Positions 1-64,000 of a DNA stretch of 64,000 bases are shown in pieces; the stretch's first letter is position 1; each line of letters begins with the position of its first letter. The stretch comes from Ashinkailepas kermadecensis (taxonomy: Eukaryota; Arthropoda; Thecostraca; Neolepadidae): NCBI GenBank assembly GCA_034440615.1, contig JAOTOM010004375.1, forward strand, positions 124,001 to 188,000, in the 5' to 3' direction. The notes below the pieces were generated by a model that worked only from the letters and a program-made list of their open reading frames with translations, was not told the origin of the DNA and did not search any database. The translations under genes and the position numbers were made by a program.

Positions 1-570
1 GTCATTCTGTTCAAGGTTTCTGATTTTATTCGTGAGAGAAATCGTACAATTTGTGGATGAAGGCGCATCCTCGGACTTCCTCCAAGCTGCTGCGCAAGGT
101 ACGGTCTTTGATTACGGAACACTCGCCGGCCGGAAGGTGGAGGGGCGGGGCTCTCGAGAGACATTTTATTTTTAATGGGATATCGGTTGAATGAGTAGAC
201 ACAGTCACGGAACTTTCAGTACCTTGTGATTCGTCAGTGCTATATAACGTTGAACTTTCCCTATCCGCGGAAATCCTTAGGGGGGAGGGGTGTCGTGTGC
301 TCTCCCCTCCCGAGACGGGAGTTAAACTATCTGTCAAAATTATGCTCTTGAATTTTGATTAATCAGTTGTGTGGTGGGGCCATGGTCCATGCAACACCTT
401 ATGCTTAACAATATTACGTCGGCACAGAAAGCCACCCAAGCAATAATTCGGATTAAGTTTCTTGTTAAAAAAAACTGATCGTCAACTTCAACTTTCGTCA
501 TCATGGAAAACGGCTACAATAGTGTCGTACTAGGTTGGCGACGGTACTGAAACGTGCAGCTACCGACCAA
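1..570. other. No gene recognised
   Basis: A minus-strand open frame of 103 codons lies at 26-337, but it has no motif I recognise and no flanking splice signals. The stretch borders a decayed LINE that starts near 776 and may be its 5' part. Confidence 0.3.
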
Positions 571-630
571 TGTCGATATTGCCGGTCGTCGCTAAGCTCT
601 CTGAGCATGTAGTATGGATACAACTGATGC

Positions 631-645
631 AATATATATATATAC

Positions 646-710
<65 letters not shown>

Positions 711-711
711 G
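631..711. repeat. (TA)n microsatellite
   Basis: Nearly pure TA dinucleotide run, interrupted once by CATT near 645. Confidence 0.97.
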
Positions 712-775
712 TGGTCAGCATGATATATGCCCGTAGCAGTACGGTTTCCGCCCTGGCCTATCTACGGAAGCGTGC

Positions 776-2105
776 GTGTTTGCTTCCGTAGTATATGTGA
801 CTAGCAATGTTCACAAGGGTATGGTGACCTCACTATTCACCGCAGACACCTCGAAAGCATTTAACAGTGTCGAGCACCCCTCCTGCTTTAGGAAGCTAGG
901 GTGGTACGGCATCGCTAGCCGGCGGTTCTCCGCATGTCTGAGCAGTCGCGTGCAGTATGTCGAACAGTTTAGGGCTCTCCCGGCCACGCATGGGGTGGTA
1001 CTGGGCTCTATATTGAGCCCTGTGTTCGTCCTTCTATTCACTAGCGACATGCTCAAAATATGCCACAGGTCAAGATTATCATGTACGCCGATGACACTCG
1101 GGTTTTGGACCCAGATGTGGTGTCAAATATCGTCGTACTGAAACAACGGGTCGAAACCACACTGACGTCTGCAATGAATTGGTATGGACAAAATAGGCTC
1201 AAAAGAAACCTGTCAAGACAGAAATGATCTGAAATCGCGGCGTCGAAAGATGGATTAACATCACTCTTCATACTTTTCAAACTCATAAATAGAACCGTCA
1301 CATAGCCGTTGAACATCTCGGTGTCACCGTTGGCGATTGCCTCTCATGGCAGCAGCACATTGCGACCGTCTTCCTCCGTTACCATTGTAATCTCATCTGA
1401 CTGGCTATAATGGGGTACCGCATCACACGGGAGGCTATGTGGTTACTGGTTGAAGCTCTCGAGTTCCTCGCGTACGATATTCATGTCTGTTTGTGGTGGG
1501 TGCAGTATGACTCAGCAAATAATTGCGCAAATGTGTGTCAATTTTGCTGTTTGCATCATCGCCGGAATGAAGTATCGTAACGGGGTGGCCGAAACGCTCT
1601 CCTACTTACGATGGGTGAGCGTGGCCCGTATAATAACAAAAGACCTGCAATTCAAGTACATGATTTTTTTTGTGACACACATGCACCCGACCCCATTTGT
1701 CATAATTTAACCATTTGATGGATATTCGCGCTGCTGCCAGCGGATGCCAGGGGCGACTACTGATGGACGGATGCACATTCCACGCATGCGAACTGAATTT
1801 GCGAGACGGCCATTGTATGCCGAATGGGACTGCCCGTCGCCTGGTGCGAGATTGGCGTGTAGTGCTTATTACTTCAAGAAGTCCGTGCTTTGCCAATGTC
1901 CAGATACTCAGTGACTACCTTAAGCCGCAACCTGTTTTATATGCCTCGTAAGTGTGCATTGTATATTTGTGTCGTGCTTTTACCTATGTCATTCACGTGG
2001 ATAACTGAAAACTCATTTGATTAAGAGCTCCGAAATGGATGCTTGACATGATTTATTGATTTAGTATTAAGTCGATGCGCCTTTAGGTCCAAATAACTAC
2101 CTATG
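776..2105 (+). mobile_element. Decayed L2/CR1-like LINE, RT to C-terminus
   Basis: The plus strand reads as a broken non-LTR reverse transcriptase. From 830 it gives LFTADTSKAFNSVEHP, matching the RT palm block usually written DLSKAFDSVDH. Near 970 it gives THGVVLGSILSPV, matching GVPQGSILGP. After a frameshift, YADDT (the catalytic block) is at about 1080. Further on come LGVTVGDCLSW near 1320, NFAVCIIAGMKYRNG near 1540 and PRMRTEFARR near 1780, the usual order of RT thumb and C-terminal blocks in CR1/L2 elements, which lack RNase H. Stops and frameshifts make it non-functional. A tail-like string (GTCGATGCGCC followed by CCAAATAAC) at 2073-2103 may be its 3' end. Clade assignment is by motif order only. 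Confidence 0.75.
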
Positions 2106-2206
2106 CCACACCATAACTGGTCATAATAGAAAGACAAATCTCAGTGGCCATGTACCATGTGCAGGTGTATCTTGAGTGAACCAATATTATTTTGTTCTGT
2201 TTCCAG

Positions 2207-2914
2207 GTAGTCCGTGGAATGGCACCGCCGCGGTTTCTCAACAAGTGAAGGAGCCCGCTTCAAATGAAAACCTGCAGAAAGGAGGAGACCTGGACAAAAA
2301 CAACGGCATTCAGGCGACTGAAAGACAGCACCAATGGACCACCTGCTTTAAAAGCTTTACGTCCAACCGAGACCTGCAAAAACACCACCGTATCCACACG
2401 GGTGAAAAACCACACCAATGTGACACCTGTGACAAGAGGTTTACAACAAAAGCGAACATGCAAAAACACCGCCGTATTCACACTGGTGAAAAACTATATC
2501 AATGTGACACCTGTGACAAGAGGTTTACGTACAAATCGAACCTGAAAGTACACCGTCAGAGCCACGCGCGTGAAAGACCATACCAATGTGACACCTGCGA
2601 CAAGAGGTTTAAGATCAAATTGCAGTTGAAAGTACACCTCCGGAGCCACACTGGTGACAAACCATTCAAATGTGGCGTCTGTGACAAGAGTTTTACGTGC
2701 AAATCGTCCCTACAAGCGCACTGCCGCATCCACACGGGCGAAAAACCACACCAATGCGACACCTGTAATCAGAGGTTTATGAGCAAATCGAACCTGATGG
2801 TGCACAACCGCATCCACACGGGCGAACGACCATACCGATGTGAAATATGTGATAAGACGTTTACGCAGAAGGGGAACCTGTACAAACACCACCGTATCCA
2901 CAGGGGTGCAAGAT
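2207..2914 (+). CDS. C2H2 zinc-finger protein, terminal coding exon
   Basis: Tandem Kruppel-type fingers joined by TGEKP-like linkers, presumably binding DNA in the nucleus. Six complete CX2CX12HX3H fingers follow one degenerate finger in which the first Cys is Trp (HQWTTC). Most begin with QCDTCDKRF, so the array probably grew by internal duplication. The frame opens upstream only through a GTG inside the pyrimidine tract of an acceptor (TTCTGTTTCCAG, AG at 2205-2206). I therefore take 2207 as the exon start, with one base of the first codon coming from an unseen upstream exon. The stop is TGA at 2912-2914. No orthologue can be named, because such arrays are common in animal genomes. Confidence 0.8.
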
Positions 2915-3070
2915 GATATCTATGTGACATCTGTGAACGGATGGTTTGGTGCAAAGCAGACCTGCAAAGACACGACCGCCTCCACACGCGGGAAAGCTTA
3001 TACGAATGTGATACCTGTAGACTATATTTACGTATGCATTTGACCTGTCACGACATTACCTTATCACGCT
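2915..3070 (+). pseudogene. Finger remnant beyond the stop of the ZNF gene
   Basis: In the same frame, immediately after the TGA, the sequence continues as a readable finger (YLCDICERMVWCKADLQRH) and then the start of another (YECDTC) before decaying. The TGA sits where the linker Pro codon is expected. The protein was probably longer and was shortened by this stop. Confidence 0.6.
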
Positions 3071-3330
3071 AACGACAAACCGTAGTGTTGTTAGGTGTGC
3101 CGTGACTTAGTTGGCAAACAACGCTGTCACAGTATGGTGGCATCCGCACGGGTTACCGCCTGTAGCGTTCTGGTACATATGTAGAGTTGTTTGATGTTCC
3201 CGAGACTGCGTTGTTCATCATCGCGTACACTGCGGGTGGACCGTTATCGCTGTGACAGTTGCGACAGGCCATCCACGTAAGCGTCAGTCTCGCATCACGT
3301 TATCCCCTCTGACGGGAGTTTAGTAATTTT
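3071..3330. other. Unassigned spacer
   Basis: Nothing recognisable beyond short finger-like echoes (for example TGTGACAGTTGCGACAGG near 3250), which may be further decayed ZNF sequence. Confidence 0.3.
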
Positions 3331-3780
3331 TGAATATATATTTATGTTTTGAATATATATACATTAATTTTATATATGTTGAATATGTATGCATTAATAC
3401 TATATATTTTTGATATATATATATACCTTAATATGATATATGTGGAATATATATACATTAATATTATATATTTTGAATATATATGTAGTCGCTGGGTCCG
3501 AATGGCAAACACGTATGACAGATTTCAAGTTCACACCGCCCGCGGCCAGCTTTATTCTCACACTCCCCGCGGCCGGGTGTTTTGGCGCGAAACCAAGAAG
3601 CCAATGGGAAGGCACGCGTCGCCAAGGCGACTGCGCGGGACCATAACGTCACCCGTCTACATATATACATTAATATTTGTATATATTGAATATATATACA
3701 TTAATATTATATATTTTGAATATAGTTGCATTTTAAATATTAAATATATATTTTGAATATATAATTTGGAATAATTATTT
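3331..3780. repeat. AT-rich degenerate tandem repeat with GC-rich insert
   Basis: Copies of a roughly 28-bp motif (ATATATACATTAATATTATA and relatives) occupy 3331-3486 and 3658-3780. Between them, 3487-3657 is GC-rich and starts and ends with inverted TATATGTAG / CTACATATA. The insert may be a small non-autonomous DNA element. Confidence 0.7.
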
Positions 3781-4074
3781 TGAAGTGGCCTGTAACATGA
3801 CATTGCTTCGTGAACACCGCGTCCAACGAACACCGCGTCCAACGATACCAATGTGGTGACTCATGACATAAGCTGTCTACGTGTAAGTCAAGAACTACCA
3901 TGGCACTGGCATACGATAATGGGTGATGAACAGATTGTGTTATGTCGGCGCTGATTGTATGCAATGCACAATACATCCCAAGGGCCTGGAAGTGTCTTTG
4001 GTGTGCCTATCTGGCAGATATGTGAATATCAGTATTTGCAAATGGAATTATTTCATGGTCCACCCTACCCCTTG
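3781..4074. other. Unassigned spacer
   Basis: No coding or repeat structure recognised, apart from a two-copy direct repeat of CGAACACCGCGTCCAA near 3811-3843. Confidence 0.3.
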
Positions 4075-4214
4075 ATTGGTTAATGGGGTTAAAGGCGCAC
4101 CGACAGCAGTTGGTGAATGGGGTTAAAGGCGCACCCACAGCAATTGGTTAATGGGGTTAAAGGCGCACCCACAGCAATTGGTTAATGGGGTTAAAGGCGC
4201 ACCCACAGCAGTTG
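4075..4214. repeat. 34-bp tandem repeat, 4 copies
   Basis: Units contain TTAATGGGGTTAAAGGCGCA and differ by one or two bases. Confidence 0.93.
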
Positions 4215-4505
4215 GTGAATGCGGCCGACGCCTTTGATCTCTTGCCTATTCGCTTATTGCATCGATGGTCGAGGAATTCACCACCGGATAAGCCAGCTTT
4301 CAACGGCGGTTTCGGCTGAGAGAACCACCGTCGGACGTGGCCTGGGAGCCTGTCGAGACGCAGCTGTCATGCGGCGCAATGCTGTGCTGGCCGGCAGGCG
4401 CGTCACTTTATAACGGAAATAGTTGGTGAAGGTCAATGGTTAAATGCGGACTGTACGTCGTAGTAGGTGAAGAAGACTAAGGATGTATTAGATGACAAAA
4501 GTATG
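4215..4505. other. Unassigned spacer
   Basis: No motif, repeat or splice structure recognised. Confidence 0.3.
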
Positions 4506-4565
4506 GGAGCGAATGATCAATTCTGGTCGAAGCGCCCTAAAGCCCAAATAACTAACTAACTAACG
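4506..4565 (+). mobile_element. Tail-only retroposon insert
   Basis: Contains GGTCGAAGCGCCCTAAAGCC then CAAATAACTAACTAACTAAC, the 3' tail shared by SINEs and the I-clade LINE of this window. Imperfect flanking repeats TGACAAAAGT and TGACGAAAGT look like a target-site duplication. Confidence 0.6.
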
Positions 4566-5600
4566 GTGACGAAAGTGATTAAGAGAAACCAGAGAAGGAT
4601 TTGACTTGAAAATCTGCATCTGCAAGCAATCGTCCAAACGTATCCTAGCGAGTAGCATTGTGGATGACCTGACTCCGACACACAGTACTCGGATTTTCTA
4701 TGGACTACCCAAAGATCGCAAGCCTTGAGTTCCTCTTCGGCCAGTGATAGCGACGTGTGGGGGCCCAACTGGAGAAGAAAACGACTTGATTTTTAGGAAA
4801 GGTGCTAAATCAGGTCTTGAAATTCTCTAAACTTTACTTGACTGACACTGACCACATTCTTCGTGGTCTGGACCAGTTCTGAACTGAACATTAAGTTGCT
4901 CAGCATGCTATATTTTTCAGTACGGATATTGTTAACCTGTATGGAAGCATTCCTTTAGATGATGCGGTGAGTTGCGTGCGTGAGGCCCTGGATAACTGAC
5001 ATTATAACGACAGACACAGCAGGCTTGAGGCCCTGGACAGACACTATAACGACATAGACACAGCAGGCCTGAGGCCCTAGACAGACACTATAACAACCTA
5101 GACACAGCAGGCTTGAGGCCCTGAACAGACACTATAACGACACAGACACAGCAGGCCTGAGGCCCTAGAAAGACACTATAACAACCTAGACACAGCAGGC
5201 CTGAGACCCTGGACCGACACTATAACGATATAGACACAGCAGGCCTGAGCGTAAGCGATATTTGTGACATGCTAGAGCATTGTTTCACGAATCATGTGTT
5301 TCGATTTGGCAGTCAAGTCTATAGGTAGATGACGGGAGGGGCTATGGGGAACCCTGCAGCTCACGTGGTGGATATTTTGTACCTGGACCGTTTCGAGGGG
5401 CAAGCCGTAGAACGTGCGGAAATTCGACCCGCTTTTCTGGAAGCTTTTCCGGTACATAGATGACTATGTTGTGGTATGGTTGCAAAGTAAAGCGTCACTC
5501 CTTGCTTTCGTGAGTTACATGAATAGTACACAAAATAGGATCAAGTTTACTTTGGACATGACTGGGGATGGGAGTGAGCCATTCCTGTGCTGAATACCCT
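4566..5600 (+). mobile_element. Penelope-like element RT remnant
   Basis: The conserved blocks of a Penelope-like reverse transcriptase appear in order. IFYGLPKDRKP and LRPVIATCGGPT are near 4690-4765. DIVNLYGSIPLDDAV is near 4925 (family: S.DV..LYTNIP). GGAMGNPAAHVV is near 5335 (family: GTAMGSPLAP.). RYIDDYVVVW is near 5450, with the catalytic YIDD. IKFTLDMTGDG is near 5550. Several stops and frame changes break it, so it is inactive. An internal 44-bp array (4980-5247) expands the segment after the SIPLDDAV block. On the right it is cut by the 3' end of an I-clade LINE lying on the opposite strand. Confidence 0.8.
4980..5247. repeat. 44-bp tandem repeat inside Penelope RT, about 6 copies
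   Basis: Units run from GAGGCCCTGGACAGACACTA through GACACAGCAG. Each is a copy of the RT coding segment EALDRHYNDIDTAGL. Because 44 is not a multiple of three, the array destroys the frame. Confidence 0.9.
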
Positions 5601-5619
5601 GATCACTCTCCTTTTTGAT

Positions 5620-7100
5620 ATTTGGGGTTTAGGGCGCTTGTACCAAAATGTCATCATTTAGCGCCCATAACGTTTATTTAGCATGCCAGAATCCTATTAA
5701 GTTATATTAACGTGAGTATATAGCTTAAAATCCTATCGCTCTTAGGTACCTGAATATGCTACCGGAGCGAATTATTTCCAAGTCATCTGCTAGCACGTCA
5801 CGATACGTTAGATCTCCGATCCTGTTTCCGTAGAACAACCCAGAACAACCCTGAGAAGTATCAGGACGAAAAAAGCACATGTCGCACCGTGAGGGACAGC
5901 GGGGGCAGCTTCCAGACAGCGGGGGCACTCGGGTCTCTTTCCCACAGAGGAGGTATTGGTGAGTAGCGTGTGTGTAGCCGGTTCGCGGTCTACATGGAGT
6001 CACCTCGTCACTCAAGGTGTGGTTTTATTGAATGCAGCTCATTGTTGGACTGTGCGTTCCAACTCCCCTGCCACTTTGCATTCATGTGCGATGACATTCC
6101 AGAAATCTGGTCCCTGGCTGGCAGTGGGAGAATACGTGCTGAGGTGTTTGGCCTGCCCATTTCACTGCCGAATCGACTCGCACATTGACATAATTTCCGA
6201 CCTGGTTCAGTACCCAGCACAAGCAAACGCTTTTCCCGTCTCGTTCCAGAGTAGTTAGACGTGTCAGAATGTCCACCAGGAGAGTGTCTGCAGGGTAAAC
6301 TGCGGTAGGCGTCCAAGGCTGCTAAGAGAGTCGGACAGCATGACGCATGAGACATCTTGTGATACCTCGATGAAAGAAAGCGCTTTAAGTATCGCCATCA
6401 GCTCACAGGCATACACTGAAGCATACACAGGCGGGGTACAAGATCTTGTGGACACGCCGCACACGAAAGCACATCCTGCTCCAGTGCTGTTCTTCGATCC
6501 ATCAGTAAATATTGGTGTATATTCTTGATATGTATCTAAGTGCTCCAGGGTGTTCATGCGGAACAGTTCAGGTGTCACATGATCCTTGCGCATAACTGTC
6601 AGCGGTAGGTCAACTACTGGGGAGACCAGATACCAGGGCGGTACTGCTAGTTTCTGTGCACGCATCACCCGACGGACTCGTACACCACCCTCCTCGAAGA
6701 GAGCACGGATTCGGACACAGAACTGTAAAGCTGTCATATTTCTGCCACTGCGAAAGAGCGCTAGAGTATGTCGCGAGAACACCATGTCGTAGGTGGGGTG
6801 GGTGGGGAACTGCCGCAGTCTGCATGCGTAGCGAAAGGCCCAACATTTGACGTCTTCACGCCCCGGGGGAGGTTCGTTCAACTCCGCGAGCAGACTGGCA
6901 ATCGGCGTAGTTCTAAACGCCCCGGTGATGGTCCGCAGCGATGCTGTACGGCGTCAAGAGTACGCTTGTTACTCTTGCAGGTACCATCATACACATAGCA
7001 TGCGTAGTCCAACTTAGATCGAATGAGTGACCGATAAAGCATCAGTAATGTTTTTCGGTCAGAACCATAGCAGGCTCGTGATATGCATTTCAACAAGTTT
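5620..7100 (-). mobile_element. I-clade LINE, RT thumb to 3' tail, decayed
   Basis: Read from 7100 downwards. RT thumb LYRSLIRSKLDYACYVYDG (7050-6990) is followed by LNEPPPGRED and RYACRLRQFPTHPTYDMVF (about 6880-6790). An RNase H domain follows at about 6520-6300, with all three visible acidic residues: IFTDGS, ACELMAILKAL and LSDSLSSL. The C-terminus has ATHQYLLCGKE and CPRC near 5940-5895, then DDLEIIRSGSIFRYL (5780-5735). It ends near 5630 in a tail reading GCGCCCTAAACCCCAAATA. RNase H after RT places it in the I group rather than CR1/L2. At least three frame breaks make it inactive. It shows what the inflated plus-strand copy at 42.3-57.3 kb looks like without arrays. Confidence 0.82.
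5895..5927. repeat. Two-copy 20-bp duplication at the CPRC codons
   Basis: GACAGCGGGGGCA occurs at 5895-5907 and 5915-5927. On the minus strand it covers the Cys-Pro-Arg-Cys codons of the LINE C-terminal knuckle. Confidence 0.85.
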
Positions 7101-7689
7101 AGTATCTTAAAATACTTTTATATCGGTGTTTTAAAATGTTGTTTGTACGCCAGACGACTATCGAACTGCACGACAAGGAACTTTATGTTTGGGTGAACAG
7201 GAATGGACGAGCCATACAAATTCGTGTTCAGTTCTTGAGAGCACCGACTTCTGCAGGAATGCATTGCAACCGTTTTATCTGTGGAGAAGCTGAGTTTATG
7301 TGTAATAACCCATATTTGGCGGTGGTTCGTCGCAAGCTGTATCTGTCGTATTAGCGATAATGTGTTCGAGCCAAAAGATCATGTCGCAAAGTCGACGGAT
7401 AGCGGTCGTCTGATACCACGCGGTGGTGCGTCCCCGATATCATTCATGAACAGCAAATAAGGCAACGCTCGGAACACTGCCTTGTGGAATTCCATTGCTT
7501 TGGTGAAAACGTTGGGAAAGCTCGTAACCTGAAGAGACAATCCTTCAAAACTAGCATCAAAGCTAATCTATCAAAATCAAAATTAATATCAAGACTAGCA
7601 GGATAACTGTAGACCCATACCACCAACACTCACTTCAACACGCAATGCATGCCCACGAAACACTCGTAGGAAACGCGTGAATAGCCATC
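7101..7689. other. Unassigned spacer
   Basis: A 72-codon open frame at 7136-7354 has no recognisable domain. No repeat or splice structure seen. Confidence 0.3.
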
Positions 7690-7925
7690 CCCGAATGGCG
7701 TCGGACGTACATGAGCGGATCTGATTTCCAATTAGAAATGCATGGTTACCTAGCGGTGCCGTCGGACGTAGATGAGCCGACTTAAGCTTTAGGGAAAAAT
7801 CATCATAGCGTAAAACGACTACCCAGAGGAGCCATCGGACGTAGACGAGCCGATCTACCTTGCAAATCACGACGTAAAACGGCTGCCCAGAAGTAGAGCG
7901 GACGTAGATGAGCCGAATAGCAAAA
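7690..7925. repeat. Degenerate 63-65-bp tandem repeat, about 4 copies
   Basis: A core like CGGACGTAGATGAGCCGA recurs near 7703, 7766, 7829 and 7898, with weaker similarity between the cores (CGTAAAACGRCT and CCCAGA). Confidence 0.75.
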
Positions 7926-8239
7926 TACCGTGCTGACCTCACTGGCAACCCTGCATGGCATGCTTGGACTAATCCTCTACTGACAACTAACGTCCGCACG
8001 GCAAAGGACCCTCGGTGCCCTTGGACAAGAATAGGCTAATGCTGGCACCCTGGCAAAATACACTTTCTCGTCACCTTCAACCCCCCCCCCTCCCACCAAC
8101 CCAGCTACAAATTATCTTGCGGAAGAGTAAAGTAAAACTAAAGCCATTTCAACATCAGAGAGATGTCCCCACAGAGCCCCTGCCCTCAGCACCTAAAACA
8201 TTACATTGCGTAAAACTCCCTTAGCGTAAATGTACACTT

Positions 8240-8323
8240 GACTACACCTTGCTTGGGCGCTGCGTGACCGACGCAGTCGATGCGCCCCTAAGCTCCAGTA
8301 ACCAACCGACTACACCTTGCTTG
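8240..8323 (+). mobile_element. 52-bp tail-only retroposon with 16-bp TSD
   Basis: GACTACACCTTGCTTG occurs at 8240-8255 and 8308-8323 and brackets a 52-bp insert. The insert reads GACGCAGTCGATGCGCCCCT then AAGCTCCAGTAACCAACC, the LINE/SINE 3' tail. It is retroposition stopped after only the tail was copied. Confidence 0.85.
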
Positions 8324-9118
8324 CAAAGCACGCTCGCTTTAAAGGCGGTGCAAGACCTTTATTGTCTGGCACGCCTAAAAAAATACTATCCACCCCTCAT
8401 TTTGCGGCGGCCAGACGCAGGTATTTTAACAGTTGACGCTCGGGGTGGAGGGGCACGAAATAGATTGAGGTGACAAATTGTCATTTTTCACAATTTGGTG
8501 TGGGTTTGGGGAGGGGTCATTTCCCCAGTCCCCCAGAGATTAAACCCACGCCCATTGTTTTTTTCGCTGCCCTTGCGGGACTATTTGGGCGCCCGAAATA
8601 TCTCACTGGGAGGAATTCCCCCTTTTCTTTCCCATTCGGAAGGCCGCTGGTATTGGACGAGTACCACCTAGTCGTGAAGCAAGCATGCTGCGGCAGTCAC
8701 CTGCTCATACCCCTTACTACTGGTCATGATCTGCACGTGGCCTGTTTCGTGATACTGCTCCTACCCATAGTACCGCGGAATGTGTGCGGCGCTCGACAGA
8801 AAACTGTCGGTATGTGTTCCCAATAATATGTGCCGGTTTGATGGGAAAACAAGATATACATTCATGGGAAGGCTCTTCATCAAATTCGGAAATGCCGTAT
8901 GAACAACACGGAAGTTTGCATGCGCTGCTTACGGGAATGCCCAATGGAAAAGTTTCACGTAATGGGTTTTGGGTTGCAAAAAAAACGGTAATAATACTTC
9001 GTAGACAAAACTTAAATATATTTATCATAGAGGAGAAACATTTATATCATAATTTAACAAATTAACTTATTATCTGCCATTAATTTAAAAACCTTCTCGT
9101 AGAAGTGACGTCACATAT
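8324..9118. other. Unassigned spacer
   Basis: Two overlapping open frames (8470-8826 and 8784-9065, plus strand) show no domain I recognise. No splice-bounded exon could be argued. Confidence 0.3.
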
Positions 9119-10508
9119 GTGGAACCTCGAGGCAGCCAAGCCCAAAGCGCACAGGGAATTGACGTTGGATTATTCCATGCAAGGTTTTTCAACCTACTCG
9201 CGTCATGGATACTAAGGCGAGGGCTTGTACGATACTATAATGTTACCAATATTTATGAAAATATGATGCTTGGAAGGGTAGGTAATCTATTATGGTTTGT
9301 AACGGAACCAACCAGGCAGGGCTCATTCTTGGACCTTGTCTTCTCAGATTTAAGTGATTTGGTTCAAGACTTGACTGTAGGAGAAACTCTGGGAAGAAGT
9401 GACCATAACATAGTGAGATTCAAGGCACAGGTAGCAGGGACAATCAAGGATAATTTGGCAAATATTCCAAATTTTAACAGAGCAGACTTTGACTGCATGA
9501 GAGAGGCTTTAAGTGCCATAAAATGGGAAGAAGAATTCTTTGATTTAAATGCCTGTGAAATGTGGGAAAAGTTCAAATCTTACTTCAGGGAAATTCAGAT
9601 TAGACATGTCCCCCAAAAGCAAAGGCACCAAAGAAGGGTAGGAAAGCCAGCATGGCTTACACCAGATGTGATGAAAGCAATTAAGTCATTTAGAGTATTT
9701 AAGATTAAAGTATTAAAGATTTAGAGTATTAAAGATGCATTTAGAGTATTTAAGGAAGCTTCAAATATCGTAAATCTAAGGTCGTATAAAAAATCTAGAG
9801 ATTCTGTGAAGCAGAAAATCAGAGCAGCAAAGCGAGCAAACGAATTGGATTTGGCTAGGAACTGTAATGGGGACAGTAAAAAGTTCTTTAGTTTCTACAA
9901 GCTAAGTAAAGTTTCAAGCACAATTGGTCCACTGGAAGTAAATGTGACTATATTGAGTGAGGATGGTGAGATGGTCGAGGAGCTGAGCAAGCAGTTTAAA
10001 TCAGTGTGTACAGTGGAGGATGTGACTAATCTGCCAACCGTGAATCACAGTTCAGTGACAGGTGATCAGATACACGATGTTGATTTCATTGATAGTGATA
10101 TTGTTTTCAGTTATATCAGAAAAATAAAGCCGAACAAGGCAGCAGGACCTGATGGAATTTATGCTAGGGTGTTGTGGGAAGCTGAAAAGGAAGTGGCAAT
10201 TCCAGTTAGTATAATATTTTGTAGATCAGTTTCACAAAATGAAATTCCAACAGATTGGAAAAGGGCAAATGTAGTCCCTATTTTCAAGAAAGGAGAAAGA
10301 GGGAAAGTTGAAAACTATGGGCCAGTAAGCCTCACATCCCTAGTCTGCAAGGTACTCGAATCAATTATCAAGGATAGAATAGTTAGTTTTCTGGAAGGAA
10401 ACAGATTGATTCAGGATACTCAACATGGGTTTAGAAAAAGGCGATCATGTCCCACAAATCTCTTGGACTTTTTGAATTTTGCTTTGAATTGGCTCGATCT
10501 TGAGTCCC
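9119..10508 (+). mobile_element. CR1 LINE, endonuclease end to RT block 2
   Basis: The first frame (9119-9721) ends an APE-type endonuclease: GSFLDLVFSDLSDLVQD and LGRSDHNIV, the latter holding the catalytic SDH. A short duplication of TTTAGAGTATTTAAG (9688-9750) shifts the frame. The second frame (9806-10517) carries the start of RT: KIKPNKAAGPDGI, WKRANVVPIFKKGE, PVSLTSLVCKVLE and DTQHGFRKRRSCPTNLLDF. The element stops abruptly at about 10,500 before the catalytic palm, where a degenerate array begins. The complementary 3' portion of the same family lies at 14.8-15.7 kb on the other strand. Confidence 0.88.
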
Positions 10509-10905
10509 CAGCGTGCTAGGGGCCCGACCTGTCTTTTTGGGTCCCCCAGCGTCATTTTCGATGACCACCGCACGACTTCTTGGCCCCAGGCGTGATTTTA
10601 ATGGGGCCCGGCCCGACTTTTTGGGACCCCAATGGAATTTTCAGAGGCCCGGTCCCACTTTTTGGCAACTCCAGGGTCATTTTTGGGAGCCATGAAGCGA
10701 TTTTTTTGGGCCTCAATGTAATTTTCGGTGGCCTCGTTGCAATTTTGGGGACCCAGTCATTTTCAGGGGTATGCGCGACTTCTTGGGGCTCCCAATGTGA
10801 TTTTTTTTAATGGGCTCCGGTGCGATCCTTGGGGGCCAGCAGGATTTTTACGCGGTCCGGCGCAATTTTTCCGAACCCCGGCGATATTCTTGGGGGCCTC
10901 AGGGA
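10505..10905. repeat. Degenerate minisatellite, period about 30-60 bp
   Basis: Repeated alternation of CGACTTTTTGGGGCCCC-like and GTCATTTTCGATGG-like strings. Copies are strongly diverged. Confidence 0.7.
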
Positions 10906-11799
10906 TTGTGGGACAAAAGGGCACTGTCCCCTTTTGCCCTCCTTCGGTAGGCCACTGGCTCTACCCATACACAGAAGTTACGTTACCCATGTGCGAAACC
11001 AGGAACTCAGCTCCCAACGCACCAACACCAAGCAATTAATCTGATGAATCTTCTCCCACTCCAATTTACCGCTCTTCACAAGCGAAAGGCATGGACGCGG
11101 CTAATGTAAAGTGAAGGTATCTTGGCTAATGCGGCAGACAATTCAAGTCCTACTCGCATGTGTCGCCGCTCTGGCGGCTGCGTCTGGAAGCTTCGCGCGG
11201 GCATCTTGTCTTCTGTGGCCTTTCTGGCAACTATATGGCAACTATATGAGTGTGAACATATATGAGAACACTCTCTTTGTCTACTTAATTATATTGACAA
11301 TGTTCACACTCATATCTGGAACAGACAAGAGGTCACGTTACCGGGACCATCTAAGCACCACCAGTGTGTCAATTTTAACGGAATCTGAAGCGTTCGCCGT
11401 TCTTCGATATCTAACGTCAATATATTAAAAAAAAATTCAACTGAATATAAATCTGTAATTTCACGAACGTCCTCATCGGATCTATGCGGCAGACTTTGCG
11501 CATTTGATACAGTTCTTTCCCTCGCGCCTTGGTATCAATAGGGTTCAGTTTGTGAACTCCTTGCTTGGTCGTGTTTGTAGTGAGCGCTTTTCATCGGTGT
11601 TGATTCCACTTCCAAGGTAATTATGGCCTTGATTCTGCATAAACCTTGCTTACCACGTGTTGTTTTCTCATAAAACCTTCTTTTAGTAGGTTGTGTGATT
11701 TATATACGAAAAATGATTTGCGTCGAATAGCTCGGCTTTTCCCCTTCAAAATTCATAAAACCTGAAGGAGATGGAGCTTAGTTTTCAAGTCATCAGGTG
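10906..11799. other. Unassigned spacer with a 15-bp stem
   Basis: Mostly nothing recognisable. TATGAGTGTGAACAT (11245-11259) and its exact complement ATGTTCACACTCATA (11300-11314) could pair around a 40-base loop. Confidence 0.4.
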
Positions 11800-12000
11800 T
11801 GCAGGCTTAACAGGAGCCACAAGGACCCATCCAGGCTAAGTATCTACAGGGAAGATACCATGAGCATGGACAAAAAGACCCTCATCACCCCAATCAACAC
11901 CACATTCTAAGGTCCAAAGAAGCCATCCGCCATCATCCCACACAACCATCCATGTCTATCTACCTTACCTATCGAGCTCTATTCACTGGATTCTGCATAA
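11800..12000. repeat. Interspersed repeat, copy 1
   Basis: Starts GCTTAACAGGAGCCACA and resembles 14540-14760. The second copy lies directly downstream of a CR1 3' end, so this may be CR1 3' UTR sequence. Confidence 0.55.
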
Positions 12001-12109
12001 TGTGCACATGGCTCAAGTGCTTCATCAATAATTTTGAAACTCCACCCATGCCCATTCAGAGGCCTGCAGTGCACACCCTCATAGCACAAATCTCAGTAGA
12101 TTTGTCATA

Positions 12110-12600
12110 AAAGGTGTTTTTCAATTTTCGGATTTTTTTCTTCTGAATATGATGTTTAGGAATGTGATTCGGAAGATGTGACCACTTGTTTTTAGGGCTC
12201 ATGCTTGCTTTTCAATTTGAACTACGACATAGTCACGTCAGTATGGTGCAATCTTGTGGTAAATTTGGAGATCAAGGTAAATTTAGATTTTTTGGATTTT
12301 ATTTTGTAATAGCATGCTTTCTGACTTGATGAAGACGATGTGATCACTCATTTTCACTGCAAATAATTACTTTTAAGTCAACTTCAGCCAATACAATTGA
12401 TGTCATAGGCACAAGTCTGCAGCTTATAGCCCCAATGCTTCAAGAAGGAACTTTTGAATCTCATGGTAGTGGAATTCCAGCAACAACAATTTGAGCACAA
12501 CCCACTTGGGATGGCACTGTTGTCAGAAAAAATTATGAACTTGCATGTTTGTCCTGAAGAGAAAGTTTAATAATGATCTAAGATACTGCAGCACAACCAA
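12110..12600 (+). repeat. Fragments of the 12.7/13.4-kb inverted-repeat family
   Basis: 12120-12200 repeats AATGTGATTCGGAAGATG as in the 12.7-kb arm. 12335-12385 matches 14150-14210 in inverse orientation. Confidence 0.6.
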
Positions 12601-12649
12601 TTCACCACTAGGCTAAGCTTTCACTGATGCGAGTGGTGCGCATTGCTGA

Positions 12650-13560
12650 GTGAGTGTGGTTTGTTGGTATTTTTTCTTAAAAGGTGTTTGGAATTTATGG
12701 ATTTGTTTGCAGAATATTGTTTATGAACGTGATTCGGAAGATGCGATCATTAGTTTTCTTCGTGAATGTTTACGTCGGTTAATCTTGGCGATAATATCTA
12801 TAATGCGCCATATATGCCACACTGCTGTTGTTTGTTGCATAATTTATCCATCCCTCACCTGGCACTTCTCAGACGTGATTAAATGGACATTCAACACTTC
12901 ACGCAGTTGATTCAACACGTTTTCATGTAGAAAATGCTTTATTTCATCCTCTTTGCCACATAGATGACACACCAGTACTGTTCCACCATTACAGAACGCC
13001 AAAAAAAAACTAAGAGCACGGCTCGAGGCCGTGATGTACGGATGACGTCACAATAAATATTACGCTTGTGTTGTTAAATTATAATATTTGGGTTTATATT
13101 AGTTTAGAGTAGATTGTATTATGTTAGGTTAGATTAGGTTAGGTTTCCTATTTAATTATGAATTATCATACTATTTGTTGGAAGTCGTGAGGCAAGACGA
13201 GACCGAGCAGAAGCCGGCTCTTATTAGTTTTTTGTGCATTGTGGTAGTAGTGGTGTATCATCTATGTGTCAAATAGGCGGAAATGAAGCATTTTCGAAGT
13301 GAAAAGTGTTTAATCAACTGTGTGGTGTTGAATGTCCCTTTAATCACGTCTGAGAAGTGCCAGGTGAGGGATGGATAAATTATGCACCAAACAGCGGTGT
13401 GGCATATTCGGCACATTATAGATATTATCGCTAGGATTAACCGAGACGTAAGCATTTACTGAGAAAACGAATGATCGCATCTTCCAAATCACGTTCATAA
13501 ACATCGTATTCTGCAAGTAGATCCAAAAATTCCCAAAACCCCTTTGAAGAAAAATTTACT
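12650..13560. repeat. Large inverted repeat, arms about 320 bp
   Basis: The left arm (12650-12985, plus) and right arm (13245-13560, minus) read the same on opposite strands. Both contain ACGTGATTCGGAAGATGCGA-like and ATCCATCCCTCACCTGGCAC strings. The spacer of about 260 bp holds TTAGG-like units. Open frames in both arms (12650-12910 and 13455-13258) share LILAIISIM, HICHTAV and IYPSLTWHFSDVIK only because the DNA is duplicated. A foldback-type element or palindromic insertion is likely. Confidence 0.8.
13115..13150. repeat. TTAGG-like interstitial repeat
   Basis: TTAGGTTAGATTAGGTTAGG. Further runs of CCTAACCTAACC are at 13603-13622 and 13680-13697. The pentamer is the common arthropod telomere unit, here in short interstitial form. 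Confidence 0.75.
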
Positions 13561-13792
13561 GGTTTGTCTACCTACTACTAAATAAATAAATCATAGAATA
13601 AATAACCTAACCTAACCTAACCTGGACTAAGATAATGTAGCATAATATGTAAAATGTATTATAGCATAATATAATCTAACCCAACCTAACCTAACCTGAA
13701 AACCAGAATCCTGCAAAGCAAATTTTTTGGCTATGACATCAAATATATCCGACATTGTATATATCTCCATAGGTAACTTTAGTAACAATACC

Positions 13793-13816
13793 TACTAAAC
13801 TTCTGGAAGTTTAGTA
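13793..13816. other. 24-bp palindrome
   Basis: TACTAAACTTC, two-base centre TG, GAAGTTTAGTA. Confidence 0.95.
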
Positions 13817-14009
13817 AATATTCCTACTAAACACACTTCCCTTCTTAGTAAATGTACATACTAAACCTTCTCGAGGTTGTGTTGGACATGACAGCACTGC
13901 CCTTAACAATTACAGCATCGCAATGAACTTCAGGCCTTGGTCGCATTGCAGACGTGTTGTTTTGGGAGTAGGAATTTGCTGAAATAAATGTCGAATGAAG
14001 GCAGAAACA

Positions 14010-14240
14010 TGAGGTTTTCGAAGTCAAATAGTATTAAATCGAGTGCATGAAGTGTTTAATTTCTTCTTTGTCACATCTGTGACACACCAGGTACAGATAA
14101 TTTTACGTGATGTGCTATATTTGCAGAGTGAAAATTTTGATCATGATTTTTGCCAACTGAAAAGTAATCATTGGCAGAGAAAATGAGTGGTCACATCGTC
14201 ATTTTTAAGTAAAATACCCTGTATCCGAAATAGAAATTCC
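14010..14240 (-). repeat. Fragment of the inverted-repeat family
   Basis: AATGAGTGGTCACATCGTCA is the complement of the 12,340-12,375 string. The flanks also match the arms at 12.7 and 13.4 kb loosely. Confidence 0.55.
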
Positions 14241-14534
14241 AAGGAATCAAAATTTACCTTGATCTCCAATTATACCGTAATTTTCCTATTATACCGGTTG
14301 CGGAATGCTGACTTGTGGCTCCAGCTTTTATTTGACCACAGGTTGTGAAGCACAAAACTTGCCACTGTTCCAGCCGGGTTCTGTCGAGGAATGTACCTTT
14401 GTAGTCCCTTATCACAAACCCACACCTCTTCCCCTTTTTCTTGGCAACACTAAATGTCTGAGAGCACTCCCACCGATGCCTATCCTGATGCAACCTGCAG
14501 GGCTTGGCACACATAAAGTCATAAAGTGATAAAG

Positions 14535-14805
14535 TGTTAAGGCTTAATAAGAGCCACAGGGGCCCATTTGGGTTAAGCCTATCTAGAAAAGGTACTAGAA
14601 ATGTACATATTCTCACCCCAATCAATCCCTTATCCCAAGTTCCTAGGAAGCTATATATCCCAGCCTATCTAGCATCATCCACTTGCTATTGCATAACACC
14701 CTCAACAATTGCAAGCTCCTCCCATCATACCCATTGTGCTACCATAGCCCCTGCTTAAAGGGGTCTGTGTCATGCACATTTAACATAAATATCACCCCAT
14801 CCATC
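14535..14805 (-). repeat. Interspersed repeat copy 2 / CR1 3' region
   Basis: Resembles 11,800-12,000. It lies immediately 3' (on the minus strand) of the CR1 ORF end and includes a CATC-rich run at 14,796-14,808 that looks like a CR1 3' microsatellite. Confidence 0.55.
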
Positions 14806-15727
14806 CAAATTAGAACTCAAAAACAAGATTTTCCTGTCTAAAAAATTTGTCCACCCTACTTTTAAATACATTCAATGAGGAACTCCCCACAATATCAGCA
14901 GGCAGCCCATTCCACTGATCAACAACCCTTTGACTGAAGACCTGCTGTCGCTTAACTGTCCTACACCTCAACTTGTCTAACCTGAGTTGGTGACCCCTGT
15001 GTGATACTTTAAACTGAAGAGCACCATTTAAATTGACCTGATCTAGTCCTTTAACAATTTTGTACATTTCAATCATGTCCCCCCTTAATCTCCTATACTT
15101 GAGTGAGTACATATCTAATTCCACAAGCCTTTCTCCATATTCTAAGCTACCTAGTCCACTGATGAGTTTAGTTGCTTTGCATTGCACTCTTTCTAACTTG
15201 TCTATATCTTTTTCTAGGTAGGGACTCCAAGCTTGCACAGAATATTCCAAGTGGGGTCGCACATATGCTAAGTACAGTTTTTTCATGACTTCCTTGCTCT
15301 TATACATCACACTTCTATTAATGAGTCCCAGCATTCTGAGTGCCCTGTTCCTAGCTGAGCTACATTGTTTCTCTGCTTTAAGGTCTTTTGAAACCAACAC
15401 ACCTAAGTCCCTTTCCTCTTCAATAACATCCAGTTCCCTCCCTCCCATTGTATATCTGAAAGTCTCACCTCCAGACCCCAGATGCATAACCTTACACTTG
15501 TTATAGTTGAATGACATCTGCCATTGATCAGCCCACTTTTTTAGGTCCTCCAAGTCTAGTTGAATATTACTAGATTGATCACAACTGTTTGCCACTCCTA
15601 CCAGTTTGATGTCATCAGCAAATTTGAACACTCTATTCCTCAGCCCTACCTCAATGTTATTCACAAAGATGATATAGGGCATGGGCACACATAGGGCAGG
15701 TAACCCTGACCAGAAGAACTCTGACAA
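14806..15727 (-). mobile_element. CR1 LINE, RT palm to C-terminus
   Basis: An open frame of 305 codons, 15727 to 14810. It starts at RT block 5 with VNNIEVGLRNRVFKFADD, including the catalytic ADD. It continues through SFNYNKCKVMHLG, RDLGVLVSKDLK, YVRPHLEYSVQAWSPY and DKLERVQCKATKLI to FKSRVDKFFR, the standard CR1 C-terminus. The 5' part is missing, as is usual for truncated insertions. This frame is intact, so the insertion is fairly young compared with the others here. Confidence 0.9.
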
Positions 15728-16030
15728 ATTATGAACTTGAAAAATTATGAACTTGCTTTGTTGTTGAGATAATCAAGTTGAATGATATCACAGGGTCACA
15801 CATTGCACACTCCATTTTTACACAACCTTGAATTTTATGAAAACCTTGAAGAAGTGCAATGATAAATAATAATTAAATAGGAAAACCTAACCTAGCCTAA
15901 TATAATAAAATATACTCTAATATAAACTAATATAAACTATTTAAACTAATATAAACTAATATATTATAATCTATAAACACAACCATACTGTATATCTTCA
16001 CATCATCCATCACAACCTGATCGATACAGC
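15728..16030. repeat. AT-rich spacer with AAACTAATAT repeats
   Basis: A short array of TATAAACTAA-type units at 15,900-15,965. Otherwise nothing recognised. Confidence 0.6.
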
Positions 16031-16510
16031 CTGTGCAGTTTTCATTGAAATTCTTGTGGAATAATGGTGGTACGTGATCTGTGTGATACAGGTGGAAAAT
16101 AAGCATTTTTGTTGTGAAGAAGTGTTGAATCAACTGCATGGAGTGTTGAATGTCCCTTTCATCATATCTGAGAAGCACCAGGTGAGGGATGGATAAATTA
16201 TTGCACAAAAATAGCAGTGCAGCATGGATGGCACATATAAATTAAAGCTATGATAAACTGAGGGGAAAGCAGGTTAGGTTATGCTACTTTGACCATCTCA
16301 TTAAGGTACGTGAACCGTTTGTAGCATTAGCCAATCGTACCCTTGGTACCATACCTATGACATCATCACACTGTACCGATGTGACATCATCGTTCACGTT
16401 GAAAAGTGAGCATGAGCACAGAAAACAAGGGGTCGCACCGATACACGTTCATAAACATCATATTCCGAGATAAAAAATCACAAAATTCCCAAAACACCTT
16501 TTATATAAAA
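16030..16510 (-). repeat. Further copy of the inverted-repeat family, interrupted
   Basis: GAGTGTTGAATGTCCCTTTC and GCACCAGGTGAGGGATGGAT match the 13.3-kb arm in the same orientation. The match resumes at 16,385-16,505 after a gap. Confidence 0.7.
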
Positions 16511-16779
16511 AAAAATTCCCAAATCTCACCCCATCAGCATTGGAAATACCTGGATGCTTTGGATACCCTCTTTGGAGGGGACAAGTGGGTGCATATGCCC
16601 TTCTTTCACACTGCAGACAATGCGAGCCAAGCGACCCTGCCCGATCGTCACATGGCTCCCTGTCATGAGCGAGCAGGCCAGTCAGGTGGTAGGTGTGGAC
16701 CAACAGACTGGACTATTCAACTTCTTCTGTTCTCCAGAGTGTGTGTCCAGAAGTGCCCAGTATTTCAGACCCTGCACTC

Positions 16780-17950
16780 CATCCACAACCAACTAGAACT
16801 CGAAAACAAGATCTTCCAGCTTCATAAATTGTTCTACCCTATTTTTAAATGCTGGTCGTAACAAGCATGCCTACAGTCTGTATTTCATGGCATCACAAAC
16901 CCTGGTTGTCAAGTAGGTGTATGACTCACTTTGATTTGAGAATACCAAAAGCTGAATGCTGGTAGAAAGTGAGAGGTTTTACTGCATAAGTTAGAGCAGC
17001 ATGAAGCTATCATGGAACATCTCAATGGCTCCAGTGCATCAGTATCCCTTTCAATTGATTCTCTGGTACATACCTCGCACTACTATTAATGATTCTCAGC
17101 ATTCTGATTGACCTATTCCTAGTTCCAATACATTATTTTTCTGTTTTAGTCATTTGAAACTAATTTAACTTCGTCCCTGTCCTCTTCAATATCATCCAGT
17201 TTCATACCTCCCATTGTATATCTGAAAGTCTTGCCTCCATACCCTAGATGCATAGCCTTACATTTGTTTTCATAGCTGAAAGACATAGATGTCTTTCAGC
17301 TATGAAAAAAAAAATCAATGACAGATCTGTCATTGATCAGACCACTTCTTAGGTCCTCCAAGTCCAGTTGAATATTGCTGAATTGATCAGTACTGTTAGC
17401 CACTCCTACCGATTTGATGGCATCAGCAAATTTGAACACCCTATTCCTCAGCCCTACCTCAATGTTATTCACAAAGTTGATAGAGAGAAGTTGCCCTAGA
17501 ACAGAGCCCTGTGCCACTCTACTCAGAGCATCATTCCATTCAGATTTACATCCATTTATCACCACCCTTCATTTACATCCCCTTAACCATGCTTCAATCC
17601 AACCTAGAACCTACCCATCAAACCCATGCTGTTCTAGTTGCTGAATTAGACATCCACGTGGAACTTTATGAAAAGCTTTGCTGAAGTCCAAGTACACAAC
17701 ATCCATCCTGCTTTGATTACTTCCTTCTTTAGTTACATTCTTTCATAAACTCCAATACATTAGTTAAACAATATCTTCAAGATCAAAATCCATGTTGGAT
17801 ATCCCTTAGAAAGCTGTGTGTATCCAAATGGGTTTAAATATTATGTTTGACAAGTTTTTTTTTCTAGTACTTTGCAAACAATTGAGGTCAAACTGACTGC
17901 CCTTCAGTTTCCTACACACTTGCTACTTCTCTTTTTCAAAATTGGTACTA
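16780..17950 (-). mobile_element. CR1 LINE copy, decayed
   Basis: Read downwards: [16 protein letters not shown] (about 17,690-17,640), VINGCKSEWNDA, AQGSVLGQLL, then VNNIEVGLRNRVFKFADA. The second catalytic Asp of FADD is Ala, so this copy could not polymerise even without its frameshifts. The 3' end at 16,780-16,860 matches that of the 14.8-kb copy. Two adjacent palindromes at 17,267-17,336 interrupt it. Confidence 0.85.
17267..17336. other. Two adjacent palindromes inside the CR1 copy
   Basis: Arms of 20 bp (TTTTCATAGCTGAAAGACAT, centre AG) at 17,267-17,308. A perfect 22-bp palindrome built on TCAATGACAGA follows at 17,315-17,336. Both are absent from the homologous site of the 14.8-kb copy (about 15,500). 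Confidence 0.95.
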
Positions 17951-17963
17951 CATTTGCATTTCG

Positions 17964-18413
17964 TCAATCTTCCTGTACTTCAGAACACTCCATGGAATTG
18001 TGACTGTGGTGCACTGTAACTATGGGCTGAACTGTGACCAGAGTGGGAAACTTACTTTCCGGGTTGGGAGTCGGAGTGCATACCGATTTCTTCCGGAGTA
18101 CATTTTCATGGACATTATTTTTGTATGCATGGAATCTGTTTACCAGTAACCGACCGGAAAAACCTAAATCAGTACCTACATAATATGCATAAGTAATATC
18201 ATTATCATTTTTGGTCAAATCAAATGCCAAAACATACAAACTAAGAAGTAAACAATGGATGGCACCGCCCGGCAGTGACCTGTAATAATCAGCACTGTTT
18301 TGTTTCTTATAACTCACAGGAGAAATGCGTTTTCCTTTCACTGTTGGTGAAAGGCTAGCCATATGAAAAACAAACAAAAATACTTCACACTTCACCCTCA
18401 GCTCAGAGCGCAT
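17964..18413 (-). CDS. Unrecognised 149-codon open frame
   Basis: The longest non-repeat open frame between the CR1 copies and the BTB gene. It has a moderately hydrophobic stretch near residue 55 (CLLLSLYVLAF) and no domain I recognise. It starts about 100 bp from a likely promoter region, so a divergent transcript is possible. Codon use and conservation cannot be judged here, and it may be chance. Confidence 0.2.
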   Translation of the reverse strand: MRSELRVKCEVFLFVFHMASLSPTVKGKRISPVSYKKQNSADYYRSLPGGAIHCLLLSLYVLAFDLTKNDNDITYAYYVGTDLGFSGRLLVNRFHAYKNNVHENVLRKKSVCTPTPNPESKFPTLVTVQPIVTVHHSHNSMECSEVQED

Positions 18414-18528
18414 ACCTACCTACCTACGCAGCCAATTTCCCACGTAATACGAACGCAACTTCGCTACCGCACACGCCACAGTTGGATGTGATCAAGGCAA
18501 AGGATCAGTCAAGGTCTTGTGTTTACTG

Positions 18529-18914
18529 TTAACTTGGGGGAACACTGTTAACCATGTGTTCAAAGTTGCTAATGGTTATGACGTCATATACAAAATACCT
18601 TGCATTGATTGGTTGACAGACAGATTTCAGAACAGCAAACGCTAGCGCAGCCAATTCTGATCGGTGCCCTCCGGGACTCCGGAGACGTCTCTTAAAACTG
18701 TCAAAGTTTCCCACTATAGGGTGGGAGGAACACACGCATTCCGAGACGCGGCTCCAGAGCCGGAGAACAGTGTTCTCAGTGCGCATGCGCATCATCTTGC
18801 AAGTTGCTGTTGGCGCATTGTTGTCGGCAATTCCGGTGGTTGAGATTGATGGAGTGTGTGAAGCTGTGGTCCGGCTGCTGACTGCTACACAAAGTGATTA
18901 GTTTGAGTGGTAAC
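18529..18914 (+). promoter_or_regulatory. Putative promoter and 5' exon of the BTB gene
   Basis: Contains TGCGCATGCGCA (18,780-18,791), the palindromic NRF1-type promoter motif, plus ATGACGTCAT (CRE-like) near 18,578. A donor-like GTAAGT follows at 18,915, about 1.5 kb before the acceptor of the start exon. This is inferred from motifs only; no TATA box is visible. Confidence 0.35.
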
Positions 18915-20424
18915 CGTAAGTGGAATAACCAGCGTTTTTTTTTGGTGTCGTTCTGTGTTTGTTTTTATTGATATCTTTGTTCCCACATTTGTGTCGGAGT
19001 ACATGCGAAGCCCATCCTATCCAGTATGAACCCGGAGTGCAAAAATGTTTTAAGAGATAAAATATCTTAAGAAGTGCCTTAATTCCCACCCTGACTGTGA
19101 CTGTGGTGCATTGTAACCATCGGGTTGAACTGACCAGTATATAATGGTAGTTCTGTGAGGATTTTGCCTTAAGTAACCAAGCCTGTATTTTCCCACATTT
19201 GGAGGATGAAGATCTGTTTTGTTTCCCATGCAATGACTATTAAATTGGGCTGTCAGGTACTTACATCATTTACCTGTCTATGTCAGTGTGTTCAAAATAA
19301 GAAATGTTTAGGCAACTACACATTACAAGGAAGGTGTTGTGCTTGATTGGAGTTGGCCAGGATTCTTGTGGTGCACAAGCTGCCCAGTTCATGGAGGGAG
19401 CATACCTGATGAGATATTGGCACCGTTGCCATACTCTGACTGGATCATAACCACCAACCAACCATAAAAAGACTGGTATATATATATAGAACAAATATCT
19501 AAGTGTTTTCTGTGCACATTTCGTATTTTGTTCAGGGGGAATACCATAAAAGGACTCGTAAATATATAGAGCAAATATCTAGGTTAATCTTAAAGAACAA
19601 TTGTTTTTCTATTGTTTTCACATGTGATTTGAATGACTGATATTCATTTCACTGGGAAGTGTAAGCTGTTTTTCACATATACGCAACTCAAGTTCAAGTA
19701 CATCTAAATTAGCGGTTGGTATTAATATAGAAGCCCCCTAGTGCAAGTTGGAAAACATTTGTTTGGACTGGATTTTTAAAGCTTACCTGACAACTTCTTC
19801 CTCTACCATTTCTTTGGGAAATCACATAGGTGAGATATTCACTGTTTGTAAATATGCTACATAGCATTGACAATGGCAGATGATGGAGATAACTTCAGTA
19901 ATACAATATTAGGCAATCCAAAATCTGTGCATTATATGCGATCCAATGCCAGTAGGTTAGTTGTTTTTTTTGGTAGTGGTACATTATTCTTCATCATATA
20001 TCATCCCATAAAACCCCCCTTTTCTGTACACATTTCCTATATTTTGTTCAAGGGGACTACCATGTGCATTGTCAAACAGGTTTTTTTCTTCTTCTGTCAG
20101 GTGTTATTCTAATGTTCAGATGAGTTTGGTTGGGCGCCAAATGACCGTGTAGGCGGCGCGCCCTTAAGTCCAAATAATCAATAAATCAATCTAATGATTT
20201 TGAAGTCCTGTTCTTGGTGAACTGACATCCAAATCTGGTGAGTGACAACGCTACTTAGCCAGCCAGATGCGCGTGGTTAGTTAGTTATTTGGGCTTTAGG
20301 GCGCATCAACAACAGATGCGCGTGGTTTGAACCAGCCCAAGGCTCCAAGGTTCTTCTTTATTGTCGCTCGCCCGCACGCCGTCATGTTAGTCTGTGCCGA
20401 CGTGCCGATTACCGTCGTTTCCAG
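18915..20424 (+). other. Probable 5' intron of the BTB gene
   Basis: No coding stretch recognised. A diverged two-copy repeat of about 80 bp (AACAAATATCTA, TTTTGTTCAGGGGG) sits at 19,455-19,580 and is echoed near 20,030. The acceptor TCGTTTCCAG ends at 20,424. Confidence 0.4.
20265..20327 (-). mobile_element. 35-bp tail-only retroposon with 14-bp TSD
   Basis: AGATGCGCGTGGTT at 20,265-20,278 and 20,314-20,327 flanks 35 bp. On the minus strand the insert reads GATGCGCCCTAAAGCCCAAA then TAACTAACT. Confidence 0.88.
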
Positions 20425-20610
20425 ACGATGGACGGCCAGAAGTTCTGCCTCAAGTGGGACGGCTTCCAGAGCAGCGTGACGTCACTGTTTGACAGCCTGA
20501 GGCAGGTGGAGGAGCTGGTGGACATCACCATCTGCTGCGAGGGTCAGCGTGTGCGCGCGCACCGGATGATGCTGTCCGCCTGCAGCCCCTACTTCAGGGA
20601 GCTGCTCAAG
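20425..20610 (+). CDS. BTB zinc-finger gene, exon 1 (BTB N-half)
   Basis: ATG at 20,428, three bases after an acceptor (TTTCCAG, AG at 20,423-20,424). Codes 61 residues: [35 protein letters not shown] and [12 protein letters not shown]. This is the first half of a TTK/lola/bric-a-brac-type BTB/POZ domain, a nuclear dimerisation domain. The donor GTGAAG at 20,611 leaves phase 0. Because the BTB fold is split here, exon 2 must follow. The family (arthropod TTK group) is recognisable; the exact orthologue is not. Confidence 0.92.
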
Positions 20611-21656
20611 GTGAAGTGAATGGCGGAGTTCTGTGCTGTTTCGTACTGCATGCAGTATCCGCATCGGCATGCATTGTCGTAGTCCTGCGTCCAGTGTTCC
20701 CAAATTCATTTTGAGTTAGGTGCCCGATGTAAGGAAAAATGTCAGCGATGAAGAAACAATATTAATAGAGGTTTTAGACATACATTTTGGGCATATAATG
20801 AAATCTCATGAAATCTCAAATAGAGCCGTTTTGTCTCATTTTTATGTTAGCTTAATGTTTCATTTGGTTGAAGGTGCTTTTTTCTTCATGTGCCGATAAA
20901 CAATACACCGTCAAGCTTTTTTTGTAGTGCAATATTTCCATCTTCCATCTTCAATCTTCCAGCATGCACACAATTGACGAGTAGCTTGTTATAATGATGC
21001 AGAAAAGATATTGGAAACGATGTAAGAAAATGCTGTGCTAGGTGTCAATTTGCACCCAACTGCAGGAATGTGAGAACCCTGCCTGTGTCTACCAGTTTTG
21101 TATCAGACTCGCGCATGCCAGTCGGCGGAGGCTCTTCGTATGCTGAGTCGTCGAATGGAATGTGCTTGGTGTGTGGAAGAGCCCTGCATGGTTGTGAGGA
21201 ATGGTGAGGCATGGTCGGAAACGCGGCCGTGTCCGGGATGCTTGTCATCTAGAGCATTATCTTCTCCGGGGGCATTATCCACGCCTTGTTCGTCACGAGA
21301 TGAGTGAAGTTGTTCGGAATTGACTGCAAGTTCATTTGTGTTTGATAAACCTGCCCAAAACTGACTGCGGTGTGTGAAACAGAGCTGCTGATATTAGCAA
21401 CGGAGCAAGCATCCGCTCCGATTTGGAATGTCCCCGACCTTTCCTCTCCCAATCGATGATTCCAAAGCAATGCTCCAGCCCTGTGCAGCCATCCTCACAC
21501 TGGGACCGGTGAAGGCTTTCTGAGGCCGAAGGCTCTCTGAGGTCGAAGGCTCTCTGAGGTCGAAGGCTCTCTGAGGTCGAAGGCTCTCTGAGTTAGGCAC
21601 AGCCGTGCCGCGTTCCCGTGGTCCAGCACGGTCACGGCCGGGCCTTCTGCTTGCAG
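20611..21656 (+). other. BTB gene intron 1
   Basis: Holds a 17-bp repeat (GAGGTCGAAGGCTCTCT, about 4-5 copies) at 21,520-21,595, just before the acceptor CTTGCAG. Nothing else recognised. Confidence 0.8.
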
Positions 21657-21833
21657 AACAACCCGTGCCAGCAGATGGTGATCTTCCTGAAGGACACGTC
21701 GGCGGCCGACCTGCACGCCATCATAGAGTTCATGTACAAGGGCAGCGTGAACGTGGCGCAGAGCCAGCTGGCCAGCTTCATCAAGACGGCCGAGATGCTG
21801 CAGGTGCAGGGACTCAGCGGTGGCGACGACAAG
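21657..21833 (+). CDS. BTB zinc-finger gene, exon 2 (BTB C-half)
   Basis: 59 residues in phase 0 on both sides: NNPCQQMVIFLKD, LHAIIEFMYKGSVNV and SQLASFIKTAEMLQVQGL. These complete the BTB domain; NPC..., EFMY.G.V.V and TAE.L.V.GL are TTK-group hallmarks. Acceptor TGCTTGCAG, donor GTCAGC at 21,834. Joined to exon 1 it gives a continuous BTB domain of about 115 residues with no frame problem. Confidence 0.93.
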
Positions 21834-23346
21834 GTCAGCTGCCAGCGCCGACTGACGCCGTGTTTTGAAGCTCCGTATTTTAATAGTTTGCGAGTTATGG
21901 GCGCTGCATAACCATTAGCAGTTGATGTGCCTCTAAGCCTATGTAATCAAACAATGTGAACAGTTTGGCGTTGCTATGATAATTTTTCGATCATGAAGTT
22001 AAGAGACGATATTGTTTTCCTCTTTCAACCCGGATTTTATATAGGATTTTATTTATAATTGCATCAGGAGCAAGTGGAAAAATAAAATGCAAAACTATAG
22101 TATGATTTAATAGTTGTCATTGTCTGAATGCCAGAGTGAATATCTAGTATTGAGAACTCGTAGATTATTGCTTTTTGAGATAGCAATCAGTTCACGCCAT
22201 TTGGTCACCCAACAGTAGCTGGAGGTAATGTAATGTTCCCAAGCAGACATGAGAATGGAACCGGCATGGAACTGGCTTGGAAGCCAAAGCCGAAGCCACA
22301 ATAAAGTCACGAAGCCAAATTTGAAGCCGTAGCCAAATGTATCGCTTGAAAATACTACGAATTCGAAGGCGAAGCCAAAGCCATGTGGCGTTATTTGATC
22401 ACCACATTTAAACAATATAAATTGTTCGAATTTTTCCTGGGGTGGCTTTACGAACCAGGGTCCTATTGCTGAGCAGAGCTTGTTGCGTGAATCCTGACTC
22501 CACCACCCGATCCATGAATTCCAGTTCAACGGAGGAATTTTGGCCGAGAGCTTAACGTACCGTCAATGTACCGACACGGCCGCCCGGTAGCTCGTCCTCG
22601 GCCTTATCGGGCCAGTTGCCAACTGACCCTCTAAATGCGAGCGCGTGAAGCGGCTCGAACCCTGTTTGCCAGGACAGGGGAGACCAGAGCAGGTCAGCGC
22701 TCTAATCAACTGAGCTACCGTTGGCTTTCGTTGCTGTTTGTACGTTTATCGTAGCTTGATGAGGGATGGGCCGACCTGGAGAGAACGGTGTGAACATTGT
22801 CCTGTGTTCGAACTCCTTGGAGCAATATAGTGCATCGAAGGCCGGGTTGTAAAGCATCCTCGTACGCTGCGGCCGGCCGTGTCGTGGGACGTTTTAGCGC
22901 AAAGTCTTACCGCAAAGCGTTGTCAAAAAAACGTTAGGCTTTGCTGCACAAAGCGTTATCGACGTGCTTTTGGCGGCCAATTAAAATGTCCACAGAGCAT
23001 ACTGAATGTGTTAGAACCTGCTTCAAATTTCACGCACTAAATTCAGCCCAGGGAAAGTTAGCGTGAAAACCTCGGGGGTACATCTGAATCCACACCCAGT
23101 ACGGCGGGAGTTAAATGACGAGTTTCTGATGTTACAAACATGAAGAAAATTCGCCTCATCATTGGATGGCACAAAAATATTCCAAATCCAGATGCCAGAA
23201 TATGAATATCAACCTGCTTCCAACCTTGCCTGGCGCGGTGTCGCAGGTGGGCCGTGGCCTGACTGATCTGACTCGAGTACGTGACCTGACCCGCCCGGCC
23301 CCGGCGCCGCAGAATGGCAGTGACCTGACCTTTCCCGCCGTCGCAG
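21834..23346 (+). other. BTB gene intron 2
   Basis: Contains a minus-strand tRNA-like SINE (22,550-22,730) and a GAAGCCAAA-rich stretch near 22,280-22,385. No exon recognised. Confidence 0.75.
22550..22730 (-). mobile_element. tRNA-derived SINE
   Basis: On the minus strand the A-box GGTAGCTCAGTTGATTAG and B-box GGGTTCGAGCC lie at tRNA spacing, followed by a non-tRNA body. The arms are too mismatched for a working tRNA. Confidence 0.6.
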
Positions 23347-23565
23347 GAGCCCCGTGACCCCGGCGCCGGCTCTCCCAGTCAGCAGACGTCGTCGCCGGGG
23401 GCGTGGCCAGCGCCGGCCGCGCCCCGCCCCCGCCCCTGCTGGTCGGAGCGGCCCGAGTCGCCGCCGCGCCACAAACGGCCCCGCACGGCCGAGCACGGCC
23501 TGCACGGCGGCACGGCCGCGCCACAGCCGTCACCGCCGCCCGAGCCCGACCAGCAGACGGTGCAG
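23347..23565 (+). CDS. BTB zinc-finger gene, exon 3 (linker)
   Basis: 73 residues, phase 0 in and out, between acceptor CCGTCGCAG and donor GTGAGC (23,566). Low-complexity Pro/Ala/Gln/Arg linker with a basic patch PPRHKRPR that could be a nuclear localisation signal. It has no finger. Such linkers separate the BTB from the variable C-terminus in lola-type proteins. Evidence is the open phase-0 frame exactly bounded by good splice sites, with sharply raised GC content. Confidence 0.75.
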
Positions 23566-23809
23566 GTGAGCACTGACCCGGTCGGAGGGACTGAGAAGCC
23601 TGACACCTGCACCCATGGTGATCGACATGAGGTGTCGTAGGAACTAGGAGTTATCCCCCGTAATGGCTGCTGAGTGATCAAACCTGGTCGATCCGGCCGA
23701 AAACTCAAATACTCCCACGCAACGGCTTCGGTGATTCGTGTGCTCTGATTCGGGATGGATCAGTGTCTGTTGCCGGTGACTGTCTTAACCCGATGTGACC
23801 CGCTGCCAG

Positions 23810-23969
23810 GATACGGTGAAGGTGGAGAAGGTCGACCTGTGCCTGGACGACGGCGACGCTCCTGACCTGGAGGCGGCGCTGGGCCGAGTGGCCGAGTTTG
23901 AGGGTCTGGAGACCGAGTCGGGCCGACCGCCCACCGCCGACGCGCTCCTCTACCCGGACTCCCTGACCG
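23810..23969 (+). CDS. BTB zinc-finger gene, exon 4 (last constant exon)
   Basis: Acceptor CGCTGCCAG, donor GTGAGA at 23,970. Codes 53 residues plus one base (phase 1): DTVKVEKVDLCLDDGDAPDL, followed by an acidic segment (LEAALGRVAEFEGLETESG). The phase-1 end matters, because both downstream zinc-finger exons begin with the two remaining bases of a Gly codon. This is the point of alternative 3' splicing. Confidence 0.75.
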
Positions 23970-24010
23970 GTGAGACGGCCACCTCACCTCTGCTCTGCGA
24001 GTGCCCCTCA

Positions 24011-24107
24011 CGCGATTGCCTTGGGCGCGAATGATCGAAGCGACCTAAAGCCCAAATTGGTCTAACTGGTCGAAGCGACCTAAAGCCCAAATAACTAACC
24101 GCGATTG
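24011..24107 (+). mobile_element. Tail-only retroposon, doubled tail, 8-bp TSD
   Basis: CGCGATTG at 24,011-24,018 and 24,100-24,107. The insert has two successive copies of CGAAGCGACCTAAAGCCCAA. Confidence 0.75.
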
Positions 24108-24771
24108 TCACACGGCGGACGGTGCTGCGGGCCCTGTGGAGCTAGACATGCATGTAGCATACCTCTACATGGCATGCCTGTACCCTTTCACAGGTTAAGT
24201 ATGCTTGTCCAGCGTTTTTCCTCTGAAACCAGATGTTTCATCGTCCCGGTAAGTGGAGTTTTTTTTCCCAGCAAAAGCTGACTCGAAAATGTCATCACTA
24301 AACGTTGTAAAGCACATCTGAAATAATTTGAGCTGCCTCGTGTTGCGTTGGAAAATTACGCACAGCGTCATCGCAAACAAACACCACGAGATCTGGTCTG
24401 CTGCATCCGCCAGCTGTCACATGCTTGGACCAGAAATGTGCAGTTGAATGCTGCTGCGTGAAAGCTCAGTCATGCTTGATTGGCCGTCGACCGTGACCTT
24501 GCGTTCGACTGTGCGTTTACCACGACCTTCCAGTAAACACCGTTCCGTCATCGTCGTAATTGATGGCGTGTTGGCAGCTGTCCGACGTCACGTTTCGTTG
24601 CAGCCGGCGGCACGGCGGGACCGTCACAGCGACCCAGCGAAGACGGCACACCGCAAGGTAGGCTCCTGTGTCCGCTACTGTTCTCTGCCATGGGCGCGCC
24701 AATCGTAGACATCTGGCACGATTGGATAACTAGCCCGGTGTGACCTGGACCAACATGGCCTTGGCACTTGG

Positions 24772-24851
24772 CTGACGCTGGCATGGATGGGTGCTGTATG
24801 ACCAACGCAGTCGATGCCCCCATGAGCCCAAATTACAAACTGACGCTGGCA
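24772..24851 (+). mobile_element. 56-bp tail-only retroposon, 12-bp TSD
   Basis: CTGACGCTGGCA at 24,772-24,783 and 24,840-24,851. The insert holds AACGCAGTCGATGCCCCCAT and GAGCCCAAATTACAAA, and is close to the 8.25-kb insert. Confidence 0.88.
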
Positions 24852-25368
24852 GGGAGGGCTGCCGGCAGTGTAATGCATCCAGAAAGTGTTCGTTATGCGT
24901 GGCGCACGCTCACGGCAGTCTGTGCGTCTGCTGGAGCTAGGTGCCAATGAGCCATCGATGTTGCCGTTGTGGGGCATCGTCGACATCTGCCGTGTCGCGG
25001 TCACGGTCGCAGTGCCGGTATCAACTGATGTGTCGGTGATGGTGGGGGCCGTCAGTGCCGGCCAACGATCACACGATTTGTAAAGGAACCGAAGGTGTAA
25101 CTGAAGAAGAAAATGTTTGCACGCCTACGTGGTCTGGATGTGAATAGTCTTCTCGAGTAGGACGGTTGTCTTCGAGTCGAAAGGTTGTGTCGTCGAGTCT
25201 GCCGTGCCAGTGACAGCTGAGGGCAACAAGGGGAACGGCTGTGGTGACGGCTGGCTCGGGACGATCGTCTCAGTTGGCGGCCGTCAGGTCGATCGAGTGA
25301 CTCGCTGCCTGCCTGTCAGTACTGTGCTCAAAACCGCGCTCCATAGTTGTGCTCCTCTGCTCCTGCCC

Positions 25369-25561
25369 TTGGCGATAACCGGCGACGGTAGCTCAGTGGT
25401 CAATCTTAGCGTCTGGCACGCCAGAGGTACGGGGTTCGATTCCCCGCGACGCCCGCCCTTCCTGCCAGGGTGAGAGGCAGGCGACGCCATATGGCCTCAG
25501 CTGCTGAGTGCGTCGTAAAGCCACAATCCATCCATCCATCCATCCATCTCTTGGCGATAAC
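25369..25561 (+). mobile_element. tRNA-derived SINE, family 2, with TSD
   Basis: A-box GGTAGCTCAGTGG and perfect T-arm CGGGGTTCGATTCCCCG, then a body and the tail GCGTCGTAAAGCCACAATCC with a (CATC)n run. TTGGCGATAAC repeats at 25,369-25,379 and 25,551-25,561. The anticodon arm has only a four-base loop, so this is not a working tRNA gene. Confidence 0.85.
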
Positions 25562-25734
25562 ACCTGCCCTTTGGAATATCTGGTGGTGGAAAATGTGGTG
25601 TAATCTCTGACGTCACCGTCATTTGGTGAATCTCTGACGTCGCCGTCGCCACGTCGTCTGACGGTGTCAATCCCGAGTCATTGGACACCGATCAGCGGTC
25701 TGCGCTGGCGTCAGGCGAGGGGGGTCGTGTTGCG

Positions 25735-26080
25735 TGACGAGCAGCTGTCCAGGCTGGTGAAGAGGACAGCAGCTGTCCAGGCTGGTGAAGAGAACAGCAG
25801 CTGTCCAGGCTGGTGAAGAGGACAGCAGCTGTCCAGGCTGGTGAAGAGGACAGCAGCTGTCCAGGCTGGTGAAGAGGACAGCAGCTGTCCAGACTGGTGA
25901 AGACGACAGGAGCTGTCCAGGCTGGTGAAGACGACAGCAGCTGTCCAGACTGGTGAAGAGGACAGCAGCTGTCCAGACTGGTGAAGAGGACAGCAGCTGT
26001 CCAGGCTGGTGAAGAGGACAGCAGCTGTCCAGGCTGGTGAAGAGAACAGCAGCTGTCCAGGCTGGTGAAGAGGACGGCAG
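25735..26080. repeat. 28-bp tandem repeat, about 12 copies
   Basis: Core CAGCTGTCCAGGCTGGTGAA with few substitutions. It keeps all frames of the minus strand open, which produces spurious ORFs. Confidence 0.97.
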
Positions 26081-26706
26081 CTTGGCGTGTGGTGTGTGTG
26101 TACTTCAACGACTGCTTTCAGGGGGGATGCGTGGTGTTTGGCGGTGCTGGGATTCACTCTGAGTGGGGCAATCTTGGAGATAATGGAATAAGAATGAAAT
26201 TTGAGAAGAGGGTGGAGATAAGTGAAACGGAAGTGCATAGTGCGGCACTGTGCATGCTGGGAAGTGAAGAGAAATTACGCGGAATGCCAAAGAATCAGTC
26301 ACCGGCCGTGACTAACTCATCACGTGTTTATTTCTTTTTTTAATATGTTCTCCTGTACCCGTCTTCTTTGTTTATGTTGATCTAAGCGTCATTTGAATGA
26401 TTCCATTAGTAGACTGAACTCTGCCATGAAATAGATGACAAGTGCACTTCATAGGATGGCTATTACAAAATGCGGTACGGTATACCATGTGAGATATGCA
26501 CCAAAGACTGAGACTAGATCTAGGAGATCTTGCGTGGGGAGGCCGACCAAAACACAATAAAAAGACAAAGACAACAAAACACAGAGACGGCAAGCCCGTG
26601 TAATGGAATCAAAAGAGGGAACACTCTCCATCAAACTCCTCAGTTAGACTAGATCAAGTCAACGTACTTAATCCCGCGATTTATACAGGCATGGGAAGTA
26701 TTACTT

Positions 26707-26900
26707 GAAAAAAATGTTTGCACGCATGTTTGGTCTGGATGTGAATGAAGTACAAGTGGTACGATTGTCTTCAAGCCGAAAGGTTGTGTGGTCGAGTCTC
26801 ACCTGTCGCTAAGTTCGCCGGCGACCAATCGGCGGGAGAGACTGACGACGCCATGTGACCAAAGCGGTCGACGCGTCGTCAGTGACCAGTGACCAACCGT
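26707..26900 (+). mobile_element. SINE fragment, diverged family 1
   Basis: CGAGTCTCACCTGTCGCTAA, GCGACCAATCGGCGGGAGAG and a GTCGACGCGTCGT...CCAACC tail match the family-1 body. The tRNA head is replaced by the sequence also seen at 25,108-25,203. Confidence 0.65.
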
Positions 26901-27968
26901 GACACAACCACGTGACCTTGTATGCCTCTGGGGAGCCGGCATCACAGGCTGGGTTTTGCGGTGGCTGCAGGTGGACGCCTTGCGCGAGCTGGTCTGGGCG
27001 GAACATGTGACCAGAAACAACTTTGTAAGATTGGAGAGTAGTTTTGATGAGCTGTTTTCAATATAGAAGAAAATTGTGCTATGTTCATTGTGAACTTAGG
27101 AAGTTATTTTGGGCTTCCCAATGGGAATAGATTCGGTGTTAAATGTGAGGAGATTCGAAAAGAGATAAACTGAGCAAATTTAAACCTGATTCCACAACTT
27201 CAAAGTAATCATCAACTTAAAAAACCTTAATGGGCGAAGTTACAATGTCCAGGTAAATGGAACATGTCGAATGACAGAGTAAATTTGGTGATGATCTCAG
27301 TAGACAGTCGTTATTTCGGGATCGAAGGGTGACTACGAATCGGGAGCTTCATAACACATAGAATAGTTGGGTCAAAAGAAATATGCCATGCGATTTCTTC
27401 CCATGCGAATTCCCATCATGATCAACCAGTTGCGGTCTCAAAACGAAGTAGGCGCAGAATGGTTTCCGGAGCGTCAGCGGATGAGCGGCCGTGTCGTACG
27501 CCGTCGGTCGGTGCCGTGGCGCGCTGCTGTTGCGCTTCCTGTCGCGACGTGACGTGACGTCAGCCCGCCAGTGACGTCATCAACAGTGTGCTATCGAATG
27601 GTCTGCTGGGGTGTGTCTGTGCCGCTGAATATGTGTGCGGGGGGGGGGCGACTCATTCAGGGGTGGAGTTTCACATGTTCCTGTGAGTGCCTGAGCATCC
27701 GCAGCGCTTAATACTCTTTAATTGCCTCCCGTGCTTGTCCTTGATGCTGATGAGCGTAAATGCCACATCAAATATCAGATCATATGCCAGATTGTATACC
27801 AAATAATATACCAAATCATATACCAGATTATATACCAGATTTTATACCAGATCTGGCGAATCCAAAACGTCTTTCCACCTGTTGAGAACCCAGCCGGCAC
27901 GCTCTGAGCACGCACGGTGACACGTGACAACTCTGCCCGTGACGGGTGCGCGCGGCTGGCTGTTGCAG

Positions 27969-28210
27969 GCGTCGGCGGCGGCGTCGGCGCGCACGTGTGC
28001 GACGTGTGCGGCAACGTCTACAAGTACCGCGACTCGCTGCGTCACCACCGCAAGAAGCACCTGGGCCTCACCACGTGCACACTGTGCGGCAAGGTGTGCA
28101 GCATCGTGGCCGACCTGCGCCGCCACCTGGAGACCGGCCACAGTCTGACGCCCGAACAGGTGCGCCGCATCGTGCCCACCAAGGAGCGCTGGGCGGTCGA
28201 GATGCGCTGA
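27969..28210 (+). CDS. BTB zinc-finger gene, alternative terminal exon A
   Basis: The acceptor CTGTTGCAG is followed by a phase-1 start that completes Gly with the G of exon 4. 80 residues to TGA (28,208-28,210). Two C2H2 fingers: CDVCGNVYKYRDSLRHHRKK-H and CTLCGKVCSIVADLRRHLET-GH. A short tail follows (LTPEQVRRIVPTKERW). The constant exons plus this exon give about 326 residues. Paralogous to exon B at 35.2 kb in finger spacing, in the second finger, and in the QV..IVP tail. Alternative finger exons behind one BTB domain are the known architecture of lola, tramtrack and broad. Confidence 0.9.
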
Positions 28211-29126
28211 TGACGTCACCGTGGCTTGCGGCGCTGCCGGCCGGCCGCCTCGGACGCGCCCGGCGGCGGCGCACCGTGGCGTCGGTGTTTGCGTGTGGCG
28301 CCCGCGAGCAGCCACTGGACGGCCGGGGTGTCCAGCAGCCGCTGGCTGGACGGACGGGTCGGACGAGTAACGTCATGATGGTGGGCAGCAGCCGCTGGAC
28401 GGCCGGCGGGTCGGACGAGTGACGTCATTATGACGTGGCGCTGTGTGGCGTGGGCAGCGCGAGTAGTGTCCGAGTTGAGGTTCGGCTGACAATGATGTAA
28501 CCCTGACCAAAGCTGCAGCTGATGCGCATCTGAGTGGTGGAGAGAGTGGCATAATTGAGACTGCGTTTGACTCGCTATGTGTGGGAGCGTCACCTGTTGC
28601 TGTGACGTCACCTGTTGCTGTGCACCATATACATCACGGTGTGTTGGCGTGAGCGAAGGTCCGCGCGGCGATCTCACACCGTGGCCTTGTGAGTGTGGAT
28701 GCGAATATGAGTAAGGTGGGGCAGTGGGAGCTGGCATTGCAACGGGAACACGAGCGCACCCCTGTGTTGACTGTGTGAGATGACATTTATATTGTCTTCG
28801 CCTGCGTACTGATGTGTTTCAAGATACCTCGCGGACGGAGAAGTGAACGGTGGGCGTTGTGAACCCGGGGTATTGTAGGCAGTTGGTGTTGCGATGCATC
28901 TCCGGGGGCGTTGTCCTCAAACATTGGCGGCTCGGGTTGCGGAATCGCTGGCGGACACGCTGCGGCGGACACGCTGGGGCGGCGGACACGCTGGGGCGGA
29001 CACGCTGGGGCGGCGGACACGCAGCGGGCGGAAAAATGAAATCTGATATCTGTTCGTGGCTATAGTCTTTTCCGTGTGTTAGCAGTGTGCAAAGCTGCCC
29101 AACTTATCACACATTCGAGCTTTGTT
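28211..29126 (+). other. Downstream of exon A / intron
   Basis: GC-rich stretch with small repeats (GGCGGACACGCTGGGGC at 28,950-29,025). No AATAAA is close to the stop of exon A. Confidence 0.5.
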
Positions 29127-29406
29127 CAAGTTTAAAAAGCACGATGGTTTAGCACGATGACCAGTCTCCAAGGTGTGGTTTTATTGAATGCAGCTTATTG
29201 TTTGACTGTGCTTTCAACTCCTCCGCCGGGGACGAGTGGTCTAGGGGTAAGATGCTCGTCTCGCAATCGAAAGATTGTGGGTTCGAATCTCACCTGTCGC
29301 TACTTTTCGCCCGCGACCAATCGGCGTGAGAGATTGGCGACGCTATATGACTCAACGGTCGACGTGTCGTAAAACCAATAACCAACCAACCAAGTTTAAA
29401 AAAGCA
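29127..29406 (+). mobile_element. Chimeric insert: antisense LINE piece + SINE family 1
   Basis: CAAGTTTAAAAAGCA at 29,127-29,141 recurs with one extra A at 29,391-29,406, forming a target-site duplication. Inside, 29,157-29,224 matches the I-LINE copy at about 6,004-6,072 (shared AAGGTGTGGTTTTATTGAAT). This is followed without a gap by a full SINE (29,225-29,390) with A-box TGGTCTAGGGG, B-box GGGTTCGAATCTC and the tail GTCGTAAAACCAATAACC. Confidence 0.82.
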
Positions 29407-29680
29407 TATCTGCGGTTGTAGCGTTCCCGCTGCTTGCACTCCACACCGGATTGGGAGCCACATTGGGGCTACGTCAGATGTTCAGATGAGCTACGTCGCG
29501 TGTCTCTCGACGGCGAGGTCGTCTTGAGCCCGGCGCCGGCGAGACTGGCCGGCGGCGCATCTCTCGATGACCTGACCTGGCCTGACCTCGAGCCGTGCTC
29601 AGTAGAATCCTCAGCGATGTCAGCACCCGCATCAGCACACTCAAGAACCCCTAACTCATTGATTCAGTGCGCTGACGAGC

Positions 29681-29870
29681 AGGGGCGCAGCCAGGATTTT
29701 CGTAAAGAGGGTCCGACCCCAAAAATGCTACTAAGCAAAGAAACTTTTCGGCGTGCGGAGCGCGCCAATATGTCTGGTTTTACGTGGTTAAAATATCGAG
29801 ATTTCTCACTACATCTTGTGTATTTTGGTTGCTGGGGGACGGGCCTCCGTCTCTCCCTGGCTGCGCCTCC
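29681..29870. mobile_element. Small MITE-like element
   Basis: GGGGCGCAGCCAGG at 29,682-29,695 and CCTGGCTGCGCCTC at 29,856-29,869 are near-perfect terminal inverted repeats about 190 bp apart. Similar CAGTGGCGTAGCCAGG ends occur near 37,224. Confidence 0.6.
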
Positions 29871-30107
29871 GCTGCCGAAGCCGTGGCTCAGCGCTTCGGT
29901 AGCCATGTCGACATCGATGAACCCACGACTCAGTATTTGGCTGATGAACCAGTGGGTGGTGAATATCACCAACAACTCAATGGTTCAGCGTCCCAGTACC
30001 CATGTCGACACCGATGGATTCCGGGGTTAGTGTTCCACACCCATACCCACCCGTGTTGACCGGCCGGTGGGGTGTAATATCGGACTGCGGCCCGGCGGCG
30101 CGTGTGC

Positions 30108-30215
30108 AGGGTACGCGCAGCAGTGCCGCGGCCATGTTGTCGCGCAGCAGTGCCGCGGCCATGTTGTCGCGCAGCAGTGCCGCGGCCATGTTGTCGCGCA
30201 GCAGTGCCGCGGCCA
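30108..30215. repeat. 25-bp tandem repeat, 4 copies
   Basis: CGCAGCAGTGCCGCGGCCAT plus GTTGT, nearly identical copies. Confidence 0.96.
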
Positions 30216-30394
30216 GCCTTGTGCCAGTGGTGACGGTTGTGACACAGCACCAGTGGTGACGGTGCTACCGCTGTCACAGCTGGCTCCGCTGGCGTGTGTG
30301 GTACGGTGGGCCGGTGATGCCGCTCTCCGACGACGGAGCCGGCGTGGTGGTGTCAGTATTTTCTTCGGCGGGTAGTGCAGAGTGGCACCCACTC

Positions 30395-30545
30395 TGACAG
30401 TGTGTGTGTGGCTCTGATGTGGTTCTGATGATTCTGGTATGCTCTGACATGCCCTGATGTGCCTCTGATATTCGCTTACATGCTCAGATATGGTTCTGAT
30501 GTGCCCTGATGTGGCTCTGATGTGGCTCTGATGTGTGCCGAGAGC
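30395..30545. repeat. Short TGATGTGGCTC-type repeat
   Basis: Irregular 9-18-bp units of CTCTGATGTG and relatives. Confidence 0.75.
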
Positions 30546-30949
30546 GAGGCCGACAGGACTGATGTTTGTATTTAAGGGGATGTTTGTGTGAATGGCACGG
30601 TATGGTGCTGCTATGGTCATGTATTGAACTGGTGTGCCCTTGTGAGCTGGGGTGTTCGTGTGTGTTGGGTGGAGTCGGTGTGGAACAACAGAGGACCTCA
30701 ACCCTGCCGGCGCCGGCCCCTCCAAGGGTCACGTCGTCAGATGTCGGCTGCTGTTGTGATTGGTGATTACCGGTGCCGCCACCAGAGGCGCCACCGGCGC
30801 GTGGTTCTCCCGCACCCACCTGTACCCACACCCAGCCGCCACCAGGCTCACCACTGGCGCGTGGTTCCCCACACCCGCCTGTACCCACCTCCGGCCGTCA
30901 CCAGGGGCACCCCTGGCGGACACTGCTGGCTCCACTGGCGCGTTATGGG

Positions 30950-31140
30950 TGTGACGCGGCTGTTAGGCCTGCACCTGTGTAGGCCTGTGTAGGCCAGGGG
31001 GCATGACGCGCCTGTGTAGGCCTGCACCTGCCTGTGTACGCCTGTACCTGCCTGTGTAGGTCTGTACCTGCCTGTATTTCTGTACCTGCCTGTGTAGGCC
31101 TGTACCTGCCTGTGTAGGCCTGTGTTGAGCAGGTCCGGCA
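30950..31140. repeat. About 20-bp repeat, TGTGTAGGCCTGTACCTGCC
   Basis: Roughly eight variable copies. Confidence 0.85.
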
Positions 31141-31356
31141 GCCTGTACAGCCTGTCTGCTTGCCTAGCCGGGCGAGACGGCTTCATGTTCTGCTGAGCAC
31201 GCCCGATGTACACCGGACAATGAGGGGGGGGGGGCGTCATCCGAGCTTGTTTGTACGTTCGACCAGTTTGGTAATTTTGTAATAATATTGGCGGTGTAAT
31301 ATGAATCTGCACGTGGCCGTGGCTTGTGTTGTGTTTGGTCCGGACGCGATGGTCAG

Positions 31357-31368
31357 TGCGCATGCGCA
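31357..31368. promoter_or_regulatory. NRF1-like palindrome
   Basis: TGCGCATGCGCA, the second copy in the window, within a locally CpG-rich block (31,310-31,420). It could mark an internal promoter between terminal exons A and B, but could also be chance. Confidence 0.35.
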
Positions 31369-31419
31369 GTGCGCCTGTCTCGGTCGCCGTCGGGTCAGCA
31401 CGGCGCCGACTCGTGACAA

Positions 31420-33277
31420 ATGAGAGCTCAAGCTGACACTGCAGCTGTTTGTGCTGTTTCGGTCCGGATGGTATAGCCCGCCACTTGGTAGGAGGTCGTC
31501 CATGCAGGGCGAATCAGGAGGCTGGTCCGGTATGTGTATTCTTGGACACGTTATGTCCCAGTACGACTATCTGTGGGACTAAAACTTGTGGTTCTGTTCC
31601 TGGTTATTCGGTAAAACCAATACATATCCATATTTTAGCTACAACTGATGGACCATGGCTTTGTTTTATTGACTGGTAATTGTGAGTCATGGAAAAAAGA
31701 ATACATAATGTATTGTTGACTCATTAGGGCTGGACAACAGCTAAACCTTATAAATGAGCGCTAGACAAGTGCGTTTTTCCCAATTGCTTGCAGTTTTCCA
31801 CAAAATTAATTCATGAGCTTAATAAGTTGATAGTCGAAAATGGAAAGCTAGAAATCGATCTGATGCAAGCTACCCTACTGCACCCTTTTGCCTTCAACGG
31901 CTTTTGTATCCATTTAGACTAATTCAGTGAGTACCTTTATATAATGCGATTCATTGATCATCCTGGTTATGTTTGGTTGACATTGTTGTGGTTTGTTTCA
32001 GTGTTACTTATTACTTTTTGTGATAATATCTCTATTTATGCTCGTCTTTGTGGTATATTCGTCATGTCATCATTTTTGGGCAGCCATTCGTCGTATTCAT
32101 GATTGTCATTTTATTTTACTGAAATTTTTTATGTTACATTTATGTTAGTTTCCACAAGAAGTAACCAGATAACCTCAGCATTTATGTCATAACTGAACTA
32201 GGAGCCAAGGTGTTTTTTTTTCTCAAGAAGTCTAATACATCAATGTACCTGTGCATGAACAATGTAAGGTGCTTCTATTTTACATGAGAGTAGATATGTT
32301 AGGGTCAATTCCCGATCATGACAAGTAGCCTGTGAAACTATTTAAGGTGTATTTTGCAATTCCACCCTTAGCAACGTGGAAGTTTTACGGAATGAGCTCA
32401 GGTACGGGGGGATTGTAGTTCCACGTTGTGTGCAAAATTACGAATAATGTATTTAACTGAAATGGATTATATTCCCACGTAATTGGGTAAACGAAGAATT
32501 ATTTGGTACGCACATATGAATGCTACCAGGTGCATACATTCATGTCGTTTCCACAAGCATTGCTGTGCTTGTGCCACAAACATTCTGGCAATCTTGACAA
32601 TTCTGACCTTGATCATTTTGATGGTTAATTGAAAGCGGCATACATTTTGTATTTAATAACGGTAGGTAATCACCATAAAAGTAGGCAAACCTTTCTATGA
32701 AACTTATGACACTTATGAAACTAACCAAATAGGCAAACTTTTCTTTTTCTATGCATATGGAAAAGTGCATGCAAGTGTATGTGTCGGGTGTCCGCTGGGG
32801 GGTGGGGGGGGGGGGGCAGCTCCATGGTTGGTGATAAAGCCCGATCCATAAGAAGCTGTTGAATAATATTAGGGTGGGCGATGAAGGAGATTTTCCACAT
32901 CGGCAGAGCGGTACGTACCTGCCATGTACTTGGCAATTCGTTGCGTGTTTATTTCAGTATGGAAACTACTGAAACGGAGAAGTGTCGTATCGCTCTGCTT
33001 TACTTTGCGTCTCACGGTGGGGGATAGTTTTTACGCGTCGCAGTATGGCGATCGGTCAATTTGACCCCGCCCCATCTCCCTCCACTCCCCTACACAGACT
33101 AAGTTCTGTTCTAAGCAAGATAGAGAGATGTGGTGGATGGTATGATATGCAGATCCATGAACTTTCAGAGTTTCTCGGAACACTTTTCTCTGCTTCTTTT
33201 GGTTGACCTTTCAGGTCTGGTCAAGCATGTCAGTGTGGCGGTGCTGTCAGTTGCCCGTTTGTTTTGCGTTTAAGCTT
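31420..33277. other. Long AT-rich intronic stretch, nothing recognised
   Basis: No finger exon, RT motif or tandem array is visible. A run of G (about 32,800-32,816) is the only low-complexity feature. Confidence 0.5.
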
Positions 33278-33470
33278 TCGTGCCGAAATAGAGGGGACGA
33301 GTGGTCTAGGGGTAAGATAATCGTCTCACAATCGAAAGATTGTGGGTTCGAGTCTCACCTGTCGCTACTCTTCGCCCGCGACCAATCGGCGTGAGAGATT
33401 GGCGACGCTATATGACTCAACGGTTGACGTGTCGTAAAAACCAATAACCAACCAAATCGTGCCGAAATAG
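33278..33470 (+). mobile_element. tRNA-derived SINE family 1, complete, with TSD
   Basis: TCGTGCCGAAATAG at 33,278-33,291 and 33,457-33,470 flanks a 165-bp element. It has A-box TGGTCTAGGGG, B-box GGGTTCGAGTCTC, body GCGACCAATCGGCGTGAGAG and tail GTCGTAAAAACCAATAACC. Confidence 0.92.
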
Positions 33471-33734
33471 CGATGATACAATATAGGTTAGAGTAATACA
33501 ATGCAATATAGGTTAGAGTAACCGAAGACTTACTCCAATACAGGTGACACGTGCAGACCAATGTCGCCGATCTCGTCCAAGTCAAATGTCTGGATTTTTA
33601 CATCGTGGAACCCTCCATTTGGCCTAGGGACCTGACCTCAGGTCACCTGTCGTCTTTTTACATTTTACCGTAATCATTTGCTGTGCACGCATTTCGCTTT
33701 TGACTGTATCATCTATGGTTTGTGTATGAAGCAT

Positions 33735-33850
33735 GTTTCAATATATATCTGATATATATCAATATATATCTGATCAATATATCTATCAGATATATTTCAA
33801 TATATCAGATATAGATCAATATATCAATAGCTCTCATCAATAGCATTCAA
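33735..33850. repeat. ATATATC/GATATAT repeat
   Basis: Irregular copies of TCAATATATCTGATATATATC. Confidence 0.85.
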
Positions 33851-33879
33851 TACTACCAGACTGATAGATCACTGACTAT

Positions 33880-34035
33880 ACCACACTGACACCGATACAC
33901 TGACCACACTGACCACATCTGACACCGAACACTGACCACACTGACACCGAACACGACCGCCCTGACACCGAACACTGACCACACTGACACCGAACACTGA
34001 CCACACTGACCACACTGACCACACTGACACCGAAC
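33880..34035. repeat. Short tandem repeat of ACACTGACCACACTGACACCGA
   Basis: 10-22-bp nested units, about ten copies. Confidence 0.9.
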
Positions 34036-34429
34036 CCCAATTTATCGCACAATGTCAAGTCATGAATTGTTGGAAGGGACACGAAATTTGAAAGGGATTG
34101 TCATAAACGTTCAGGAGTTACCTCAGAAAAATACCAGATGCCAAATTGTCTCCCCCCCCCCCTCACCTGCTTCCGGACTGCGAGGGTTCATTGGTAAAGA
34201 TTTCTGCTAGAGAAGTCGTAAGAAGAAGTAAATAATATTTTGCGACACCTTCCCTTCGGAGTTCGGAGTCTCATCTTTTATTGCAGATATAAAATTTGCA
34301 TGTGACACACAAGCAGGTTTAGCTTTCCCTGAAGAAGACGGAGGGCATAATTCTCTGGGGAAGGTAATATTCTGTGTGATAAAATCCAGGACATGGTTGT
34401 TTTGCAAACCTGTCCACGAATAACCACCT

Positions 34430-34540
34430 TCGTAGTGGTGGTTATTGATTTTGCGACACGACTGTTTGAATCACGTAGCGTCGCCAGTGTCTCATGACGA
34501 TTGGTAGCGGGCGAGGAGTAGCGACAGGCGGAACTGGAAC
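34430..34540 (-). mobile_element. 5'-truncated SINE family 1
   Basis: The complement reads GCGACGCTACGTGATTCAAA and ends TTGCGACACG...AATAACC in family-1 body order. The tRNA head is missing. Confidence 0.75.
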
Positions 34541-34679
34541 AAACCCTTGGGTTGGGAGACGGACACCTTGACTGGCGAAAACTGACTACAGCTGACCACG
34601 ACTGACAATTCATTTGTTTACCCATAGCGATTGACCATGAGTACTGCTAACCATGGTTGAGCATGAAATTATATGGGTA

Positions 34680-35205
34680 CGAATAGCCTTGATTATGACT
34701 GGGCACCTTAGCTGCCCGCAGCTGTGAGTGAGGATGTACTCGTGACTGTGACTGTTGTAAGACCGTCACTGTGACTGCGACTGAGCATGGCTAAGTTAAA
34801 ACAGTCCTCGAATATGGTTGACGAATTATCAAGACCGCTGACGCGACTGTGGACTGTGACTGACTGACTGTATGATATGATAGTGACGATTGATACTGAC
34901 GGATATGACCGTAACTGACTGACCGCTGATGTGACTGTGACTGCTGACGTGACTGACTACTGATATGACTATGACTACTGAGGAGACTATGACTGCTAAT
35001 GTGACTGCTGACGTGACTGTGACTGCTGACGTGACCGTATGCTGACGTGACTGATATTATGTGACTGCTGACGTGACTGTGACTGCTGACGTGACCGTAA
35101 CTGACTGACCGCTTATGACCGCTGGTGTGACTGTGACTGCTAACGTAACTGTGCTGTTAGCGTGACCGCTGACGTGACTGCGACTGCTGACGTGTGACGC
35201 TGGGG
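34680..35205. repeat. Degenerate GTGACTGCTGACGTGACTGT array
   Basis: Units of about 12-21 bp, strongly variable. It runs up to about 10 bp before the acceptor of terminal exon B. Confidence 0.85.
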
Positions 35206-35216
35206 CGCCGTTCCAG

Positions 35217-35449
35217 GGGGCGGCGCGTGCCCGGTGTGCGGCCGCCGGTACGGCCACGACAAGTCGCTGTCGCTGCACATGAAGGTGCACGAGGGGCGCA
35301 CCGTGTGTGTGGTGTGCGGCCGCGTCAGCAACAAGGTGTCCGACCTGCGCAAGCACCTGCTGACCGTGCACAGCCTGGACAGGCGCCAGGTGGACGAAAT
35401 CGTACCGCCGCGGGCCGGCCGCGGCCGCCTCGGCGGCGCCGGCTCATAG
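35217..35449 (+). CDS. BTB zinc-finger gene, alternative terminal exon B
   Basis: Acceptor GCCGTTCCAG (AG 35,215-35,216), phase 1 as in exon A. 77 residues to TAG. Two C2H2 fingers: CPVCGRRYGHDKSLSLHMKV-H and CVVCGRVSNKVSDLRKHLLT-VH. The tail LDRRQVDEIVPPRAGRG parallels LTPEQVRRIVPTKERW in exon A. With the constant exons the product would be about 323 residues. The two exons arose by duplication and give proteins with one dimerisation domain but different finger pairs, presumably binding different DNA sites. Confidence 0.9.
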
Positions 35450-35454
35450 TGCTG

Positions 35455-35580
35455 CCGCCTACCGGCATGTGGTGCTGCTGTGCATCGGCAGATGGTGCTG
35501 CCGCCTACGGGCAGATGGTGCTGCCGCCTACCGGCAGGGAACACCGGCAGGTGGTGCTGCTGCCCACCGGCATCTGATGC
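35455..35580. repeat. Short repeat of GTGCTGCCGCCTACCGGCA
   Basis: Five variable copies right after the stop of exon B. Confidence 0.8.
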
Positions 35581-35639
35581 TTAGCCAGAGTCACAAAGCC
35601 ACTTAATTTTGAGATTGTCGAGTCAGCACCGGACACTGA

Positions 35640-36215
35640 ACTGTGAACGCGGTATGCTGAACTGAGTACTGGATACTGAACTGTGAACACGGGGCCTGAA
35701 ATGTGGACACTGAAGCTGAACTGTGAATACTGGAGCTGAATTGTGAACGTGGGAGCTGGACTGTGAACACTGGAGATGAACTGTGGACACTGGAGCTGAA
35801 CTGTGAATACTGGAGCTGAACTGTGGACACGAGCTGAACTGTGAACGCTGGAGCTGAACTGTGGAGACTGGAGCTGAACTGTGAACGCTGGAGCTGAACT
35901 GTGAATACTGGAGCTGAATTGTGGACACTGGAGCTGAACTGTGAACGCTGAAGCTGAACTGTGGACAATGGAGCTGAACTGTGGACACTGGAGCTGAAAT
36001 GTGAACGCTGGAGCTGAACTGTGAACGCTGGAGCTGAACTGTGAATACTGGAGCTGAATTGTGGACACTGGAGCTGAACTGTGAACGCTGGAGCTGAACT
36101 GTGGACACTGGAGCTGAAATGTGAACGCTGGAGCTGAAATGTGAAGGCTGGAGCTGAACTGTGAACGCTGGAGCTGAACTGTGAACGCTGGAGCTGAACT
36201 GTGAACGCTGGAGCT
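35640..36215. repeat. About 18-20-bp tandem repeat, about 30 copies
   Basis: GGAGCTGAACTGTGAACGCT and one-base variants (GTGGACACT, GTGAATACT). It produces long spurious minus-strand frames. Confidence 0.95.
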
Positions 36216-37413
36216 GGACGGCCGGTATTGTGCACTGTCGGCGATCAGGAGCGAATGCAGACGCAGTAGGCGGTGAATGTTGTGCAGTGATCGGTGCACT
36301 AAACAGCAGATAATGGACAGTGAATACCGTGCACAGACCTGTGTGCGCCAGGAGGCAAACAGGCGAATGATCATAACTGGTCGAAACACCCTAAAGCCCA
36401 AATAACTAGCAGGAGGTAAACAGTGAATACTGTGCACCGAATTGTGTGCACCAGGAGATAAACAGTGAATGCCCTGCACCGAACGATGTACACACCAGGA
36501 CGTAAGCAGTGGACGGTGCGTATTGGACAGCGAGCCACGATCAGGGCACTTCACCGCCGGGCGATATCGTGCCTTTTGTCGCCGGGCACCTCGGATTGCG
36601 ATGAAGGTCGCATCGAAGATTCGTCTCTGTTCGTTCACAACTTAGACGGCACGGTTTGCTTTCTCGCGTTGGTACCATAGGTTGTGTCAATGTTTCCTGT
36701 GCGGCGCGGTGATGGTGTGTGGACCATTGATTGGACAAGTGATTTGTCCGATATCAATGCCGACCGGATATTACAATACACATCTGCTCTTGGCCACGGG
36801 GTACAGCACCCGCCTGCTCCCACGGCCGCTTCATCTTGGTTGCTCTACGAGCGTACGGCGACTCTGAGTCCGATGAGACGACGCTGAGTTTGAGGATGTG
36901 ACTCAGGGGTTTGTTGCCCGCTTTTCTTTTGAGTTCCTAGCGCTGGCATCGTGCTGCTCTCGTCGTTCCACTCGCTCTGCCATCGTATGGGAGGCACAGA
37001 CATTGCATCATATCCTCCACAACTCATAACCTCCACAGATTCAAAATGCCCAAAGGAACCGAAGCGTCCACAGCTCATAACACCCACACGATCAAAACCT
37101 TCACAAATTCAAAGTGACATGACATAGCCGCGCTGCCGGTGTGACCTTGACCTAGTGCCCCACGAGCCAACAAATCAGCCGCTATCCTAGTGCAGACGAG
37201 CAGTTTAGGGGCGAGGTACCCATCTGCCAACCAGTGGCGTAGCCAGGGGAGGGCGAAGGAGGAAGTCACCCCACCTGGAGGGTCTGAGAGGCCCTCCAGG
37301 CGACCGCCTTGAAGAGCCCGTAAAAACCCCTTAAGGTGTCAGACAGTGACCACACCAGTTACCTCTCCGTCAGACGGTGACGTCACGCTACCTCTCGGTC
37401 AGTCAGTGACGTC
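36216..37413. other. Spacer between BTB exon B and the homeobox
   Basis: Contains a tail-only insert at about 36,363-36,409 (CCTAAAGCCCAAATAACTAG) inside repeated AGGAGRYAAACAG strings, and a MITE-like end (CAGTGGCGTAGCCAGG) at 37,224. A CCTGGAGGG/CCCTCCAGG inverted repeat follows near 37,272-37,299. No exon recognised. Confidence 0.5.
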
Positions 37414-37429
37414 ATGTTACCTTCGTCAG

Positions 37430-37641
37430 ACGGCAGCGGCGTGTGTTTGCTGGCGTCGGGACCCGGCCAGCCGCCGCGCCAGCTGCCGTCCCAGCTGTCC
37501 AACTCACAGCGGCTGATGCGGCGCACCAGCTTCACCCACCGGCAGCTGCAGCAGCTGGAGATGGAGTTCAGCCGCGACCAGTACCCGGGCCGCCAGCGCT
37601 GGTGCGAGGTGGCGCAGGCGCTGGGCCTGTCCCCGAGACAG
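37430..37641 (+). CDS. Homeobox gene, exon with homeodomain residues 1-44
   Basis: Encodes an N-terminal linker (SGPGQPPRQLPSQLSNSQRL), then homeodomain helices 1 and 2 (MRRTSFTHRQLQQLEMEF and YPGRQRWCEVAQALGLSPRQ). Canonical R5, L16, F20, Y25 and L40 are present. P26, G27 and W31 are unusual. The donor GTGGGT at 37,642 splits the domain between residues 44 and 45, a common homeobox intron site, in phase 0. The 5' boundary is uncertain. An ATG at 37,414 is in frame (product of about 115 residues with the next exon), or an acceptor TACCTTCGTCAG ends at 37,429 and gives a phase-1 start. I cannot name the subfamily. Confidence 0.85.
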
Positions 37642-37930
37642 GTGGGTGGTGTGAGGTGGCACAGGAGCTAGGCCTGTCCCCGAGACAGGTGGGTGGTGTG
37701 GTGTGGCAGGGCTGGCCTTCCGGGGGGGGGGGGGGGGGGTGGCGCAGGCGCTGGGCCTGTCCCCGAGACAGGTGGGTGGTGTGAGGTGGCGCAGGAGCTG
37801 GGCCTGTCCCCGAGACAGGTGGGTGGTGTGAGGTGGCGCAGGACGCTGGGCCTGTCCCCGAGACAGGTGGGTGGTGCGAGGTGGCACAGGAGCTAGGCCT
37901 GTCCCGAGACAGGTGGATGTCAGTCCTTCT
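37595..37930. repeat. 47-bp tandem repeat of the homeobox exon end plus donor
   Basis: The exon end (GAGGTGGCGCAGGCGCTGGG then CCTGTCCCCGAGACAG) with its donor GTGGGT is repeated into the intron. AG|GT junctions stand at 37,641, 37,688, 37,771, 37,818, 37,866 and 37,912. One unit is interrupted by a run of G (37,721-37,738). Confidence 0.95.
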
Positions 37931-38474
37931 CCCAAGATGGAGACAGGTGGATGGTGAACCTCCCCTTGAAACTCGGGAAGGTAGTGGTGAAGATGATCCT
38001 CCTCGTTCAGACAGGTGTATAGCGCTCTGTCTCGCTACTCGCTATGTCTCTTTCTCCTTGTATTTCCCTTTCCCTTTCTTTTTCTCTCTCTGTTTCTCTT
38101 TCTATTTCTCCAGCTCCTCCTCCTCCTCTCCTCCTCCTCTCCTTCTCCTTCTCCTCTTTCTCCTTCTCAATCTCCTTCTCCTTCTCCTCCTTCTCTTTCT
38201 CCTGTTCATCTTTCTCTTTCTCTTTACCTTTGTCTCTCCTCGCCCTTCTTTGTACCTTTCTTTCTTTCTTTTATTCTTTCTTCAGAACAGTTAAAGGATA
38301 TTGTTGTGTTATTGAACCTCATTGACAAATATCTGTATTTTTAGTGAGTACTGTATGTGTGTCAGTTCTGCTGTTGATATGCCATGGCATTTGCCTGGTT
38401 ATCGATGTCGACGATGTTTGCAGGTGATAACCCGCAGGTGCAGGTGATAACCACGAACGTGGTTGCTTCCGCAG
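37931..38474 (+). other. Homeobox intron with long pyrimidine tract
   Basis: 38,040-38,285 is almost pure CT/TTC-rich on the plus strand. The intron ends in TTGCTTCCGCAG. Confidence 0.85.
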
Positions 38475-38594
38475 GTGAAGATCTGGTTCCAGAACCGCCG
38501 GTTTCGTCTGAAGCGCGCACAGGACTTGGCTGGAACTCCATCGCAGTCGGTGCCAATGACCTATGCTTCGACCCAGCCGGGGTCAATGACCTGA
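38475..38594 (+). CDS. Homeobox gene, terminal exon (helix 3)
   Basis: Starts in phase 0 right after the acceptor TTCCGCAG. Reads VKIWFQNRRFRLKRAQ, with W48, F49, Q50, N51 and R53 all present. It then gives a 23-residue tail (DLAGTPSQSVPM...) and TGA at 38,592-38,594. Joined to the first exon it gives an uninterrupted 60-residue homeodomain. V45, K46, I47 and Q50 look ANTP-class. F54 is rare, since ANTP proteins normally have Met there. It binds DNA in the nucleus as a transcription factor. Too short to be shown by a simple ORF scan. Confidence 0.88.
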   Translation: MKIWFQNRRFRLKRAQDLAGTPSQSVPMTYASTQPGSMT

Positions 38595-38691
38595 GGCTGG
38601 CTGATCACTTCGTGCCCGGTTGGTATGAATGACATATGCTTTGACCCAACCGGGGTCGACGACTCGAGGCTGTCCGGTCACTGCGTGGCTG
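38546..38691. repeat. 73-bp tandem duplication across the homeobox stop
   Basis: AATGACCTATGCTTCGACCC (38,555) recurs as AATGACATATGCTTTGACCC 73 bp later. The stop codon lies in the first copy. Confidence 0.88.
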
Positions 38692-38944
38692 TCAGGTGTG
38701 ATTTGAAACTTAGTTTTCAAGTGCCTGATTTTATACGATCGGAAGCACAAATTGTCGAGAACAGTGCGCCCTCTCCTACAAAGACATAGAAGATCAGTGT
38801 AACTATGAGCCACAAGGGCTCTTCTAGGTTGCACTTTGGACACTGAACCAGTTGCCCACCAAATCTGTCGATCAACCCTCCCTGGAATACAGAAAAACAA
38901 GCCCCTTATTCTTATAATTATTGTCTATGCCGTTTTTAAAGATG

Positions 38945-39022
38945 TTCAGTGTGTTGAACGGGACTGGAACGGGACTGGAACGGGACTGGAACGGGACTGG
39001 AACGGGACTGGAACGGGACTGG
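38945..39022. repeat. 11-bp GGGACTGGAAC repeat, 6 copies
   Basis: Perfect or near-perfect units. Confidence 0.97.
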
Positions 39023-39431
39023 AAACGCAGTGTGCGGACTGAGCACTGAGGGAATGTGCTCGGCCCCCACAGGCCTCGCTGCCCCGCCATGGAAATGCGA
39101 CGCCTCTCTAACCAGGAAAGGCTCCCCACCGGGAAGACCCTCAACGGATTTGTCAGACAAAGGCGCCGCTCTCTAGATAGGCACCCCTGCGTAGAAAAGG
39201 CGCCACTTCAGCATGCTTGAGTGCACCCCTTCTGCTCCGCGAATTCTCAGCCGAAGGCGCCCCCCTCCTCCGCCTCCCCCAGGGACTTACGCAGTTGTGC
39301 CCTTCGAGACGATTGCCCCCTACCCATGAAAATTTCTGGATCTGCCCTGTCAAGATGTACTGGGTTATGGAAGTGCCGAGCATCTTAGTCGTAGGGTGGC
39401 AACACGGTTTCTCGTTTTCGGCCGCGTTGTG

Positions 39432-39560
39432 GGTTGTCGTGGTAGCTCAGTCGGTAGCATGTTGGACTCTCGATCATAGGGTTGTGGGTTCGAATCCCTC
39501 GGGCGGCGGGAGGTTGCCGAGTCAACCCGTGGCCAGTCGGCGTGAGAGGTTGGAGACACT
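39432..39560 (+). mobile_element. tRNA-derived SINE, family 3
   Basis: GGTAGCTCAGTCGGTAGCAT (A-box) and GTGGGTTCGAATCCCTCGG (B-box) at tRNA spacing. The body GGCCAGTCGGCGTGAGAGGT resembles that of family 1. The acceptor arm is mispaired, so it is not a tRNA gene. Confidence 0.75.
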
Positions 39561-39677
39561 CGGCCACCATCTTGGTCCGCTATGATGACGTCCGGGGTGG
39601 GTGGCGTTGGCCGCTGCAGTGTTTGTGCGCTGCCCTCCCCCTCCCCCTCCCCCTCCCCCGCTTCATTCGCCGTCTAT

Positions 39678-40636
39678 GGGTCTGTTCCCGTGGCTCCACT
39701 GACCTTCACAAACCTCCACTGGTCGTTTCCGTCGCAAATCCGGTGGATATTTTTCCTCCACCAAACTCCAACAGTGGAGCAAAAGCTCCACCAGCCCAGA
39801 AGCAGGGTCCAATTGTGATTTTTCAGTTGAGCTCAATCACGGCGCACTTGCGCCATATATTTGCGCGTAAACAACGTCCTCCATCATATGAATCTCATCT
39901 TCATGCATCAACTGAATACCAGGATCATCCTTCGCAAAGGAAATATGAAATTACTACTACAACCATGAATAATAATCGAAGTAACAGATGCAGACCACAA
40001 AACATCTTTTGTTTATGCCTTTGGTCTAGGTCATTCGGCCTAAGGGAAGATGTTACTTTACTGGGCGGTCCGCCGTAATTCCCGTGCCCAGAAGTACCGC
40101 CGTTCTCCTGGCGCCGACTAAAATCCTACTCGAGCCCGATCGACGAGGTCGGGCAAGTTGAGATGAGGAAAAGTCAGCACCGGGTAGAGAAGCGCCTCGG
40201 GGCCGAGGGAGCCCGGCGGGTCCAGACACGAGATTATTTTTTGTACGTTAAGAAGGCAGTCCAAACCGCAAAACAGGGGGAGACGATGCTCAACCGAGAG
40301 GAAAGAGAGCTTACCTGGTTCATCCCATATGCGAAAAGGACATGTGTGCTTCCCGCAGTCTCTGAGGACACATACATAGCCAGAAATAAAGACAAATTTG
40401 GGACTTTGTAAAACAAGGCATACTATGTACATTGTGCGATCATCTGGACAAACATCTGAAAGGCAATTTGGCCAATTTATGATACAGCGCCAAGTGCTTC
40501 CTTTTAGTCGCGGAATTCACACCGCTGTCAGCTGATTTATCCACCAAGCTCCACCGGTCGTTCCCGTGGGCCAGTCTCAACTAGCCTCAACTAGCCTCCA
40601 CCGAGTTCCTTCTGGTGGAGCCACGGGAACGGACCC
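39678..40636. mobile_element. 959-bp TIR DNA transposon, non-autonomous
   Basis: GGGTCTGTTCCCGTGGCTCC at 39,678 and its complement (one mismatch) ending at 40,636 form 22-bp terminal inverted repeats. The flanks read TAT on both sides, a possible 3-bp target duplication. Sub-terminal CTCCACCGGTCGTTCCCGTG-type motifs repeat near both ends. The interior has only short frames (40,163-40,411 plus; 40,432-40,118 minus) with no transposase motif I recognise. The superfamily is not assigned. Confidence 0.7.
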
Positions 40637-40693
40637 TATGTGACGTGCTGTCTCCAGAACGTGAGGGCGTGCTCTTTCTGCCGGCGTCGTTGC

Positions 40694-41366
40694 TTTGGGT
40701 TGCGCTGAACCCCCACCCACGGACGAGGCTGCGCTGAACCCCCACCCACGGACGAGGCTGCGCTGAATCCCCACCCACGGACGAGGCTGCGCTGAACCCC
40801 CACCCAGGACGAGGCTGCGCTGAACCCCCACCCACGGACGAGGCTGCGCTGAATCCCCACCCGAGGACGAGGCTGCGCTGAACCCCCACCCACGGACGAG
40901 GCTGCGCTGAATCCCCACCCACGGACGAGGCTGCGCTGAACCCCCACCCACGGACGAGGCTGCGCTGAACCCCCACCCACGGACGAGGCTGCGCTGAACC
41001 CCCACCCACGGACGAGGCTGCGCTGAACCCCCACCCACGGACGAGGCTGCGCTGAACCCCCACCCGAGGACGAGGCTGCGCTGAACCCACCCACGGACGA
41101 GGCTGCGCTGAACCCCCACCCACGGACGAGGCTGCGCTGAACCCCACCGAGGACGAGGCTGCGCTGAATCCCCACCCACGGACGAGGCTGCGCTGAATCC
41201 CCACCCAAGGACGAGGCTGCGCTGAACCCCCACCCACGGACGAGGCTGCGCTGAACCCCCACCCGAGGACGAGGCTGCGCTGAACCCCCACCCGAGGACG
41301 AGGCTGCGCTGAATCCCCACCCACGGACGAGGCTGCGCTGAATCCCCACCCACGGACGAGGCTGCG
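40694..41366. repeat. 29-bp tandem repeat, about 23 copies
   Basis: CCCCCACCCACGGACGAGGC plus TGCGCTGAA. Variants GAATCCCC and CCGAGGACG recur in blocks. Confidence 0.97.
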
Positions 41367-41479
41367 CCGCTCCTGTGCTTTCCTCTGCGTCTCACCTCGC
41401 CTGTCGGGAGGCACACATCGGCCAACGTTCGGCTCGTCTGACCGAGTGACGTGTGTGGCCGATGAAAGGCGCGGAACAC

Positions 41480-41720
41480 GTGCGTCACATCCGCCATCTG
41501 CCTGCATTGCATCTGCCGTCTGTCAATATTTCACCTGCCATCTGTCAACATTACATTTGTCATGTTCCTCCATTACGCATGTGATCAGTGACCACTGCAG
41601 CTATCATGTCAGTATTGTTGTGCCATCTGTCAACATTAAGTCCGCCATCTGTCAACGTTAAGTACGCAATCTGTCAACATTGTGTGTGTCGGCTGCCAGC
41701 ACTATGTCTGCACAACTCAA
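41480..41720. repeat. Degenerate CATCTGTCAACATTA repeat
   Basis: About nine scattered copies at 25-35-bp spacing. Confidence 0.75.
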
Positions 41721-42689
41721 CATGTGTACGACACCATAGGGTGCACGTGCACCGAAAGCTGGTGGCCTGTTTGAGCCCCTTTCAGGAACAAACGGTCGGG
41801 AACGCGCTTGTGTCGTGTATTTACTGTGTGTTCACTTCTGCCGTGTATTTACCGTGTGTGTTTACCGTTTATTGTGTCGTGTATTTACCGCGTGCATGAT
41901 GTGGTGTAGTTGCTGTGTGGCTGCTGGTGTGCTCTTCTCGGGAGGGGGGCTCGCTACGCACGACTCGTGTGCTCGTCTCAGGGGGCTCGCGACGCCCGGG
42001 TAGTGGGTGGTGATGCCGAGTGTGAGCCACGCTGTGGCTTTGAAGGGGTGTCAGCTGTCGGTTGGTCTCATTTCTCAGTGTCGTCACAACGGTTAGTCTG
42101 GATTACGTCTCAGCGGCGGCTTCTCATCTGTGTTGTCTACATCGAGTCGCCCGCGTTTCATTTGTTCAGTTGCACTCCGTTGTGTATTTTCTAGCTCGCT
42201 AATTACGGTTCATGCAGATGTTTCATCCCTCGTTTTATATGCGATCGCACGTGCATAATTGTGTGTTTGTAATACACGCCACCCGAGCGCTCAGGGGGCC
42301 AGGAGACGCCTTGCTTGCTGCAGCGAAGTGTTGGACATTGCAGGACTTGGTGGCACATTGGTGTCGGGTCACACAAGGTCGGGCCCCCTGCCCGCAGTGG
42401 GGTCAGCCATCGTTACTCGGCTGGCTCGGGAGATGGCGCTCCCTCGGGTTGGACCTGAAGAGCCGACCCGCAGGCCACGCCCCCGCACCAGGTGCCGCCA
42501 ATGAGCGGCGACGCCCCGCCCCCGCCGCCCGCGGCTCCCGGCCACGGCTGGGTCAAGGACCTGAACGGCGTCACCTCCTGAAGGGGGGGGGGGGGTCACC
42601 ACCATTCCGCCTAAGGACGTCGCTTGATGCGCAGTGAGCACTTCTAGTCGTTCATCTCACCCACTTAGACTCAACGCCTTATCACCTTT

Positions 42690-42805
42690 AGTTTTACTGT
42701 AGGACATGCGTGCCTTTAGAGCAAATGTTCCCGGCCTGCAGAGTGATTTATATCACAGAAGGCTTACTGCTGCAGTCATTCAGGAAACGAAGCTTTTAGG
42801 AAGTA
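42690..42805 (+). pseudogene. I-LINE endonuclease N-terminus
   Basis: MRAFRANVPGLQSDLYHRRL and AAVIQETKLL match the start of APE-type endonucleases (WN.RG...K...L and the metal-binding QET). Interrupted at 42,806 by a SINE. Confidence 0.7.
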
Positions 42806-43144
42806 TCCAGTGACGTATTGGGGGACGAGTGGTCTAGGGGTTAGATGCTTGTCTCACAATTGAAAGATTGTGGGTTCGAATCTCACCTGTCGCTACTCTT
42901 CGCCCGCGACCAATTGGCGTGAGAGATTGGCGACGCTATATGACTCAACGGTCGACGTGTCGTAAAACCAATAGCCAGTGACGTATTGGAGGATATTCGG
43001 TTTTGTCTCACAATTGGAGAGATTGTGGATTCGAATGTCACCTGTCGTTACTCTTCGCCCGCGACCAATTGGCGGCGAGGATTGGCGACGCTATATGACT
43101 CAACAGTCGACGTGTCGTAAAACCAATAGCCAGTGACGTATTGG
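42806..43144 (+). mobile_element. Two SINE family-1 copies in tandem, three TSD copies
   Basis: CCAGTGACGTATTGG occurs at 42,806-42,820, 42,975-42,989 and 43,130-43,144. A full SINE lies between the first two and a head-truncated SINE between the last two. Either a second insertion hit the duplicated target, or SINE plus TSD was duplicated. Confidence 0.88.
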
Positions 43145-43156
43145 GGATATTGTTTT

Positions 43157-46100
43157 CCGGCGGTGTGATGTCTGGCTACACACGCACGTGGCGGACTCCA
43201 CCGGGGACTCCGGCGGTGTGATGCTGGCCATACACCACGGGACTCCGGCGGTGTGATGCTGGCCATACACCACGGGACTCCGGCGGTGTGATGCTGGCCA
43301 TACACCACGGGACTCCGGCGGTGTGATGCTGGCCATACACCACGGGACTCCGGCGGTGTGATGCTGGCCATACACCACGGGACTCCGGCGGTGTGATGCT
43401 GGCCATACACCACGGGACTCCGGCGGTGTGATGCTGGCCATACACCACGGGACTCCGGCGGTGTGATGCTGGCCATACACCACGGGACTCCGGCGGTGTG
43501 ATGCTGGCCATACACCACGGGACTCCGGCGGTGTGATGCTGGCCATACACCACGGGACTCCGGCGGTGTGATGCTGGCCATACACCACGGGACTCCGGCG
43601 GTGTGATGCTGGCCATACACCACGGGACTCCGGCGGTGTGATGCTGGCCATACACCACGGGACTCCGGCGGTGTGATGCTGGCCATACACCACGGGACTC
43701 CGGCGGTGTGATGCTGGCCATACACCACGGGACTCCGGCGGTGTGATGCTGGCCATACACCACGGGACTCCGGCGGTGTGATGCTGGCCATACACCACGG
43801 GACTCCGGCGGTGTGATGCTGGCCATACACCACGGGACTCCGGCGGTGTGATGCTGGCCATACACCACGGGACTCCGGCGGTGTGATGCTGGCCATACAC
43901 CACGGGACTCCGGCGGTGTGATGCTGGCCATACACCACGGGACTCCGGCGGTTGGTACACCACGGGACTCCGGCGGTGTGATGCTGGCCATACACCACGG
44001 GACTCCGGCGGTGTGATGCTGGCCATACACCACGGGACTCCGGCGGTGTGATGCTGGCCATACACCACGGGACTCCGGCGGTGTGATGCTGGCCATACAC
44101 CACGGGACTCCGGCGGTGTGATGCTGGCCATACACCACGGGACTCCGGCGGTGTGATGCTGGCCATACACCACGGGACTCCGGCGGTGTGATGCTGGCCA
44201 TACACCACGGGACTCCGGCGGTGTGATGCTGGCCATACACCACGGGACTCCGGCGGTGTGATGCTGGCCATACACCACGGGACTCCGGCGGTGTGATGCT
44301 GGCCATACACCACAGGCCGCGGTGTGATGCTGGCCATACACCACGGGACTCCGGCGGTGTGATGCTGGCCATACACCACGGGACTCCGGCGGTGTGATGC
44401 TGGCCATACACCACGGGACTCCGGCGGTGTGATGCTGGCCATACACCACGGGACTCCGGCGGTGTGATGCTGGCCATACACCACGGGACTCCGGCGGTGT
44501 GATGCTGGCCATACACCACGGGACTCCGGCGGTGTGATGCTGGCCATACACCACGGGACTCCGGCGGTGTGATGCTGGCCATACACCACGGGACTCCGGC
44601 GGTGTGATGCTGGCCATACACCACGGGACTCCGGCGGTGTGATGCTGGCCATACACCACGGACTCCGGCGGTGTGATGCTGGCCCCAAATGGACTCCGGC
44701 GGTGTGATGCTGGCCATACACCACGGGACTCCGGCGGTGTGATGCTGGCCATACACCACGGGACTCCGGCGGTGTGATGCTGGCCATACACCACGGGACT
44801 CCGGCGGTGTGATGCTGGCCATACACCACGGGACTCCGGCGGTGTGATGCTGGCCATACACCACGGGACTCCGGCGGTGTGATGCTGGCCATACACCACG
44901 GGACTCCGGCGGTGTGATGCTGGCCATACACCACGGGACTCCGGCGGTGTGATGCTGGCCATACACCACGGGACTCCGGCGGTGTGATGCTGGCCATACA
45001 CCACGGGACTCCGGCGGTGTGATGCTGGCCATACACCACGGGACTCCGGCGGTGTGATGCTGGCCATACACCACGGGACTCCGGCGGTGTGATGCTGGCC
45101 ACACACCACGGGACTCCGGCGGTGTGATGCTGGCCATACACCACGGGACTCCGGCGGTGTGATGCTGGCCATACACCTTTTCACGGGACTCCGGCGGTGT
45201 GATGCTGGCCATACACCACGGGACTCCGGCGGTGTGATGCTGGCCATACACCACGGGACTCCGGCGGTGTGATGCTGGCCATACACCACGGGACTCCGGC
45301 GGTGTGATGCTGGCCATACACCACGGGACTCCGGCGGTGTGATGCTGGCCATACACCACGGGACTCCGGCGGTGTGATGCTGGCCATACACCACGGGACT
45401 CCGGCGGTGTGATGCTGGCCATACACCACGGGACTCCGGCGGTGTGATGCTGGCCATACACCACGGGACTCCGGCGGTGTGATGCTGGCCATACACCACG
45501 GGACTCCGGTGTGATGCTGGCCATACACCACGGGCCGCCATAACACGGGACTCCGGCGGTGTGATGCTGGCCATACACCACGGGACTCCGGCGGTGTGAT
45601 GCTGGCCATACACCACGGGACTCCGGCGGTGTGATGCTGGCCATACACCACGGGACTCCGGCGGTGTGATGCTGGCCATACACCACGGGACTCCGGCGGT
45701 GTGATGCTGGCCATACACCACGGGACTCCGGCGGTGTGATGCTGGCCATACACCACGGGACTCCGGCGGTGTGATGCTGGCCATACACCACGGGACTCCG
45801 GCGGTGTGATGCTGGCCATACACCACGGGACTCCGGCGGTGTGATGCTGGCCAACACCACGGGACTCCGGCGGTGTGATGCTGGCCATACACCACGGGAC
45901 TCCGGCGGTGTGATGCTGGCCATACACCACGGGACTCCGGCGGTGTGATGCTGGCCATACACCACGGGACTCCGGCGGTGTGATGCTGGCCATACACCAC
46001 GGGACTCCGGCGGTGTGATGCTGGCCATACACCACGGGACTCCGGCGGTGTGATGCTGGCCATACACCACGGGACTCCGGCGGTGTGATGCTGGCCATAC

Positions 46101-47310
46101 ACCACGGGACTCCGGCGGTGTGATGCTGGCCATACACCACGGGACTCCGGCGGTGTGATGCTGGCCATACACCACGGGACTCCGGCGGTGTGATGCTGGC
46201 CATACACCACGGGACTCCGGCGGTGTGATGCTGGCCATACACCACGGGACTCCGGCGGTGTGATGCTGGCCATACACCACGGGACTCCGGCGGTGTGATG
46301 CTGGCCATACACCACGGGACTCCGGCGGTGTGATGCTGGCCATACACCACGGGACTCCGCGCGGTGTGATGCTGGCCATACACCACGGGACTCCGGCGGT
46401 GTGATGCTGGCCATACACCACGGGACTCCGGCGGTGTGATGCTGGCCATACACCACGGGACTCCGGCGGTGTGATGCTGGCCATACACCACGGGACTCCG
46501 GCGGTGTGATGCTGGCCATACACCACGGGACTCCGGCGGTGTGATGCTGGCCACACACCACGGGACTCCGGCGGTGTGATGCTGGCCATACACCACGGGA
46601 CTCCGGCGGTGTGATGCTGGCCATACACCACGGGACTCCGGCGGTGTGATGCTGGCCATACACCACGGGACTCCGGCGGTGTGATGCTGGCCATACACCA
46701 CGGGACTCCGGCGGTGTGATGCTGGCCATACACCACGGGACTCCGGCGGTGTGATGCTGGCCATACACCACGGGACTCCGGCGGTGTGATGCTGGCCACA
46801 CACCACGGGACTCCGGCGGTGTGATGCTGGCCATACACCACGGGACACCGGCGGTGTGATGCTGGCCATACACCACGGGACACCGGCGGTGTGATGCTGG
46901 CCACACACCACGGGACTCCGGCGGTGTGATGCTGGCCATACACCACGGGACTCCGGCGGTGTGATGCTGGCCATACACCAGGGACTCCGGCGGTGTGATG
47001 CTGGCCATACACCACGGGACTCCGGCGGTGTGATGCTGGCCATACACCACGGGACTCCGGCGGTGTGATGCTGGCCATACACTACGGGACTCCGGCGGTG
47101 TGATGCTGGCCATACACCACGGGACTCCGGCGGTGTGATGCTGGCCATACACCACGGGACTCCGGCGGGTGATGCTGGCCATACCACAGGACTCCGGCGG
47201 TGTGATGCTGGCCATACACCACGGGACTCCGGCGGTGTGATGCTGGCCATACACCACGGGACTCCGGCGGTGTGATGCTGGCCATACACCACGGGACTCC
47301 GGCGGTGTGA
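43157..47310. repeat. 35-bp satellite, about 118 copies (LINE EN-derived)
   Basis: Core GGCGGTGTGATGCTGGCCAT plus ACACCACGGGACTCC. Most copies are identical. Irregular units are at 43,951, 44,306, 44,685, 45,178, 45,510 and 47,165. Read in one frame, a unit codes GGVMLAIHHGTP, the endonuclease segment of the surrounding LINE. 35 bp is not a multiple of three and the unit has no stop on the minus strand, so minus-strand frames of over 1,400 codons arise by chance. Confidence 0.97.
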
Positions 47311-49232
47311 GGCCAGGCAAACATGTCTGAACACACACCTCCCAGTTGCCGGCTATGCGCGTCTCTACCAGCTCCTATAAAGTATCACCCATATCCCTCG
47401 AACAGCTAACCAAAATTGTCATGGATATGAGGAGCACAAGTGCTTGCGGACCCGACGGGATCTGTATTAAGGTCATCAAATTTCTGTTCTTTTTTATCGG
47501 AGAAGTGCTGCTCGACATTATAAACACATGCCTGACTACAGCTGATATCCCCTCCACTTGGAAACAGTCAATAGTAACTCCCATTCACAAATCAGGAGAT
47601 CCTTCGGATCCCTCTAATTTTAGGCCCATCTCATTGGTTCCGGTTATCGCCAAAATCACAGAGAGGGTAGTGCAGAAGCAACTCTATCACTACCTGAACG
47701 CAAACCACCTACTGGCCCAAACTCAGCACGGCTTCAGACCACGCCACTCTACGGAAACCGCTCTGATCTCAGTCTCGGACAAATTACTAGCAGCAATGGA
47801 CCGTTCGGAAGTAGCTCTCCTTTGCATTCTGGACCTCAGTAAATGCTTCGACGTAATAGATCACACCAAACTGCTCACTAAACTAGAACTCCATGGAATT
47901 GATACTGACTGGTTTAAGGCTTATCTGGGAGGTCACACGCAGGCTGTTAGCATCTCAGATCAACGCGGAAACAGGCATCTCTCCTCCTTTCTTCCTAACA
48001 ACATAGGTGTTTTTCAAGGCTCATCACTAGGTCCACTCCTCTATTGCATCTTTTCGAACGACCTCAGTTTGCACGTCCCGGTAGCACACGTCACTCAGTT
48101 CGCAGACGACACCCAGGTCCTCATCTCCGGTCGCAAATCTGATCTCCCAAATCTGATAAATCAGATGGAGACATGTCTGAACCAACTATACGACTACTTC
48201 CTGGATAACGGTTTGAAGGTAAACCCGACCAAAACTCAGCTTCTCACGTTCGGATCGCGTCAGAATCTTCGCAATATTACCCCGATACGAGTGTGCTTTA
48301 GGGACGCTGTGATATATGAAAGTCATTCGTGTAGGAACCTTGGGGTGACATTTGATCGCCACATGTCGTGGGATTCCCATGTAGCTGCCGTGGTCCGCAA
48401 GTGCACTGGATTCCTTATGGCCCTGAACCATCTGCGTCACCATCTGCCAACCAGTACCCTCTTCACTATAGTCAATAGCCTTGTTATATCCAATATCCGC
48501 TACTGCATATCTGTTTATGGGAACGGGTCGGCAGCAAACATCAACAGACTAGACAAAATCATTAACTTCGCCACTAGAGTCGTGTCAGGTCTACGGAAAT
48601 TTGATCATATTTCTGATGCCCGTAACGAGTTGGGTCTTCTCACCGCAGCTGATCTGCATCTATTTCACAGCCTTACTTTGCTCCACAAGATCATTCTGAC
48701 GGGTGAGCCAACGCACATTGCCGGTCAAATCTCTGCAAACTCTACCCTGCGAAACCGTCATACGCGTGCAGACGACCACCTGCACCTACCAGCCATACAC
48801 AGAGAGGCGGGACGCAGGAGATTTCTCTACTCGTCTGTCTTCCACTACAACAAACTCCCTACTGAAACAAAAACATTGAAGCTGTCTAACTTCAAGAAGC
48901 GTGTACGAGCTTATCTCCACGAGCAACACTAGTCACAAAAAAACTTACAAAATATATTTGTGTACACCATGCACTCACATTTAGGCCATCGCTTTCATAT
49001 CACTTCCATAAACTACTCGTTTACAGCTCGTGTTGCAAGCAAGGTGTGTGTAGTGCAGAGTGATATGGGTATTGTACTATGTTGGTGTATGAATGTTTGT
49101 TGCGCATGTGTTCCCACTATTGACCACAAATCTATCCTTTCTTTGTAAATATCTGTGTTATACCCAGACTGTCCATAATAGCCACTATACGTGGAGGGCA
49201 TGTATTGTGAAATAAATGAAATAAATAAATAG
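47311..49232 (+). mobile_element. L2-like LINE with intact RT ORF, nested in the satellite
   Basis: One open frame, 47,346-48,932, 528 codons. RT blocks in order: STSACGPDGI, WKQSIVTPIHKSGD, NFRPISLVPVIAKI, TQHGFRPRHSTETAL, LLCILDLSKCFDVIDH (first catalytic Asp), GVFQGSSLGPLLY, QFADDTQVLI (catalytic pair), LKVNPTKTQLLTFG, RNLGVTFDRHMSWDSHV and YGNGSAANINRLDKII. The C-terminus is EAGRRRFLYSSVFHYNKLP. It has no RNase H. The 5' end is truncated before the endonuclease, and the 3' end is an (AAAT)n-type tail. The satellite unit is interrupted at GTGTGA and resumes at ATGCTGG, with at most 1-2 bp duplicated. Confidence 0.92.
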
Positions 49233-49402
49233 ATGCTGGCCATACACCACGGGACTCCGGCGGTGTGATGCTGGCCATACACCACGGGACTCCGGCGGTG
49301 TGATGCTGGCCATACACCACGGGACTCCGGCGGTGTGATGCTGGCCATACACCACGGGACTCCGGCGGTGTGATGCTGGCCATACACCACGGGACTCCGG
49401 CG
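49233..49402. repeat. 35-bp satellite, right-hand part, 5 copies
   Basis: Same unit as 43.2-47.3 kb. The last copy passes in frame into LINE endonuclease sequence (GTPARE). Confidence 0.97.
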
Positions 49403-49736
49403 CGAGAGGTAGTACTGCACTACGCGACAGGCTGTTGCCGTACGTGATCTCCTTCGTATCGGTGAATTCACCACTATGCGGTAATCTTGTCCCTATTTTT
49501 ATTTCTGTCTCCTGGAATGATTTCCTGGTGCAGAATTTAGACGCCGTATGCTGGAGCTTCCTCCCGTTGTACCTTTAGGTGATTTATGCTATGATTTTAT
49601 GCTGAGGGGTTCCGCCACTACTGACGCTCGTGGCAGACATATGGTAGCTGTTTAACCGACGAATCGTTATGTTTGCTAAACACGGGCTCTGCGACACGTA
49701 TAGCGCTACAGTCGGGAAACATCAGTTTTAGATCAG
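49403..49736 (+). pseudogene. I-LINE endonuclease segment, copy A
   Basis: Continues the last satellite unit: AREVVLHYATGCC, RRMLELPPVVPLGDL and ARGRHMV. Aligns end to end with the next segment (copy B) but with several stops. Confidence 0.7.
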
Positions 49737-50170
49737 TTGGTGTGATGCTGGCTGTGCACCGTGGAACACCTACTCGTGAAATAGCATTGCAGCCAACACT
49801 GTAGGCTGTAACCGTAGGTATTAATACTCACCACCTTGTTCTTTCATTGTGTTCAATGTATCTGCCTCCGGGAGATGTTATGCCCTCTGATGAGCTCAGA
49901 AGTCTTATGCTGGAACTTCCTCCTCTCGTTTTACTTCTCGGTGATTTTAACTCTCATCATACTCTGGAGTTATGCCACTGCCAACTCCCGTGGTAGGCAC
50001 ATGGAAGCCTTTTTAATCGACGAATCGCTGTGCACACTAAGCACAGGTTCTTCGACGCATATAACGCTACCATCGGGAAGCAGATCGGATTTGGATCCGA
50101 GCCTTTGTAGCTTCCAGATCAACCAGAGCTCTGTTTGACCGGCAGCTGATGGCCTGCTCTGACGTCATCA
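49737..50170 (+). pseudogene. I-LINE endonuclease segment, copy B
   Basis: GVMLAVHRGTPTREIALQPT, then CSMYLPPGDVMPSDELRSL, MLELPPLVLLLGDFNSHH and NSRGRHMEAFL, then SGSRSDLDPSLCS. The catalytic GDFN is kept, and the SDH position reads SDV at 50,160 where the next array starts. Copy B carries a single, unamplified GVMLAVHRGTP. Confidence 0.8.
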
Positions 50171-51597
50171 TTTACCAGGCTCGTTGCTATTTCGCTGCGG
50201 TGTCGTTTACCAGGCTCGTTGCTATTTCGCTGCGGTGTCGTTTACCAGGCTCGTTGCTATTTCGCTGCGGTGTCGTTTACCAGGCTCGTTGCTATTTCGC
50301 TGCGGTGTCGTTTACCAGGCTCGTTGCTATTTCGCTGCGGTGTCGTTTACCAGGCTCGTTGCTATTTCGCTGCGGTGTCGTTTACCAGGCTCGTTGCTAT
50401 TTCGCTGCGGTGTCGTTTACCAGGCTCGTTGCTATTTCGCTGCGGTGTCGTTTACCAGGCTCGTTGCTATCGTTCGTTGCTATTTCGCTGCGGTGTCGTT
50501 TACCAGGCTCGTTGCTATTTCGCTGCGGTGTCGTTTACCAGGCTCGTTGCTATTTCGCTGCGGTGTCGTTTACCAGGCTCGTTGCTATTTCGCTGCGGTG
50601 TCGTTTACCAGGCTCGTTGCTATTTCGCTGCGGTGTCGTTTACCAGGCTCGTTGCTATTTCGCTGCGGTGTCGTTTACCAGGCTCGTTGCTATTTCGCTG
50701 CGGTGTCGTTTACCAGGCTCGTTGCTATTTCGCTGCGGTGTCGTTTACCAGGCTCGTTGCTATTTCGCTGCGGTGTCGTTTACCAGGCTCGTTGCTATTT
50801 CGCTGCGGTGTCGTTTACCAGGCTCGTTGCTATTTCGCTGCGGTGTCGTTTGTCGTTGCTATTTCGCTGCGGTGTCGTTTACCAGGCTCGTTGCTATTTC
50901 GCTGCGGTGTCGTTTACCAGGCTCGTTGCTATTTCGCTGCGGTGTCGTTTACCAGGCTCGTTGCTATTTCGCTGCGGGTGTTGCTATTTGCTGGGTGTCG
51001 TTTACAGGCTCGTTTTCGGTGCGTTGGTCGTTTACCAGGCTCGTTGCTATTTCGCTGCGGTGTCGTTTACCAGGCTCGTTGCTATTTCGCTGGGTGTGTT
51101 ACCGGCTCGTTTTTTCGTTGCTATTTCGCTGCGGTGTCGTTTACCAGGCTCGTTGCTATTTCGCTGCGGTGTCGTTTACCAGGCTCGTTGCTATTTCGCT
51201 GCGGTGTCGTTTACCACGGCTCGTTGCTATTTCGCTGCGGTGTCGTTTACCAGGCTCGTTGCTATTTCGCTGCGGTGTCGTTTACCAGGCTCGTTGCTAT
51301 TTCGCTGCGGTGTCGTTTACCAGGCTCGTTGCTATTTCGCTGCGGTGTCGTTTACCAGGCTCGTTGCTATTTCGCTGCGGTGTCGTTTACCAGGCTCGTT
51401 GCTATTTCGCTGCGGTGTCGTTTACCAGGCTCGTTGCTATTTCGCTGCGGTGTCGTTTACCAGGCTCGTTGCTATTTCGCTGCGGTGTCGTTTACCAGGC
51501 TCGTTGCTATTTCGCTGCGGTGTCGTTTACCAGGCTCGTTGCTATTTCGCTGCGGTGTCGTTTACCAGGCTCGTTGCTATTTCGCTGCGGTGTCGTT
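50171..51597. repeat. Second 35-bp array, about 41 copies (EN end)
   Basis: Unit TTTACCAGGCTCGTTGCTAT plus TTCGCTGCGGTGTCG, unrelated in sequence to the first 35-bp unit. A degraded block lies at 50,975-51,120. It starts right after SDV of the endonuclease and ends in LINE sequence FLETRPQRWN. Confidence 0.97.
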
Positions 51598-51659
51598 TTT
51601 GGAAACGAGACCACAGCGGTGGAACAAAGTCAACAAAGTCAGCTGGCGTCAGTTAGATA

Positions 51660-52040
51660 TAATGGCACAATAGGATAATAATTGTGTAATAGTATAGTAA
51701 CAGTACAATAGCATTGTTTAAGCATAATAGTCTGGTAATTGTCTGGTAACAGTATAGTAAATAGTATAATACCATCACAGTAATATAATATTATAGCAAT
51801 AGTATAATAGCATTATAATATCATAGTAATATTATATTAGTATGGATGTAATAGAATATAAATACTAGCAGGAGATGTAATAGAAAAGTCGCCCATTGAC
51901 TTTCAGACAATCTCAGAAACTCTCAGACAATCCAGGCCACCACTTCTCGTCGAATATTTTGCTTCAGCAATAATCGACTCTGCCTCCGAATGCATACCTA
52001 GGACCTCCAGAACAGAAGTGGTGGACACAGAGGCGCCGTG
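51660..52040. repeat. AT-rich ATAGTATAGTAA-type low-complexity stretch
   Basis: Irregular AATAGTATAATA units. No LINE motif is visible. Confidence 0.7.
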
Positions 52041-52042
52041 CT

Positions 52043-52606
52043 CCCGTGCCGTGGCGGACCGAGCAGTGCCGGGCTGTTACCCGTGCCGTGTCGGACCGAG
52101 CAGTGCCGGACTGTTACCCGTGCCGTGGTGGACCGAGCAGTGCCGGGCTGTTACCCGTGCCGTGTCGGACCGAGCAGTGCCGGACTGTTACCCGTGCCGT
52201 GGTGGACCGAGCAGTGCCGGACTGTTACTCGTGCCGTGGCGGACCGAGCAGTGCCGGACTGTTACCCGTGCTGTGGCGGACCGAGCAGTGCCGGACTGTT
52301 ACCCGTGCCGTGGCGGACCGAGCAGTGCCGGACTGTTACCCGTGCCGTGGCGGACGGACGAGCAGTGCCGGACTGTTACCCGTGCCGTGGCGGACCGAGC
52401 AGTGCCGGACTGTTACTCGTGCCGTGGTGGACCGAGCAGTGCCGGACTGTTACCCGTGCCGTGTCGGACCGAGCAGTGCCGGGCTGTTACCCGTGCCGTG
52501 TCGGACCGAGCAGTGCCGGACTGTTACCCGTGCCGTGGTGGACCGAGCAGTGCCGGACTGTTACCCGTGCCGTGGTGGACCGAGCAGTGCCGGACTGTTG
52601 CCCGTG
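52043..52606. repeat. 37-bp tandem repeat, about 15 copies
   Basis: GGACCGAGCAGTGCCGGACT plus GTTACCCGTGCCGTGGC. It lies in the LINE linker between RWN and LIAFRKARA; the seed sequence could not be matched to a named motif. Confidence 0.97.
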
Positions 52607-52639
52607 CTCGGAGACGAGCTCACGGCGCTTCTGACCGGC

Positions 52640-53040
52640 TCAGCACGAGAGCAAATCTGATAGCATTTCGGAAGGCAAGGGCGAATCCTCGGCGCACAAG
52701 TATCGAGGCAAATGGGATGTCCTGGACATAATACGTTGGAAATATTAGACGATTTGCATCAAACAGATTATAATTACAGTAGATTACAACGGATTAAAAA
52801 TAGACGAGTTGGGACAAATCTCGTCCCAGGTCTGGCGTATTTCCGGATAGTTCTCGTCAGTTTCTCTCTCAGTGTTGAGGGGAGGGAGGGCTGATGTTGC
52901 CCATCCGTCAGATGTCGCAAATGAGATGGGTTGTTTTGTCTCGGAATATGGTAGTGGTGGAAACACTGGTCCAAAGTTTTTGCGTTCTAAGTCGAATTGC
53001 GAGGGGAACCTTAATCAATCCAGACTCACTTGACTACATT
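52640..53040 (+). pseudogene. I-LINE linker before RT
   Basis: LIAFRKARANPRRT and DVANEMGCFVSEYGSGG match the segment between endonuclease and RT in I/Jockey elements (L.AFR.ARA.ARRT; P.DIAN.LG..F). Confidence 0.7.
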
Positions 53041-53249
53041 TGTTCGTTCCAATAAATCGACCAAACTAGTATATATGATTTGACATTGAAGCTGTACCGT
53101 GATTTATCCAATTACGCACTGCATTTAGGGTTTTTTTCGGAGTGTATTTGAACAACCGTTATCGACAGGGAAGATCTTAGACTACTCCGTGACAAATGCA
53201 TTGCTCTCTGAATATTTAAAAAAGTGTCGCATGCACATCATATGGAGAT

Positions 53250-53460
53250 GATAGAGTCAGTTCTGTGTCGCATGGACATCATCGGAAGCTGATAAACAGA
53301 CATGCTACTTTCTATCGGTCTCTCATCTGCTCCTGGCTAGATTGTGCCTGCTTTGTCTATGACGATGCCTGTGTATCCGGGAGATACGTTTTGGATGTAG
53401 CAGCTATTTTTAGATGTAGCAGCTCTGAGGATTGTGACTGGTGTATTGCGGACATCGCCA
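53250..53460 (+). pseudogene. I-LINE RT thumb
   Basis: FYRSLICSWLDCACFVYDD corresponds to LYRSLIRSKLDYACYVYDG of the 7-kb copy. After it, RIVTGVLRTSPSASLL runs straight into the 52-bp array. Confidence 0.75.
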
Positions 53461-54592
53461 TCCGCCAGCCTTTTGACGTCAACGAGCCACCACACTCCAG
53501 TGCCCATCGCCATCCGCCAGCCTTTTGACGTCAACGAGCCACCACACTCCAGTGCCCATCGCCATCCGCCAGCCTTTTGACGTCAACGAGCCACCACACT
53601 CCAGTGCCCATCGCCATCCGCCAGCCTTTTGACGTCAACGAGCCACCACACTCCAGTGCCCATCGCCATCCGCCAGCCTTTGACGTCAACGAGCCACCAC
53701 ACTCCAGTGCCCATCGCCATCCGCCAGCCTTTTGACGTCAACGAGCCACCACACTCCAGTGCCCATCGCCATCCGCCAGCCTTTTGACGTCAACGAGCCA
53801 CCACACTCCAGTGCCCATCGCCATCCGCCAGCCTTTTGACGTCAACGAGCCACCACACTCCAGTGCCCATCGCCATCCGCCAGCCTTTGACGTCAACGAG
53901 CCACCACACTCCAGTGCCCATCGCCATCCGCCAGCCTTTTGACGTCAACGAGCCACCACACTCCAGTGCCCATCGCCATCCGCCAGCCTTTTGACGTCAA
54001 CGAGCCACCACACTCCAGTGCCCATCGCCATCCGCCAGCCTTTTGACGTCAACGAGCCACCACACTCCAGTGCCCATCGCCATCCGCCAGCCTTTTGACG
54101 TCAACGAGCCACCACACTCCAGTGCCCATCGCCATCCGCCAGCCTTTTGACGTCAACGAGCCACCACACTCCAGTGCCCATCGCCATCCGCCAGCCTTTG
54201 ACGTCAACGAGCCACCACACTCCAGTGCCCATCGCCATCCGCCAGCCTTTTGACGTCAACGAGCCACCACACTCCAGTGCCCATCGCCATCCGCCAGCCT
54301 TTTGACGTCAACGAGCCACCACACTCCAGTGCCCATCGCCATCCGCCAGCCTTTTGACGTCAACGAGCCACCACACCCAGTGCCCATCGCCATCCGCCAG
54401 CCTTTTGACGTCAACGAGCCACCACACTCCAGTGCCCATCGCCATCCGCCAGCCTTTTGACGTCAACGAGCCACCACACTCCAGTGCCCATCGCCATCCG
54501 CCAGCCTTTTGACGTCAACGAGCCACCACACTCCAGTGCCCATCGCCATCCGCCAGCCTTTTGACGTCAACGAGCCACCACACTCCAGTGCC
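53461..54592. repeat. 52-bp tandem repeat, about 22 copies (RT-thumb derived)
   Basis: CATCGCCATCCGCCAGCCTT plus TTGACGTCAACGAGCCACCA plus CACTCCAGTGCC. The unit codes TSPSASLL in one frame and DVNEPPHSS in another, which are the LINE residues expected here. Three units lack one T. Confidence 0.97.
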
Positions 54593-54865
54593 CGTGCTTC
54601 TTGTGAGTGAGCGTCCACGTCCACGTAATTATCAAGCGTCATTAAACGTCCAATAATTCGGAGGACATTCTGCCATTTCTGTTTATCCCTTGACCTCACA
54701 ACCAGTTAGAACACTTGTGCAACACAACACTCAATATCAGATGACTAACATTCTCATCCCACCACCTGCCTCGAACGTCAAAAGGCTTGTATTTCAGTAA
54801 CACGCCGTTCTAAACACATTCATAACAGGCCACGATAAACTAGCACACAAACAAGGAGGAGACAG

Positions 54866-55470
54866 ATGCTCGGGATACGATACTCATGCACATTATGCCG
54901 TTTTCCGCAGCACCCAGCTCATCAAGCGGTGTTCTCGCGTCGCGCCCTATCAGTTGTATCGCGCAGTGACGCCCCCATATACAGACCTCTGTGCACTGGA
55001 ATTCGTCACCAATTTGATGAAAGTCCACGAGAAATGCGCAATGCCAAACGCTCCATGCAGGTGGCAACGCCTCCTTAACGACTTCTCTCACGGGAACCGA
55101 GAATGGCGCTCGTCTTGGCTGACATCCGTGGAGGGGATGTTCCCCTCAGGAGTTGCAAGCGCATGCTCCAGAGCACGCATCGACATTTTATGCCAGCTAT
55201 GCAACACACATCCGAGCTGGTAGTAATTTATCCAGCACTGACTGTCACAGGGGTCGGGGATGAAGAACATCGCCACATTGTATTCGACTTGTTGAGCAGC
55301 TTTTCGCTATTGAAGGGCTTTAGTCCCTCATACCCTTTAGTACATGATATCTTCCGTCGCCTGATTGCATTCTATGAGGCAGGGAAGGTCGTCAACTTCT
55401 GCCGGATTCCTAGCCATGTAGGTATCGTAGACAATGAACAAGCCAACAGTGCTACTAAACCAGCGGTGTA
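54866..55470 (+). pseudogene. I-LINE post-thumb region and RNase H, decayed
   Basis: RYSCTLCRFPQHPAHQAVF parallels RYACRLRQFPTHPTYDMVF of the 7-kb copy. The RNase H end reads RIPSHVGIVDNEQAN, where family members have GNE.AD, so the last catalytic Asp is Asn. Confidence 0.78.
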
Positions 55471-55623
55471 GCATCCATTGCATTCCAAATCCCGGCCACG
55501 GGGAACCACCCGGGGATCTCTGTTTTCTGGCGAACAAATAATAAGCCAGCTGGGACGAGCTTGTTTGCAACAAATCACTGACGGTAAAGCCCTCTCGACC
55601 AGTCGCTTTGCCGCTCGCACAGG

Positions 55624-56122
55624 AGGGTGGGACGAGGTGATGTTGTGCCGTATATCTCCACGCTTAGGTCATACTTATGGCCACCCATGGTAACTACTAC
55701 TACTACATAGGAGGGTGGGACGAGGTCATGTTGTGCCGTATATCTCCACGCTTAGGTCATACTTATGGCCACCCATGGTAACCTACTACATAGGAGGGTG
55801 GGACGAGGTCATGTTGTGCCGTATATCTCCACGCTTAGGTCATACTTATGGCCACCCATGGTAACCTACTACATAGGAGGGTGGGACGAGGTCATGTTGT
55901 GCCGTATATCTCCACGCTTAGGTCATACTTATGGCCACCCATGGTAACCTACTACATAGGAGGGTGGGACGAGGTCATGTTGTGCCGTATATCTCCACGC
56001 TTAGGTCATACTTATGGCCACCCATGGTAACCTACTACATAGGAGGGTGGGACGAGGTGATGTTGTGCCGTATATCTCCACGCTTAGGTCATACTTATGG
56101 CCACCCATGGTAACCTACTCAG
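55624..56122. repeat. 83-bp tandem repeat, 6 copies (LINE C-terminus)
   Basis: Each unit codes WDEV.LCRISPRLGHTYGHPW, the LINE segment matched by RTGYTHATHQYL in the 7-kb copy. The first unit has extra TACTAC repeats. Confidence 0.95.
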
Positions 56123-56141
56123 TGGTGAGAATACGTCACCA

Positions 56142-56952
56142 GATGTCCCAGATGTGTCCCAGATGTATCCCAGATGTGTCCCAGATGTATCCCAGATGTG
56201 GTCCAGATGTGTCCCAGATGTGTCCCAGATGTATCCCAGATATGTCCCAGATATGTCCCAGATGTATACCAGATGTGTCCCAGATGTGTCCCAGATGTAT
56301 CCCAGATGTGTCCCAGATGTGTCCCAGATGTGTCCCAGATGTCCAGATGTGTCCCAGATGTATCCCAGATGTATACCAGATGTGGTCCAGATGTGTCCCA
56401 GATGTATACCAGATGTGTCCCAGATGTGTCCCAGATGTATCCCAGATGTGTCCCAGATGTGTCCCAGATGTATCCCAGATGTGTCCCAGATGTGTCCCAG
56501 ATGTGTCCCAGATATGTCCCAGATGTGTCCCAGATGTATACCAGATGTGTCCCAGATGTGTCCCAGATGTGTCCCAGATGTCCAGATGTGTCCCAGATGT
56601 ATCCCAGATATGTCCCAGATGTGTCCCAGATGTATCCCAGATGTATACCAGATGTGGTCCAGATGTGTCCCAGATGTATACCAGATGTGTCCCAGATGTG
56701 TCCCAGATGTATCCCAGATGTGTCCCAGATGTGTCCCAGATGTATACCAGATGTGTCCCAGATGTGTCCCAGATGTATCCCAGATGTGTCCCAGATGTAT
56801 CCCAGATGTGTCCCAGATGTGTCCCAGATGTATACCAGATGTGGTCCAGATGTGTCCCAGATGTATACCAGATGTATCCCAGATGTGTCCCAGATGTATC
56901 CCAGATGTGTCCCAGATGTGTCCCAGATGTATCCCAGATGTGTCCCAGATGG
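56142..56952. repeat. 11-bp tandem repeat, about 74 copies (CPRC knuckle)
   Basis: CAGATGTGTCC and variants (GATGTATACCA, GTGGTCCAGAT). The seed TGTCCCAGATGT codes Cys-Pro-Arg-Cys. Confidence 0.96.
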
Positions 56953-57143
56953 GCTGCAGCGCCAACAGACCGTCACATTCTGATTTCATGTCCGAGGTTT
57001 TTTTTCGGGAGCACCGACGTTATTTCGGGATTGACCAGTCTCACTCCCTCGTACTCTCAGTAGCAGTTTCAGGCGCTAAATCGCAGATCGTTGAATCCGG
57101 GAAACACTTCAGCTTCCTTTCTGATGTGCAATTTTGTGCCTAG
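56953..57143 (+). pseudogene. I-LINE C-terminus
   Basis: DRHILISCPRF, then EHRRYFGID and IVESGKHFSFLSDVQF, ending at TAG. Matches DDLEIIRSGSIFRYLRAIGF of the 7-kb copy. One frameshift. Confidence 0.75.
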
Positions 57144-57299
57144 GGACTTTGATCTACCCGGGATGTTGATATATCTAGATACACTGGAAACGGTACGCAT
57201 AGTACAATTGACGTTGCATAGCCACACTTGTTATAAACGATGCATGACATTGTAGTCGACGCACCCCTAAGCCCAAAGAATCAATCAACCATGTCGAGT

Positions 57300-57450
57300 C
57301 ATATATGGCCAGTGGTGTCAGGCTATATCAGGTCGAGCTGGATTTGACCCAGTGTTGGCAGGTCACATCAGTTGGAGTCAGATTTGACCCAGTGTTGACA
57401 GGTCACATCAGGTCGGGTTGTGACAGGTCACATCAGGTCGGCTCGTGTCA
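57300..57450. repeat. Degenerate AGGTCACATCAGGTCGG repeat
   Basis: About six variable copies. Confidence 0.8.
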
Positions 57451-57693
57451 GGCTGTATTTATTCGTCTTCGACCGCATCTTATCTACCCTCGTGTTATAA
57501 CCAATTCCACAGTTAGTTCTATGTGCCTTTTGACTCAGCGGCCTGTACTTGGGATGGGAGTGCGTGATTGCGAAGCAGTGCGTGCGTGATTGCAGTGCGT
57601 GATTGCGAAGCAGCATACATGCGGAGATGGTTCAGCTCTCTAGATGTAGCTAAGCAGATATATCAGATCAAGAGCGGCGGTGTCCCGTCCTGG

Positions 57694-57786
57694 TCTGGCC
57701 CTGATCCTGGTCCTGGTCTTGGTCTTGGTCCTGGTCCTGGTCCCGATCCTGGTCCTGGTCCTGGTCCTGGTCCTGGTCCTGGTCTG
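57694..57786. repeat. (CCTGGT)n hexamer repeat
   Basis: About 15 units with single-base variants. Confidence 0.95.
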
Positions 57787-57959
57787 GCCATGACTGTTAA
57801 TACTCATCATTCTGATTCACATAAACACTCACATTGTGACGGATTGTTCACCATGCAACGCCACAGAGTTAGTGCTGAAATTCAGGCTTTCTTGGGGAGA
57901 GGGACTTCGTCCTGCCCCCCCCCCCCACACACACAATCCGCCTTCACTGTCAGTTCAGA

Positions 57960-58550
57960 TAGTATCGGTATACACGAAGTCTGATTTCACAATTGGAGTT
58001 AAATTTTCTTAACAAGATCTGAATATTTTGAGGTAGTAGGCAATGAAGGAATTGACAGGAACATTGCAGTTAGAAAGAACATTGGATCAGGGCATCCAGT
58101 GGCCTCTACTGCTACCACTACTACTACGTACTATTTGACGTTTGAGGACAGATGTCGGATGCAGGGGCAATGAACAATGTACGGAACATCTTAAAATAGC
58201 ACGAAAGTGCGATGGCACAGCTTTCATGTTGAAGTGTGTGGACTTCGAGAGGCTCTGCCCTCTGCCGCCTCCCCTACCACTCCACCTCTTGTTTCCGCTC
58301 CAGTGGATGTGACTGTGTCCAGGGGCAGAACTTTGACTTTTGTGTGCAATACTTTTGGAAGACTCAAGCTTCCCAAAGGTAGCGTACCCCCACCCCCCCC
58401 CAATAGCTTAGGATTTTGACATGCGAACCAAAGGAGTGGGCCATCCAAATATTTTTTTAAAGAAGCTCCGTGCCTGACTGTGTCTGCGCAGCGCATCTCC
58501 CACACACACCTCTGTGTGTGATTCAGTATCAGGGGGCTACAGAGGCTCAC
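57960..58550. other. Unassigned spacer
   Basis: No motif or exon recognised. Short homopolymer C and G runs at 57,917-57,927 and 58,392-58,400. Confidence 0.3.
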
Positions 58551-58910
58551 GTCTGGGGTTGGGGGGGGGTGACGTCACTCGCGGGTGGTGTCACACCTGG
58601 TGTCGTGGCGCCGCGGCTCGGCGCAACACTTCGTGCGCGGCTTGCGCCAATTGCCGCGCACGAAGTGTCGACTTATCGTGACGTATCGTAACGCTGGCGA
58701 CGTACCGACGCTTGCGACGTACCGCGCGCGCCGTCGAGGCGGCGCCGCGGCGGCGGCGTCGCTGTGACGTCACAGTGTCACTACGGGCGAGAGTGCAGCG
58801 TCCAGCGGCGGCCGACTCGCCCTTGGCGCGGCGCGTCACGCAGCTGCGCGGCCGAGCGTGACGCGTGACGCCTACTTAAGGCGGCGCCGGCCGGCCGCCG
58901 CCTCACTGGC
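58551..58910. promoter_or_regulatory. CpG-dense promoter-like block
   Basis: Very high CpG content, two TGACGTCA (58,567, 58,765), repeated GTGACGCGTGACGC and a CTTAAGG near 58,874. ACACTTCGTGCGCGGC and its exact complement form a 16-bp stem at 58,626-58,668. No gene can be tied to it. Confidence 0.4.
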
Positions 58911-58972
58911 CAATGATCGGTGATCAAGGATCGGTGATCGGTGATCGGTGATCGGTGATCGGTGATCGTCAC
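58911..58972. repeat. GATCGGTGATC 9-bp repeat
   Basis: About six copies. Confidence 0.93.
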
Positions 58973-59039
58973 TGCTGCTCCAGCCGCGGGACACCCGGAA
59001 TGGCGGTGAGTTGGCCGTGACGTCATCACACCGTCAGGT

Positions 59040-59295
59040 CATGACGTCGCCAGGTGGTGAGGTCAGGACGGGCCTGAAGTCCAGGTAAGGATGGACCTGA
59101 AGCACAGGAGAGGGGGGCCAAGACACCAAAAAAAAAAAAACCCTGAAGTTCGAGTCAGGATGGATCTGAAGTCCAGATCCAGGCCGTGAAGCTCGGGTCT
59201 AGACGATCCTGAAGTTCAGGTTCAGGCCCCCTGATGTTCAGGTCAGGGCGGGCCTGAAGTCCAGATCCAGGCCCTGAAGTCCAGGTCCAGCTGAA
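59040..59295. repeat. CCTGAAGTCCAGGTC-type repeat
   Basis: About ten variable copies, interrupted by an A13 run near 59,130. Confidence 0.85.
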
Positions 59296-59299
59296 GCCG

Positions 59300-59700
59300 C
59301 TAGTGCAGCGCTGGGTTTCTTTACATTTGCTGGAACGTGGGAAAGCATTTGTGTCCGAAAATTGACTCAAATAATTTGTAAAATACCCGAAAAGTATTAG
59401 ATGTTCCTCATCCATTGAAATTCGTATGCAATTTCTGATGAATTGTCTTAGTATCGTTAGTCGCTGCAGTTTCTGAAACCGTCGATGACGTGATGACGTG
59501 TGTAGAAAAGTAGTCATCATTACTCTGAGCACCCAGCACTACTCTGGGTAGCCTCTACCGTGTTAATTGCACACCTGATCGGCAGCATGCCAATATGATG
59601 TTCGGTTTCGGGAGCGAAAAATAAAACACTATAATGAAAAGCTTTCAGCTGCGAGCCGTCTTCATTTCAATTAAAATTTTCGCCAAATATCACCGTAGCT
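59300..59700. other. Unassigned spacer
   Basis: Nothing recognised. A GTGATGACGTG repeat lies near 59,490. Confidence 0.3.
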
Positions 59701-59709
59701 AGCATAATA

Positions 59710-59758
59710 CCCTCGACTGCCATGGCAGTCGAGGGTCCCTGGGGACCCTCACTCAGTC
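59710..59758. other. 26-bp perfect palindrome plus second stem
   Basis: CCCTCGACTGCC followed directly by ATGGCAGTCGAGGG-type complement (59,710-59,735). GAGGGTCCC/GGGACCCTC follows at 59,731-59,750. Confidence 0.95.
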
Positions 59759-59799
59759 GACTGCAGTCACTGGGGAAAGGACATTACCCTACGCACTTC

Positions 59800-59945
59800 T
59801 GACATTGCCAAAGGCATTGCCGACATTACCAAAGGTACTGCCGGCATTACCCTGAGTAGCCGGCATTATCCCAGGGCACAGCCGGTATTACATTAAACAG
59901 CCGGATTACCCTGGGCACTGCCGACATTACCCTGGGTAACTGTGA
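59800..59945. repeat. Degenerate GCCGGCATTACCCTGGG repeat
   Basis: About eight variable copies. Confidence 0.85.
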
Positions 59946-60230
59946 CCACTGTGAGTGAAGTGCGAGGTGCCGTGGTGAAGTTGGCTCCTCAGCCTCAACC
60001 TCAGCCTCAGCCTCAACCTCCGGCCAACGCGAGCAGTGCATTATACGACTGCGGCAGCGCACTGGTCACCTGGCAGTCAGCTGAGTGGAGTGTGGGTGAC
60101 GGCGCCTCTGCTCCTCCTGGACCGGTAACGGAGGTGGTCTGGCGATACCGTGGGTCAGGCGGGCGTGGCCGTGCCCGAGTGCGACAAGCCAGGACAGGGC
60201 AGGACATCGCAGAACAACATGCTGAGGTCG

Positions 60231-60392
60231 CAGAACACCAGTGGGTAGGGCACTCGAACCCTGGTCACAGGGTCGTGGGATCGAGTCCCATCGCCGGCGG
60301 GTTTACCGGGTCCGCCCGTGACCGCTCGGCTTCGTGTGGGGGGGGAGCGGCGACGCCCCACGGCCTAGGAGTATAGTGCGTCGAAAAAAAAC
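60231..60392 (+). mobile_element. tRNA-derived SINE, family 4
   Basis: B-box GTGGGATCGAGTCCCATCG, body GCCCGTGACCGCTCGG and tail TAGTGCGTCGAAAAAAAACT. The A-box region is diverged. Confidence 0.6.
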
Positions 60393-60829
60393 TCGAGACA
60401 CTTCTCCGCGGTGATGGTTGTGAAGATCAAGCGTCACATCGGCCCATCACGACATCGGGTCAGACTCGGAACACGCCCTCTCGATGTGGGCCTCGGGATT
60501 GGTCAGATGATAATGACGTCAGAGCGGGATACGTACGTCACGAGGCAGGGTCGCGTCTTGCAAGGATTCGCTGTGTGAGGGGCACTACAATTGACTTCAA
60601 TGTGGCCAAATCACAGCCCTACGAGCTCCCGCCCCTCCAGCTCCCGCCCCTCCTCCAGTAATGGGAAGCGAGCACTTCAGCAAATATGTGTCCCGGTGTG
60701 ACGGCTAGTGGAGTAGGAGGTGAAGGTTGCCCAATGTATTTGGAGGTTGTGAAGGTAGGAGGTGAAGGTGAAGACTGTCTAAAACAGCCGTGCCTGTAGC
60801 ACGACGTCGGGGGTTGGCGACACACTGCA
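60393..60829. other. Unassigned spacer
   Basis: Contains one TGACGTCA (60,513) and a duplicated CTCCCGCCCCTCC string. No gene recognised. Confidence 0.3.
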
Positions 60830-60955
60830 CCTGACTTCGTCACCTGACTACGTCACCTGACTTCGTCATCTGACTACGTCATATGCCTGCGTCACATGAT
60901 TGCGTCACCTGACTGCGTCACCTGAGTACGTCACCTGACTACGTCATAGCACGAC
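60830..60955. repeat. 14-bp GTCACCTGACTACG repeat
   Basis: About eight variable copies. Confidence 0.92.
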
Positions 60956-61254
60956 ATTTCCGCATTGTCGCGGCCGCGGCACAACGAAGGGCCTTTTTGC
61001 AACAGAAGCGTCTCTCGACAAACCGAATCTGTGCAGTGGGGGTGGCCGCGTTTTTGGTGTCGAACCATGAATACGACGGTCTCGGGGTCGACACTCGCAC
61101 CGTGCTAGTACTGCTCGTCAGCACGTAAGCAATTATAGGTGCGACGTGGCGGGAGCTGGCTATGAGTGTGGTGAGGACAGGGGTACACGGCCCCCGCAGT
61201 TAACACGTTGAAGAGGACCCTGGTGGGACGGCTAGTGGGGTAGGCGGTGAAGGG

Positions 61255-61645
61255 TGGTCGTCTAAAGGTCCGGGATGCGTGGGTGGTGGACGGCTAGCGA
61301 CCAATGGCGAGGGTGGTGCATATAGCGACCAATGGCGGGGTGCATATAGCGACCAATGGTGAGGGTCGTGCCTATAGGTGCGACCAATGGCGTGGGTGGT
61401 GCATATAGCGACCAATGGCGTGGGTGGTGCATATAGCGACCAATGGTGAGGGTCGTGCACAATGGCGAGGGTGTGCATATAGCGACCAATGGTGAGGGTG
61501 TAGCACCATGGTGGGGTGCCTATAGCGACCAATGGCGGGGGGGGGGCATATAGGCGAAATGGTTGTGCCTATAGCGACCAATGGCGGGGGGGTATAGCGA
61601 CCAATGGCGTGGGTGGTGCACATAGCGACCAATGGTGAGGGTGAC
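61255..61645. repeat. About 27-bp ATAGCGACCAATGGCG repeat
   Basis: About 15 variable copies with many indels. Confidence 0.92.
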
Positions 61646-61833
61646 TGCGCTGCATGGACTCCCAAGGTGTTCTGAAGGTCAAAACAAGGTGTCGCCACGC
61701 GCTTGTACGCTTCCTTCACAGTTGTCTATTGTGTATTGTTCATTGTGTGGTTCACGACGCACGTTATGCACGATCACGGCTAGCGGTGCCGCCCACACGG
61801 CTTCGCTGGTGGGCCGCGGGATTTGCAAATGTC

Positions 61834-61915
61834 CCGAGTGGTGCGAGTGTTGAACCCAGGACCTTGGTATCCAGAACTGAACACTAACCACTTGGTCATC
61901 CCCCCCCCACTAATC
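61834..61915 (-). mobile_element. tRNA-like SINE head
   Basis: The complement reads TGACCAAGTGGTTAGTGTTC (A-box) and CCTGGGTTCAACAC (B-box). The body is not recognised. Confidence 0.5.
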
Positions 61916-62500
61916 TAGAACTTCACTAGGGGAGCTTGAGGGGGCGCCTTTCTACGAGGTTACGTGCACTCGAGCTTGCCACAGCGATGCCCTTTCTATT
62001 CAAACGGGCGCTTTCGACTGAAAATTTCGAGAAGTTTGAGGCTGAGGATACACTATGCCTTCTCTGAGGGCGGGCTTTTCCATCTGGACGGATGCTCTAT
62101 CTCCATCGGGGGCCTATTTCGTGGGGCTAAGGGAGCGGGTGGTCGCCATCTCACTAATCCCCTTGGATCCGTCCCTTGATACAGGTGTCCATGAAGTTGA
62201 AATGTTTAGCACTGACGCTATGATGTCGTGTGTAAGAGAGCTATTTATACATAAATGTCGCCTTCAACTCGCTCTAAGCTCTGAAGTTCCCAAAGCTCTG
62301 GAGCACTAGCTGGACGGTGTAGTAAGACAAGCTTTGACAGTTCAAGACGTAACCGGAGTGAGCATCTCTCGAGGTTAGAAATTTCCCTCTGTTTAAAATA
62401 TCTCTACCTTAGCCACTTGCTGTGTTTTCCTTGGCGAGCCTTGATAGCTAACCTGCCTACGCCTCTGGCTCCAACACCCCAAATGGTGGTAAGCAGGGTC
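61916..62500. other. Unassigned, probably old transposon sequence
   Basis: Strings such as GAGGGGGCGCCTTTCTACGA and CCTACGCCTCTGGCTCC resemble those near 39,250 and the MITE ends. No domain recognised. Confidence 0.35.
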
Positions 62501-62697
62501 ACATCTGACTGCTGGTGTCTATGACAGAGGTGTGGCAGAGATGCTGGCAAGGCCCAGAAGGTGGAAGACGGAGTCCGTATCTGACTGCTGTTATCTCGGG
62601 AGAGGTCCGTGAGGTCGTATCTGCTGTGGTAGCTCCGGCACGGGCTGCAGTAGGTGGCCGACGAGGTCCGTATCTGACTGCTGTGTATCTCCGGCAG

Positions 62698-62887
62698 AGA
62701 GGCGGTGTGGCGCTGGCGGCGGCTGCGGCCACGCTCTCAGCACTGGCCGTATGCTGGGGCCGCGGCCGGCCAGATCCGCTCCTAGGCGCCGACACTGGCG
62801 CCGCCGCCGGGCGAGCGGCGAACTACAGCCTGTCGCGCAGCCTCAGAGAGGCCGTCAGGAGCAGCGAGTTGACACCGGCTGCCCGGG
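62698..62887 (+). CDS. Possible exon with a membrane-anchor segment
   Basis: A GC-rich open stretch bounded by an acceptor (TATCTCCGGCAG) and a donor (GTGAGG at 62,888). It codes about 63 residues: RGGVALAAAAATLSALAVCW, a hydrophobic helix after a basic residue, then GRGRPDPLLGAD and an N-glycosylation-type NYS. It could be the signal-anchor exon of a Golgi type II enzyme or another secretory protein. No family motif is visible. Upstream, GTCCGTATCTGACTGCTG is repeated three times (62,515-62,690). Confidence 0.3.
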
Positions 62888-62959
62888 GTGAGGCGGACTG
62901 CGGCCCGCTCCGACAAGCTTACCTGACCTGGCGACTCACCTGAGCCACTAGCACGAGTG

Positions 62960-63125
62960 TTGATTCATGAAAATTATTGGGTGGGGGGCAAAATGCACGA
63001 AGGCAATGGGGGGGCCCAAATGGATTGGGGGGACACTCTCCATAGGGTGCCATGTTAAAAGTTGAAATTACTGGGGGGGAGGGGGACCTTCCCCCTCAAA
63101 GGAATGTAAAACAACACCCCTGGCC
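62960..63125. other. Transposon-like fragment, G-rich
   Basis: G-run-rich sequence ending CCTTCCCCCTCAAAGG...CACCCCTGGCC. Not classified. Confidence 0.35.
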
Positions 63126-63239
63126 ACTAGCATGGTGCAGACCTACCGGATGATGTGCCTGGCAGCTTACTCAAGGCATTCCCCTGAAAGAGAAACCTCT
63201 CCTGGCAGCTCACCTGGTGAAGCCACCTGACAGTGTCAC

Positions 63240-64000
63240 CTGCCATCAGGTGGCGACCTGATGGTCACCATCAGGTGGTGAATATCAGATCACCACCTGA
63301 TGGCCACAGCTACAGCTGGGACCTCACTGGTCACCATCAGCTGGGACCTCACTGATCACCATCAGCTGGGACCTCACTGATCACCATCAGCTGGGACCTC
63401 ACTGATCATCATCAGCTGGGACCTCACTGATCACCATCAGCTGGGACCTCACTGATCACCATCACCTGGGACCTCACTGATCCATGCTGGGACCTCACTG
63501 ATCACATGCTGGGACCTCACTGATCACCATCGCTGGGACCTACTGATCATCATCGCTGGGACCTCACTGATCCCATCGCTGGGACCTCACTGATCCCCAC
63601 CTGGGACCTCACTGATCCCGCTGGGACCTGATACCATCGCTGGGACCTCACTGATCATCATGTGGGACCTCCTGACAATCGCTGGGACCTCACTGATCAC
63701 CATCGCTGGGACCTGTATCATCATGCTGGGACCTCACTGATTTGCTACCCTTCCCTCACCTGGGACCTCACTGATCACCATCAGCTGGGACCTCACTGAT
63801 CACCATCAGCTGGGACCTCACTGATCACCATCAGCTGGGACCTCACTGATCACCATCAGCTGGGACCTCACTGATCACCATCACCTGGGACCTCACTGAT
63901 CACCACCAGCTGGGACCTCACTGATCACCACCAGCTGGGACCTCACTGATCACCATCAGCTGGGACCTCACTAATCACCATCAGCTAGGAAACTCACCTG
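63240..64000. repeat. 25-bp tandem repeat, about 29 copies
   Basis: CAGCTGGGACCTCACTGATC plus ACCAT. Outer copies are regular. 63,480-63,745 is full of small deletions. The array runs off the window end. Confidence 0.95.

Follow-up and report, generated by a model that had tools for sequence, protein, structure and literature searches.

A single decayed copy of an I-type LINE, which we take to belong to the I clade, very probably carries six tandem arrays built from its own coding sequence, and these arrays are likely to have grown in place after the element inserted. All coordinates refer to positions within the window, the whole 64,000-nt stretch of DNA analyzed here. The copy, which consists of part of ORF2 and the 3' end, lies on the forward strand at 42,632-57,288 and is collinear with positions 376-4247 of L032, a sister copy from the same 908 Mb assembly. 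By DNA alignment, it spans 14,657 bp compared to 3,872 bp in this array-free sister, and most of this 3.8-fold difference comes from tandem repetition of six short pieces of its own code. The arrays total 8,719 bp, with periods of 35, 35, 37, 52, 83, and 11 bp. An earlier note made from the DNA letters had given the same periods, a total of about 8.5 kb, a threefold inflation, and a span of 42,300-57,290; the arrays and the inflation are real, but the first ~330 bp of that span is not detectably LINE.

The nonrepetitive islands of the host LINE all lie on the forward strand and, in DNA alignments, follow the order of L032. The start of the endonuclease domain (42,632-42,812) is 72-73% identical to L031, L032, and L033, and a further endonuclease segment (49,738-50,170, copy b) matched Pfam PF14529, an Exo_endo_phos_2 kind of endonuclease, at E 4.2e-10 in a read-through translation with X at the breaks. 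Copy b has 39 other genomic matches at 79-84% identity among 40 scored, out of 143 candidate copies of this LINE family; a PDB search with the endonuclease island found no matching sequence. A linker 5' of the reverse transcriptase (RT) at 51,922-52,042 (69-75% to L031-L033) is followed by a linker and N-terminal RT island at 52,608-53,038, assigned by alignment to L032, after which the RT palm (L032 1700-2544) is deleted. The RT thumb (53,076-53,452) and an island holding the end of the thumb and RNase H (54,856-55,620) were placed by L032 and by alignments of 28 protein relatives (P0127-P0154, from at least 120 relatives listed). The thumb is matched by 23 of these 28, and the RNase H island by all 28 on the forward strand with a best E of 6e-32. 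All 28 also align across the stretch from thumb to RNase H, and many of them carry PF00075; the thumb and RNase H pieces of the window have no Pfam match of their own. A segment equivalent to L032 3285-3386, about where the relatives carry TDGSK, is deleted. The C terminus and 3' end (56,952-57,288) are 67% identical to L032 3906-4247 and 79% identical to L020 over 67 bases, and 10 of the 28 protein relatives match there weakly on the forward strand (E values no better than 0.08). Endonuclease, RT, RNase H, and C-terminal motifs thus stand in the expected order on one strand, and comparison with other copies in the genome gave no sign that the named islands come from different families or strands, just as the earlier note had proposed. 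Among the relatives listed, the closest named ones are uncharacterized barnacle proteins.

The six arrays derive from the endonuclease, linker, RT-thumb, and C-terminal coding sequence, and all run on the forward strand. Array A35 is split into a left part (43,204-47,310; 117.5 copies of a 35-bp endonuclease unit at 98.5% identity, the unit aligning to L031, L032, and L033) and a right part (49,232-49,402; 4.9 copies at 100% identity), which resumes in register with a 2-nt overlap. Within the window, the A35 unit has 114 matches at no more than two mismatches compared to a maximum of 0 in 100 shuffles. B35 (50,171-51,598; 40.1 copies) repeats 35 bp of the endonuclease C terminus, C37 (52,043-52,607; 15.2 copies) repeats 37 bp of the linker, and D52 (53,453-54,593; 22.0 copies) repeats 52 bp of the thumb, its units having a net loss of 4 nt relative to L032, which is a frameshift. 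E83 (55,621-56,119; 5.95 copies) takes its 83-bp unit from the stretch that reads EEVxLCRLRxGHTYxTHGxLL in the relatives, with an in-frame 6-nt insertion and a 1-nt insertion relative to L032, and F11 (56,144-56,951; 74.0 copies) takes its 11-bp unit from the CPRC motif. One unit of each array aligns to a single-copy segment of L032 at the same place (6/6), which bears out the earlier proposal that the arrays were made from the LINE's own code. Summed over right-anchored alignments, units match L032 at 185 of 236 bases (78%) and flanks at 160 of 210 (76%), a comparison that gives no date for the arrays.

The arrays share the span with other material, so that the earlier picture of a single element whose gaps are filled by arrays holds for the islands and the six arrays but had missed two insertions and a duplication. 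A tRNA-derived, internally duplicated SINE lies on the forward strand at 42,807-43,129 (counted with one copy of its target duplication); the 17-bp duplication, CCAGTGACGTATTGGGG, occurs at 42,807 and 43,130. The SINE is 94-96% identical to sequences at 29,228 and 33,293 of the window, both of which are called tRNA by ARAGORN and Rfam. Inside A35 lies a 1.9 kb, 5'-truncated young LINE of another family, an endonuclease-RT type without RNase H (47,311-49,231, forward strand; RVT_1 at E 1e-33). All 40 of its scored matches, its own included, are at 99-100% identity, and all seven other copies fetched extend farther upstream. The A35 repeat breaks off at one side of this element and picks up in register at the other, which shows that the array was already present when the element inserted. 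The RT at 47.3-48.9 kb was considered as the missing RT of the host LINE and rejected: the best I-type relatives are only 24-25% identical to it, precomputed Pfam annotation placed no RNase H domain among at least 120 relatives listed, and near-identical (99-100%) members of its family lie elsewhere. A second endonuclease segment (copy a; 49,363-49,734, forward strand) is a tandem duplicate of copy b, with 234 of 328 aligned bases identical; no such duplicate was seen beside copy b at its other matches in the genome, and copy a is a private duplication. The span also has two fillers, namely an AT-rich stretch with a degenerate 19-30 bp periodicity (51,671-51,921), almost wholly missing from the three sister copies compared, and a 262-bp stretch (54,594-54,855), missing from L032.

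The 5' edge did not bear out the earlier call of an ORF1 zinc knuckle at 42.3-42.6 kb. That interval has no Pfam match, and when aligned with the upstream sequence of three sister copies it did no better than shuffles (0/3, with the positive control succeeding in 3/3); positions 42,300-42,631 are not detectably LINE, and neither Pfam nor the sister upstream alignments detected an ORF1 with zinc knuckles in this copy. Because L031 and L033 share ~380 bp farther upstream, the host LINE is likely 5'-truncated, with its ORF1 lost rather than missing from the family.

The related copies read lack the arrays. We fetched six of the 39 other scored matches, among them L032, which served as the alignment query and has no tandem-repeat call. 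A single uninterrupted alignment runs across each of the A35, B35, and C37 sites in all six, and likewise across the D52, E83, and F11 sites in the three that cover them, one of which is a distant relative; the other three do not reach these 3' sites. In L031, a fourth member of the six, identity to L032 is only 60% over the 3' half, which may be another I-type copy. The sample also contains two other I-type copies, L019 and L020, and both are free of arrays at the E83 and F11 sites. Since the related copies read are without repeats at the same places, the arrays likely grew inside the host copy after it landed, in keeping with the local amplification that the earlier note had suggested. Whole-assembly pattern searches at 2-3 mismatches, run for A35, B35, D52, and E83, returned 114, 33, 18, and 6 matches, respectively, every one at the host locus (for A35, all 114 in the window); diverged arrays elsewhere would escape searches this strict. 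The 220 kb of sequence fetched contained none of the six units. Viral contigs yielded neither the 35-bp unit as an exact match nor an I-type protein relative (24 candidate stretches, 0 confirmed).

These searches bear directly on the idea that the arrays are a family trait carried by the LINE lineage during transposition, as in some Helitrons. Elements with internal arrays do exist, and one segment, carrying the same arrays, is common to L012 and L013 at 98.6% identity over 1,967 bp. The related copies examined, however, are array-free at every site covered, near-exact copies of four units are missing from the rest of the assembly, and the fetched sequence holds none of the six, so that family-wide arrays are refuted for the copies examined and are very improbable in general. 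Equally improbable is an accidental cluster, in which unrelated satellites came to lie beside fragments of several LINEs. The second LINE family and the SINE within the span would suit such a cluster, but all six units align to single-copy segments of L032 at the same place, the units continue L032-type sequence on both sides, and the islands keep both their order and their strand.

A somewhat less remote alternative, though still improbable, is that assembly artefacts account for the arrays or for most of the copies within them. In A35, B35, D52, and E83, differences from the consensus are mostly indels, clustered in places, and some of the copies or of the variation in these four may therefore reflect assembly error; the clustered indel-rich differences in A35 and B35 and the single-base losses in D52 resemble uncorrected long-read error. 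Against artefacts as the general explanation, C37 and F11 differ from their consensus mainly by substitutions (16/19 and 45/51), a second element sits in register within A35 and is followed by 4.9 perfect copies of the unit, and of 20 stretches sampled from one contig, 19 hold arrays of at least 300 bp.

Growth within the inserted copy would have begun with short tandem duplications, followed by expansion through slippage or unequal exchange. Homology at the array junctions exceeds chance in only two of the six arrays: A35, with a 12-nt overlap by phase that is blurred by a degenerate unit on its left (chance of 12 nt, 0.07-0.25% by period), and C37, with 7 nt (chance, 0.14-0.47% by period). 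The overlap is 3 nt in B35 (chance about 6.6%), 1 nt in D52, and none in E83, whose array is 4 nt short of a whole unit, or in F11 by phase. Junction homology may thus have seeded the duplications in A35 and C37, and end joining or undetected homology those in B35, D52, E83, and F11. The LINE was probably dead before at least two arrays grew, because D52 units share the net 4-nt loss and E83 units the 1-nt gain relative to the sister.

The same duplication process may act widely in this genome, with the LINE as a passive substrate. Arrays of any length were about as frequent in the host LINE as in the surrounding 30 kb (2.03 versus 1.43 per kb, p 0.26), which does not support an excess over the neighborhood when all lengths are counted together; only long arrays are in excess (at least 300 bp, a post hoc cut-off; 1.74 versus 0.25 per kb, p 0.002). 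The earlier description of the element as a satellite nursery was overstated, given that the four searched units are confined to the host locus and arrays are common in the sampled part of the genome. Tentatively, and with slightly less than even confidence, we suggest a genome with unusually active tandem duplication, which would generate locus-private minisatellites from single-copy and transposon sequence at very high density. If so, its many LINE copies would amount to a natural experiment, run in many replicates, on how minisatellites are born, and sister copies would reveal the state before each array arose.

Minisatellite birth is hard to study because the sequence that preceded duplication is normally lost. 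The value of this locus is that it holds six array births whose pre-array state is still readable: with six arrays in one copy and single-copy sisters, unit choice, junction homology, and the order of events can be read directly. In 200 kb sampled from one contig, tandem arrays account for 23% of the sequence, and a like comparison at many transposable element copies could yield the rate and mechanism of birth.

Tandem arrays derived from transposable elements are already known. In the Haber and Louis model, as related in PMC6947457, minisatellites arise within transposable elements through duplications that form between short direct repeats, and PMC3389668 surveys human minisatellites born inside such elements. 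As in those accounts, units of ~10-100 bp are here repeated in place from element sequence. Two of the six junctions here have homology above chance and four lack a clear seed. The present case differs from the minisatellites described in that a single copy holds six arrays, each taken from ORF2 coding sequence, while sisters in the same genome have none. On LINE-related satellites, PMC9659126 links chicken HinfI to CR1 ORF II and Phodopus PROsat to L1 ORF II. Those tandem units likewise derive from LINE coding sequence, but they are genomic satellites, whereas the four units searched here (A35, B35, D52, and E83) occur at the founding copy only at 2-3 mismatches and do not form a genome-spread satellite family. 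In the Crassostrea gigas Helitron/Helentron elements, as cited in PMC12628747, several kinds of tandem array occupy a single element, and shuffled, degraded loci feed satellites, much as more than one array type shares an element here. The same array types recur across elements in Crassostrea gigas, whereas the arrays of this LINE are, as far as tested, specific to one copy.

Alignment of the non-repetitive islands to L032, an array-free sister copy in the same assembly (907,663,968 bases; the window is contig C3878 124,001-188,000), places 42,632-57,288 on the plus strand as one LINE copy with its order kept. This agrees with the earlier note, which had read the islands as a single LINE on one strand in the correct order and had proposed comparison with other genomic copies. 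The islands correspond, all in plus orientation, to the endonuclease start (L032 376-554), endonuclease (618-1081), end of the endonuclease (1037-1149), linker (1169-1291), linker with RT N-terminus (1268-1699), thumb (2545-2927), RNase H (2935-3881), and C-terminus with 3' end (3906-4247). The copy spans 14,657 bp compared with 3,872 bp in L032 (ratio 3.79), and the same alignment shows that it has lost two stretches, L032 1700-2544 (the RT palm) and L032 3285-3386 (within RNase H). The endonuclease segment is present twice, as copies a (49,363-49,734) and b (49,738-50,097), both of which map to one L032 segment. At its 3' end the family adjoins short tandem arrays of differing unit lengths in three copies (57,309-57,452; L034 1589-1731; L035 2306-2506), with none in L032 and one 125 bp away in L036; target preference might be involved.

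An I-type fragment elsewhere in the window (6,264-6,953, opposite strand) served as the entry point to related proteins, and the set was widened by alignment to 291 proteins. Among the 120 listed, the barnacle Amphibalanus amphitrite (P0004, P0132) is the closest source with a name; two more distant ones are an entry named for a Solemya velum symbiont and one named for the beetle Callosobruchus chinensis. When 28 of the listed relatives (P0127-P0154) were compared with the window, every one aligned to the RNase H region, the strongest being P0128 (E 6e-32), and 23 aligned to the thumb (53.2-53.4 kb); C-terminal matches from 10 were weak (E 0.08 or worse) yet collinear, and some matches of chance level, on both strands, hit 42.3-43.2 kb. 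A read-through translation of the endonuclease island, with breaks set to X, hits Pfam PF14529 (E 4e-10). The host LINE is putatively of clade I. A second decayed I-type copy lies at 5,900-7,700 on the minus strand, and its thumb site carries no array.

The six arrays, named by unit length in bp, total 8,719 bp, and none of their periods is divisible by three. By cyclic alignment, A35 (43,204-47,310 and 49,232-49,402) has 117.5 and 4.9 copies at 98.5% and 100% identity, B35 (50,171-51,598) 40.1 at 96.3%, C37 (52,043-52,607) 15.2 at 96.6%, D52 (53,453-54,593) 22.0 at 99.7%, E83 (55,621-56,119) 5.95 at 98.6%, and F11 (56,144-56,951) 74.0 at 93.7%. A35 contacts only copy a of the endonuclease duplicates, relative P0138 aligns on either side of D52, E83 sits on the relatives' EEVxLCRLRxGHTYxTHGxLL stretch, and F11 sits on their CPRC motif. 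A single unit of each array aligns to a single-copy L032 segment, with right-anchored identities of 25/40 (A35), 24/36 (B35), 37/42 (C37), 34/38 (D52), 54/67 (E83), and 11/13 (F11) bases. These alignments continue into the right flank for five arrays; D52 has 0 right-flank bases, which is consistent with the 262-bp stretch directly after it. Anchored on the left, D52 matches L032 at 35/40 unit and 29/33 flank bases; the left-anchored alignments of A35 and C37 to L032 include no flank bases. The 262-bp stretch (54,594-54,855) is without counterpart in L032, and its first 47 bp are 79% similar to L010, a stretch beside the window. Differences within arrays are mostly substitutions in C37 (16/19) and F11 (45/51) and mostly indels in A35 (42/61), B35 (43/53), D52 (4/4), and E83 (5/7); the latter may reflect recent growth plus assembly error.

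Comparison among copies indicates that the arrays were likely gained by this LINE copy. Among 40 scored out of 143 candidates, the endonuclease island has 39 other genomic matches (79-84%), all starting at or past 49,738, and six of these copies were fetched. The earlier note had asked whether other copies carry arrays at the same sites, and none of those fetched does at any site it covers: with L032 both reference and counted as its own match, alignment is uninterrupted at the A35, B35, and C37 sites in 6/6 copies and at the D52, E83, and F11 sites in the 3/3 that reach them (L031, L032, L036), L033, L034, and L035 ending short. L032 gave no tandem-repeat call at score 40. L036 is 87% identical to L032 along its whole length; L031 is 91% identical at the 5' sites and only 60% at the 3' sites, where it may be another I-type copy. 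Genome-wide searches, which covered four units, found none outside the locus: all 114 A35 units (up to 2 mismatches), 33 B35 units, 18 D52 units (up to 3 mismatches), and 6 E83 units lie here.

The LINE would have inserted first and then decayed, with loss of the RT palm and part of RNase H. The endonuclease duplication is likely old, since copies a and b share 234 of 328 aligned bases. D52 and E83 likely grew from a frame already broken, because the units of each carry common indels: a net 4-nt loss relative to L032 in D52 (18 units exact, the other four one base shorter still) and 6-nt and 1-nt insertions in 6/6 E83 units. A tRNA-derived SINE also entered the copy, at 42,807, duplicating 17 bp of target; copies about 93-97% identical to 42,818-42,975 lie at 29,228-29,384, 33,293-33,450, and 42,821-43,132 and in L011, L018, L024, and L025, and older ones (74-76%) at 26,765 and 34,439 and in L010. 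A35 predates a second LINE (47,311-49,231), because that element starts at about 47,312, where upstream sequence continues in 7/7 other fetched copies, and the array breaks off at phase 17 to the left of the element and picks up at phase 16 to the right. The second LINE has 40 scored matches, counting the window copy itself, and identity is 99-100% in every case, pointing to a young family. It is of the endonuclease-RT type without RNase H (L002-L008), with 1,210 first-look candidates.

The region was picked for its arrays, so the p values are flattering: 7 arrays of any length fall in the LINE (3,454 bp of non-array sequence) versus 34 in its surroundings (20-64 kb; 23,856 bp of non-array sequence; p 0.26), and those of at least 300 bp number 6 versus 6 (p 0.002). 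In the window's first 20 kb there are 11 arrays, one of at least 300 bp; of the stretches flanking the window, L009 contains a single array and L010 contains 22, including two of at least 300 bp. In contig C4687, sampled as twenty 10-kb stretches with 2,500 bases masked, arrays with units of at least 7 bp occupy 46,877 bp, 23% of 200 kb, and 45 are at least 300 bp long, with one or more in 19/20 stretches. The 220 kb of sampled sequence contain 43 arrays that reach about 300 bp or more and have units of at least 15 bp; the only types to turn up at a second sampled locus are two that L012 and L013 have in common, and one of the 43 weakly resembles an I-type protein (E 0.02). A genome-wide array process with the LINE as substrate is likely, one contig being a thin sample. 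A segment with 95-99% identity is found in both L012 (5557-9410) and L013 (5615-10000), two places separated by 100 kb. It includes identical kinds of arrays in both, 103-bp (32-bp sub-unit) and 61-bp, the latter differing in length; this is possibly a mobile or duplicated unit carrying arrays. The window also has a C2H2 zinc-finger open frame (2,176-2,913; Pfam), and L033 3559-5401 is an array of 84-bp units, C2H2-finger-like by eye.

A model in which arrays originate from short direct repeats has been set out (PMC6947457, a review). Taking junction overlap as array length modulo unit, we found 12 nt for A35, 3 for B35, 7 for C37, 1 for D52, and none for E83 or F11; at random positions, overlaps of at least 3 nt arise in about 6.6% of cases, at least 7 nt in 0.14-0.47%, and at least 12 nt in 0.07-0.25%. 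By this comparison such seeding would be compatible with two of the six arrays, the other four showing none. At the F11 site, L032 carries two TGTG copies at a spacing of 11 nt; their period would suit a seed, but they are too short to weigh. By title and abstract start, with partial literature coverage, we found no description of multiple ORF2-derived arrays within a single LINE copy. Tandem repeats can arise from any part of a transposable element, with ORF2 examples given (PMC9659126, a review), and single Helitrons with different array types have been reported (PMC12628747, a review).
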